From positions 3,053,001 through 3,117,000 of the forward strand of contig NC_087392.1 in assembly GCF_963675165.1 (NCBI RefSeq): DNA of 64,000 nt, written 5' to 3'. Shown here one piece after another: positions 1 through 64,000 of this stretch (the first letter of the stretch is position 1; every line of letters begins with the position of its first letter). Source of the DNA: Halichondria panicea. Lineage: Eukaryota > Porifera > Demospongiae > Suberitida > Halichondriidae. A program made the translations under genes and the position numbers. A model generated the notes under the pieces. The model saw only the letters and a list, made by a program, of their open reading frames with translations. It was not told where the DNA came from and ran no database searches.

Positions 1-3000
1 TGCTCTAGAAATGGCACCGGCATTGAACAACAAACAATTGTCCTTACAGGGTCAGTTTTTGATGGACCTGGGAGCTATAAATTTAATTTAAAGCGTTCAC
101 TAAGTTTACCTGCACCAGTAACATCCAATGATTATTGCAATATTAGTCTTCATGACATACTTATCACTGGTTCTGAAGTTATGGCTATACATATTGAACA
201 ACAATACACTGCCTTGTTTGTGGATGTGAACAATTGCTCAATACACAATAGTACGTTTGGTTTTAAAATGGTTAAAGCTTCCAAGGTAGATGTCTTTATG
301 ACAATAGCAAACTCCCACTTCAGCCATAACGGACTAGCTTTGTTTGTTATGAGCAACACTGATAGTTTGGAAACTAGTTTGCTTGATTTAACTGTTCTGC
401 ATACCACGTTTTTTCGAAATAATGGCTGTGGATCAATTTCGCTTGGTCCGAGTGGTATCAATCAGTCACTGTTGCTCGAGAATGTTTCAATTGTTGATAG
501 CCAGGGTAACCGACTAGGTCTAAAATCTATGGGGGCCTCGTTAACTGTCTATGGTCCTGGAGCGATTTCTGTAAAAGACTGCATATTCAAAAGCAATGTT
601 GGCGTTTCCGCTTTCGCTGCGATCGATGTTGATCTTTTATTCACTGGAAATAATCAGTTTGTGGGTAATATTGGAATTGATGGTGGGGCCTTGATATTGA
701 TCGATACAACAATGTGGCTAGACAATGGTACACACATAAACTTCACTAATAACTATGCACGTGAAGTGGGTGGAGCAATATGGATCAAGGAAGATACTCG
801 ACAACCAATCCTCTTCAATATGCGCACTAATCATTACTGCTTCTACCAACTAACATTTGACTTACAAGAACCATGGGAAAACCAATGGATTCCTGTATCT
901 ATTACTTTTGAGAATAACAGTGCTCTTGCAGGGGGTGATAACATCTTTGGTGGCAGTTTACAAAGTAACTGTAAAATGACTCCTAACAAACAGATCAGTA
1001 GCTTTGAAATTGCAAGCAACCTTTTTAAAATTAAACCTACAATGCCACGTAGTGTGTCTTCGATATCCAGTAGTCCTAAAAGGGTCTGCCTCTGTGAGAA
1101 TGGAGCACCTGTGTGTGCTAGGCATGATTTAATTTTACATGAGGTGTCTGTCACTTCTGGAGAAAGGTTTAATTTGAGCCTTGCTGTTGTCGGAGATGAT
1201 TTTGGTGTGGTAACTGGTAGTGTGTTTGCTTTAAACTTAAATGACTCAGAAAAAGAAATCACATTTTTGAATTTTCATAAAAACATAACTGATGCAGAAT
1301 GTGTTGACATTGAATACTCTGTTCATTCTGTAAATAAGAATGTCATAATTTTGCTTGCGATAGACAGGAATGCGGCAGCCATACTGCAGGAGTTCTATAC
1401 AGATGAATACATATTTGGTAAAGAGTACAGAGCTCAAATTGATCAATACAACTCTTCAGAAGAGATTACTTCTTTCCTTCTTGCTGCTCCTGTGCTTGTC
1501 AATGTGACCATTCTCCCTTGTCCCCTGGGTATGGTAGAATCAAATAGTTCTCTCTCTACATGCGTTTGTGATCAAAAACTGAACGAATATGTAAAGGACT
1601 GTATTGTAAAAAATGGCTCTGGTTTGATGAAGCGAAATGGAACCAATTGGATAGGAAGGGATAACACTACAATTTTGGCACATAGGTTTTGCCCGTACTG
1701 CAATAATAGTGTAATTTTTGTAGACATACAGAGTCCTGAAAGTACTGATAACCAGTGTGTTTTCAATCACAGTGGTTTTCTCTGTGGAGGCTGTGCACCT
1801 GGTCTCAGTCTGGCTATCGGCAGCTCTAGGTGTATACACTGTTCCAACAACAATGGGATTTCCTTTTTTGTTTTGTTCATTGTAGTCGGTGTTGCGTTTG
1901 TATTGTTTATCAAGCTACTAGACCTCACTGTTGTTCACGGAACTATAAATGGGTTGATTTTTTATGCAAACATAATTTGGATATTTCAGGGAATGTTTTT
2001 CCCCAACTTTAACCGAGGGGAGCAGCAAAACATCGTTTACGACATATTAAGACTTGTCATTGCTTGGATAAATCTAGATTTTGGTATTGAAACTTGCTTT
2101 ACTAACGGGCTTGATGCTTATGGTAAAATATGGTTACAGTATGTGTTTCCTGTGTATCTTTGGTTTTTAGCTTTTCTCATCATATTGGCGTGTCGTTACT
2201 CCCCCAAAGCTACGCAACTGTTTGGAAATAATGCTGTGGCTGTATTGGCAACAATGTTTCTTTTTTCTTATGTTAAACTCATCCGTACTAATTTGCAAGC
2301 TTTTGGACCAGTAGTGTTAAATAAGTTTACTAGTGTTCAAGCTTTTGAAACAGTAGAGTTAGATAGAAGTGGTGCATGGAGATGGTTGTTGGATGCTAAT
2401 CTCATTTTCTTCGAAAATCCTCATGCTTTTCTTTCTGTCGTGGCATTACTTGCATTTTTTTTTTTCTGCTTACCGTACACACTACTACTTTTTTTTGTTG
2501 GCTGGCTGAAATATATTCCTTTTGCTTGTGTTTCTCGCCTATTGGTAAAGTTTAAGCCACTATACGATACATACACTGGACCTCTGAAGGACAAACATCG
2601 TTACTGGGTGGGCTTGACACTTCTTGTGAGATTGATTTTTGCGCATGTATTATTGGTTTTTCAGGCTACTAGTGGACCAAGTATTAACTTTGGTTTTATT
2701 GTGATTTCATCTGCGATTCTGTGCATTCTGGTTGTTAAGGCTTACAAGAATTCATATGTGATAGCGTTAGAAATTTCACTTTTGCTCAATTTACAAATTT
2801 TAGGAATTGCGTTTTTGTCCACTACTGACATTGACAAGCGTATTATTTTTATTTGTGTATCAGTGAGCGTCAGCTTTTTAACGCTTCTTGGTGTTTTATT
2901 TTTCCATACCTATCAACTGGTGTCCAGTATTAAGTGTTCAAGTAAATGTAGAGCTAAAAAACCTTCTGAAACAAACAATGTGGAAACCGAAATAGCAAAG

Positions 3001-3057
3001 ACTATCAAAACTACCACTTTTATAGATTTGCGTGAAGATTTATTAGTGGAAAAGTGA
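1..3057 (+). CDS. Beta-helix / multi-pass membrane protein, 5' end cut off by window edge
   Basis: The frame is open from the first base of the window to the stop at 3055-3057, giving 1018 visible residues with no intron; the true start lies upstream. The first ATG in frame (181) is probably internal. The N-terminal 300 or so residues show short repeats rich in N, F and G with spaced phrases such as FTGNNQF, INFTNNYA and FENNSALAGG, typical of right-handed parallel beta-helix proteins. Cys-rich stretches follow (CLCENGAPVC; a CGGC motif near base 1790). The C-terminal part (from about 1850) has eight or nine hydrophobic segments, beginning with a stretch containing GLIFYAN, then a short polar tail. 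I recall this architecture from large sponge gene families of unknown function, sometimes named after bacterial polymorphic outer membrane proteins. It is probably a plasma-membrane receptor or adhesion protein; no catalytic motif is visible. Function is inference. Confidence 0.75.
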   Translation, partial: CSRNGTGIEQQTIVLTGSVFDGPGSYKFNLKRSLSLPAPVTSNDYCNISLHDILITGSEVMAIHIEQQYTALFVDVNNCSIHNSTFGFKMVKASKVDVFMTIANSHFSHNGLALFVMSNTDSLETSLLDLTVLHTTFFRNNGCGSISLGPSGINQSLLLENVSIVDSQGNRLGLKSMGASLTVYGPGAISVKDCIFKSNVGVSAFAAIDVDLLFTGNNQFVGNIGIDGGALILIDTTMWLDNGTHINFTNNYAREVGGAIWIKEDTRQPILFNMRTNHYCFYQLTFDLQEPWENQWIPVSITFENNSALAGGDNIFGGSLQSNCKMTPNKQISSFEIASNLFKIKPTMPRSVSSISSSPKRVCLCENGAPVCARHDLILHEVSVTSGERFNLSLAVVGDDFGVVTGSVFALNLNDSEKEITFLNFHKNITDAECVDIEYSVHSVNKNVIILLAIDRNAAAILQEFYTDEYIFGKEYRAQIDQYNSSEEITSFLLAAPVLVNVTILPCPLGMVESNSSLSTCVCDQKLNEYVKDCIVKNGSGLMKRNGTNWIGRDNTTILAHRFCPYCNNSVIFVDIQSPESTDNQCVFNHSGFLCGGCAPGLSLAIGSSRCIHCSNNNGISFFVLFIVVGVAFVLFIKLLDLTVVHGTINGLIFYANIIWIFQGMFFPNFNRGEQQNIVYDILRLVIAWINLDFGIETCFTNGLDAYGKIWLQYVFPVYLWFLAFLIILACRYSPKATQLFGNNAVAVLATMFLFSYVKLIRTNLQAFGPVVLNKFTSVQAFETVELDRSGAWRWLLDANLIFFENPHAFLSVVALLAFFFFCLPYTLLLFFVGWLKYIPFACVSRLLVKFKPLYDTYTGPLKDKHRYWVGLTLLVRLIFAHVLLVFQATSGPSINFGFIVISSAILCILVVKAYKNSYVIALEISLLLNLQILGIAFLSTTDIDKRIIFICVSVSVSFLTLLGVLFFHTYQLVSSIKCSSKCRAKKPSETNNVETEIAKTIKTTTFIDLREDLLVEK

Positions 3058-3400
3058 TGTGTGAGTTTCGTGCTATACCTCTTTTTGTACCTTTGTGTGT
3101 ATCCTCTTCAGGTAGTATTAAAATTTTGTTTGGAGTGTTATAATTAATTATTTTGGTACATCATTATGTGTGCAATCAGGAGTGCATGTCAGGCTAGCGT
3201 TTCACATCAAAATTCCCACATACACTAATGGGTAAAGTTTATCTAATGTTGTATGGCCGTACTGCATGGGTTGAGTGGGGGATACGTACACATGCAAGGT
3301 CTCATGATGTTTTGTATGAGGGTAGTTACAATTACAATGTGCTGCTCCCAGTGCAGTATATTTAAACAGACGTGTTCTGGTGATATAATTATTGAATACA

Positions 3401-3890
3401 GTAGACTCTCGTTAATCCGGCCATAGTCCCAGTGGACGTATTTACTCTTCAAATAGAGTGGGCGTGGCTAGATGGCTAGCCATTCATTTTGACCTCCAAC
3501 AAAGATACAGTGCGAACAAGGTTAAAATTGCCTGGCTACAGTTCTAGCCATTATAATTATAATGGCTAGTCTGAGATTAATGCATTGGGTTTTTGCGAGA
3601 TACAATAATGGTCCCAGAGCCACTACGTAGATCGACTTCATTGTAAAACATCATGTGAAGCACTTCCGATTGGTTAAAAGAGATCACGAGATGCGCATCC
3701 AATCTCAGCCAACATCTCGTGATCTCTTTCCAATCTTTTTTTTTTTCAATAATTATAGTGATCCCCATAATTATTAACTCTGTGACTAAGGCTTTTCTAC
3801 TGTCCATGATATCAGGGGAGTGCATGAATCCTGGTGGGTACAGTAGATGCATGGCCAGATTGGAAACGGAAGTGATTCACGCCTCCTAGA
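3401..3890. repeat. Degraded mobile-element fragments between genes
   Basis: The spacer 3058-4037 has no gene. At 3401-3425 there is a stretch (acagtagactctcgttaatc) resembling the termini of pogo/Tigger-type transposons. At 3575-3640 the reverse strand matches the interior of the terminal-repeat element at 27422-27957 (shared words around the sequence acgtagtggctctgggacca). At 3855-3876 the forward strand matches that element's terminal repeat. The piece also holds a 14-bp inverted repeat (gagatcacgagatg at about 3680, its complement at about 3713). It reads as a rearranged old copy of that element. Confidence 0.5.
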
Positions 3891-4037
3891 TCCTGTATCT
3901 GGCAATGTCAGAGTGGCAATGTTATTCATAACATTCCAATTATGATCTATAAACGCTAGTAGTCTTCGCAGTTTATAAGTACAGTACGTTGCAGTATAAC
4001 ATTAGAGTATAGTGAACTGTCTCTACCTACCTCTATC

Positions 4038-7000
4038 ATGTGCAACCTACATCGATGTCTACTGTTTGCTTCTATCCTGAGTACTATAGGCATTCTGGAA
4101 GGATTGGGTATGTGTTTGTCAATAGCTGTTGTAGAAGTTGTAGATTGTAGGCAGCTCACGACTAGACTGTAAGGCTACACTCCAACAATTAACAACATAA
4201 AGTAGTCTATTAAACTTTCCTTTGTGCAGAAATGTGCTCAACTGATCATGAGGGTGAGATAAGATTAGTAGCTGGGAAACATCAATATGAAGGTCGCCTG
4301 GAGGTGTGCCTCTATCGACCCGAATACAGTTTGAGTCTCTGGGGTACGTTTTGTGTCAATGGCTGGGACTTAGAGGAGACTGTAGTAGCGTGTCGGCAAC
4401 TGGGTGTCCCAGCAAACAGTAAGCAAACCATTACAGCTACTGACATTTCAAATGATTTTTTGCATTTTAGTTACTATGAATGTTTTTGGAGTTTTATTCA
4501 TTGGAGAGCGTAGTTCCACACCTGTTCGTTGGACTAACACTAACTGCTCTGGAGAAGAGGGTCGCCTTGTAGACTGCTTTTATAACAATTTCTCCTGTCC
4601 AGAACGAGAAGATGTGGGGTTAATATGTGCCCAACCTAACCCTGGTAAATAAAACGGCACTATAATGAATCAAAGTGGTGTATAATTATATGCTGCTCCC
4701 TCTTTTTCTTATAGAGTGTAGTAATGGAGATGTACGAATTGTGGATGCGTTTGGTAGAAACTCCACTGAAGGTAGAGTGGAATTTTGTCGTGGCCGACGT
4801 TGGGGGACTGTGTGCGATGATGAATGGGATGATATTGACGCAGCAGTGGTTTGCAAACAACTGAATTTATCGCAAGCTAATGGTATTGGACATTTTTTGC
4901 TGCACGTTTACAGTTTATACCCTTAGGGCAGGAATTTGTTTGTAGCCAATTTTTTATTTATTCATGAACTATGTTTACAGTCCCTAAAACAATTCAGCAA
5001 GACTTAGTGCCATCAGCTGCTAACAATGTTCCCATCAGCCTGGACTTCGTACATTGCACTAAAGATTCCCAAGGTTTGAAGGATTGTCCTGCTCTTACTC
5101 ATGTGCAGCGGTGCACACACGTACACGATGCTGGGGTCAGCTGCCCCATTTCTTCTGGTGAGCTCAGTGCTTATTGCATGAAAGTTGATAAACGTCCATG
5201 TTTAGCTGTATGCTCCTGTAGATAATGCTAGCAACTGAATTTTTTCGTATTGTCCTAGTTGAAACATGTATATACATGAATCATCTTAAACTCTAGTGTT
5301 GATAGCTAGATGACAGTAATGTCACATGCAGAGTGCACGGTAGAGGCTTCGGTTCGACTGGTGGGTGGAAACGAGTCTACAGAGGGCAGAGTAGAGTACT
5401 GCCGAGACAATCTCTGGGTGTCAGTGTGCAGGGATTCGTGGGACCACAAAGATGCTCAAGTTGTGTGCAGACAACTGGGTTTTGGTCAGTTATTGTCCTG
5501 TCCGTACACCCTTTGTAGGTGGTATGATTATGTGTTCACTAACTATTTCTTGTCCATTGTGTTTACTTGGTCTGTCTTATTTACTCAGTTGGAGTCTCTC
5601 TAGCGGAAGTTTTAACATTTGAAATGAATTTCGATCATGGGATAAAAAATAACATTGGTCCAGTACAATGTGAAGGCGAGGAGAATAACCTCCTTGAGTG
5701 TCCTAGTGAAGGAAACTGTTACTTGAGCCATGGGGCTGGAGTCAAATGCTACAATGGTAATTTTATTGAAATTGAGATTGACATTACATACAGTTACTTA
5801 GCTCTGCACTAGAAATTTAGCTATTGGTAGCTGCAAGAGTAAGAAGAGAGCTGCAAGGCTCTACTGTATATACTGTACTGATGCAGCAGCCATTAATTTT
5901 AGGCTGTAATTGGTATCCTCATGATCGCATTACTAACCAAAATAAGAATCCTTTACTGTTGTAGCAGTATGGTTTTATGTGTTGACGGTATTGTGCAGAG
6001 TCAAACTGTGCTCCTGATTCGAGTGTGAGGGTTGTAAATGGTGTCATCTCTGATGAGATTGGCACAGTGGAGCTCTGCTATGGTGACTGGGGATACGTGT
6101 GTGGGGACTCATGGGGTGATACAGATGCTCAAGTGTTATGCCGACAACTAGGACTCACTGGTAATAATAATTGCATCACTATAATGCGAAACCTTATTTG
6201 TACTACTCTGTCCCCAGCAATAAATGGCTTTGCCTCATGCAATTAAAAACCTTGCCATTGCTTGTTACTCGTGCTATCCCTTATTGCTAATAATTATGAT
6301 TATTAACAGAAGTTTTGCTCCCAAGATTCCTTTAGTCTGAGCTATCGATTTTGGTATAATTATGTGCAAGCCATGCTTTCATGTGCAGTTTCCTCTTCCA
6401 GGAGGAATAGGATATCCTACTAGCCTGTTTGGCTCAGAAACAGGCAGGTTCAATCTTAACAATGTCAAATGCTTGGGAAATGAAACTTCCTTAAGTGATT
6501 GCTCACATGACGGGTATGGTGCTCACAATTGTATGGACAGGATGACAAAGCAGGCAGCAGTCATTTGTGGTACTTCAGCAGGTACAAATATTGAGAATTG
6601 AGAGGACTGAGTATGTATAATTATAATAACTCTGGTTGTATGTTTATTTGTGCCTTATATTAGGAGCTGGGGTATCTAGGTGCACAAAAGAGCAGCTTAA
6701 CAAGAGTGTTGCCACTAGCGAGACTTCACTCCAAGTTGGAAGGTAAAAACTGTTGCAGTATACATGTACATATATGTACACTACTATATATACATGTGTC
6801 TATATACTTATACTGATTTGAGAGTGACTTCTCTCTATCTTGTGTGCATGCAGCCTTGGCACTTGTGAGCGTTACCAGCGTCTTTCAAGTATCTGCAACA
6901 CAGTGTTCAATGAGTCAACAGGCTATGTGTTTATCAGAAACAGTAGCGGACTATTCAACCAGAGTTGGCTTTCCTACAAATTAGATCAAATACTGTCTGA

Positions 7001-9640
7001 CACCATCATTGATGGCAACACAACATGTAGTTTAATGATCAAGAGTGTGGTGTGCAATTACTTCATGCCCACGTGTGGGAATAGTGGGTTCGTCCATATT
7101 CCACGGGCTGTGTGCCCAAACGATTGCTCACTTGTTCAGAACGATTGTAGTGATGAGTGGAGTCGCATCAACACTGTGCTGGTAGTGAATGGAAATCTTG
7201 GAAAAATTAATTGTGAGGCCACACAACATTTACTGAGCCCTCTTCCTACTTGTTGCATCGAGATACCAGAAATCAACGTGCAAGGTGACGGACACATGTA
7301 CATTTATATTATTATCAACACCACTATATATTGTACATATAGGTACAACATCCTCAGAGGAGGCTACTATGCCAGCTCCAAGTAGTCAACATGGGACAAC
7401 TGTTGCCATTGTGATTAGTCTGCTTGCTTTGCTCTCAATATTGATAGTGGCCGTAGTGTTTGTTGTTTTGTATGTCATATCATCTAAGCGGAAGAAGGTC
7501 ACTCTCAGAAGGCTTCAGTTGGACCTGCTTTCAAGGTATTTGACCCTTATGTGTCATTGATTAATTTAGAGCTTCCACACCTAAGCTGAATAGACTAGAC
7601 AGACATAATTTTCCCTTTCCTTAGCTTTCATTTTGTGTAACAAACTATGTCTTTGCGCATAAATTCCTGCAGTGCCTCTACGCGATCTACTGATTATCGC
7701 TCCCCCACCTACCTTGTGATAGATGATGACGGTAAGCTGCTGCGCTCGACAAATGGATCCGTCAGAGGACCTCTAGCTGCACCCAACCCTTACACTACTA
7801 GTAAGTACATCTGGATCTAGTTGGCGGCTGTTAGTAGTATTGTTGTACATTTCAGGCATGCAGTCACCATGCATGCATGCATGCGTACATTACTCTCATA
7901 CGTACGTGTAGGACGATGTGCATATGTATTTACACGCGCTGTTAACCATGTATGTAGTACCCAGATTAAGCATTGACACTCCTCCTTCAGAGTCAGAGCT
8001 TCTGGCCTCTCCCTTTCTCACTCCTCAAGACTCTGGCATGATGGGTCGCATTAGTTCCAGTATTATTCGAGAGCTAACCAGCAACTTGCTCATCCCACAC
8101 TCACGTCTCAAGCTACTAGACTGTGTTGGCCAAGGTGAGCTTCCTCTACTGTACCATTTTGGCATACTAGATATGAGCCTATAATTATAAGCAAATTAAA
8201 ACCCATACAAACATTAGTGGCTTTCCCGACTAGATCTAAGGCACTGTAATTGTAGTATAATAATTAGAATTCAGGATGATTGTCCCAGTATTTGAGGTGC
8301 TCTAGATTCCTAGTGATCAGTCTTGCACAGTATATACATATACAGTCATGTAATCCGAGGAGGGAGTGTGAAGAATATGTTTGTACAATGGCCATTTTTG
8401 AAAGTTAAAATTCTAGGAACAACTATGTATGGAGTGTGTTGTTTTGTGTACAGGGGAGTTCGGTGTGGTTTACAAGGCCCATTACACTGAGCCCGAGGGG
8501 GATATTGGTTACAAGACCAGCATTGTGGCAGTCAAAACACTCAAAGGTATGTATGTAATTATTTTGACAGTATCAAGTTTATTATGCTCAGCTTTGCTTT
8601 TCAGTAGTTGATTATACCCTGTTGTATAGGTGTGTTTGACCAGATCCAGGTTGATAAGATCATGGAGGAGAGCATTAAGATGAAGAGTTTCGACCATCCT
8701 AATGTCCTCAACCTGATGGGGGTGTGTCTGGATGCCGGTCCCGCCCCTTATGTTGTCATACCCTACATGGCCAACGGGAGTCTTCTACACTACCTGAAAA
8801 AGGAGCGCAGGAACCTCATCCTGCCTGTGGGCACAGACGATGATGTGGTGAGTGGGTAATCTCCGTATCCTACATGTACATGTAAGTATGTGCATTGTGC
8901 CAAAAGTAAGCTCATCATTACTACCACAGTTAAGTGTTAAGGCGAAAAGTTTTCAGGGCGGTGGTCCAATATGTAGTTATAAAGCATGTAGTTAAAGCGG
9001 TGTGTTAATTGTACCTAGTGTTTGTTTTTGTATTGATTTCTGAATTTGGCTAGGTTCCTTATTCTTGGAAACATAAATATTACATGTGTATGTACGTATA
9101 CCAAGAACTGCAACATTTCAGGAATTGTTATTGCCAAGCGGTTGCTACCTACATACGTATATGCACTGTTGTCATTTCATTCGGATGAATGGGTGCTACC
9201 CATGCATGCATCTAGGAGTTGCCCTTGGTTAGCAATCCTATACTTAGCAATCCTATACTTAGCAGTCTGTTCCACGTACACCACCACATTTCTCATGTCC
9301 AGATACGTACTTGTCGAAGATATATTTATTACGGTCATTGCAAAGAATAGTTTGACAAAAACTTAATTCATAAAAGTTCATGAAGTTAAGGCTTCGTGGT
9401 TTCATAATTTAGTGAACTATTTTCCGGAACTGCTTCGCGAAGTCACACAAATTCTTCAGGAATACCTACCTGAGGCTACCGAACTCTTTTTAGTCAGCTT
9501 ACAGCATGCACATAATTATGTGCTATGCAAAAGCTAAACCGAAGCCAAAGCCTTTACAAACTTTTCTTCCAAGATTGCAACACGCCGTACAAGATCCGCA
9601 CATTCACCTACATATTTGCTCAATAGACTTTTCTCACACG

Positions 9641-9685
<45 letters not shown>

Positions 9686-11505
9686 CGATCTGAGGTCTGC
9701 AAACGACTAGTTGTAATGTGCATGCAGATATCCTGTGGCATGGAATACCTGGCTCATGAGAAATTTATTCATAGGGACTTAGCAGCAAGGAATTGCATGT
9801 GAGTATTTCCTTTCATTGAGGACTCGTCCTTCTACATCCAACATACACAGTTCCTTTAATGCTACTAGTACTGCATGTTTATTAACAGAAAACAATCTGT
9901 GGATACATGCATGTATATGTGAACTGCTTGTTTGGAGACTGTGTTGTTTTATACAGGATTGACATCCACTTTGTGATCAAAATAGCTGATTTTGGGCTCT
10001 CAGAGGATGTGTATGCCAAGAGCTACTACAGGCAGAGTGAAACAGACAAGAGTACCAAGCTTCCAGTAAAGTGGATGGCACCAGAGAGCCTTACAGACGG
10101 CCTCTTCTCAGAGAAATCTGATGTGGTATGCTGTGTTTACATACCATAAGTACATGCAAAATCTTCTAGGAATGTAAGTGCACTCATGCATATAAGTATA
10201 TATAGGAACAGTTCGTAGTAGTGCTTTTGTTAAAAATATTTGTTCTAGTAGGGCACTTGTAATTACATGGTATTTTCTCTGTTGATTAATTGAACCAACA
10301 GTAGCTATTGTCAGGAGCCCATAAAGAGAAGGAGCGGCTAACTTCAACGTATACTCGAGGATCACGTTTCGTAATTGCCTGTGAAACCGCACTTCCTTGT
10401 ATGGAAGCGACTAAGTGCTTGCAAACCGCAGCCTGCATGGTGTATAACACGTGTAGGGATTCAAGTGACTCTGCATATATGGCATATATGGAAATGCGGT
10501 CATAACCACTTACGAAACGTGATCCCCGTAGTTAGCCGCTCCTTCTCTTTATGGGCTCCTGCTATTATATATAGATGACTCTGAGACACTTTATTACTCC
10601 ATAATAATTATATTGTCGTGAGTAGATGAAACTTTACAGCGACTTAAAGGCATTTTAATCCACATGCGCAGTGGTCGTATGGTGTGACGTGCTGGGAGTT
10701 GTTCAGTGGAGGCAAAACGCCATATCCTGGAATGGACCCGATGTCACTCATTCGTATGTTAGAGGCTGACAAAAGACTCAACAAACCTCTCAACACAGCA
10801 TGCCCAGATGAAATGTAAGAGCATTATATACACAGTGCTATGTACTAACATACATGTACTTTTCACATAAGTAACGACGTTTGGTAACCATGTGTAGAAA
10901 TTAAGGTCAGATTATTTTTTTGCTGTAGGTACCAAGTGATGCAACGGTGCTGGGAAAAGTCTCCTGACCGACGACCGACTTTCAGTGACCTTGTGGAGAC
11001 TATTTCAGAATACACAGAGAAGATCGCTGGCTACTTGGACATAAGCTTATATAACCCTTTTGTAGCAACCTATGAAGAAATTAGATCACCAGAAGATGAG
11101 CAAATAGTTTCTGACCCCGACCAAGTAGTTCGTTGCATGAAAAACAAGGATAACAAGCTAAAATCAACACCCTGCAACTCAACACTAAATTCACCTGTCA
11201 GATCACCATATTTCACCCCCAGGGGCTCACCTAGGACATCTCCAATGGCCTCCCCTATTCTATCCCGCAACAGACCGGCCCCTGGCATCTTGTCATGGCA
11301 TGCTTCTCCTCAGCCACATATCGGTATAAGAAACCATGTCGAAACTCCCTCTCAAACTGGAGAGCAGACTAAAATCGCATTAAATGGGAGGCGACTCAGT
11401 GTGGGGGCTGGACCAAGTAGTCAGGTTTTTCATACTCCACAGAGAAGACTGAGTGCCAGTGCTGCAATTCAAATCAAGATAACAGAATCTGAAACCGATG
11501 TTTGA
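4038..11505 (+). CDS. Receptor tyrosine kinase with four SRCR domains and a Frizzled-like domain
   Basis: Twenty exons: 4038-4107, 4230-4418, 4471-4644, 4715-4882, 4981-5157, 5332-5484, 5589-5756, 5999-6160, 6402-6581, 6664-6742, 6854-7284, 7343-7535, 7673-7800, 7958-8134, 8454-8546, 8630-8847, 9686-9798, 9957-10125, 10672-10814, 10929-11505; 1253 residues. Residues 1-23 form a signal peptide. Four SRCR domains follow (about 24-144, 145-259, 260-366, 367-480), each with VVCRQLG-like and paired Cys motifs. A Cys-rich domain at about 507-650 has the Frizzled pattern (CxxFMPTC, then P and three spaced Cys). One membrane helix lies at 670-696. The kinase (about 808-1095) is complete: GQGEFG loop, VAVK lysine, [27 protein letters not shown]. 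The kinase most resembles the Axl/Met/Ror area of the tree. The tail is Ser/Pro-rich. It should signal at the plasma membrane; the ligand is unknown. Family assignment is firm, orthology is not. Confidence 0.9.
9635..9684. repeat. (CA)n microsatellite directly abutting a splice acceptor
   Basis: About 25 CA units end exactly at the AG (9684-9685) that precedes the kinase exon starting at 9686. The repeat occupies the place of the polypyrimidine tract. Confidence 0.9.
10312..10561. mobile_element. 250-bp foldback element in a kinase-gene intron
   Basis: Perfect 31-bp terminal inverted repeats begin caggagcccataaagagaag and end in its complement. Complementarity continues inward through gaggatcacgtttcgtaa and its partner near 10510, so the two halves could fold into one long hairpin. 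Flanks are ctattgt and ctattat, a possible 7-bp target duplication with one mismatch. There is no coding capacity, so it is non-autonomous. It lies between kinase exons 18 and 19. Confidence 0.8.
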
Positions 11506-11580
11506 TAATTTTGCAGTATCGTGTTTAATTTTTATATATAATAACTGAGTGTCAATTACATAATTATATTAATGTGTAAA

Positions 11581-11610
11581 CAGGAGTGCATGAATATTCA
11601 TGCACTCCTG
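11581..11610. terminator. Perfect 30-bp palindrome between two convergent gene ends
   Basis: The arms caggagtgcatgaat and attcatgcactcctg are exactly complementary with no loop bases between them. It sits 75 bp after the kinase stop and 120 bp before the stop of the opposite-strand deaminase gene, so it would be in the 3' UTR of both transcripts. A role in 3' end formation is inference; it could also be a mobile-element remnant. Confidence 0.45.
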
Positions 11611-11730
11611 GTAATAGCCACAATACACGACACAAACAATAACTAATTAACCTATAAGTATTAAGTAACACAATCATGGTATATATAGTCATGTAAAATA
11701 ATTATTATGGGACAGAAGTACAATCGATCA

Positions 11731-12747
11731 TCAGTCTTGTACCTCCTGATTGTGGACATGCATAAGTCCCTTAAAGTACTTAACAGTTTTTACTCTCAGT
11801 TCCAAAGTTGCGTCTTCGTCACACACAAACAGGGCCTTGGGGTGTTGTTGGAAAGTGGACACAGTCCACATGTGACTAATACCCTCTTCTATTGCTTTGT
11901 ATAGAGCAAATGCCTTACTCACACCAGTAATCAGAATCATTACCTGCATAATTATATACATAATTATAGAGATCAAATGACACACAAACCAGAGGCAGAA
12001 AAAAAGGATTCGTACATGTATAGAGGTAATTTTTGTTGCACATTTTCATTGAAGTACCAAATATTATACGTACAGCTTAGAATGCATGGTGATGTAGAAC
12101 CTACTGCACATTAACTATAGAGCACTGAAGTGCAAACCCTTAATTGGCTTGAGGTTTAGTAAGTCTACAGCCTCGAGTCAAAGTCGCGTGTACATTTAAG
12201 CCAAAGTGCAGATTCGAGTTTTTAGTTTAATTATTGGGGTATAATAAATGAAAACACCGCGGGTGTTGATATACCTCGGTGGAGGTGTCAAAGCTATACA
12301 TAACATGCATACAACTGCTTTTATATACACATTATATCATTGATGTTAATTTTGCTGTCCTGCAGGCACTGCTGCAGAATCCAGAATCACAGGGAAAACT
12401 TGAAAAGTGGGTTATGATTGACCGATCGACGCCAAAAGTCTAAGTCTAAAATTAATGGCTGCATCAGCAGAGCATTGCAGCTCTCTTCTCACTCTTGCAG
12501 CTACCAATTATAGCTAGCGTTCTAGTGCAGAGCTAGCTACTAAGTAGAGTAGCAACACTCGGCGGACAAGTTTTGCTACGCACTCTTCTGAAAAGGCTAC
12601 AATGGCATCCCAAATAAGAAAAACTAGAGAACGAAGGATTAATTATTTTGCAAATCCACGAAATAAAATCCAAGAAAACATGACTAGAAGCCTTGAACTT
12701 CATTGATCCTTGAGCAGCTACTGCTCAAGGATCAATGAAGTTCAAGG

Positions 12748-12819
<72 letters not shown>

Positions 12820-14973
12820 GTCTACACACAGACAGACACACACAGACACTACCATATACCTAGCTTGTGCATGCGCACTGAGGCGCTAGGCATAATCAGA
12901 ACCCGTGGTATAATACTATTACTGCACTGAAGTGAATCGAGTCTATTAGCGTACGGGGGGGGGGCACAGCTGCATCATAACGATTCATTATGATTACATG
13001 TGCAACTAGCAATTAGCATTAATCCCTTATTGCACTCTTAACCATTCTATTAATAGTACCTCATCAGCGTCCATCACTGTTCCCACACCGACTGTGAGCG
13101 CCATCTTAGGTACCTTGTTCACATCCCCTCCAAAGAACCGGGCATTGGCTTGAATGGTGTCCACTGCTAACGACTTCACTCTAGTGCGGGACACGAGAGA
13201 TGACCCAGGTTCGTTGAAGGCTATGTGACCATCTGGTCCAATACCTGTGCATAAAAAAAGTTAAAGTCCTGTATCCAGCCATGGCATACACTAAATATTA
13301 TTACTAGCACGTCACGTGAATATTCAGGCGTTCTATTGACTTTTACATGCACAAGAGGATACCAGAACTACCACTGACCTCCTATAAACAAGTGCACTCC
13401 TCCTGCGTCTGTGATCCTCTTTTCAAAGCTGTCGCACTCTTTGACTAGGTCTGGAGCGTTGCCATCCAGCAGGTGAGCGTTAGCTGCATTACGAGGGCGT
13501 GAGCAATGCCACGAGGATGAAGTACAAGTTATTATACTACATGTAGCTGTCTACAGCAACACAATAGACTCCTGTACCCAAATGCTTTTCACTAAAAGAA
13601 TAATGTAGATGCTTATAATTAGATTCTGTCTTCACAAGACTTGCTTGGTATATGCACAGTTGAGCCGCGATTATCCAAACCACGATCATTTGAAATCTCC
13701 GGATGAAAGATTTGGTCGGCATATTCAAAATTTTGCGATCTTCCCACAAAACTACTTTTTATCCTAGATGAAACCCTGACGACTAGGCCTGGTAAAGATT
13801 GCATATAGGCGTAGTTTCAATTCGTTCAGATTCAACGAATTCCAATGATTTCTCCGTAAAAGCTGCTGTAATCACAAAAATAGCTCTGTGTTACAAAAAA
13901 AACTTGAAGAAGCTAATTAACTAGCTAACTAAGCTAGCTAACTAGTAGCTAAGTATTAGATCAGGTGGTAGCTATCAAGTGGCAAAAGAAGGCCTCCGCC
14001 CCTCAATGAGCACCATGCAGGTTTAGGCTGTCAACTCCAGTTAAAGGAAGGGACACTTTGTGTGGTTCCCTACTGTGCTTCCAGTTGCTGCAGACAAGGA
14101 ACTTGGAAGCCATTTATATGTAGCTCGATCTACCTGGGCATAGCAATAATTTCTTGAGATTTAATTGCATAATTATACAGTGTACATGTACAAGCCTAGT
14201 TGGCGACCTAGCGTTATTTTAGAGACATTTTGAGTTGTCAACAATAAAATCCACAAAACCTAAATTATTACTAGTAAATACACACGATCCTTGCCAGAAC
14301 GCAATAGCTAGATCACAAAGGGTCAAATTTTCTGCTGATTTGGCTCATTCGCAAAGGTTTTTCACCAGCAAAATATTCTAGTAATACGGTATATCAGTGA
14401 TAAATCAGTGGGTGTAAACCACAAGAGTGAACTGTGTGAGCCAACATGTATGAACACTGACGGAGGGTTATATAAAAACTCACCTGGATCGATGTCAATA
14501 TGCTTAAAGAAATTCTCGTACATGTAGTAATGGTAGCTCTCAGGATGGTCGCTGGGGATGCCCACGTATTCATCCATGTTGAATGTCTTTACATACTTGA
14601 AAGAAAGTTTACCCTGCTGGTGGAATTCTATCAGCTTCTTGTACATTCCTAGTGGGGTGCTACCTGTATTAATTTTATACAGAGAGGAAACCTGTTAGCT
14701 GACACAATTGGTTCGTTTCTGAGTAGGTTGTTCTAGCAGCCTACCAGCTAGAGATAGAGTTGATACAATGGTTACAGCTATTTATGAATGCATGATGTAG
14801 GATACCTGGAGGACTCAAGGATCGATCATATATATCTACACGACTGTACCTGTAGGTAGGCCAAGAACAAAATATTTTTCAGGCCCTGGCTTGAACTTGT
14901 GTATCCTGTTCCTCACATACTTAGCAGCCCACTCACTAGCCGCATCATAGTCGTCCAGAATCACTAATCTCAT
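11731..14973 (-). CDS. GNPDA: Glucosamine-6-phosphate deaminase (isomerase)
   Basis: Five exons read on the minus strand: 14973-14850, 14663-14484, 13483-13379, 13244-13060, 11943-11731; 268 residues, close to the usual 270-290. The enzyme converts glucosamine-6-phosphate to fructose-6-phosphate and ammonia in the cytosol, linking amino-sugar breakdown to glycolysis. The protein starts [20 protein letters not shown]. It carries the phosphate-binding LGLPTGSTPLG (exon 1 to exon 2), the FNMDEYVGI motif, LLDGNAPD, and the catalytic [14 protein letters not shown] block (exon 4), all family hallmarks. The start is the first ATG upstream of MRLVILDD. Its 3' end faces the receptor kinase gene 225 bp away, and its 5' end lies head-to-head with PDS5. 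It cannot be assigned to vertebrate GNPDA1 or GNPDA2, which are later duplicates. The last exon is separated by a repeat-filled intron of 1.1 kb. Confidence 0.93.
12125..12905. repeat. Dispersed repeat family A, copy in GNPDA intron 4
   Basis: This stretch matches 61150-61740 in the same orientation over several hundred bases (for example ggctgcatcagcagagc, ctaccaatta/ctaccaatag, and actcttctgaaaaggct). It holds a (CA)n tract at 12750-12818 and ends with a gcatgcgcac motif shared by most copies. No open frame is seen. It also contains a copy-specific hairpin at 12689-12749, annotated separately. Confidence 0.8.
12689..12749. repeat. 29-bp perfect inverted repeat with 3-base loop
   Basis: Arms 12689-12717 and 12721-12749 are exactly complementary, separated by cta. 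The related copies near 61600 and 52320 contain only one arm-like stretch followed by ordinary sequence, so the palindrome arose in this copy. Confidence 0.95.
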
Positions 14974-15440
14974 GTTCTTACTAGAGAAGCACAAGTAGAG
15001 AAAACTGAAATGCTGTACAACCTTTAGGGCTTCGCTTTGTTTTTTCAGGTTGGGTCAAAGGTCATTTGCCAGGGACTTTCCCTTCCCTCCAAACTGGCGG
15101 TTGGAACAAGCCTGTTGCATCTTGAATTTTTACAAACTGAGTCTTACAGGTAAGCTGGGTTTTTTTAGGTAGTATAGTTTGTTCATTCTTTCTAGTTAGA
15201 CTCCAGCTAGATCTATGTAAATAATATTGTTTGTGGCAGGTGCTTTTCATTCAAATTATGTTCGTTGAATCCGAGCTGCGCTGGCTGTGTGTACGTGTTG
15301 GATAAAAACGCATGACTAACCATTAAAATTGATTATACCACACGCCACACTATTGTAATGATGTCTAGTGACTATCCATAGTAAAACACCTATTCTCATT
15401 CCTATGTAGATAAGGCTTATACTCAAGACGCTGTCAAGAA
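14974..15440. promoter_or_regulatory. Divergent promoter region of GNPDA and PDS5
   Basis: The 467 bp between the two start codons must contain both 5' UTRs and start sites unless an untranslated exon lies further away. I see no clear TATA box or gene. It is a candidate shared promoter by position only. Confidence 0.5.
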
Positions 15441-18400
15441 ATGCCCCGTACTAGCAGCTCTCGTGAGTCACTTTTTCCAGAGCTCACCTCTAAACTGAGC
15501 ACTGACGAGCTTGTCAAAAGACTCAAGGTAGACATGTATATACATGTACAGTGTATGTACACGACATGTATTGTTCTTGATAATGCCCGTTTATGTATCA
15601 ATGGCATGTACATGTACATTAAGTCCTTTCATTAGTGGTTGGCTGGTATTTGTGGCTCACTGATGTGAAGTGTTTATTTGTGTGCTATTTTTCACTGCAC
15701 AGTTTTATAATAACATCGTCATGTATCTGTAATAACAAGAGTCTTATCTAACGCATGCATGCTGTGCATCAGATGTATTCGGAAAGGAACGTGACTTCCT
15801 GCTTGGTAACTGACCAATCCGAGCGCCTGGAGCCGCCACTTATCTCGAGGCAACAATAATGTTATTGCCAAATGTAATTATTGATCATGCGTTTCAGACA
15901 GGAAGTCACGTTACTTTCTTACACAGTGTATGCGTTCAATACTCTCTCTTTTATTATGGACTCTCGGTGATAGTAATGATCTTTGATTATTTGACTCAGA
16001 CATGCTTGAAATATTTGGTGGAGTGCGATGTGCTGAAAGAAGTAAATATCTCTCACCTGAACAAGCTCTCGTGTAGTCTGCTCCTCTCATTTCTGCACAA
16101 CCATCGCAGTAGGGATGTGAAGGCCCTCACTGCTGCTAACATTGTGGAAGTATTCAGGCTGTTCCATCCCGAGCACCCCTATGCTGATGACGACTTAAAG
16201 GTTTGTTCTACATGTACAATAAAGTGTGTGTCGTGGTATTTTGCTAAAGTACGTTTTAGATGATTAAGTGGTTGATTCTTGTGTGTGATGTAGGTTGTGT
16301 TTTCACTGTTTGTTTCACAACTGAGGGGGCTGGACCAGCCCAATGGAGCTCCATTCAAGCATGCATTTCAGCTCCTTGAGGTACTTACTGCAGTGTCTGT
16401 ACAATCATTATTCAGTAACACATAATTATATTAACGACCTTTACAATGTTTAAAATTGTATGTACATGTATGTACCGAATATTGTTGATGTGTTTACAGT
16501 CCCTGATGAAGCTGCAGCTGTTCTTGCTCTGTCTGTCACCTGACTTGTCAGACATTCTTGCTGACTTCTTCAAGATAGCTTTTCATGTTGTAAGGTACGA
16601 TGTACATAAAATGGTGTGTTGCATCAGTTGATGCAGTTCTTTCAGCAGTTCCTAAAACTGTTATACCATATAGCGCGAAATTTTCGAGAGTCTTAATTTT
16701 CGCTGATTTTGTGGGTTAGCAATCCTACACGAAAATTAAGTCCACGAAAATTGTTCTTTAATTAAAATTATCTGCGATAACGTGCAAAGATTAAAGGCGT
16801 GGCTTCCGGTTAGCAGTCATTCCACGAACATTGTGCAACGAAATGCTTTTAGAGGCCATTCCACGAAATATAAGTGCCTCGAAAATGTCGCGCTATACGG
16901 TATATGTCATCATATCACTCACGTAAGTCTTGTTTCCCTAGTGACATTCAGACGCCCAAGGTGAAAAACTACCTACTGGATATGCTAGTCCTCCTACTGC
17001 ACGAGGGAGAGATCGTCTCTCCGGATATACTTGACACTATGCTCACCAACATCATTGATCCAGTCAAGGTCAGCAGTCATCTCATCTACTTTCCTAAGGG
17101 CTATATATGTATTTGTGCGTGCTAGCTGCCTCATTTTATCTTGGACTACATTGTGTATGCTGATGTTTTTCAGATCAATTGTTATTTTCTTCTACAGTCA
17201 TCCAATAAACCTGTGTACAGTTTTACTGTCGAGTTGATTCGTAAGGCTAGCTCTTACATTGAGCCACATTTACACAAAGTGAGTAATATAATGTTATGAC
17301 GATTGTATTAAGGATGAGCCCTGAGTGAGCCCTATATCAATACCGCTTTTGTCTGGCAGCTTTCCTAGGAGACAACGGGTGCAAGAACCTTATATATTTT
17401 CTCATGTTATGGGTACAAGCATTCGTTTATCCCTCTAGAAACAGGCTCTTAATACATTTGCGTATCCTCACAAACAAATGCTCCTGGCAACTATAATTTA
17501 ATCCAATCGGGTTTGCCAGTCAGGGCTGCATCCAGGATTTTGGGTAGAGGGAAAATTTAGGAAAATGAAATAGTTGAGGGCCCAGGGGTACACTCTCCGG
17601 GGAAAGGTGGAAATGTGAGGGTCTAAGATCATTTTGGCTCAATTATCCGGACACCTACCATTTAGTTCATAAACAGCAGTGCAAATTTTAGGTACGTGGT
17701 TGGTCTGCGCATGCGCAGAAGATTAACAGGCCTGTCTCCATGGTACCAGCTGTTGTTTGCGCATGCACATTTAAGGGAAAGTTTTACGCTGTTGGAGAGG
17801 AATTTGCTCAGCCAAATAATCCAGGGTCTACTGGTGTCCAGAGATCACTTTTGGCAAATATTCTGTGGGATATTGTAGTACATGTAGTAAAGCCAACTAG
17901 CTCTAGTTAAGAAAACGACTTTGCTTGACTGTGCTACGTGTACTAATTTAATTAAGGCTTTATAGCAGTGGATATCCTATCATATTTTGGCTGTACCTCA
18001 TCCTCTGTTGAGGACATCCGATGGCAATATTAAACGTTTGGAGTGGAAAATGACGCAGAGTAGCTGTTTAAAACTAACTGTTTAAAACTGACCCTCATTA
18101 TAATGTCTGTGCCATCCTGAATGATAAATATAATTTTCCAAATCCTGGAGGGTGGGGGCGAATTATCCTTTTCTCCTCTACCTAAATGCAGCCCTGCCAG
18201 TCCTCATAGACACTAACTTGTTGATCAAACAACAGGCAACATGATTGCTATAGAATGTATGTGTTGCTATTGAAAGCCCAATACATTATGTCCACAATCC
18301 TCACGATAACAGCTCCCTCCCCCTTGCAGTCTCTGTGTGTGCATTATGTAGAGCACAATTTCACTCAAAATTGTCTTATTTCCCACCAGTTCTTTAACAA

Positions 18401-21400
18401 CATGTTGGTGGTGGGGAACAGCTCTGAGTCTGAGCTTGGCCTCCACCTGTACACGCTCATCTACGAGCTCTATGCCATTGACTCCTCTCTGCTGCTCTCT
18501 GTCCTTCCTCAACTGGAGTACAAGCTGACTGTGAGATTATCTGTAACTATTAATTATCTTGACCAACTTATAAGTGCATATGGCGCGCAGCTTACAATTC
18601 CTATTCAATTCTGCTCATGTAACTGTGTAGTACAATACTGAATAACGTTAAGTTATGTTGTTATTACCCGAGGCGCGTGGGTGGCCACGGGTATAGTAGT
18701 CCGTTGGTTTATTTGTTTGTCTGTTTGTAAGATCTGAGTCTACTCACCTGGATGCCACAGCACTTCGTTTACAGCATGGATAGTCTTCACACAACAAGTT
18801 ATTAATAGTGGCAGATTTTGATGTTAAACCTTCGTTGTCAAATAAAATGAGCAAAAGCTAAGAAGCTTGTGTGAGTGAGTTTGCTTACCTGGATTCTATA
18901 GCACTGCGTTTACAGCATGGGTAGCCTCCACACAACAAGTTAGTACTTTTAATAGTGACAGCTTTCGATGTTAAAGCCTCGTCGAATAAAAGCGAGCAAA
19001 AGCTGAACTTACACATTGGCCTCTAGCTTACAGGCGTCTTTTGTTCAAGGTACGTATTTACAGCTGAAGTGATCCTGTACCAGGAACAATGGAAAAGGGT
19101 CACTAAAATAGAAAGCTAGAATTATGATTCTTGCTTCTTTGCCCCTATCCCCAAAAGATACCAGGAGGCATATTTCTAAGACTAGGCTTCTTTGCTGTGA
19201 TCATAGTCCACAGTGCATGTCTCATCCATACCAAATCTCTATTTTCAAAAGTTTCAGCATGCCTCTAGAGTCTATAGAATTTCATTGCTCATGTTACTTG
19301 CTACTTAGCCAGCTTCCATACTTCATACATACAACTGCATTTATGTAAACAACCGAGGGTTAGCACTTCAGTGCTCTAGTGTCTTATAACATTGTTATAT
19401 AGGTGTTTTTGTTTCCTGTGCACAGAGTACAGACATCAATGAGCGAAAAGAAGTCACAGAAGTACTTGCAAAAATGTTCTCCCCCAAAGGTTCAAAATTG
19501 GCCAAAGAAAATCGACCCCTCTGGAGCTGTTTTCTGGGCAGGTGAGTAAAGTGTTCAGTATTTCTAGCGTGGATTTATTTGGAATAACTATTTTTTCAGG
19601 TTTTCTGATGCTCATACCCAGATTCGTATTCTGTGTACCTCATTCTCTAAGGTCCTTCTTGTCAACCATCCTCACCTTGCAGAGGACGTTGCTTGTGAGT
19701 TCATCGTGTTCCTGACTGACTATAGGTTAACACTGTGCATGTACAATGTACGTGGCTTGTGTGCGGGTGGCACCGTATATAGAGTCAAGGTTGCAATGGA
19801 GTGTATGGTGCCTTGATGTAGACAATGCAGTGTACACAGCAATTGTGTCAAATATGTACCGAAAGTGTAGTATGCAGACAACACACGATACTCTAAAAAG
19901 ACAATGTGCTACTTCCCAAAGCAACGCGAACGTTTCTACTGTAGGGTTTGGTACAAAGAGTTATGTTCTTTCCCCTTTTAGGGGGTGAATTTTTGTGAAT
20001 TTATCATAAAGTGTGATGACCCCCACTCAAAAATTCTTTGTGTTACTAACTTTCGCCTTAGTAACTGAGAGGAATTTTATTACAGTGATACAAAAATTTG
20101 ACCCCTAGGGGGAAATTATTGTGTGAGGGGTAAAAATATTTGCCTCTTAGGGGGAAGAAATTTGCTAATTGTATGTTAGTCTACAAGTGAACAAGTGAAT
20201 TGCTGGTGTTTATAATGGAAAGTAGCCAGTATCTCCTAGAGTGCACAAACCTGAGTGTGCCCATGCTACAAACTCTCAATCTTATCAGAGGGACCTCTGG
20301 ACTTCTATGCATGTTGACAGCCATTCTAGTGTTTGCCATTCTTCTAAGACTGTATTGTATCACGCCCAAGCTTCAGAGGTCCGTGATGAAACGGATGGTA
20401 CTCGTTCTTACAGCCTTCACAATTCCTCTCCAGGTGCTTTTTGTTTTACAGTTTGAGCACTACTTTCAGTACACAGGGCAGACCCAAGTGTGTGCAATGA
20501 TCGGATTCTTAAGCCAGTGGCTTAGCAGCATTGAGTACAACTATGCTCTGGGGATAACTATTTACTTGATGTATGTAGTCTGCAGAGTGCTTAGCAAGCA
20601 AGTTGTGATGGTATCATCATACCTGAAAAATATTTCTGAAGCGCTGTTTTATGTTGTGGTATTGTTTTTTCCTCTGTTGTACATGTGGGTCCCTTTTGCA
20701 AATTCAGGTTATGGATTAGATATGACATTCTGTTGGATTGTATCTTCCAACAAAAATTGCTCAGATTTGGGAGAATTGAACCGTAACATGTTCTTTGGTA
20801 TATCCGTAACAGAAGGAGTCATCAGCATCGGTTGTATATTCATTGTGTCCTTGATGTACTGTATGGTGTGCGGATACAAGAAGCTTGCTAACAAGAAGAT
20901 TTTGTCTTTATTGCGCCGCACACTGTTTCTAATGTGTTTACTCATTACTCGTTTGGCTATTGCTGTTCTAGGAACTCTTATAAAGACTCCACTTCAAACA
21001 CAAATGTTTATTAGGTGGATGTATTTTGCGGCATTCATACCAATAGCCTACATGATAGTACCTCTTGGGTTCCTAGTGTATGCTTGTGCCATTGGGAAAA
21101 GCAAAAAGAATAACATGTGTAGCAATTTCTGCAAGAAACAAGACCAATTTATCATGCCGGTTGAGCAATTGTCTGCTGTTACCAATAACCAGTCTAAGAA
21201 AGAGTATGTGCGTAGTTACACGTATTGGAGTGTTCCTTACACAAATGGATTCAACAGTATCAGTGAGCATGAGGAGCTGGAGCGATTAGCCGAGTTACAA
21301 CCATTTCGATCATCTTCAGACACTGGCTACTCTTCTCAACAGTGCAGTAACCAATCTTGACTTAGAACAAATTTATGATTAGTGTGCTGTGATTATATCG

Positions 21401-24400
21401 ATACATTTCAATGTTTCTGACCTGTATAGCGTAACATAATTGTTATACCGTATAGCGGGACATTTTTGCTATTTTGGCTCTAGAGCCGCCAGCAGAAATG
21501 TTTGTGAGTTCTAATATTTCCGTTTCAATGCCATGCAGGAAACCACAACCCACCAATAGTTTTGTATGTGAAATACCAGTGCGTGGGAGTTTAAGTTTTA
21601 ATTTTCGCGTTATCTGTTTTGCCCTCGAAAAACGCAATTTTGCACCCCACGAAAATTTCTCGATATACGGTACTCCCACTTTTGAGGGTTTCCCACTGTC
21701 GTAATGCTCTTATTGTTGGCGCGTAGCTGGTCAATCTGTCTGTTTGTCATTCTACATGTATGTATTCTAAGTCTGCTCACCTGGATGCGATTAGCGCTGT
21801 GTTTGTGCAAGTGTTGTATGTATGTACACTGTATTTCTATCTCTAGCTTGCAGTAACGAATATTTGAAATGTTTTCTATGTAGGCAAGCTTCAGGAGCGC
21901 ATCTTGGACAAGGATGAAAAAGTGAGGATGGGAGTGGTGAAAGTAATCTTGGAGACTGCTCAAGAAAACATCAAGTTACTGCCTCAGGAGGTAATTGATG
22001 TGTCACTGAATTCAACATTGTCTCTCTTATACTATGGGAAAGTTGTTGTTTTTCACTTTCCATATTACTGCTGTGTTTCTTTCCTTTAGCTCATCGATGC
22101 ATTAATCAATCGCTTAAGAGACAAATCGGTAAGGAACCTTGCTGGCCTGTGCGAGTAGTTTTCTATTATCTACTCTCTTATTAGTGGAATGTTCGAAGAG
22201 AGGCCATGATTGGTCTGGCTAAACTCTATCGTAAACTGCTATCTGGCTCCTCATCATCTGAAGTTGAGCTCAAGCCCTCTTTAGTTAGGTGAGTCAAGTT
22301 AGGGTTTTGTTGGTGTTTTATGTGTACCTTAGCACACTTGCCCGTTATCTAACAAGCTTGGCCTATAAATTACACACAACGAGTAGAAAATGATTATATA
22401 ACATCGCTTCCTACTAGCTGAGATGAATAAATAAACTGCATGTTCTTCAAAGTCTATATAAGGTTCTACAGGGCTTGCTTCACCAGTCCCAATATGTGCC
22501 CTGACCTCTACTGCAGTTACAATCAATCATATACATGTACATATTTATAACAGTATAGCACTTGGACAATTGTAGCACGAGATGATCGATGATCTCCAGT
22601 CAATTATCCCTATTCTCTCCCATCCTACAGAATGTACTCATGGATCCCCACAAAGCTCCTCCATTGCTACTATATGGTGTCAGCAGAAGACAGACTGTGT
22701 GTGGAGAGATGTATGCTTGGTGCGCTGGTACCTGTCAGTTATCGTTCCCAAGATCGCATGCAACGACTCGTGCATGTCTACGCCCGGCTGGATGAGAATG
22801 CTACCAAGTGAGCATGAACCACTGGTCGTGTTACAAACGTGGATGTTGTTTCTTTTTAGGGCATTTGATCAGCTACTTGTCTCAAGGCATCAGTAAGTTT
22901 TGTTGATTTTTACTCGAAATAACTCCTTACATTAATAATTACTTGTACGCTTATAAGTGGATTTTTCCTCATCCAATATCAGACTGAGGAAGCACATGAT
23001 GTCCGTTGTTACTGCTATTCGGTCTGGACAGATTCCAGAAGATGAGACGAAGGATCACGTGCTTACTAGTCTTGTACTTCCAATTGCACGTGAGTCCTGG
23101 CTAAGCCAGTGTTATAATGATGTGTATGCCAGCTATTCTCAAACAGTACTGTACATTGTACATGCATTGTACCTACAAGTATGAACTCATACAGCAACAT
23201 CAACATAATTATGTTTGTCTGCTTCTTAGGAAAGCTTCCTGAGCCAGTGAAAGCACAAGCTGCACTCAAAGAATTCGTTAAGATGCTGCTTGAGGACGAA
23301 GAGATGGTTGATACTCTTGCAAAGGCAGTTGACTGTGTAATACCATGTGAACATGTTCAGAGTGCAAAGGTGGTTATTACATCATCATTGTGATTGTATT
23401 TATCCCCCTGGATCAGTCACTACATTGTTGGCACCATTATTGTACTGTATAAAAATTATACGTAAAACTTTTTAGGTGTCTTTAATCTACTCGCAGTTAG
23501 CCTCGATCCCAGGCCGCACTTCCCGCTAGGGAAGTGGCCGGTGAAGGAGGCTAACTCGCAGTATTACATTATAAAGTACATTTGTACATGTACATCTTGA
23601 TAATTCTTACGCGAAGTAATGGAAGTTGCTTGAGCATGTTACTTTTTCATAGGTGGAAATGCTGAATAGCGTGAAGTCCAACGATGTGGTCATGGAAGTT
23701 ATGAAGAACCTGTTGGATTTCTGTGGCAAAGTGATGGTTGATAATCTGTGTATTGGACACCTTGTCGAACAGGTACCGTTTTACTTGTCACTGTAATGTC
23801 TAGATTGTATTGCAGCTTGAGGTCCCAGTGTGTAGGTTATTTTCATTTGCATACTACATGTAGCTAGCGCAACTGTATTCTGTACATGTATGTATTTCAT
23901 TGTAGTATTAAGTAACGTATAATGTATGTAAGTGATGGTACATGTATGTATTCTTATGACTACAATGACTACATGTGTATTATTTCTATGATAGGTTTCA
24001 CGGGCTCTGTTTGACTGCCCATTGTCAGACAGCCAGGAACAGGAGGCAGAGACCTTCATGGTTGCTAAGAAGGCTGTCAGATTGTTGAGGGTTAGTCCAA
24101 GGTCTTAATATCCATCTTGTGATATGTTGAGCCACCATGTACCGTCTATATACTATACGATATAATATATGCTCTTTTGTCCTCTTCCCCACTGATTCCA
24201 AAACTTTCGCTTCCCCTCCCCCCCTGCTGCTCCTACATGTAGATTCTTCTGTGCATATAAATAATTTCTCTTTGTAGGTTCTGGCGCCCGTTATTCCTGA
24301 GTGTTTTACCTCTAATGAAGTGTTCACCGGTTTGGTTGACATTCTCAATCACAAGGATATTGAAATTAGTGAGTGTGTGAATTTTTTGTCATCAATTAAG

Positions 24401-27400
24401 TGACATATTGCACATGTTTATATCCTTCAAAGCTAAGCAGGCACTGCAAGTGTTCATATCTATTGGAAATCAGGTTGACGCCAAGCTCGCCAGGTATGCC
24501 GTCTGTCGCTCAATGTGAATACCTACTAAGTGGTTTTTATGTAGTTGTCTTCAACCCATCCTCACCAAACTTGCCTCAAGTGGTCATGTCCAATTGGCCA
24601 AACTCGCTGTCAAATGTATCCACTGTGTTTTCCAAGAACCTCGTCCAATCTTTGATAAACTGTGCACTGTGAGTTATCTGTCGAAGGCGATGTATACTTT
24701 AGTTTATAACCGGAAATGGATTTTAAAGATCCGCACAATGAAATGTATTTCACTTCCAGACTCTGGTGGGGCATGTAGACTACGAGGATCCCCATTTTCA
24801 CACTGTCCTTGTTAGCCTGAGTCAACTGGCAAAGCTGCAGCCAGAGGTGTTCTCTCCTTTTCACAAGACCATTGTCAGGGACAACCTCGTCAAAAATCTC
24901 TTCGTTGTTGATAGGGCAAGTCATTGTGTCAGCAACGAAACTTGCACATGCATGTATACAATGTACATGTATATTATACATGTACGCTTACTGTTTAGCT
25001 AACCCACGAAAACAGCGAAAATTACACGTTGTACGGTATTTAATTGGCATTCCAAAATGTCTGACAAGCATTGTTATGCTTTTAACATGTACTTTTGAAG
25101 TGCTGTGCATGTGCGTGCAATTCTTTATGTACACGCTGAGTGCTCCTGCTGATACTCCCATCGAAGTCACAATGGATGTGTGTCTCTTCGTCCTTGGTAG
25201 TTGTTTGAGGGCATCTATTCCCTTCCAGGATGATACTGTGTATGAGTTTGATGTGAACTGTGACTCTGAGTGGTGCGAGGATGACCATGTGTCGTATGAG
25301 GCAAAGGCCAAGGTCCGTTTCATCCACCCTTGATATCCGCACAGTACACATTATACACAGTGTACATGTACGTATATAATAATAAATACTTGCATGCTCT
25401 ATTAATAGTATAAATAGGGAAGGCCCAAAGTGTATTATTTTTGATCAGGGTCATAAACTTGTTTCTGGATGCAGGTGTTTGCTGCAAAGCTACTGGTGAA
25501 CTGGCTGGTGGGGGACAATACTCTAGGAGAAAAGGCTGCCCTTCCTGTCATCAGGATGTTCATTAGCATCATTTTGAACAATGGCGACTTGCTGGAGAAA
25601 GAGCATATCAGGTGCTTCCCAGTGAACTCTTGGTATATATATAGAACTTTGCAAATCATTTAAACCCGGAGTTCCTAGTTAAATATGTGTGCAGCTGGCG
25701 TTAAAATTGAGTTTCTGTGTTCACAGTCCCCCTGACATGTCTCGACTGAGACTGGCCGCTGGCTGTGGGCTGCTGAAGCTGGCCTGCTGCCCACGATACG
25801 CTGAGCTTATCACAGCCGAACATTTCCAGTCTCTTGCTTACCTAGTCCAGGTATTGGAGTTTATGTTGTCCTCAGCATTCATGATGTGTTTGATTTTGCT
25901 CAGCATCCATGAGATGTGATATAATTACTGTTTAGCTAGTGCTAGTAAAAGAGAGCCTGGTGTTCTCTTGGTACCAAAATTGTAAAATAGAGGTTCTTAC
26001 CCCACTGTGTGCTATTTCTACATGTGACCTCAAATTAAAACCATTGTCTTCTTTGTCATAAGGACTCATGTTTGGAAGTGAGGCATCTGTTTGCTGTCAA
26101 GCTCAGTAAAAAACTTTTGTCTATAAGACTACCTCCTAGCTATCTCTCCATCTTTGTGCTGGCTGGAAGTGAGCCTCAGAAAACTGAGAAAGCAACGGTA
26201 TACTTAAAATTTACTGTTCTTGTACATAACCTATATTTATTTCAGTTTCGAAAGATGGTTGTCTCCACTGTGGACAAACGAAGGAAAGCATTTAGTGAGC
26301 TCCTCAAGGCTCAAGGTACATACATATATATACACTCGTTTCAATATCAGTATGATGTGTGTGTGCTGTAATCTCTACAGAGAAACATCACGCATTTCTG
26401 CCAGAGTATGCCATCCCTCATGCCGTATACCTCATATCTCACCACAAAGATTTCCGTAGGACAAATATTGAAACGCTCGACAACTTTAAGGAGTGAGCCA
26501 CTTTTTGATTAGTTGATTAGTATGGCATGCTATGTACGTAAAGGCTTATACCATAGTGCTGGAAATAATTTATATCCGAGGATAAAATTATATGTTTTGG
26601 CCAATTTTAAGGCTCTGAAAATGCGATCAAACGCCGCAATTACAATGGGAAATTGTACAGGCCTCAAATTAATTGTGCGATACAAAAGATGACAATATGA
26701 TAGCCGCTCGCATAAATAGCATTAGTTAGTGTCATGCATTAATCTAGCACTACGGTACTACTGTGCATTACAAGTATCAAGTACAGACTGAAATTAAGCC
26801 ATTATAATTATGAATCGTTACCCTGTACCATGGTTCTTGCACTCTGCACATGACAATGTCCGTCCATATTGATGAATGTGTTGTCTTCCGTTCACTGTCC
26901 TATTCCAGCTGTCTCTGGTTCTTTCTGGAGCCAATTGTGGTGAAAGGAGACAACTACAGCTTTGTGTGGAAATTATTGGAAACGATGAAGTCCACAGTGG
27001 ATGCTCACAATCCTGATGACCCTGAAATCAACAAGAACATTTACTGCACTTGTGACCTGGCAATGGGAGTCCTCTCAAAGAGAGTAAGTTTAGTTCAACA
27101 TTGACTAAAAGACTACTGCTTAATTTGTGCAGATGATGCACATAAAGCTTGGTGACTTTTCTGGGGAAGTTCTCCTGCCAGCCAAATTGTACTCTTTAAA
27201 GAAGGGGAAGGTACATGTACTAGTCCAATGGTACGTGTTGTCACAGCAACCTTCTTCTGCTATAGATTGCCAAGTCATCAGTGAAGTACCTGCCTCCTGA
27301 CTACGACTGCACTCCCTCCAAGCTTCCAGGCATCAAGACTGAGACTGATGGCTCCACTCCTAAAAAGATCACTCCTCGGAAAAGGTTTGTTCCGTAAACA

Positions 27401-29165
27401 ATTCAGTCATATCGGTTACATCATAGATAGAGTAGAAGAGGGATTGGAAACGGAAGTGATTCACGTGATGTTTTACAATGAAGTCTACGTAGTGGCTCTG
27501 GGACCATCCGTGTATCTCCTCATAACTCCCGCAAAATCCCGGGAAACTTATTGTGTCCAAAGCATACATCTCAGAGCTACCCCCATTACTGAATCACATG
27601 CCCCCTGATAGTAGGTATCAATTGGAAACAAAGAAAATATAATCTCGATTGTCGTGAAGTAGCTAGAGGTACACAGAGCGCTTTTTCATGCTTGTGTTCC
27701 TATAGTACCTTTGATATAGCTAAGGCTTTGTAACTAAATAGTGTCCTGTGTCCCAAATGGCCTCAAGTATTAGAGAAAGTTGATGTTTAGCAGCAGAACT
27801 GCTCGTGGACTTCTTACAGAGAGCAAAACAATTCTCATGAATTATTCATGTTTAGCCCTCGTGTTAAAAAGTAAGCCTCGATTAAAACCACCGCGGAGAT
27901 ACACGGATGGTACTTCGAGGTACTTCCGTTTCCAATCCCTCTTCTACTCTATCTATGGTTACATGTACTTCATTCTTGCTTTCTAGTATGTGCATACAGT
28001 TTGTTCAATAGTGAACTAGTAATGGGTTTAAATTTCATGTTTTCTGATTCTTGCCTCTGGTCCAATTTTTACACCCTGTTATGCAGTATTGCACTACCAT
28101 AAGTCTTCTTATTTGTACATACCCAACCCCCCCTCCCATTCATTATAATGTTACACACACGCTTCCCTGAGCAGAGCCGGTCGATCCAAGTCTCCAGTAC
28201 TACCTGTTAGACGAGCTAGGAAATTGCGAGGGTTTGCCACAAGCACTCCTGCAGTGAAGCCAATCAAGCCTTTTGGTGCTAGGTTAGGCAAGAAGGCCAC
28301 ACCCGAAAAAAAGACACAGACATACTCCAACAGTGATGAGAATGGACTATCTGATGTTGAGGTGTGTTGGCCACGTATATACACCCCAATAATAGGACTG
28401 GTTCATTTAAATGTATACCCCAAATGACAATATTCATTCCTATTTTAGGAAGCTGGTGTTGAGGCAAGTTCACTATATGTCAGTCCGGTGAGGAGTAGCC
28501 CAAGGAAAGGCACTGTGCCAAGGTACACTTGTTATAATTATATCACTGCATGGGCACCTACACCATTCATGCAAGTTTTTGTGTATGAATTACTCATAAT
28601 TATTTTATGCAGAAAACAAGGTGTCATTCGAAAAGTTCTTCAACACAAAGATAAAAAGGTTGCTAATGTTGCTAATGCCCTGCAGCTTTTAAACCATGTG
28701 CATATCCAGGAAGATGATGAGATAGACCCAGTCTGTGTTGGGGAGAGTGGAGCATCCCCTCCAGCAGAGCGAAAGGCAACGCGGAGGAGTCACAGGAAAA
28801 AGACCGCACAAGAGGCGGTGGTGAGCTACGTGGAGCCTTCATCCCCAGATGAAGATGATGCAGATGTGAGTTGATTTTTATCCAGCTATGTAAACTTTTA
28901 GCAAATCTGTTTGCAGTCTGAGGTCGAAGTAAATCCATCACCTAAACGAAGAAAGGTAAACGTAATCTCATTAGATTTCATTTTGTATCAACTGGGTGTC
29001 AATGCAGACGAAAGACGTGGCTGCTAAAGAAAAGAAGGTGTGTGCTGATGAACCCAAGAATGCAGCCACGGGTGTAAGTACTTGACATGAGATGTGTATG
29101 TTTAGGGGCTTATGAACCTTTTTAATTGTGCTTAGATTAAACGCAAGACAAGACACAGAAGATGA
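15441..29165 (+). CDS. PDS5: Sister chromatid cohesion protein PDS5
   Basis: Thirty-seven exons, 1355 residues (human PDS5A about 1337): 15441-15527, 16000-16200, 16294-16380, 16500-16594, 16942-17068, 17198-17278, 18390-18530, 19426-19541, 19600-19694, 21884-21990, 22090-22128, 22185-22288, 22631-22807, 22860-22892, 22983-23089, 23230-23369, 23653-23772, 23995-24090, 24278-24368, 24433-24493, 24545-24668, 24760-24915, 25229-25312, 25475-25611, 25727-25850, 26063-26197, 26246-26315, 26381-26492, 26909-27083, 27133-27210, 27266-27384, 28175-28361, 28449-28522, 28613-28865, 28917-28955, 29008-29073, 29136-29165. PDS5 binds cohesin and, with Wapl and sororin-like factors, controls sister-chromatid cohesion in the nucleus. 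HEAT-repeat stretches match the family throughout: [68 protein letters not shown]. The tail after about residue 1150 is basic and Ser/Pro-rich (SPKRRKTKD), as in metazoan PDS5. The intron after exon 22 is GC-AG. Intron 9 (19695-21883) hosts another gene. AATAAA overlaps the stop codon region. Confidence 0.93.
16664..16902. mobile_element. TA-flanked MITE, CCATATAGCGCG type (PDS5 intron 4)
   Basis: It begins ta-ccatatagcgcgaaattt and ends in the near-complement cgcgctatacgg-ta, 239 bp including the TA at each end. The interior matches the copy at 43961-44170 (taacgtgcaaagattaaagg, gaggccattccacg). TA duplication and termini suggest a Tc1/mariner-type non-autonomous element. Confidence 0.8.
17521..18196. 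mobile_element. 676-bp element with CAGGGCTGCAT termini (PDS5 intron 6)
   Basis: The left end cagggctgcat and right end atgcagccctg are exact complements. Further imperfect complementarity follows (ggtagagg next to both ends). The flanks both carry ccagt (17516-17520 and 18197-18201), a likely 5-bp target duplication. No transposase frame is seen. The CAGGG start is reminiscent of hAT elements, but the direct repeat is shorter than their usual 8 bp. Confidence 0.65.
18740..19010. repeat. Two-unit tandem duplication in PDS5 intron 7
   Basis: Two units of about 140 bp are diverged copies. Each has a cctggat block, a gcgtttacagcatgg-like block, a cacacaacaagtta block and an aagcgagcaaaagct-like block. 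A related piece (ctgctcacctggatgc) recurs at about 21770, on the other side of the nested receptor gene. Confidence 0.6.
20215..21360 (+). CDS. Orphan seven-transmembrane receptor, intronless, nested in PDS5 intron 9
   Basis: A single open frame of 381 residues starts at the first ATG (20215, [10 protein letters not shown]). A short Asn-bearing N-terminus is followed by seven hydrophobic segments at about residues 24-45, 60-80, 92-118, 140-163, 190-215, 235-258 and 265-292. A Cys at the top of helix 3 and a Cys (TFCWIV) in the second outer loop could form the usual GPCR disulfide. The tail is polar and Ser/Thr-rich with a basic KSKKNN stretch after helix 7. I see no DRY or NPxxY motif, so it is not a standard rhodopsin-class receptor; it may belong to one of the sponge-expanded or Dictyostelium-like receptor groups. 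It lies on the same strand as its host between PDS5 exons 9 and 10. Ligand and coupling are unknown. The lack of introns in an intron-rich neighbourhood suggests retroposition or a family that is naturally intronless. Confidence 0.8.
   Translation: MESSQYLLECTNLSVPMLQTLNLIRGTSGLLCMLTAILVFAILLRLYCITPKLQRSVMKRMVLVLTAFTIPLQVLFVLQFEHYFQYTGQTQVCAMIGFLSQWLSSIEYNYALGITIYLMYVVCRVLSKQVVMVSSYLKNISEALFYVVVLFFPLLYMWVPFANSGYGLDMTFCWIVSSNKNCSDLGELNRNMFFGISVTEGVISIGCIFIVSLMYCMVCGYKKLANKKILSLLRRTLFLMCLLITRLAIAVLGTLIKTPLQTQMFIRWMYFAAFIPIAYMIVPLGFLVYACAIGKSKKNNMCSNFCKKQDQFIMPVEQLSAVTNNQSKKEYVRSYTYWSVPYTNGFNSISEHEELERLAELQPFRSSSDTGYSSQQCSNQS
21446..21672. mobile_element. TA-flanked MITE, CCGTATAGCGGG type (PDS5 intron 9)
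   Basis: It starts ta-ccgtatagcggga and ends gatatacgg-ta, 227 bp. Its interior shares phrases with the copy at 59029-59184 (gtgtgggagttta, aaccaatccac-like block, ttttaattttcgc). It lies about 90 bp after the nested receptor's stop. Confidence 0.75.
23498..23553. mobile_element. 56-bp hairpin element with 9-bp target duplication
   Basis: The termini are tagcctcg at the left and ggaggcta at the right, with cccaggccgcacttcccgct folding on gggaagtggccgg. The flanks are perfect 9-bp direct repeats, actcgcagt at 23489-23497 and 23554-23562. It lies in the PDS5 intron between exons 16 and 17. Confidence 0.85.
27422..27957. mobile_element. 536-bp element with 36-bp perfect TIRs and 7-bp TSD
   Basis: Left TIR 27422-27457 begins catagatagagtagaagagg; right TIR 27922-27957 is its exact complement over 36 bases. 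Direct repeats gttacat flank both sides (27415-27421, 27958-27964). The interior has no transposase frame, so the element is non-autonomous. It lies in the PDS5 intron between exons 31 and 32, 38 bp after the donor. A 7-bp duplication is seen in P-like and a few other DNA transposon groups; superfamily is not settled. Confidence 0.93.
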
Positions 29166-29877
29166 ATAAACAAATTATTACTATACCCTATCCACTTCTT
29201 CATGATATTTAGTTATAGCAGTCACTCCAATATTATAATTATTATTAGTCCTCTATGATGCCTTTTTAAGATCAACGTGTACAGAACTCATCACCCTCAC
29301 TTCCTCCTCAAGAGCCTGCATAGATCTATGTGGCAGGTTCTAAACTTTCCTTAACTCAGACTACATATCACCAGTATTCACACGTCACCCTTTGACATTC
29401 TCATGTTAAACGATTTTACTGTCATTGATATATTTTATACTGCTGCTGTTAATTAAGTATGTGTAGGCCAAGAGTAATACCTTAAGGTGACATATTTTCG
29501 TGTGTATTGATTTCTGCTATTTCTGCAAATGAGAGTAAAATCGCAAAAATTAATACTCGCAAATAATTGACCGCCCTCTTGTTTACAGATTGACATTTCG
29601 CAAAAAAATTACACCAGCAAAATGTAAAAATGCAAACAAATCTACCTGTGAAAATAATATTATGTCACATACAAAATATGTAGTAAGTAAAGTCAAGAGT
29701 TCCTAATGAACTCTTGGTAAAGTAGATAAGGGAGTATCATACACAGAATGGGGTCAACATGCAGAATGTCGGCCACACCCATAATTATGGCACGGTCTAG
29801 CCTCGAATCATCGGCCTGGTCTCGAGGCTAAACCTTACCAAGATAGTTGTGTCTCTAGCTAGTGACAGTGAGTGGAC
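29166..29877. other. Intergenic spacer between PDS5 and DHDH
   Basis: No gene is seen. A 33-bp hairpin with tagcctcg/cgaggcta termini at 29798-29830 belongs to the small hairpin family described at 23498, 42491 and 55970, but here I find no flanking direct repeat. Confidence 0.5.
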
Positions 29878-32800
29878 ATGGCTATACGTTGGGGGATATG
29901 TTCAGCAGGGAAGATTTCCCATGACTTCGTTGTTGGTCTTAAGTCTTTACCAGATTCTGAGCATCAGGTAGTGGCTGTGGCTGCAAGCAGATCACTGGAG
30001 CCAGCTACCAAGTTTGCAGAGACACATTCCATCCCCAGAGCCTATGGATCCTACCAGGAACTGTCCAGAGATTTAGAGGTGTGTTGAGCCCAATATAAAA
30101 TAATCTAGTGATTCTAGTGCACTGCATGCAAGCACTGTACCCATACCCAAGACCTTTAATAAAGGTCATGCGTGCGTACAGGCATGCATATAAAATAATA
30201 TCTAACTACCGAAAGCAATGGTAAGGATCGCAAATATTGAGCCCCACCGTCTAGATGAAGCATGTGAAGACTATACCAGCCCAGCACAATCTTGTTTGCG
30301 AATTTTTTGTGGTTTCAGTGCGTATGCATGCTCTTCCAACTCCCTACTCTCCCTCAATTTTTCACAAAATGTTTTTATGCCTCGAGGCGTAGCCGCACGA
30401 GGGATACGGTAAAGCTGACTGTGTGTGTGTCTGTCTGTCTGTGTGTGTGTGTATTCCAGCTATAACTGCTCAACGGTTACAATGCGACGAAAACTAACAG
30501 CTTCTATAGGCTTCTAGCCACGTTCTCTTGGATTTTGATTCGTGGATTAGCAAACTAAAGCTTCTTTCTCGAGTTATGGCTAGTTTGACTCACATTGAAG
30601 GCTGTTGCAGTCTCTTCAGAATCTTTCATAGCATCATCTGTTCGCACAAACTTTCTATTCAACTTATGAGTTAGCCTTGCACTTAAGCGCTAGCTTTTTG
30701 TTGGCTACAAGAGTTAGAAAGAGCTGCTAAAGAAGCTAGCTATTTTAGTAGCCATTATTGATTGAACTTGCAGACACACCCCTATTCCTGGATGTAGATC
30801 TAATGCGCATGCGCGCTCAATACCACGTGTAAGAGAATCCATTTTGCAGAATCAGAATCAATTTTCTGAGGTCCAGGTAAGCCACAAACCAACCTTTTCT
30901 ACATTATTTTCAATTTGTATTATTGTTATACTATGTTTAATGTTCATTCAATTGCTAACACCTATTTTGTCAATTTGAAATCATAATTATTAACCGGCCT
31001 TTCTATAACACTCTAATACTTTTAAGCGAAAGCAAAAACATGGCGAGAGGCATTAGCACAGCGCCAGCTTGAACACTAGTTTGCACAGTTTTTTGGTAAA
31101 ATTGTTTTATAAGGGATGATACAGTATAGCAAGTTGTAGCATAACAATTATATAGAGTTTTATAAATTAAAGTCTGAGGGTCCGGGTCCCTTACCCTTTC
31201 CTTTCTAGCATGCTGAAACGAAAGTCACAAACAGCTACCGTCAGGAGTAAATACCGTATATCTTCTAATTTATCGGACACTTTTCTGGGCAATTTTCGTT
31301 GTTCTAATACAGCGGACATTCGGGTGCTTTAATTTTACGTTTTGTTCTAAATATATATCTGGACAATACCTTGAAAAGTTGAGATACATTCCAAGCAACG
31401 TAGCTTTATAGCCAGCAAGAGTGCTGCAAGTTAGTAGCTTTGAGTAATTTTAGGTAGCTAGTGCAACTATTCAGTCGCACACTGTTCTATTAAACTTAGC
31501 TAGCTTGCATGCAGCTGCATGCTTATTCTAATTATTCTGGACACTTTGCATGCTCTATAAAGATCTGTTCCAATTATGCCTGGACAATTTCCAAAATAGT
31601 TATTTTTGCTGTCCGATACATATACGGTAACACAGTACGGTATTAAGTTGGAAACATTAAATCAGTGTGCACATGGTCATCTACATCTGTACAACAACAT
31701 GCATGGCAACTATACATGCATGGGAAAGCATGTCTTAGCCTCTATTGAATTCTTTCAGGCTGTGTACTTACAATAAGGGATGCAGGGTAAAAATGAAGGT
31801 GTACCCCAGACAGAGACCTTACACCTTATAGGTGGACGTTGTGTATGTTGGCAACCTCCATGGCCAGCACAAAACTGCTGTATTGATGATGATTGCCTCT
31901 GGGAAGCATGTGCTCTGTGAGAAGCCCATGACTATGTATGCAAAAGACACAGCGGAGCTGATAGCAGCAGCAAGAGAAAAGAACGTGTTTTTGATGGAGG
32001 TGTGTGTGTCTATCTAACTCTTTTGTTGTAGTTAGCTTTTGTATGAATCTGACCTTTACATGTATGTAGCATATACAGTATGCTACACAGTGGGCCACTA
32101 TCGTGTGAGGTGAATAATTATAACCTCATTGTGTAGCTGCAGCACTGCAGCAGAGCTTACTACTATAATTATTTCGTTGTTATAGGCTGTGTGGACACGA
32201 TTTTTCCCGGCTATAGTGGAGCTACGCAAAAGGATAGCTGCCGGTGAAGTTGGGGATGTTAAGTTCGTCAATGCCCATTTTGGTTTTCGCGTACCAAAGC
32301 GATCAGACAGGCTAACAGAGCCAGGTCTTGGAGGTGGGTCGTTGCTGGATGTTGGTGTCTACCCTATTCAGTTTGCGACTATGGTGTTTGGAGAGAGGCC
32401 TGAAAGCATCCATACTACTGGCTGGTTGATGGATACTGGGGTGGACGAGACAGCCTTTCTTACACTCAAGTGAGGACATAATTATAATAATTATTGTTAT
32501 GTGAATATTGATTGCACAAACAATTTTTCAATATTTAGTGGTAGCTCTCTGGCTGTCTAACAATTATTTGCTAATTATGGTTGTATGCAAGACTACGTTG
32601 TTATAATAATTATAGATACTCTGGAGAGAGAGTGGCACATTTGGCGTGTTCCACCAATCTTCGATTGAAGAATGAGGCTGTAGTGGTGGGGACAAAGGGG
32701 ATCCTCAAACTTCCATCCCCTTTCTGGTGCCCTACCAAACTAGAGACAACCTCTGTGAGTTAATTGGTTCCTTTGATGTTTGGACAAGCGATAATTAGTC

Positions 32801-33445
32801 TGGCCTGTATATACCAAGTGTATCAGAATTCTTACATCACGTGTCGAGGTAACAAGCGGGTAATTGAAGTCATACAGTCCCTTCTGTGTTATATTATTTT
32901 ATTACACTGTCACGTTGCCTAGAGACATGGGTCGTCGTGCATGAGAATCCGCGTGTTGTATGCAATAATATACAAGCAAACTCGCCCTCGAACTTGTGCC
33001 TTTCATACACCATTCAGTCTCATGCTACATCCCTAAATTTGCATGGGCGTGCTAGTTAACACTGTTACATTGAGCGGAGTTTTCATAACCTAGGCTCTCT
33101 ACTGTCTACACAAGTAAGCTTTGTCATTCCATTAATTGGCATTCTTGCAGTCTCCCCAAAACCCCAATTTCGCAAATGTTCATTTCACACAGGTTTTGCC
33201 AATTTAGAATTGCTGTGTTTATGATTACTGAATTTCATGCGCAGGAGGTTCTTGATTTCCCACTACCTGAACCCTACCTCCCCACAAACTTTCAAAACAG
33301 TGTGGGCTTGCGCTATGAGGCAAGTGCTGTGAGGGAGTGCATACTGGCCGGCAAAACGGAAAGTGAGGTTGCCCCATTGGATCAAACGCAGATTGTTGCA
33401 GACATTGTGGAGTCGGGTCTACAAACGCTAGGCGTTAAGTACTAA
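29878..33445 (+). CDS. DHDH: Dimeric dihydrodiol dehydrogenase (Gfo/Idh/MocA family oxidoreductase)
   Basis: Five exons: 29878-30078, 31832-31999, 32186-32469, 32616-32754, 33245-33445; 330 residues (human DHDH 334). The enzyme oxidises trans-dihydrodiols of aromatic hydrocarbons and some sugars using NADP in the cytosol. The N-terminal Rossmann fold shows [11 protein letters not shown] (glycine motif) and [19 protein letters not shown] contains the EKP motif with the conserved lysine of the family. [26 protein letters not shown] and the C-terminal [17 protein letters not shown] also match. The start is the ATG at 29878, with a GTG two codons upstream that is unlikely to be used. Intron 1 (1.75 kb) carries a family A repeat and a TA-flanked MITE. 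The next gene, AP5B1, runs towards it from the other side. Confidence 0.93.
30377..31080. repeat. Dispersed repeat family A, copy in DHDH intron 1
   Basis: It matches 47078-47930 closely in the same orientation. Shared blocks include cctcgaggcgta, gccgcacgagggat, ggtaaagctgactgtgtgtg, gcgacgaaaactaacagc, ctttctcgagttatggctag and atggcgagaggcattagcac. It is the reverse orientation of the copies at 12125 and 61150. A CT/GT-rich tract follows the first block. Confidence 0.85.
31252..31629. mobile_element. TA-flanked MITE, CCGTATAT type (DHDH intron 1)
   Basis: It begins ta-ccgtatatcttctaatt and ends tccgatacatatacgg-ta, 378 bp with imperfect inverted ends (atcggaca near each end). No open frame is seen. 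Confidence 0.65.
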
Positions 33446-33898
33446 ATATCGTTGCTATAAACCTTAATTTTGTGAACGATTTTGAACTATAAATTATATA
33501 ATAGTACTGTTAATGACGTGCGTTGTGATGGATTGACATACGACTCTCTCTCACTCGTTTTTACCATGCTTTGTGGTGATTTACCTGGCCAATCAATTCT
33601 AGCAACTTTTACATTGCAAATGTTATTATAACGACGGGTCTCCATAGTTTATAATTGTCGCTTTCATTGTTCAGTACACTTGTAACCTTTCTATGAACAG
33701 TACACAGAGTGTATAGCACATTCACTGGTGGTGTACACTGGCAATAATTATGAGTCCTCTTAATAAAAATATAATTGACCAAAAATTGCTGCATTTGTGC
33801 AGACATCATGCTTTATTTATTTGGTGTGCACAGTGAAGCTACTCCTTAATTAATTGGAAATTATAACTAGATCTACCCAAATGGCCTTATTTCTACAG

Positions 33899-34012
33899 AT
33901 TTGTCAAGCTGTCTGTGAAGTACCTTACCCACACTGTATAGCTGCAAGATACCAGGCATAAAGCCTGAGACGCGCTGCTCCACTCCCAGAGAGAACACTC
34001 CTATAGGAAGAG
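33899..34012 (+). pseudogene. Degraded duplicate of PDS5 exon 31
   Basis: The stretch aligns end-to-end with PDS5 exon 31 (27266-27384). Shared blocks include gtgaagtacct, ccaggcat, gctccactcc and cactcct, and the segment is preceded by a cag acceptor-like base string (ttctacag) just as the parent exon is preceded by tatag. An in-frame stop and several indels break it. Because the intron edge is kept, this looks like a DNA-level duplication rather than a retrocopy. Confidence 0.6.
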
Positions 34013-34927
34013 AGTAATAATTATGTCTGTCTTGGTTACATGTAACATTATTTTACTGGTAATCATTTCGTTTCTAGTCCTTTGTATAATTATATGCATG
34101 GGTGTTAAGTACAAGTTGCCCAATGCTAGACTAGAGCGGTTTGTAAGTATTCATGTTTTGGCTTATGCACCAGCAAGTATGTGCTTGTAACACGAATTTC
34201 AACCAGATCCAGAGGTATATTTTATATTTATAAATTCTTTTTTACTGTTTAGTATATAGTCAATGCACTAATAGATCTACTGCAGATAGACATTGTAATC
34301 AGTGTCCTGCATCGATCCATGGTGGGTTATAAATTAATTCGAGTTGATCTATATAACATAATCATGTAATTATACACAAGTCATGTATGCATGTATAGGT
34401 AGGTGTCAATATCATTTATTTATTTATAATATTATACATGCATGTATATATTATAGCTATAGATTTTGAATTCTACAGCCCTTGATTGTACGTTACATAT
34501 AATTATATAATGTGTATTATGCATGCAGCTACAAAACCTTCTGAGTATATTTATTATGACTGTGTAAAACGTGTATTATGCAGCTCTGATCGTGAGGAAT
34601 AAAGTGTTTCATAACGAAAATTATTATTTAGCTGCACAACAAAACACAAAAGTATTCATCAGTTTGAAACCAGTTGCTGTAGAAATCTATGAGCTAGAGG
34701 GAGAACATCCCAACTGTCCGTTGCTATGAACACGCTTGACATGTCTTCATGCAATTGAAACTGTAGCAGTAGATAGAAGGATGGAGGGAGGAAAATCATC
34801 ACCTTGTGCACATGACTATCTGCAGATGTGAAACGTGCTGTTAAAGGTCACATACAGACTCTTATGCATGCTTGGTATAAATCTGTTCCACATGTAGTTT
34901 CACTCTGTTATTTTGAGCTTATGAAGC
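34013..34927. other. AT-rich intergenic spacer
   Basis: This is the region between the PDS5 exon fragment and the 3' end of AP5B1. It is rich in ataattat and atgcatgta words and I see no gene or clear mobile element in it. Confidence 0.5.
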
Positions 34928-37900
34928 TTATGCCCAAAGAATTGCGATCAATAATGTACCTTGGTTGAGTTCACAGTGAATTTCAAATGCATGAAGCTGT
35001 GCACAGTTGAAACTCCACTCATTCTGGTCTTTGGGAAGATGCTGGATCGACAGTACCCCTTGTGAGTCCTTTGTTCCTCTAGATACAGTACAAAAGATTG
35101 CTGATAAAATACACATAAATGAGTCTGCTAAGGAGGACTGGTATAATGGGGGATTTATGCAATCAACACTCACTTGTGATCTGATGCTTCAAGAGCCGTC
35201 CACAGTGATTCGAACAGTTTGCTTGCTGAAACCTGTATAAACATGACAGAAACTTTCAAACAAAATGTACTTCACAAACTTACTGACGGAGGAATGCATA
35301 CTGGTTGAAAGAGGTCACTAAACTCTAGTTTGATGGGATCCAGTGCCACAGAATAAGATAAACCGTCATCAGTGCTAAATGTCACACTACGTTAAAGAGA
35401 GGCAGAAAGATAAATTTAAGTATAGTAAAATTAAGACATTAAGACATTGCCTACTTGATATTGAATTCAGCAGGTACTGGTTGCTTAGGATAGAACGACA
35501 GAGTGATCATCTTTGAACCTAGTGGAACACCAGTGAAGTGTATTATACTTATTATTTCAAGGAACTCACTCTCAGAAGTAACCCTGTTGCTTGCACAAAG
35601 ACACGGTAGGAAAATATCTGCAGAAAACATGTGTGCTCTGGTAATAAGTATCATATAGGTCACTGGCTCACTATATATTATTATATACAGGTAGAATCAA
35701 AATCTATAACCTCTAGCTCTACTACGTGCTTGCCCGAGTGCTGATGTCTATTCTAACCTGGGGAGGAGTAGTAAGGTCCATTAGTGCTCAACTTTAAAAC
35801 CAAAGCAAATATCCTCTGAGAAATATCTTTAGGTTTTTTTTCCTTAGCAAAATAAAACAATGGTAATACAAATTCATCTAGTAAACAAGCATTATTATGC
35901 TTACATAGTGTACACGGTATTGCAGTTTGATTGGAAACTTCCTCGTGGTCTCCTCTCCTGAACCTGCCCTCTCACATTGCAGTGAGGAATCTGCACAACA
36001 GGAAACAAAATAATCACATGTAGACGATGTTACAATGTATTGTACCTGAGTCCTGTCCCTCAGATGCTGGTTGGTAATGGTTAACTGTCTCATTCCCTTC
36101 CTCTCGGGATAGTGACAGAAAAGTGCTGGACTCCAGTGCCCTAAGCACACGGACGGTAGGGGCAGAGGGGAAGGCGTTGTCAGATATCCTGGCTGTAAAG
36201 GTATTGCAGAGCATGTAAATCGAACGGGATGATAGGCTGACCTAGTTTACCTTCAACAATGGCAGCTAAGCTTGAGCCAGTGGCTGTGTCAGATGCTAGA
36301 GACAAGATGGCGAAAAGCTAAAAGAAAAAGCAAACAGTTAAAGTAGACTGACTATACACTGGTGCATCTGAATATAGTAGACACTTCGGGATCAGGAATT
36401 TTGTCCACTGCGGAGGTTGTCCCTTGTAGGGACTTTTATCATGGCTTGAAAAATATAGCTTTAGAAGGCTGCTTAAATTGGTTTTTCAAAACTAACTGAC
36501 TTCATATTTGGAGGCTAATTTACATGAATTTGTAATGAGGTGGCTGCATTTCAGAAAATAGCCGCATTTTAAGAGCATGCAATATTTCCTTCATCTAGAA
36601 TTTTGAGGAGTTTGCTCATTCTACAGTACGTTGAATTTGCAGAATACTTAGGTCGTTATTTTTTTAGAGGGTCCTGAGTATTGCAGTGAAAATGTATGCA
36701 TCTAGGTCTACCTTTTCTCCCGACACAGTAAGAAGAAGCTGGTGATAAAACCTAGATCTGTCACGAATGTCCAAGTCCTTGTATCGATGAGCAAGGAGCT
36801 GCAGCAAGGTTGACAGATCTGCACAGGTAACCAAAGGCAAAGTAATAATGTTGTTGGTATCAAAATTAATATAGAAGCAGAGCTTGTTTACCATTGAAGA
36901 TAAGCTCAGTTTGGTGCAGCTGCATCAGTGTGGTGCATATATCCAGAATTAAGTTGCCAATGTCCCAAACACCACTCTCACAAATTGAGCTCTCCTTCAA
37001 AATTCTCAGTAGTAGCTGGACCAGTACCTAAAAATGATTTTAGTAAATGTGTGAACTAGTGCACATACTGTATGCACCATTCTCTACTATCGACGTGGTA
37101 TAGATACATACAATGGGACTGATCTGAGGGTTGGTTGCAGCATGCCTGATGAACAACAAGTGGAGATAGAGATATATGAGGATTTGGGAGAGCTCAACTG
37201 TGACAAGATACTGAGTTATCTCTGAGAGAACGTTGAGAGGAAGGGAACTACAGGGATGAAGCAAATGCAGGAGGAAGCATTGTGTAATTTTAGTGAGAGA
37301 ATTAAGCAAACTAAGGTTATGTACAGCTATACAGCTTAGTTTCTCGTGCAAGCACACTATTAAACATTGTTAAATAATTATACACATTGTACCTGTCTGG
37401 ATGAGAATTGTGCACAGCACCTATGAAGTCGATAGTGTGAGGGATAAGCTGAGGGTGGGCTAAAGTGATGTCCAACACAAGCCTGTAGAGTCAGACACTA
37501 CGTAAATAGAACGTTGGTACTGAATGATATTTACTTTTCTACTTCTTTTGTTCTGCTGGAGTTGTGATCGGAGTCAACTTGAAGGTAGGCAAGCAGCACT
37601 TTGTAGAGGGTCACAGCAGGTGGACCACCCATGTCGTACTGCACCATCTTCAGCACATTGCTGGCTATCTGACGAATGGGCTTACAAAGAATACCTGAGG
37701 AGTGGTCTATTCTCAAACCGATTAAGCTAATGTGTACACGAATCAGCTTACTGTTAGCGTAGTAATCTTCTCTGAACAGTGCTTTACACTTGCATAGGAA
37801 GATATCTGAAACGATTCCTCTTTAAAAAATTCAATGTTCAATGTACACCAATATACACCCACCTAGTGAATCAAACACAGTTGGGGTCACAATCCTTTGG

Positions 37901-40156
37901 CTGAGATCCTCCTCCACTGAGAGCAGCCCCTCGTCCACAGGACTAGTTATCTCTCTCCCTACGTCGCCCTCAGTACGCAGCCTCTCCAGTAGCCAGCCCC
38001 ACACAAGAGCTCTCTGTTCGTCAGACAATCGTGGCTGACCAGCATGAATCAACTGCCTGCAAGAAGAATGGCATTAATAGCATGTCCAGACAAAACTAAT
38101 TCAAGAGGGAGCACCCTTAAATATAAAATCATAGGTGTTGTCTCTAGTATTACAAAACTGTACCTTGTATGGATATCTTGATTGTCACCACTGTCACATA
38201 TATCTCCACCAAACTTTCCCTGTACGATGCAACAAGTGCCACCAACATTGTAAATGGTTGCATGAACTCACCCTCAAAGAGAGAACTAAGTGGAAAAGTT
38301 GTATGTCATGTGAAAAGGAATGGCTGAGCAGTCTCTTCAGTACCTACACCGTTGCATGTAAAGAGAGTTATAGCCTAATAGGTATTGTTTAACTCCATGT
38401 GAGTTTTCTTACCTACAATAAACTCACCTTTGGAGACAGGGAACGGCAACTATCCACAATTGAGATCAACTACAGCGGTGCACATGTACGTATACGTGAA
38501 AGTACTCGTATACAACCTTACCTTGTGTGCGACATTTGATAGACATGGTGGAGAGAGCAGATATGAGTTGTCTATAACAGAAAGCACTCCTTTCTTGACC
38601 TCACTGAATCTCTCTGCTACCAGTGAGCTGCTCAATGCAGGCTGATAAGATAAAACAGTGGTGAATCGTTAATATATGGGAAAGGGAAAAAGTACTCTTG
38701 TTTCGTGTGCAGCTAGATTACAAAGCTTTGAGTAGAGATAATTCGTACCTTTGTTAAGATAGTTTGAGCATGTTCCTTGAAAGTTTCTGGAAGCTTGAAT
38801 GACTGGTATGAAGAAATAAATGGAGTAAGTTACATATTGCACACCAGGTAATTGCTAACCCTGAGAGGGTCTGAGTGAGAGAGGAGATCAACAAGATTGT
38901 CTTGAGCTTGAATGCTGTAAAGTTTGAAGATCAAGGCAGGCATTTACGATTACATAACACTGTTTTACCTGTTCCCATGCTGTTGCAGGATAAATAGCTG
39001 CACAGCATTATTCAGCACAGTTGTGAAGAGCATCTACGAGAAAAAACCACAAGTTAATACTGTTGTACAGTAGTACATACATAATCTCACAGTGTAGTGC
39101 TGATGTACATACGAGTTCTCAGCTTGACTCATACCGTAGAAATGGCCAACTTTAGATGCAAGCAAGCCCTAAAGTAAAGCACAATACTTCATTTTATATT
39201 AATTGTTACCATAACATCCACTTACTGGATATGACATCTCTAACTCAGTAAGGCAGTCACATGCCATTGACTTGAGCAGAAGGTTCGACTCTGACTTAAC
39301 CTGAATATGGAGTGTAGTTAATACAATGTACCTGTCCAGTATTTCTGAAAGTTATGTTAATACAGAGCATACCTTTTCAACGATTTCAAACAAGAAAACA
39401 ATGAAATCCACAAGGTACACTTGGTGTTCTGTCTGTATTGTATAATAGTTGTAAGTCACAATGAGACTTTTATTACACTGCATACCAACAACTCCTCCAT
39501 TTGAATCAAAAGAGATGTGATGGTACACAAGATCTGAGGTCAAAAGTAAAAATTCGGTTGTGTACATGTAATTTACAGTGATGAGTGGGTACCTGTGAGA
39601 GAAAGAATGCACCAGCTGTGCTTCGCTGCTGCCTAAATGCCTCATTCAGAGCTGAAATCACTGACTCCAATCTGAACTACCAAATTCACACTAATTTAGG
39701 ACTCGTCACACACTCACCTGCTAGACTCTTTAAACAGAACTTGGGCCTAAAGAGAGCATTAGAAAATAAAGACTCATGCACTAGTACTAGAGTGCATGCA
39801 TGCTCACAGTTTCTTGCCATGTTGTAAGGATGAGAATCTTCAGTTGCTCATCTTTCTCCTGCTCAGAACAAATAACCTGGGAAAGAAGTAAGGTTTGATT
39901 ACACAGTGTCTCTGAAGAGTTCAAATCTCAGCAATTTGACAGCCACTGTTTAGCTAGTTACTGGGTAGATATGGTACATGTAATACATTATAATAATTAT
40001 TGTGCCATTTGCCCACAGCTAGTTAAGTTGTCATGGTTGTACTGTAGATAATGTTCATACCTGTGTCATTGCTGCTATCAATGATTCAAGATTCCCCTTT
40101 CTTGTCAGCAGGTAGGTAGCAGGAGCACTACGAAAATCATTCCACTGATAAGCCAT
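34928..40156 (-). CDS. AP5B1: AP-5 complex subunit beta-1
   Basis: About 31 exons on the minus strand, from ATG 40156 (MAYQWNDFRSAP) to the stop at 34928; exon sum 2658 nt, 885 residues (human AP5B1 878). Exons, high to low: 40156-40061, 39876-39808, 39746-39718, 39671-39593, 39533-39486, 39432-39373, 39300-39226, 39168-39091, 39033-38969, 38914-38860, 38802-38749, 38641-38522, 38469-38428, 38343-38272, 38219-38164, 38056-37863, 37805-37752, 37694-37535, 37482-37393, 37247-37112, 37027-36892, 36818-36712, 36317-36251, 36192-36046, 35990-35905, 35815-35758, 35617-35570, 35518-35455, 35386-35284, 35232-35174, 35078-34928. AP-5 acts with SPG11/SPG15 in late-endosome sorting. Matching landmarks are VIDNSYLLSP, LSTLLQLLAHRYKDLDIRDR, DIFLPCLC and LEFSDLFQP, in family order. 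No clathrin box is visible. The last intron is doubtful (see findings). Confidence 0.8.
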
Positions 40157-40370
40157 CTTAAAAAGAATAGCAGAACAGAGTGCTAGTGCCAGAACTATAT
40201 TTTAATTAACAAAGTCTCCATATCAGGACCACGCCCACTATTTCATTAATGCTGACTTAGCTGTTTTTACAACCACGTGTGCTAGTTAGTTCGCTTGGTT
40301 TCTAAATAGCGCTACCATCATCCAAACACTTTTATAATAAAAATATAGATCAAATTGTGTACCAAGAGGA
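40157..40370. promoter_or_regulatory. 214-bp bidirectional promoter of AP5B1 and RBM26/27
   Basis: Only 214 bp separate the two start codons, which point away from each other. A ccacgtgtg block (E-box-like cacgtg) lies at about 40273. No TATA box is evident. Shared control is inferred from position. Confidence 0.6.
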
Positions 40371-43300
40371 ATGCAAATAAAAGACACAGACAAACTGAAA
40401 GAATGGCTGCTGAAGAAGTTGGAGCCACTGTAATCACTATTACTTTCTCTATGTAGATTCCATTGGCTAGAGATGAATATAGCTTAGTGTTTTTCGAGCT
40501 TGGTGTGTGTTTATTTTGTATGATGGGATCCTTGTATGATTATATGTGGGTGCTTGTGTGCAGGTGTGATGCAGACCCTGCTGCCTTGGCCAAGTACGTT
40601 GTAGCGTTGCTACGAAAAGAGAAACCAAAAGCAGCTTTGAAAGAACTCTGTATTGACCAGCTAGAAGTTTTTCTAGCCAAAGGTGTGTCCACCATAAATA
40701 TAATTATTTCTACCCCTGTGCCCTCACAATTGCATACTAGAATGGCTATGCAGCTAGTTCATATAATGCCAACATTACCACTATATAACTTCACGTGTCA
40801 AGGGTGGAGTATTGTAATTGCAGGTCATGACTGATAGATGTAACCACCAGACATAATTAATTCTAAAGTGTGTCACTTCATTATGCAGAGACAGCAGGAT
40901 TTGTGGAGCAGCTTTTTGCTGGCCTGGACAACGAGTTGTACCTCAAGGGGACAGACTCTGTTCCACCCACCAACACCGGCAGCAAGACCCCACCTCCACC
41001 ACCGGCACCAGACACTGTTAGTGTGGAGAGGATGCAGTCAGAAGACCATAGCAGGAGGAATGAGGTACATATACATGTAACTACACTGTACAAGCTGAGT
41101 GTTCCATAGGTGTGGTACACTGTATATTAACATGATTTATACTAACTTGCATTCCTTGCCAAAAACTTTTCAGTTTAAAAACCTTCAGGTGTAAGTGCCA
41201 TGCTGTATCATAATCTGTAGGTGGATGATGAGGACAGGGATTTTCGTCGGTCAAAGCGATTGGGTGATGGTGGAGCTCCAAAGAGAGTGGTTTCCACTGT
41301 AACAAGTAGCACTGGACTTGGAAGAAAAAGGAGAATAGATGCTCCTCAGGAGATCAGTCAAAGTTCTGTGAGGTATGTTACAAGAAAAATTAATGTCCCA
41401 ATAGACTGTGTGTTTTTGTACCCTCTAGAAAATAATTGCTGTTGTTGTTTTTTAGGCGCCGTATTGAGCACAGTGGTGGCTCTGCTGTCAGTTCTTCCTC
41501 AGGTACTGCAAAAAGGCCAGTCAGAGAAAGGCTGGGAGTGAGGCAGGACGATCTGAGGAGGTAACAGAATACAGGGTTTTGTAGAATCTTTGCAACAGTA
41601 CTGTGTAAAGCTTAAGCGCCTATGTACACTGGTTTACAGATGAGTAACCTCAATACTTATTACCATTAACGACCACCTCCAAAGAGCAACCACACGCTTA
41701 TAACGGCCAAAAGCTCAGGTCCAGATTGAAACTACAATGACTTCAATGTAAAGCAACCTCTCAGGAGCGACCACCTCTCTACTCCGTATAACAAGCAGCT
41801 TTCTAGTCCCCAACAGCTTTAGCAATGGAAAATAACCTCCCAGAACGGACAGCCGCACCCAGAATTAGCAGGAAATTATTGCTGAGATAGCATTATTTTG
41901 CACAATCGTGAAAACTTAGCTGTAGCTTGTCCCTGCAGCCTTTTCAAAGCTTGTATGAGCTAAATAAGCAGTTAGCAAAACTCCAAGATTCATTTGCAGC
42001 AAGAAATGACTCATAAAGCGTACATAGCTGGCAATCGAAACCTCCCAAGGAAGACCACCACTCTATAACGGCCAAAAGGCTGTTCCCCAATGGTGTCCGT
42101 TTTATGGAGGTTCCACTTTATAACTACATCTGCAACATTTGCAGTACTAGAATATTTTTGGAGTGTTGATCAATTTGCAATATATAATCATAAAAACCTG
42201 TACTGGTACTGTTATGATACTGGTACTGTTATGACACAAGATCCTTCGTGACGCACTAGTTACACTGTATGTACTGTATTCTACAAGAAAAAAGTGAGGA
42301 AATTGTCTTGGGAGCCAAAGCCAAAGCAAACTAAGGTATACTCAGCAAGATGGCAGATTATAGGAAGGTTTGAGTAAGTCATGTGAGAATAGAAGTAGCA
42401 CACAATCTCTGTGTTGACCCATTACAGTAAGTATACGATATGTATGTAGAACACAGTCAACTAGCAATAATTACACAGCATGGTACAATGTAGCCTCGAG
42501 ACCAGGCCGATTAAAATCGGCCTGGTCTCAAGGCTAGGTACAATGATGTTTATAGCCTCTCATCTACAATAATAAAAGTGTCTATTACATAATAGTATTG
42601 AGTTTACTCATCTGTAAACCACAGTGTACAATAGGCTGCTTTACACAGCACTGTTGCAAAGATTCTGCAAAACCCTGTTATACCATAATTTTAATTTTGT
42701 TATACCATAATTTTGATGTTATACATGTAAATATGTATTACGTACAGGTAATGCATTGCGGTTGTTGCTCTGATGTGTACTACATGTGCATTCATATGTG
42801 TATAATTAAAGCGTGTATAGCAACATCTCTAGTTTGTCTGCTATGGTATATATATATATATATACCAAAATCTTAAATCTTACAAATGTATATGTACAGT
42901 GGTGACAGGCGAGGGAATAGGTACCAGCATCGTGGCCGCAGCAGCTCTTCTTCAAACTCTGACAGTCAGTCGAGCTCGGACAGTGACCGGAGGAGCAGGG
43001 GGAGGAAGAGAGTACATTACTCTAAGAACCGCTCCTCCTCCACTGAAGACATGAGGAAGCAGCGTTGCAAGGACTATGATGGTGAGATGTGACCACCTTT
43101 AATTCAACATGATAGTCCAGTGTGTATGACAACCTTTAATTCACCATGACATGTAGTCTAGTGTGTATGTCGACAGTGTCTGACTGCATAAACTTTACAC
43201 ACTCCACAGAAAAGGGAGTGTGTATCCTTGGTGAAAGCTGTCCCTATGATCATGGTGTTGACCATCTCGTTATTGGAGGGAATGAAATGCCCCAGTTTCC

Positions 43301-46300
43301 TGGTCCACCTGGGATACTACCCCCCCACGGCATGCCCCTACCTCCCAATGCTACAAAATCAGGTGAGCCTTCTGTACCATGGAAGCTATACAGTAGCTAT
43401 AAACGATACGTTGTGCAACCAGAGTTTCACATTGCTGTACATGTACTTACACCTTTGTAGACATGATAATTTCTCCTCTGCTGTCTGGACGACCACGTAA
43501 GCACTACGTTAATCAGCATCCATCATTAATAAATATACAATTAGATAGGATCAGGAGTAGAGGAATTCATCTGCTCCTGATAGGATATTTTTGGAAATTA
43601 TGGTTAACAAGTATCATCTGAGTCACATTTGCATGTACATGTATGTATGATCGCAGATGGATCAGTGCCGGTGACTGATGGGTACAACCCTGAAGATCCA
43701 GCTCTCAGTAGTGCCTCAAAGTCTGACTTCCTTCCTGTTCCGCTGATGTTGCCTATGGGTCCTCGGTTTGGCACATTACCCCCTCCAATTCATGGTATGA
43801 TAATGTCTAGAAAACAAATAATTATACAAATGTACTGTGTAGCATGTAGTTTCGTAAGTGTCAATTTTGACAGCATTAAAGAATGGATCGTACTTGCAAC
43901 CTGATTGGTTAGAGGTAGTGTTCTATCTAAGTGTGTTAGAACATTGCGTATAATATTATATACCATATAGCGCGAAATTTTTTCACTGTTTTCGTGGGTA
44001 CTTAAAATACTATACAAAAATTATTCCCACGAAAATTATTAGAATTATCTGCTGTAACGTGCAAAGATTAAAGGCATGGCTTCTGGTAAGCAGTTAACCC
44101 ACGAAATTTATTCAACGAAATGGTTTTAGAGGCCATTCCACGTGCCTTGAAAATTTCGCACTATACGGTATGTATATAAAAAAAATCATGTTAGCTAGAG
44201 TAGATAAGAACAAGCAAACATTACAGTGATGACCATTGTTGATACGTACTGTACATGTACAGTGTATGAACTATTACGTAGATACTGCCAGAAAGGCATT
44301 GCGTACAATGTACATGTATTTTGTACTGAGCCACTACAATCAATCATGCATGCCACTGTTAATTCAGGTGTGACAATTCCTCCACTGTCTCTGTCATCTG
44401 TACATCCTCGAGTGATGCGCTTTGACCACTCAAATAGTGCCCCACCCACTTTTACCCACCCTCGTCCATTCATGGGCCGACATAAACCATCTGATACTCT
44501 CATTGTAAAGAAGGTTCCTCGAGATCTGAACACCATCACTAAGATCAGTGGTCACTTTGAAAAGTTTGGATCTATAGTCAATATCAAGGTATGTATATGC
44601 ACAATGTAGTACATGTATAGTGGAACCTCCATTAACGACCACCTCCAAAGAGCAACCACACGCTATATAATGGCCAAGAGCTCAGGTCCGAATTGAAACT
44701 ACAATGACTTCAATGTAAAGCAACCTCTCAGGAGCGACCACCTCTCTACTCCGTATAACGAGCAGCTTTCTAGTCCCCAACTAGCTTTAGCAATGGAAAA
44801 TAACCTCCCAGAACGGACAACCACATCCAGAATTAGCAGAAAATTATTGCTGAGATAGCATTATTTTGCACAATCGTGAAAACCTGGCTGTATAGCTTGT
44901 CTCTACAGCCTTTTCAAAGCTTGTATGAGCTAAAGAAGCAGTTAGCAGGGCCCCAAGATTCATTTGCAGCAAGAAATAACTCATAGAAAATACATAGCTG
45001 GCAATCGAAACCTCCCAAGGAAGACCACCTCTCTATAACGGCCAAAAGGCTGTTCCCCAATGGTGTCCGTTTTATGGAGGTTCCACTGTAGTTATAATAC
45101 AGTGCAGGGTTTCATCTAGGATTAAAATTTTGAGGGGGAATGTTGGCAAAATGTTTGGCCACTCCCACATTTGTTGACCACACCCTCATTACATGCTCGT
45201 AGATCTAGTTACATATTGCACATACTACAGTAATGATGTCATTATTCTACAACATTTTGGGGGGAAGGTTCATCCCTGCCCTCCCACTAGATGAAACCCT
45301 GACAGTGGTATATTTACTGCACTGTACAAGTAATTGTGCGCACTACAGCTGCGATAATTATGAGTTTTCCCCCTTCATCAAACAACCCGCCATCTGTGGC
45401 ATGAATTTTTATTCACCCTCCCAGGTTCGTCATGAAGGTGACCCTGAAGCTGCACTAGTGCAATTCTCCTCACCAGGCGAGGCAACTAAAGCTCACAATA
45501 GTGCTGAAGCTGTGCTCAGCAATCGATTTATCAAGGTCTTCTATCTGAAGCAGAATGATCTGCCCAGACAAGAAGTCTTCTTGGAAGTATGTGTTTTCGT
45601 AATTCTCTTGAATAATTATAATTATTTGTCCACCAGACCCCAGTATCGTTGGCCGTATCTGTATGTGGCCCCCCTACCAGTGTGTCTTCCACTGTGGTCT
45701 CATCTAGTGATCAGAGTACCAAGGTTACAGCAGAACCCACACCTGATAGCAGTAGTGTGGCCATCAAACGGAGACAAGGAAGTGATAACCAGCCTGCAAA
45801 AATGGTGAAAAAAACGTTATGTGCACAATTGTATCTAGCATGACACATGTACAGAGGCTGCGATTTTCGCTCTCTCTCCTGCTATATTCTGTAAATGCAG
45901 TTGGTACATGATTATATCCACCCGCTCTCAGATCTTGCCCCAAACTGCTATCCTCCCGTCAGCTCTTCCTCAGGTTAGCAGAAAGCAACAAAAGAAAAAC
46001 ACTGAGGCAGTCAAGAAGAGCCTTGAACTGCAGAAAAAAACTCATGAACTTCTTCAAAAACAGATTGAGCAACAAAAGGTGCTACTGTACTTAGTTGACG
46101 ATCTCTCACATTGTAGTGTACATTTTTCATGATATATAATTATACAGTTGCTGATCTCTAAACTTGAAAAGAGTGGCAAGCTGCTGCCTCCTGAAGAAAA
46201 AACCAAAATACAATTGGTAATGACGTTAGTACATTACAAATAGTTATTGTTCCTGTAAATGTTGTGTACATTGTGTTGTACCATTGTGTTGTACCATGGA

Positions 46301-49300
46301 CCAAGTTTACATGACTTTCTAAAGGATATTGTTTGTTACGTGCAGACACTGAAGTCTCTGTCTACTAACATCACTAAGCTGAAAGAAGCGGCTACTACCA
46401 TCAAGAAGAGAGCTGATACAGCCAAGGAAGACCAGACAAAAAAACAACCTTCGATTGACGCAGCTGACCTGAGAAAGAAAGCTGATGCTCTCAGAAAAGA
46501 GGTACAGTAAAACAATGTATTGTGTAAGGTTGTGTAAGGTTGTGCAAGTTTGTAGCAAGGTTAAGAGTGAAATATGGGATCAACAAGTAACTTGCAAGTA
46601 AATGGTAATAATATAGGTAAGGCACTCGGCTTCGCCTCACGCCGCCTTAAGGTTACGGTAAACCTAAATTTTCTTGTAATGATTTTTGTTTTTGTGAAAC
46701 TATAAATGCCACGATAGAAAGTTACACTTACATCTTACATATAAATATATAGGTGTATCATTTTGTATGACAAGTATCAATCATTAAAACATTCCAGTGC
46801 AAGCTCTGAGCAATTATTAATGTTACTAGAAACAACACAAACTAGTAGTCAAATTGAACTTCTTCTAGCTCTGCGTTCTTGCTCTTTTACTGACCAGGCT
46901 ACACAAAGCGTTTTTTCGTTCCTGGCCAAGAAACTCTCACAACACAAGAATATGCACGTAAAATGGTTAACAGAGCCAAGGAAAGCAGCCTCTTGTGAGC
47001 TTTCAGTAGTGCATGAGGCGTGCAGTGAAAATTAATCTGGCAGCAAAAGGGTTAAACAGCTTAATACGCATAATTATGCCTCGAGGCGTATATAGCCGCA
47101 CGAGGGATGCGGTAAAGCTGACTGTGTGTGTCTGTGTGTCTGTTCCAGCTGTAACTGCTCAACGGTTGCAATGCGACGAAAACTAACAGCTTTTTAATAT
47201 AGGCTTCTAGCCACGTTCTCTTGGATTTTTATTCGTGGATTAACAAACTAAAGCTTCTTTCTCGAGTTATGGCTAGTTTGACTCACATTGAAGGCTGTTG
47301 TAGTCTCTTCAGAATCTTTCGTAGCATATCTGTTCGCACAAAGTTTCTATAAGTTAGCCTTGCACTAAAGCGCTAGCTTTTTTGGGCTACAAGAGTCAAA
47401 AAAGAGCTGTAAAGCTAGTTGCTATACCGTAGTAGCCATTAATTTTGTAAACGTGCAGACACACCCCTTATAATAAGGCGCATGCGCATTACATACACAG
47501 GAATAAGGCTTAAATTATTCTTGTGTATGTAATGCGCATGCGTGCTCATCCCCACGTGTGAGAGAATAATATCCAGATCCTGGCAGAATCATCTTTTTAT
47601 TGAGGGCCTGGTAAGCCACAAAACACTACCATATGCACAATAATTATAGATACATAAGTATTTTCTTCTTAGATATTATCAAGAGTAGATTATCTACTCT
47701 TGATATTATATAGACACTGAACTCCAGATCCTAGAAAGATCAATTTTCTTCTTTCTTGAGGTCCTGGTAAGCCACATAATACAATAGATAACAACAATAT
47801 AGATGCATGTAAATAAGTCTTTTCTTCTCAGTGAGTTTATATAGATAGGCTAACTTTAATATTATAGAAAGCATAACATGGCGAGAGGCATTAGCACAGC
47901 GCAGCTTGCAATACTCGTTATCATAAGTATTCAACCTTCTTATAGAAAATAGGCATAAGGCCAATCATTTTTATGTAATCAAGTGAAGCTTCTGTTCCCA
48001 ATCTCTAGCTCTCTTTCCTTTATAATTATGGTCTGAGTAAGTAAATAGTATGTTTCTCATGGAGCAGTTTTTCAAAGTACAACTAAAGGGCGTATAAAAA
48101 GAGAGAGGACATGCAACTGACTATCAAGCGATCGCTTTCACTAAGCAGATGACTGACCTCTTGTGTTTTACTTCTCCAGTCCAAAAGTAATACCCACAAA
48201 ACAAGCTGTAGCAGTGGTGGAAACTCTACTGCAATCTCCATTACTGCCCATTCTACTGATTATATAATACTACTGTCAAAATGTGTGTTATTTGTGACAA
48301 AAATTTTACACAATCTAAGTATAGCAGCTGTGTTGTCTGTTGTGCAGCTAGTGCATGCAACAATAATTATATTCTCCCCATGCTCTTTCAGCTAAGGGGG
48401 CCACTTAGCCTTATTTTCCCCATTCTTGAACTGTTAGCTAGTGCATGCAACAATAATTATATTCTCCCCCATGCTCTTTCAGCTAAGGGGGCCACTTAGC
48501 CTTATTTTCCCCATTCTTGAACTGTTAGCTAGTGCATGCAACAATAATTATATTCTCCCCCATGCTCTTTCAGCTAAGGGGGCCACTTAGCCTTATTTTC
48601 CCCATTCTTGAACTGTTAGCTAGTGCATGCAACAATAATTATATTCTCCCCATGCCCTTTCAGCTAAGGGGGCCACTTAGCCTTATTTTCCCCATTCTTG
48701 AACTGTTAGCTAGTGCATGCAACAATAATTATATTCTCCCCATGCCCTTTCAGCTAAGGGGGCCACTTAGCCTTATTTTCTCCATTCTTGAACTGTTAGC
48801 TAGTGCATGCAACAATAATTATGTTCTCCCCGTGCCCTTTCAGCTACAATGTAAGGGGGCCACTTAGCCTTATTTTCCCCCATTCTTGAACTGTTAGGTG
48901 CACTAGCTAACAATAATTTTAATGAACGAAATTCATAGTTTTCTAGGGAAAACACTGTAAATTAGAGTCAGCTGTTGGAGATATGAAAAGAAATTTGCTA
49001 CTGTATGTGCTAATTGGTTACATAAAAGTTTATGTACACCGCAACTACCAAATTTTCTCTGGATATCTGTATTAATTTTATGAATGCTTTATCGGCAGAT
49101 ATTGTCTACTCTGCTTGACTATATTTCTTTTGTCAGGCTCATGAACTTGGATTGTTGAAGAACTTTTCGCAACCCCTGACTGACAGTAGGAAGGGACCTC
49201 TAAGACCAAAGCAAGCAGCAAAACCCCGAAAGCTTCTAGTGATTGGTACACAAGAAAGAGACAAACTTACAGTCTATTTTGAAGTAAGCAAGAGAGAATA

Positions 49301-49915
49301 AATCTGTAGCTAGAATGTTCGCTTTTTTCTCTGCTGTAAATAAACTGTACATAATTATGCATGTAATTTCCTGAATTGTTATTTTACAGTCATTTGGTAA
49401 TTTGGAACAAGTAGAAGTCGATCCTGCAAATAATAACAACTTAATCTTCACATTCAGAAATGCTTATTCAGCTAACAAGGTTGGTCTTTTACATTTTTTC
49501 GTTTGGTAGAGTGTTATGTGTATTACATTGTCAGGTTTACACTTACATTTGCATTATTGTCTATTTTCAAGGCTGTAAAAAGTGGTTCTGTGTTCAACGG
49601 TAAGCCTCTCATAATGAAGTGGTACGCTCCAAAGCCGGTACATACTGAATCCTCTCCTACTCTCCCTCGGATGGTTGCTACTGACAAGCCAAACAATAAC
49701 GAGCAGGTACAGTGCAGTATAATCATAATTATTTACTGTCTACTCTACCTTCTATCATGTCCTCTTCTGTTACACATGTTCCTAGCAGTCTTACGTTTGC
49801 CGTGCAGATTATGCCTATTGCTGGTGCCATTCTGTTGAAGCCTGATCCAGCTGCCCTCCACCTGGCAGAGGACAGTGACGATGACAAGGAAGAAAGTCGC
49901 TCTTGGAAACGATGA
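40371..49915 (+). CDS. RBM26: RNA-binding protein 26/27 (CCCH zinc finger, two RRMs)
   Basis: Eighteen exons: 40371-40429, 40564-40682, 40889-41064, 41221-41372, 41456-41560, 42900-43081, 43210-43362, 43657-43794, 44368-44588, 45425-45586, 45637-45804, 45932-46078, 46148-46216, 46346-46501, 49137-49283, 49390-49479, 49572-49706, 49808-49915; 828 residues. The N-terminal PWI-like region reads KLKEWLLKKLEPL then CDADPAALAKYVVALL, as in human RBM26/27. An RS-rich stretch, a CCCH finger (C-x8-C-x5-C-x3-H around CKDYDEKGVC), a Pro-rich segment, RRM1 (DTLIVKKVPRDLNTITKI), a coiled coil (about residues 545-670), RRM2 (KLLVIGTQERDKLTV) and the family-diagnostic end SRSWKR follow. In vertebrates these proteins belong to nuclear poly(A)-tail exosome targeting. 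The RG-rich block before RRM2 of vertebrates is missing. Vertebrate RBM26 and RBM27 are paralogues, so the symbol is approximate. The exon 12 acceptor was chosen to keep frame. Confidence 0.9.
41644..42117. mobile_element. Element with GGAACCTCCATTAACG-type ends, copy 1 (RBM26 intron 5)
   Basis: It matches 44618-45088 in the same orientation over its whole length (accacctccaaagagcaacc, ctctactccgtataac, ggtgtccgttttatggaggt). Its left terminus is disrupted by about 11 extra bases between aacctc and ccattaacg. Confidence 0.8.
42491..42536. mobile_element. 46-bp hairpin element with 9-bp target duplication
   Basis: The left arm tagcctcgagaccaggccga folds on the right arm tcggcctggtctcaaggcta with a short t/a-rich loop. 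Perfect 9-bp direct repeats ggtacaatg flank it (42482-42490, 42537-42545). It lies in RBM26 intron 5. Confidence 0.92.
43961..44170. mobile_element. TA-flanked MITE, CCATATAGCGCG type (RBM26 intron 8)
   Basis: This is a second copy of the element at 16664-16902, 210 bp. It begins ta-ccatatagcgcgaaattt and ends cgcactatacgg-ta, and shares the interior blocks taacgtgcaaagattaaagg and tggttttagaggccattcc-like sequence. Confidence 0.8.
44618..45088. mobile_element. Element with GGAACCTCCATTAACG-type ends, copy 2 (RBM26 intron 9)
   Basis: It is complete: left end tagtggaacctccattaacg, right end ttatggaggttccactg, with ta on both sides (44616-44617, 45089-45090). The interior has no long frame. 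TA duplication suggests Tc1/mariner-type mobilisation. Confidence 0.8.
46763..47035 (+). other. Open frame of 90 codons in RBM26 intron 14, unassigned
   Basis: The frame has no ATG at its left end and ends at a TAA (47033-47035). The translation (for example SQIELLLALRSCSFTDQATQ, FSFLAKKLSQHKN) has protein-like composition and predicted helices, unlike most intronic frames here. It could be a stray exon of a degraded gene or a chance frame. I do not recognise a family. Confidence 0.25.
47078..47930. repeat. Dispersed repeat family A, copy in RBM26 intron 14
   Basis: It matches 30377-31080 in the same orientation. It differs by a copy-specific inverted repeat at 47478-47543 and by an internal duplication: a block with ccagatcct ... 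cctggtaagccaca occurs at about 47572-47620 and again at 47727-47777. A short frame starting ATGGCGAGAGGCATTAGCAC lies near the right end in both copies. Confidence 0.85.
48346..48900. repeat. 90-bp minisatellite, about six units, in RBM26 intron 14
   Basis: The word gtgcatgcaa recurs at 48351, 48441, 48532, 48623, 48713 and 48803, so units are 90 or 91 bp. Each contains aataattatattctcccc, ctttcagctaagggggccac and ccattcttgaactgttagct. Units differ by single bases; the last has a 6-base insertion. Confidence 0.97.
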
Positions 49916-50351
49916 GTGTCCCTTCATGATTGAATCAAGACTGTTTTCTTAGCGTTATTTACTGCTCTGTGTTATTTGTAATGTAGTTAGCTCTGTTGGT
50001 GCTTGTACCCTATACCTGCATTTACTCACTCTTCACAAGAAAAATCCATAATGTTAGGCTGTACATCTACATGTAAATGTGCAGTTGTTAAAATGGTTAA
50101 AGATGCGTGCAGGTATAAAAAATGACCTGGGAACAAAAGCATAATGAAGTAGTACTGATTGAAACATTCACCTTTTAAGAAGTCTACTGCTTCGTTTCTT
50201 GATTACAGCTTTCATGGAATTGTATGCTGTGGAAGGTATCAATATAATTGTTGTTGTGCAAGGGTCAATTAAACTGTGGAGTATTAATGAGGAAGAGCAT
50301 GCAAGTTTTGCACTTTCATTGTTCATATCTACCAGTAAAAACTACTGTAAT

Positions 50352-50830
50352 ACCTCTAATTAAAGTGACACTTTTGAAGCAAGAGGTCTCTAGCTTCTTT
50401 TGGAGGTAGAAAAATTATGTCAAATACCCGATGTCACATTTTTAGAGGGTCGTATCTATAAATTGGAGGCAGAGGAGGGACATGCACAATTAACCTTATA
50501 ATTATGACCTTTAAACGATTCTTTCTTGCATGTTGCTTATGTGGCATTCTTTAGCGAGTGGGTGGGGCGTGTCCAATAATGTAATAAAGAATCATTCATA
50601 AAAGGTCATATCGTGCCTAAAGTTTATTGTGTCCTAATTGGAGGTAGCTTTACTTTGCCTTAATTTCAGATCGTTTAAAGACGTGTATTCCAGTGGGTTA
50701 GAATAGAGACTAAGGTGTGGCTATAATTATTAATTTGCCTCCAACTAGGACACGATGTTAAAATTAACGCTACTTTTAGCGGTAAGAAAATTGTCTAAGC
50801 TCATTTATGGATGTCGCCTTAATTAGAGGT
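50352..50830. mobile_element. Element with acctctaattaa ends between RBM26 and NAA15
   Basis: The left end acctctaattaaagtgac and right end gtcgccttaattagaggt are imperfect inverted repeats about 480 bp apart. Inner words (cctaattggaggta and tgcctccaactagg) are also inverted. It is non-coding. The rest of the spacer 49916-51196 shows no gene. Confidence 0.6.
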
Positions 50831-51196
50831 CTTTCTAGTTGCATCTATTAGGGGCCTTAGAGCAGGTAATCAATTATAATTACCAGGAGTTATAATTATA
50901 ATTATTATGCAATAAAAATTTTAATTTATTCGTGGCTCCGTGAGCACGTGAGGGCTCTTGCAAACACGTGCAAATCCATGTGGATGTTGAGCTACTAGCT
51001 ACAGTCTAGTCTAGTAGTACATGAGTGGCTGGCTGGCTAGCTCTATAGTAGGCTCAATAATTTACCTCTGATGCCAGTTGAAATATCAGACTATCCGGTT
51101 GGTTTGAAAAGAAGAAGCTCCAGTTATCTTTGGGATTTGGAAGCTTCCTATAACATTTGAGCTCCTATCAACTACTTACAGTGCATACTACTAGTG

Positions 51197-54100
51197 ATGT
51201 CTGCGGCATCCAGTAATCAGCAGTTGCCTCCAAAGGAGGCAGGCATTTTCAAGAAGATTGTGGTACGCATGGGTTTTGTGTTCATTGTGTGTACCGTAAT
51301 TGAATGTATTTAATTACAGGCCACTAAAAGTGCTGTTAATTGCTTGAATGCGGAGAAATTATTATTAAGTGCCATCTCAAACTGAACGCAATTTTTGAGG
51401 TCCTAGAAGAAGTACCCACTGTCGCCACTATTTGATTTTTTACTCGGCTTAATATAAAAAGGTGGCAGGGATGTTTTCTATACATTTTGGCGTATAACAC
51501 TTCTATATGCGTGCATTTGATGCATAGCTGTGCTGTATTACTGTCCAGATACAGCTGTAAAATGTGGAGACCAAAAATCGAACCATAAATTGTCCTGCAT
51601 ACCTAAGCGCTAGCTCAGCTGAACGCAGTTCGAGGGTTCTATAATGTGCACCACTCCGAATTGTAATTTTTATGGCATTGTAAATTACATCAACAACGGT
51701 GACCTTGAATGTTGTCCATTTACAGCGTTGCTATGAATCTAAGCAGTACAAGAACGGACTCAAATTCTCTCGGCAGATCCTCTCCAATCCAAAATACAGT
51801 GATCATGGAGGTACATCTTTTATGGTGTTAGTGATTTCTTGGTGTTAAGTTTGATGATTGGATTTTTTCTGGATTTCTAGTATGTTACATGTATTCTGTA
51901 CATGCAGAGACACTGGCCATGAAGGGTTTGTTGCTAAGCTACATGGGAAGAAAGGAGGAAGCATTCGAGTATGTGCGTAGAGGGCTGAAGAACGACTTGA
52001 GGAGTCACGTCTGTTGGCATGTGTATGGACTACTTCAGCGAATGGAGAAGAAATATGATGAGGCAATAAAGTGTTATAGAAATGCTTTGAAGTGGGACAA
52101 GGAAAATGTTCAGATTCTGAGAGATCTCTCCTTGTTGCAGATACAAATGAGGGATGTCGAGGGATTCAGGGTAAGTAGAATATCTAAGTTGTATCAACTC
52201 TGCAAGAGTTTGAAGAGTCTGCAACAGCCTTAAAAGTAAGCAAAACTAGCCATAACTCGAGAAAGAAACATAATTGCAATCCAAAAAAAACGTGACTAGA
52301 AGCCTATAGAAACTTTTACTTGCACTTCAGTATCATTGAGCAGCTGTAACACTCCACACACACACACAAACATGCTACCATACACCTCGCTTGCGCATGC
52401 GCACCCGGGGCATAATAATTGTCTCAATGTTATTAATATGCATATTTCATGTATGTGTAGGACACTCGCTACCAGCTGCTTAAAGTGAGACCTGCCCAAC
52501 GGACCTCTTGGGTTGGTTATGCCCTTGCCTACCACCTGCTTAAAGACTACCCAATGGCTCTCAAGGTGGTAGCGGAGTACAGGAAGACAATGGTTGCCAA
52601 GGTAAGTCGGTACAGTAAATGCTTGGAAGTACATCTATCTATATCCATTGAGTCATGTTCATTCGTTACAATGTTAGTCAGTACACTAATAATTGACCAG
52701 CATCATTGGTAACTTTCATGCCTTTGTGTGTCCACTCAGGCCAAGCCCCCAGACTATGAGTACAGTGAGATGATACTGTATGAGGTGCAGTTGATGCTGG
52801 AGGCAGGACTGAAGGATGAAGCTCTCAAGCACATGAAGACATTTGAGAGCAACATCTGTGACCCTCTCTCAGTTATGGAGACTCGAGGTAAGCATTGCGC
52901 TCACCGTTTGAACTAACTAAGAGATTGCTAAGTCTCTATTCCCTATTCCCTATTATTTTATTCAATATGTAGAAGCAAGTGCATTTTAGATTTCAGTCTC
53001 GTTTTGATCTTGTATCCAGCTTCTGTTTTCATGGAGTATGGTCAGATGAATGATGCTGAGGTGATTTACAAAGATCTTGTTCACCGGAATCCCTCCAACT
53101 GCTTCTACCTTGAGCAACTAGAGAAATGCTTAGGATTGGATGATCCTGACTCAAGACTGAAACTCAACACCCAACTGCAGGAGGAGTACCCTCGATCACA
53201 TGTCATCAGGAGGATGCCACTTACATTCACAACAGGTAATAACATACCGTATTTACTTGATTAAACGCCCTCCTTGAATAAACGCCCATCTCGTTTAAAC
53301 GCCCAGGGTAAAGCTCTGTCTTTGTCAATAAACGCCCATCTTAAATAATCGCCCATATATGGGGCATGGCACTGTGGGTGGAGCTGAAATAGCACATGGA
53401 ACCCGTTGCAAGCATGGCAGCATATACTTTTTATGATGCATCGATGGCAGAGAGAGAGATACCGACACAGAGGGCACTCCTATGACTTAAATTTAAGCTG
53501 AGACAGCAGCCCAAGAAGAGCACAATAACTGCTGCTGTGCAAGAGTTTTGGAGTAGACATAACAATAAACGCCCCCTCTAAAGACTTCGATCTGAAATAA
53601 ACGCCCGGGCGTTTAATCAAGTAAATACGGTACCTGTTTTGTAGTTTATTTAATTACTATCGTTGATGACATATTAACCACCTCTGGGTGTTGACTTACT
53701 GCCGCGGAGGCTGCAAAAAGTCAACCTGTTGTGTTAAGGCTACCTGTATCCATACTGTAATCGCCGCTGTTTGGCAGCCTCAGAATACTTATGTAAGCAC
53801 AACGTTTTTTCTTTGTTAGGTGGCACATTTCATACCTTGATAGACGCTTTCCTCCGCCGGTCTCTGAGCAAAGGTGTTCCCTCTCTGTTTGTCAATGTGC
53901 GACCTTTCTATAATAACCCAGATAAAGTGAGTATGTTCAGTCCATCAATTTTTTTTATGTCTGGTGCTGTTTAACGGTAGGTGAAGACTGTTGAGGAGCT
54001 AGCATTGTCTTACTTGAAATCACTAGAATCTTGTGGAAGATTTAGTGATAATGGTGCGTTAATCATTCTAACCCCAGTTGGCTTTTCATATCTAACCACC

Positions 54101-55623
54101 CCCTAATACACTCATAAAGGTCCGGAGGAGTCTCCTTGCACTGTTCTATGGACAAAGGTGTTCTTAGCCCAACATTTTGACATAATTGGTAACTTCGGCC
54201 AGGCAATACAACTTGTTGACCAAGCAATTGACCACACCCCCACTGAAGTGCAGCTGTACATGACAAAAGCCCGTATTCTCAAAGTAAGTACTTCCATGCG
54301 GGAAAGTATTATACACATTGTGTTGCAATGCACAAAATAACAATTTGTGTAAATGTTCAGCCGTAATGTCCAAGCAAATAACACTTTGGTTGGCCATTAG
54401 CTAAGATTGGTAGGACATAATTATTTTGTTCTCACATCAATCAACAAGAACAAGAACAAGTACGTGTGATAGTAAAAGTTGTACATGCAAAAGATGATTA
54501 TTATTATTATGCATTAAAAAAAATGTCCCAATCAGCTAGCTAAGTCATTTTCACCATGAGTTAATATCAAAGGAGAAGAGGGCATGCAACTGGCTATCAA
54601 CCCTACGTGCTGAACAAAAACTAAAGCCACAGACCGGATAACTATGTACTGTAGTACACAAACTTTATATTACTGTACTTTTCCACTGCCCACTTTAGTT
54701 TTTGCTCGCAAGCTGTTGCATACCCCCTTCTCCTTTATACGCCATTGTTAATGTTACTTTATTGACATAGAATTTAAATGAAAGACTGGCTATGCCATAA
54801 ATAGATACAGACTTTTCCCCAATTTACGGAGTTAATAGTAGCTAGCGGTTCTTTTAGTTCTAGTGAGTGTATGTCTCTAGCAGAGCTAGCTAAAGAGCTC
54901 CAGGCGCATGTGTAGAGTCAAAGTGCATTTCGCTAACTACTAAGTAGAATACCGGGTTTACTCGCATTGCAACCATGGAGCATTTGTCGCTATACTTACT
55001 GTATTCTCGCAATATATATATATATATACATGCACCCACCCAGAACGAACAGTTTGAGAATACTGTATAATTATAGCTAACATATCACAATTCTACAGTG
55101 GGTTAATTTAGTGTAGTTTCTAAGATACCAGGCTGTATTTTTTTCTTCAGAAAAATTGGTCTGAACGAAGCTATTGTAGACGACCGTACTTACGACATTG
55201 TTTATGGCTTCTGTACTGCAACACCCTTTTAATAGCATGCTGGAGATCTGGCTGAGGCTGCTCGCTTTATGGAAGAGGCAAGGACCCTGGACACAGCTGA
55301 CCGTTTTGTCAACTGCAAATGTGTCAAATACCTATTCAGAATCAATCAAATAGACCAGGCAGTGGAGACAGCTGGACTCTTCACTAGGGTATGTGCTATT
55401 TAGTGCCAAGGTACTCCCTTGTGTTAGTATATTATTGATACGGTTAATTGTGTAAAACTTCTCGTTGCACGTACAGTAGTGTTGTGTTTTTTATGGCGTC
55501 AGAAAAAGGCGAACTAAACTGTAGCAAATTATTCACCCTAATTTCGTAAATATTTTCCAGAAAGAAAAAAGTAAAAATAAGGATTCCTCGGTGTGCACAT
55601 CCATGCGCAAGCGAGGTATACGG

Positions 55624-55667
<44 letters not shown>

Positions 55668-58600
55668 CTACGGCTGCTCAGGGATTAATTGTAGTGCAAA
55701 GTAAGAGCCTTCTAGTCATGTTTTCGATTTCAATATGTGGATTTGCAAAATAATGCTTTGTTCTCGTGCATTAGAACACTAGCTTTTGGTAGCTGCAAGG
55801 GTGAGAAAAAAACCTGCACTGCATGGTCTTAGTCTATCTGTGCTTGGACTTGGGCATTGTTTTTAGCAACAATCATAGTCGATCATTTCCCACTATTTTG
55901 AGCATTCCTGCAATGGCCTGCATGCAAAATTAATATTATGTGTGTATTTAATAGCTAGTAGCCTCCACCTAGTCTCGTGGGCCATACTTTGAAGAGGGAT
56001 ACTTGTAGTGTCCCCCTTGACTATAGTAGTATCCCCCTTTAAAGTATGGCATGCGAGACTAGCCTCCACCGAGGCATCAGCACTTGCGGTACTTTCATTA
56101 TTACATGTGTGCTGCTAACTAAAGTACAGTGCAATCCAGTGGCGTTTGAAAAGCTGCTATGGGGAAATTGCAGAATTTAATATATGGAAGAGGATGAGCA
56201 AGCTGGCATTACCTATTATTATTATTACATGTTCATGTCAGTAACTACATGCAGCTTGCTTGAATCACTTCTTACGGCTTTGTAATAATGGGATGCCGGT
56301 TTGTGTCAAAATTATTCTTTCACGATATTTACACACAGTCTTCTACACTTCGACCTTTAATTTAATGTTAAACTGGAGAGTGGAGGGAGAGGTGGAGCTG
56401 CACATAGCAGGCTGGAGAGAAACCTGATGAGTGATTAACTAATTCCAGCCTCTGCCCAATCTACATTCTCTAGTTTACCATTAAATTGAAATTAAATCGT
56501 ATTAATTAAAGGCCGACATCCTACAAAACACAGAAGACTAACGATTGGTAAACATCAACTGATTGTTAGAACTCCATGAAATAATAATTTGGACACAAAC
56601 AGCACCCCATAGTGAAAGATGAGGATTCTTTGTTTGGTATAATGGCTGACCAGCTTGATTTCTTGAACTCTGTAGCCATCATGCAGCAAGGCTGGAATGA
56701 AACGGCTAGTTTCCTTACTTTTTATGAACTATACCCCGTTAAACGGAAACTTTTATTTGAAGGCTGCCTCACTGTATTTTATTCCCGATAGTACAAGGAA
56801 GCTAGTTACAGTAATCTAAGTCTAAAGGTGAAACTTCTTCATTGAACCTATAGTCATTCGGCTTTCCAGTTTTTTTAACAACCTGTCCCTTCTCGTTTGT
56901 CATTGCTTTTCATAGGAGGGGCTCCCCACCCTTCAAACCATGGACGAGATGCAGTGTATGTGGTTTCAGAAGGAGATGGCAATGTCTTATTGGAGGACTG
57001 GTCAGCTTGGAGAGGCACTGCAGAAACTCCATGAGATGGACAAGGTGTGAGGTTATAATACTGTAATTCAGTTAAAAGATTTATTGGTATCGTTTCACCT
57101 TATCCAGCATTTTAGTGACATGATTGACGATCAGTTTGATTTTCACACCTACTGTATGAGGAGGATCACACTAAGATCATACATCAGGTTAGTCATTGTG
57201 TGCTTTGCTAATTTTAGCTATGGAACATGCAACATGAATTGTTGTAGCGTTCTGAGGCTAGAAGATACCATCAGGAAGCACCCATCGTATTTTGAGGCAG
57301 CTAAACTGGCTATTAAGGTATAAAAGTATAAGCACTCGGCTACTTTTAACCATTTCTTTTATAGATATATATCTTCATCCACGACAATCCAGATGCCAAA
57401 AATGCTAAAATGAATGGAGATTCTAACAATATCAGTTAATTGCACTTTATTGTGTTTGTTTTATTAATGTTAGTTGATTCATTGTGTAGGTGACTTGACA
57501 CCCTCTGAGCTTAAAAAGCTGCAAAGAAAGCAGAAGAAAGCTCAGCTCAAAGCTCAAGAAGAGAAAAAAGGTGCTTGCATATAACATACTTGTTACAGGA
57601 CTAACCAATGTTGATTTTCCATAGAGAACAAACCACAAAAGCAACACGAGGAGGAGAAGAAAGGGGAACAGAAGTATCCATTCTTTGATCCAAAAGAGTT
57701 ACTTGAGACCAAGACGCCTCTTGAACAGGCCCTGAAATTCCTGTCGCCGTTACGGCTGTTCTCCAGTGGGAGAATAGAGCCCCACTTACTGGGCTACGCT
57801 ATCCATTCGAGAAGACGTGAGTGGTCATGGTCATTGATCGATCACCTTTACTAATATGCAACATAATGCACATTGCTTTAGGAAAGTTTTTGCTGATGTT
57901 ACAGTCAATAAAGAGAGCACAATGCATAGATGCTGAAAATGGAGAACTACACTTGAACATCGTAAACTTTGTCGCAGAAGGTGTGTAGATTTTTGTATTT
58001 GTATTACATTCTCAAAGTTTCACCAAAACAGTTGAAAAAAGTCGTGACCGGCTACCTGACCCAATCCGCACTGTGATTGATGAGAGTCTCAGCTTGCTTA
58101 CACACGGCAACAGTCTCACAGAGCTCAACAGAGATTTTGTACAAAAACACAAAGAGTCACATGAGCACTTGATATATGGTAGGTGCAGCATGTTTATTTT
58201 TTATAAAACACTGTGTAAATACTACTGAGGTAGGTGCAACACTGTTCAAAACATGGTGTAAATACTACTGAGGTAGGGTGTAATACTACAATCATTGCTT
58301 TTTCTTGGAACAGGAGCACAGGCTATGTTTGCCATTGATCCAGCCAACAAAGATAAGGCGCTAGCGTATATTACTGAGCTCTCTGATAATATCCATGGAA
58401 GAAGCCTCAAGGTTTGAAATCTCCCCAGCTGTGTGTGTGTGATAATCCATGCGTTAACTTCTAGTCATGCAGCCAAGTGTTGGACTTGCTTAAGCAAGGA
58501 GTGTTAGGAAAGTGTTCAAATGAAGTAATTATGTTATACACCCAACAATGCTCAAAGCTATTCCCTATGGCAACTGTGTTCAGACCAGACCCATCTCCTT

Positions 58601-58788
58601 CCACACAATGTACAGACAAGAGTAAAGTGAGCAAACCGGACAAGTTTGGCCGAAAGACGCAGCCTGTTTCCAATGTTGCAATGTCTGTTCTGTCTGGTGA
58701 CATAAATGATGGCTCTGGTGCATCTGTTTCTATAAACTCGGTAAACATTATAGCATTAGGTGACGAACGAACTGATGGACCGGATTAG
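51197..58788 (+). CDS. NAA15: NatA N-terminal acetyltransferase auxiliary subunit
   Basis: Twenty exons: 51197-51262, 51726-51810, 51908-52170, 52461-52601, 52740-52887, 53020-53235, 53820-53926, 53981-54053, 54120-54283, 55236-55388, 56916-57044, 57108-57187, 57248-57317, 57365-57434, 57490-57570, 57625-57816, 57882-57980, 58032-58178, 58314-58411, 58465-58788; 901 residues (human 866). NAA15 anchors the catalytic subunit NAA10 to the ribosome for co-translational N-terminal acetylation. TPR-like helices run throughout: [59 protein letters not shown]. Family blocks [44 protein letters not shown] and [16 protein letters not shown] are present. A basic stretch ([20 protein letters not shown]) matches the known Lys-rich region. 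The donor after exon 14 is an unusual GTTAAT, supported by frame. Confidence 0.93.
52230..52425. repeat. Dispersed repeat family A, fragment in NAA15 intron 3
   Basis: It matches the 61540-61700 copy in the same orientation: gccataactcgagaa, gactagaagcctatagaaac, acttgcacttca, gagcagctgtaac, a CA-rich tract and gcgcatgcgcac. Confidence 0.75.
53245..53632. mobile_element. TA-flanked MITE with CCGTATTTACTTGATTAAACGC ends
   Basis: It starts ta-ccgtatttacttgattaa and ends in the complement ttaatcaagtaaatacgg-ta, 388 bp. The word aaacgccc recurs at least five times inside. It lies in NAA15 intron 6, beginning 10 bp after the donor. Confidence 0.85.
54569..54736. mobile_element. 168-bp foldback element in NAA15 intron 9
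   Basis: The left end aaaggagaagagggcatgca and the right end gttgcatacccccttctcct are imperfect inverted repeats. An inner pair (aaaaactaaagc and ctttagtttttgc) is also inverted. A half-copy is visible at about 48098-48130. Confidence 0.6.
55590..56100. repeat. Dispersed repeat family A, copy in NAA15 intron 10
   Basis: It has the same orientation as the copies at 30377 and 47078: gcgcaagcgaggtata, a (TG)n tract at 55625-55663, ggctgctcagggatta, agccttctagtcatgttttc, and an end ctccaccgaggcatcagcac. A 92-bp hairpin element has inserted near its right end. Confidence 0.75.
55970..56061. mobile_element. 92-bp hairpin element with 9-bp target duplication
   Basis: The ends tagtctcgtgggccatactt and aagtatggcatgcgagacta are near-perfect inverted repeats. 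The flanks are perfect 9-bp direct repeats gcctccacc (55961-55969, 56062-56070). It is inserted inside a family A repeat. Confidence 0.92.
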
Positions 58789-59028
58789 GTCTCTTAGCTG
58801 TAGGACTTTTGTTATAGTAGAGTTTATTTTATGAGAGAAAGATGTCTCTAGTAGATCACATTGATTGTGTTGTGTGTTTGTATATAATTGTTGGCCTAAA
58901 TATTAACACTATTCAGAGCATGAAGTCACTAGATCTAGTAATGTAATTATTATTCTTTATAAAAAAAGTCGTCTTCTGAAAGTGGATTACTGGAACATAC
59001 AAATGTTACATAATAAAATATATAATTA

Positions 59029-59184
59029 TACCGTATAGCGGGAAATTTTCATGTTTCAATGCCATGAAACCAAACCCACTAATATTTTGCATGTGAAAAT
59101 ACCAATGTGTGGGAGTTTATCTCAGTTTTAATTTTCGCATTACGCGAAATTTTGCATCCCACAAAAATTTCCCGCTATACGGTA
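59029..59184. mobile_element. TA-flanked MITE, CCGTATAGCGGG type (downstream of NAA15)
   Basis: It starts ta-ccgtatagcgggaaattt and ends aaatttcccgctatacgg-ta, 156 bp with about 20-bp nearly perfect inverted ends. It is related to 21446-21672. Confidence 0.85.
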
Positions 59185-59258
59185 CCCTGCATATACTGTA
59201 AATTTGTAAGGTGCCAATTTACCATTTTGCTCATTAATAATATTTTTAGTGGGAATGC

Positions 59259-59582
59259 AGTTTCAATTCCCTGTAATGGTTTGTTGTTGCGTCTCAATCA
59301 GTGGCATGGTTTAACCGCAGATAGGGCTTGGTAAATTATGCTAGCATAATAATTGCATAATTTTTGGAATAATAGGGAGACTTCTATAGCAAGCATAATT
59401 GAGAATAATACTGAATAGGGCATTAATTAAATTATAATAGTTTGACCCTCAGAGTCTTCACATCTTATAATGTAGCTATAGATAGACATGCATGCATCTA
59501 TAGCATAATTTACCAAGCCCTACCTGCGGTTAAACCATGTCACTGATCGAGAGACGCAACAACAAACCATTATTGAAACTGA
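59259..59582. repeat. Long imperfect inverted repeat, arms about 80 bp
   Basis: The left arm 59259-59341 (gtttgttgttgcgtctcaat, catggtttaaccgcag, ggcttggtaaattatgc) pairs with the right arm 59500-59582. A few mismatches and one- to four-base gaps separate the arms. It could be a foldback element or two head-on copies of one repeat. Confidence 0.8.
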
Positions 59583-60941
59583 AAAGTTGTGAATTCCACA
59601 TTATTTATGGCACCTTAATTATTATCAGCTGAAGACAAATTAGCAACTAGCAACTAGAATAATACTGAATAGGGCAGAGTCTTCACATCTTATAATGTAG
59701 CTATAGATAGACATCTATTTACAATAGATCTGTTCTGTACTGTAAGCACTAGCCACTATACTATAGGCATGCAGGCATGGAGGAGTATTTTCTCTTTCGG
59801 CACTGGAGGATTATATTCCACTTTCTGTAATGCTCGATCCCGGGCCGATTTTAGAAAGAAAGTTGAGCTAGAGACAACGAGGCTGGGAACGAGGCTACCT
59901 CAGGTAGTCCAACTACTTGACTGGAGTAATGGGTACACCAAACTGGAATAATAGGCTGAAAAAGAATAATAGGCAAAATAAAAACGCATAATTTACCAAG
60001 GCCTAACCGCAGGGCATACATGGCCATGGTCTGTGTTTTACCTTCAGAAGAAGTGCATCGCCACAGATAATACATAGCCCTGTACGTGTTCAAAATCAAT
60101 ATTAAGGGTGTGCGAGTCTAGAGAACGAAATATTTTATTGAAGGATACTATTATAATCAGTGCCACACTAGCCTCGATCGATCCACATGCATATGCATGC
60201 CATGGGGATGCTGTTAATAATTATATTCTTAATGTATTATTTATAGTGGAATGTTTTGCAAATGAACAAGATGAGCAGATAATTTGTCAAGTTGCGATCT
60301 GGCATGCAAGCATACTATACCAGTATAGGTTTTTGTGACAGTATTTTTGCGAAGTAATCCACACTCGCAAATTCCCAAGCACGGTATAAAGTATTATCGT
60401 ATTGCACAGCTAGTAGAATACTATACACTGTATGTATCATTTAATCTGTGTGCTGAGGATGGACTTTAACTTACGAGGTGCAGCTGAATGCATTACGTAA
60501 CCGAGAGTCCATCCGAGTTCAGCATAAAAAACATGTGATTTTGGCTAGGTGTGTTCTGGCGCTGTCATGTGATCTTTAGCCCCGTGTACAGCTTACCTCG
60601 CTACATTTCATTCAACGTCTTGTATATATATTATTAATTTTTCATTTAGGTGTGTTAAATGCACATGCACTAAGTGTGGATTAAGTTATTTAAAGCATGG
60701 TCAACTGACTACATTTAGACTGGCTGGAGATCATGTGATTCGCACTAAAATTATATACATGTTATAATGTATAATTATAGAAGTTGAACAAAACAGAACT
60801 ATCTTTGTCACAGTTGTGAATGAGTAGCTCGATCCTATAACAACATAAATCAGTAATGCAGAGTAATAGTACATAATCTATGCTGGACACATGACATCAG
60901 TCTGATTTGAAAGTTGATCTACTGCGAGTGCGTTGGGCACT

Positions 60942-63898
60942 CTAACTACTCACATCGCTCAGGGCAGTGACCCCAGGCAGCTGTTTTCCTTCCAACAACT
61001 CTAAGCTGGCACCTCCCCCTGTACTCACATGGCTCACTTGCTCTGCCATGCCAAACTTTTCAGCACATGTCGCAGTGTCGCCGCCACCTGTAGGTACATG
61101 TATATAGGAGTTACTTCACATTACACAGTTCGTACTCTGCAGACTATTGAATACTTCTAGAATGAAAGCACCGAGATGTCAAAGCTATATATAACATAAA
61201 GGTACTAATAGCTTATTTTATACACACATTATATCATGATGAACATTTTTGCATTTTGCTGTGCATGCATGCGCAAAGGCAGAATCCAGAATCACAGGGA
61301 AACTCGAAGAGTGGGTAATGATCGACCATGATTGTTTTTAAAAACGATCGTTGCCAAACATCCAAGTCTAATGAATGGCTGCATCAGCAGAGCCTTGCAA
61401 CTCTATTCTCACTATTGCAGCTACCAATAGCTAGCGTTCTAGTGCAGAGCTAACTACTGAGTAGAGTAGCAACAATCCGTGGACAAGTTATTCTACGCAC
61501 TCTTCTGAAAAGGCTGCAATGGCATTCCAAGTAGGCATAACTCGAGAACGATGCAAATCCACGAATTAAAATCCAAGAAAACATAACTAGAAGCCTATAG
61601 AAACTCTTACTTGCACTTCATTGATCCTTGAGCAGCTGTAGCAGTCTACACACGCACACACAAACACACTATCGTATACCTTGCCTGCGCATGCACACTG
61701 AGGCATAACTAGAGCACTAAAGTGCTAATTCCTCGGCTGTTGATAGGAGAAACCAAAGGAGTGCTATACAATATAAAATGCAGTGAGCATGGAATCTGGC
61801 TGGCAGCAACTAACAGGAGCAATAAAACAAACTAGACTAGAAACTTCTGAACTATGATGGGAAGCCTACAGAGGAAGTTGAGATCACGCGCAAAAATATC
61901 GTGCTGAGTCGGCGCTATTTTTATGTCTAGTCAGCAGTTTCACAGATAGCTACTGGCCATCAAGGAAATGAGCGATCTGACTTCTTCCTCACTCCAAGCT
62001 GTACAACATTGATCACTGCACCTGCTTCTAATTTAAAATCTCTCCTAAGGTTTCTCCTAGCCAGATCTACGGAGATGAGACTTATCTTCCTGGATTGAAC
62101 AGGAGTCTGACGTGTACATGTAGGTGACCCGAAGCCAACAAACCATTATCCTCCAGTTGTTAAAGATTAACTACTGTACTATCACCCATTTCTTCTAATG
62201 ACATACCAATAATGGAAGTGGCTCCTTTTTTAGTAGCAAGTACCACTGTCTCCAGTACACTCTTAGAACCAGTAGCAAACTTGTCCATCTCAAACACTCC
62301 AACCGGTCCATTCCAAATAACAGTGGCAGCACGTGTTATAATGCCTGAGAAGGTGGCTATGGAGTCTGGTCCCACATCTAGACCCATCCACCCATCAGGA
62401 ATACCCGAGCCCACTGTTGCTGTGCCAGTCTGTGGGGAGCATGTGAAGTATATTGTACCAAAGGTAATCGATTAGGACCTACAATAGCGTCTTTGTCAAA
62501 CTTGTCAGCAGTGATGAAATCAGTGGGGAGATGAATTTTAACACCTTTCTTCTCAGCCTTAGCCATTAATTTTCCAACAATGCTAGCCCCTTCTTCGTCA
62601 AAGAGAGAAGCACCAATCTGTGATAAAATTAAAAATTTTTAAGAGAATTAGAGCTCACTGTACCTTCATTCCATAAAGTGTCTTCAGGAACGTGTAAGCC
62701 ATTCCACCACCAATGATCATTTCATTGACCTTGTCCAAGAGATTATCGATAAGTTTAATCTTGTCATGGACCTTAGCCCTATTGAGGAAACAGCAGTTAT
62801 TGTATAATTATTAGGCTACGAGATTGTATGTAATTATCATTAGCAATATCTCTCACCCTCCTAAGATAGCCAAAAAGGGTCTCCTAGGGTCACCAAGAGC
62901 CTGTCCAAAGTATGTCAACTCCTTCTTGACTAAAAACCCTGAAGCTCTCTGTGGGAGGTCTATCCCCACCATGGAGCTATGGGCACGGTGAGCTGTCCCA
63001 AACGCATCATTCACATATACATCACCCAGTTTAGTCAGAGATGCCCTAAAAGCCTGCACATCTGCATCTGAAGCCTTGATCTTTTTCCCAGAAGTGTCTT
63101 TACCCTTGCCTTCTTCTTCCACGTGAAACCGAAGATTTTCCAGCAATATGACTGACCCTGATGAAAAAGTTATGTGCATCACACTACAATGAGATTTTGG
63201 ACTTTAAGTTTACTATGGTTAATTCACCTTTGGTCGGATTTAGACATGCAGCCTCCACTTCTGGTCCAACGCAGTCCAACAGGAAAGTAACCTCCCTAAA
63301 CAGAAGGTTGAGTGTTAAGTGCTTATCGGATTTTATCAATTGAAATCGATATGTACTATGATACCGATTGGTCTGCTGTACTAAATAATACAGAAACAGC
63401 TCTAGTTTTATTCTACAAAAGTTTTATACCACAACATTTGCTCCACATGTGTATATACCTGTCCAAAAGCTCCTTCAGCTCTTGGGCCACAGGTGCAAGA
63501 GAATACTTGTCATTCCTGGTGCCCTCTGGTCTGCCCAAGTGGCTCATGAGCACAACACTCTTTGCTCCATTGGTAAGGGCATACTGAATACTTGGCAGTG
63601 CAGCTACAATCCTTTAAAGATAGAAAGAGAAAATAAATGAAAGTTCCAGTGCTAGGGTGACAGTCTATTTCTAACAATGATTCGAACTATTTCATACAGT
63701 ACAATTATACATGTAGACTACCTTTGGTTGCTTGTGATAGTATTTCCTTCCAATGGCACATTGAAATCGACTCTGTATTGTTAAGGCTAAATTTAAAAAA
63801 TGTGTACCTGTACTGTATCTTAAAAACACCAACCTCATTAGAACCCTCTTGTCCCTAAGGTTCAGAGTATCAAGACTGAGCTTACTGAGGAAAGCCAT
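60942..63898 (-). CDS. PGK: Phosphoglycerate kinase
   Basis: Nine exons on the minus strand: 63898-63834, 63772-63722, 63611-63459, 63295-63228, 63157-62857, 62778-62664, 62617-62483, 62429-62207, 61087-60942; 418 residues (human PGK1 417). The enzyme transfers phosphate from 1,3-bisphosphoglycerate to ADP in glycolysis, in the cytosol. Visible signatures: [20 protein letters not shown], the RVDFNVP signature across exons 1-2, SHLGRPEG (substrate binding), [53 protein letters not shown] and the nucleotide-binding [13 protein letters not shown], then [19 protein letters not shown]. All key blocks are intact. The last intron (61088-62206) contains a family A repeat. The 102 bp beyond the start codon reach the window edge. 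Confidence 0.97.
61150..61740. repeat. Dispersed repeat family A, copy in PGK intron 8
   Basis: It matches 12125-12905 in the same orientation (agaatccagaatcacaggga, ggctgcatcagcagagcctt, ctactgagtagagtagcaac). It lacks the palindrome seen in that copy and has only a short CA-rich tract. Confidence 0.85.
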
Positions 63899-64000
63899 TT
63901 TGATGTGTGCAGAATTACTTAACTGGAACTAGACTGTAAGTGTAAGGTCAAAGGTCAAGAATAATTGCACGTGTAGAATCTTCTTTCTAGCAAAGCCACC

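Follow-up and report, generated by a model that had tools for sequence, protein, structure and literature searches.

Here we examined a 64-kb window, by which we mean the whole stretch of DNA that was analysed, and located it on contig C16 of the 131-Mb assembly. The window contains three hairpin-like micro-elements, each between 9-bp target-site duplications, and a fourth similar hairpin. The features are as follows.

23489..23497, no strand: left 9-bp target-site duplication of copy 1, ACTCGCAGT
23498..23553, plus strand: copy 1, a 56-bp micro-element
23554..23562, no strand: right 9-bp target-site duplication of copy 1
29798..29830, plus strand: fourth similar hairpin, 33 bp, TAGCCTCGAATC...TCTCGAGGCTA
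42482..42490, no strand: left 9-bp target-site duplication of copy 2, GGTACAATG
42491..42536, plus strand: copy 2, a 46-bp micro-element
42537..42545, no strand: right 9-bp target-site duplication of copy 2
55961..55969, no strand: left 9-bp target-site duplication of copy 3, GCCTCCACC
55970..56061, plus strand: copy 3, a 92-bp hairpin with TAGTCTCG ends
56062..56070, no strand: right 9-bp target-site duplication of copy 3

An earlier, sequence-only reading had placed copies 1–3 at exactly these positions, and the flanking repeats agree at 9/9 bases on both sides of each. The fourth hairpin shares their ends but is not flanked by a duplication. We scanned the window for 8-base inverted ends (one mismatch or fewer, insert of 25–600 bp) that are flanked by exact 9-bp repeats. 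This returned four matches, namely copies 1–3 and one unrelated match at 45453-45503, compared with an average of 0.033 in each of 30 sequences simulated from a first-order Markov model. Copies 1, 2, and 3 fold with z-scores of -4.5, -9.5, and -10.1, respectively, each better than 200/200 shuffles, and the fourth hairpin folds weakly (z -2.8, with 3/200 shuffles as good). Copy 1 begins with TAGCCTCGATCCCAGGCCG on the left and, read inward, with TAGCCTCCTTCACCGGCC on the right. The right ends of copies 1 and 2, TAGCCTCC and TAGCCTTG, contain one mismatch each. Copy 1 had been described as almost entirely its own inverted repeat; it is indeed a hairpin, but an imperfect one because of the mismatch at its right end. 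The broader claim was borne out: these ultrashort insertions form a family in which the ends are shared, the duplications are 9 bp long, and the interiors differ.

The window contains other inverted repeats. At 12689-12749, a palindrome with perfect 29-bp arms (AGCCTTGAACTTCATTGATCCTTGAGCAG) and a 3-nt spacer lies directly 5' of a CA repeat; its ends resemble those of the family (AAGGCTA), and the window scan gave no 9-bp duplication for it. A 64-bp near-perfect palindrome at 47479-47542, CGCATGCGCATTACATACACAGGAATAA..., does not have family ends. Four inverted-repeat copies of 156–243 bp with TACCGTATAGCGGGAAATTTT-type ends (16662-16904, 21446-21672, 43957-44174, and 59029-59184) are probably a MITE family. 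Inverted-repeat elements at 10312-10561, with perfect 32-bp arms, and at 59274-59572, with long composite arms, are likely further transposons.

A genome-wide hairpin search of the kind that the sequence-only reading had proposed yielded 870 places for the pattern TAGYCTCG-N10-40-CGAGRCTA in the 131 Mb and 0 for the reversed control; the pattern is its own reverse complement, and every place is counted on both strands. We took 24 pattern places, all on C1, of which 16 of the 23 testable ones have 9-bp flanks with at most one mismatch; L074 was left out, and several places share flanks, so they are not independent. Three of four further places (L131-L133) have such flanks as well, and L134 does not. 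The right end of copy 1, CGGTGAAGGAGGCTA, occurs at 376 places in the genome versus 1 for the reversed control. Forty right ends of this type were picked by hand in list order among 100 places listed of the 376, with some near known 1.3-kb elements skipped, and a left end was present within 110 bp in 19 of the 40. The left-right spacings are 27–69 bp, with 0 at 70–110 bp, and the remaining 21 are longer or have no left end. Among the 19, the 9-bp flanks are perfect in 8 and within one mismatch in 11, compared with 186/17,948 for re-paired flanks. When a right end could be paired with more than one left end, preference went to a left end with a matching repeat, which is a bias toward duplications, and L089, L093, and L095 are a single insertion copied. 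The duplication is 9 bp in 51 of 53 retained elements and 8 bp and 10 bp in one each; for retention a duplication was obligatory, 9 bp was tried first, and one mismatch was allowed.

We compared 27 element records, some of them the same insertion, with the fetched loci, aligning both flanks and one 9-bp copy. Three unfilled paralogous sites were obtained, all ungapped. The 52-bp element of L008 is absent from L005 (99.4% identity over 159 bp), the 57-bp element of L030 is absent from L027 (98.8% over 160 bp), and the 1,093-bp element of L006 is absent from L007 (100% over 160 bp). Since these paralogues align cleanly around a single 9-bp copy, the family elements are real insertions with 9-bp duplication, though an element may have been longer on arrival. 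At L030:231-332 and also at L045:3613-3714, two elements stand in tandem, and one and the same 9-bp sequence (GCAACTTCC, three times) precedes, separates, and follows them; L003:1501-1787 shows a like arrangement with TTCTAGAGT. L027 has only the 36-bp element of the first pair, so the 57-bp element arrived exactly at the older duplication. The tandem arrangement could reflect target re-use or a preference for existing ends. A 738-bp inverted-repeat element at L053:7120-7857 starts with TAGCCTCCTTCGCAGCCTCTCCTTTTTCTGTTC, has a 9-bp flanking repeat (one mismatch or fewer), and possibly belongs to another lineage with related ends.

Larger elements with the same ends, which the sequence-only reading had suggested seeking, were found in the form of gene-bearing relatives of 5.6–6.1 kb.

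C14:5650576-5656218: full-length element A, 5,643 bp, with the duplication GTGTTTACC on both sides
C3:4321314-4327405: full-length element B, 6,092 bp, with the 10-bp duplication CCTCGCGCCC
C5:4079267-4085087: full-length element D, 5,821 bp, with the duplication TGCCGGCCT, of which only the ends were read

In elements A and B, DUF6589 and a helicase are encoded on opposite strands. Two frames of element A match DUF6589, at 109 and 57 bits; the element also contains DEAD, Helicase_C, and RecQ_Zn_bind domains, and its helicase fragment matches RecQ-family chains. In element B the helicase domains are DEAD and Helicase_C, and DUF6589 is borderline, at 28.1 bits in one search and 25.2 in another (cut-off 27). 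DUF6589 and RecQ matches were also found between the ends of element D. A zf-AD domain scores over its cut-off of 28 in B (28.3 bits) and L051 (30.4 bits) and under it in A (22.2 bits) and L055 (18.9 bits). Throughout the genome, RecQ lies within 4.5 kb of DUF6589 at 11 of 63 merged DUF6589 loci, and all 11 pairs are convergent; random placement gave a mean of 0.74 and a maximum of 4 in 500 trials. The count of 11 is a lower bound, since the 135 merged RecQ loci come from a list in which 150 of 798 candidates were scored. In two of five DUF6589-RecQ loci searched for ends, only one family end lies in the stretches read.

Seven longer copies of 516–2,060 bp have family ends and duplications, and several of them bear broken pieces of a DEAD/RecQ-like helicase or of zf-AD. 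The helicase pieces of L021 and L045 alone gave no match against Pfam; the link of L021 to the helicase is its 80% DNA identity to L055, and that of L045 was read by eye. A DUF6589 fragment had no match among solved structures up to E = 1, and DUF6589 was not found by name in the literature searched, which does not prove that it is absent from the literature. We infer that the zf-AD/DUF6589 protein is the transposase of the 5.6–6.1-kb elements. DUF6589 matches also lie in unusually long open frames of 1,617–1,732 aa at C3:3629098, C9:1650827, and C14:4797543, perhaps representing a different lineage.

The sequence-only reading had attributed the 9-bp duplications to a Mutator-like or Merlin-like enzyme acting in trans. 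This is not supported, as the elements that carry the same ends encode DUF6589 and a RecQ-like helicase. Both enzyme types are present, with 31 MULE-domain and 24 Merlin-type (DDE_Tnp_IS1595) matches in the genome. Duplications of about 9 bp fit mobilisation of the hairpins by Mutator-like elements, and in PMC10045372, IS256/MuDR duplications are given as 4–10 bp, but this length is common to other superfamilies. We surveyed 20 MULE loci with 1.5-kb flanks and nine stretches of about 10 kb, some covering the same loci, from the 31 matches. At one, L049, a MULE lies between two TAGCCTCG-type ends. It sits, however, in a nested insertion (848-6571) with CAGTGGCGG-type ends inside a 1.36-kb element, and has its own inverted repeats at 1693/6513. 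The TAGCCTCG elements at MULE loci L025, L027, L030, L034, and L045 bear duplications of their own, and elements A and B hold DUF6589 and helicase frames instead. Together these observations make a MULE partner highly improbable. L049 was itself considered as an autonomous MULE element, with TAGCCTCG-type ends near 97 and 7136 enclosing MULE, SWIM, CXXC, and OTU frames, and was dropped because L051:4677-6035 proved to be its unfilled homologue, which lacks the insert. The insertion at L049:848-6571, which has CAGTGGCGGATCCAG ends and is itself nested in a TAGCCTCG element, holds a MULE with ALS2CR8, SWIM, CXXC, and OTU domains.

Merlin-like elements would also produce duplications of close to the observed length. 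Among 20 loci read from the 24 matches, candidate ends were identified at 11, and none is TAGCCTCG-type. Four of these (L005, L008, L014, and L015) have clear 8-bp duplications, and the other seven show one of two recurring palindromes (CTAATTAG and CTTCCGGAAG) that may be part of the ends. Two members of the family, of 52 and 1,093 bp, are later insertions into Merlin copies. A Merlin partner was rejected on end sequence across the 20 loci, and we consider mobilisation of the hairpins by such an enzyme extremely improbable.

The elements had also been called mobile. Insertion of such elements is established by the unfilled sites; that the tiny form itself moves is indicated mainly by the 56-mer of copy 1. 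The core of copy 1 has two exact places genome-wide, at unrelated sites with different duplications. The second, at C2:8253885 in L108 (C2:8253849-8254013), is an identical 56-mer between perfect 9-bp ACCTCAGCC repeats. The simplest reading of the pair is one transposition of a 56-bp unit, and it is possible that the same deletion arose twice. Because this 56-mer occupies two sites with different duplications, some micro-elements may move in trans. For copy 2, seven exact core places are present, six of them on C7, and the three C7 places read have common flanks, so they appear to be one insertion copied with its surroundings; copy 2 was thus rejected as a multi-site mobile form. It is two edits apart from a 47-bp element, L129, which lies at another site with different duplications. 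Of the two exact places of a 47-bp form, one is flanked by a perfect duplication and the other lacks a duplication. A genome search with copy 3 matched only itself (one place), and its membership of an amplified subfamily was rejected.

In total, 43 micro-elements with duplications were retained. With the tandem composite omitted, these represent 34 independent insertions by site and 33 exact forms; allowing four edits, there are 27 forms, six of which, including copy 2/L129, occur at two or three independent sites. One explanation is that 36–66-bp hairpins are the mobile unit and are moved in trans by a DUF6589 protein that needs about 19 bp of end. The clean unfilled sites of the 52- and 57-bp elements, the two sites of the copy 1 56-mer, the near-recurring forms, and the 870 pattern places are all in keeping with this explanation, and the near-recurring forms leave room for some mobility. 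Conversely, a MITE burst would yield many near-identical copies, unlike the 33 exact forms in 34 insertions seen here, which are also compatible with remnants shrunk in place, and exact cores are few (two for copy 1, seven for copy 2, partly with common flanks, and one for copy 3). We therefore regard micro-elements as the mobile unit as a possible but doubtful explanation.

Instead, extreme internal deletion of the 5.6–6.1-kb helicase transposons is the probable origin of copies 1 and 2 and, with less confidence, of copy 3. The parent family has TAGCCTCGA..CCAGGCC-like ends, a 9-bp (sometimes 10-bp) duplication, and convergent zf-AD/DUF6589 and RecQ-like helicase genes. A longer copy would be inserted by the putative transposase and later excised or broken, with repair copying just the outer part of both ends. 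Repair may then halt near a terminal hairpin (CCAGGCC-loop-GGCCTGG in element D), and joining of the two short ends would leave the original 9-bp repeats on either side of a hairpin-like remnant. A minority of these, including copy 1, may retain enough end sequence for movement in trans. Perhaps, then, copies of the A, B, and D type collapse through repair stalled at their terminal hairpins.

Matches to known ends point to this origin. We compared 33 of the 43 retained micro-elements with 42 parental ends. The 10 omitted were same-insertion duplicates, the second 56-mer (L108), a 28-bp case with an 8-bp duplication, L091 with its odd end, and the tandem composite. The ends comprised 19/21 from longer copy-1-type elements and 23 others, three of which (L022, L121, and L122) are single ends whose partner is unproven. 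In 28 of the 33, a known end is matched on both sides for 15–37 nt. About 19 nt of every such match is shared by the whole family, so it is more telling to ask whether two of the ends together account for an entire micro-element. They do so for nine of the 33; with ends shuffled beyond nt 19, 100 trials gave a mean of 3.1 and a maximum of 7. For example, joining 31 nt from one end of the 1,065-bp L045 element to 21 nt from its other end gives the 52-bp element of L008. All of copy 2 is accounted for by 27 + 22 nt of D-type end with a 3-nt overlap, its first 27 nt following one D end. Counting against internal deletion, the 42 ends give no full cover for 24 of the 33, and the near-recurring forms would also fit mobile micro-elements that have since mutated. 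Copy 1 has 12 nt uncovered by them, including a fold-back of the left arm, GGGAAGTG, after CACTTCCC. In copy 3, for which no parent was found, 76 of 92 nt are uncovered, and the match is confined to eight terminal bases. Of the two parental ends folded, that of element D forms a small hairpin, TAGCCTCGAGACCAGGCCG-loop-CGGCCTGG, that beats shuffles (z -3.2), but the shorter stem at the left end of element A is matched by them (z -0.2), which counts against the hairpin step.

The micro-elements could otherwise be excision scars, in which the transposase cuts inside its own terminal hairpins and the donor site keeps the fused termini between the 9-bp repeats. Such scars fit the micro-element junctions about as well as stalled repair does. 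The 27–69-bp spacing of copy-1-type ends, with none at 70–110 bp, is consistent with them, and inspection by eye places some junctions within a hairpin loop or close to one (L069, L132, and L133). However, the junctions vary by tens of nucleotides and include fold-backs (in copy 1, GGGAAGTG), which is closer to what error-prone repair would leave, and the hairpin of the element A left end is no better than shuffles. We consider excision scars rather unlikely. It is also rather improbable that the terminal hairpins are working parts, with the DUF6589 transposase and the element's own RecQ helicase processing hairpin ends and every excision or failed repair regularly fusing the two hairpins into a sometimes mobile micro-element.

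The proposed internal-deletion origin resembles that of MITEs and other internally deleted transposons, which arise via abortive gap repair (see PMC2213677, among others). Like MITEs, the micro-elements are non-autonomous and retain both termini and the duplications. They differ in being far shorter (mostly 36–66 bp), and in being hairpin-like over most of their length. Where amplification of MITEs from few progenitors would give many near-identical copies, 33 exact forms were seen here in 34 insertions, or 27 forms when four edits are allowed. Among the papers listed by a literature search for names of very short MITEs, most were about arachnid mites, which does not prove the absence of such names. 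In fungi and algae, mitochondrial GC clusters and double-hairpin elements are likewise tiny hairpins dispersed over many sites. Palindromic repeats of Volvox are the subject of PMC2670323. The mitochondrial elements are organellar, whereas in the family described here the ends are fixed, the duplications are 9 bp long, and there are coding relatives of kilobase size.

As for the parent family, other DNA transposons that carry a helicase have been described. Kojima is said to have described, in 2020, AcademH DNA transposons of animals and fungi that encode a helicase beside the transposase. The likeness to AcademH is the helicase gene inside the transposon, here the domains noted above for elements A and B, and it extends to helicase presence only; the elements here have 9–10-bp duplications and TAGCCTCG termini. 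AcademH is mentioned in PMC10799480, and in PMC10294476 the mean length of Academ in bivalves is 5,565 bp, close to the 5.6–6.1 kb seen here. From these comparisons, the 5.6–6.1-kb element may work like AcademH and may belong to it, and our guess is that DUF6589 (PF20231), the candidate transposase here, is the Academ transposase. Kolobok elements duplicate TTAA, unlike the 9- or 10-bp duplications of varied sequence found here. KolobokH, including Kolobok-1_CCri, is described in PMC9587614 as a DNA transposon that carries a RecQ helicase, which in one instance lies on the complementary strand. The elements here resemble it in carrying a RecQ helicase in that orientation.

These results place DUF6589, a family without an assigned function in Pfam, together with a RecQ-like helicase in a single DNA transposon whose ends are defined and whose duplications are 9–10 bp long. 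Natural short forms also occur in the genome by the hundreds, and their junctions may record the collapse of a hairpin-ended transposon with both ends retained, and these junctions make it testable why some transposons carry a RecQ helicase. Repeat annotation may miss palindromes of tens of bases with perfect duplications. If the terminal hairpins do serve as working parts that are regularly fused at excision or failed repair, DUF6589 would gain a function, and 36–66-bp hairpins would be a standard by-product, sometimes ranking among the smallest nuclear mobile DNAs.
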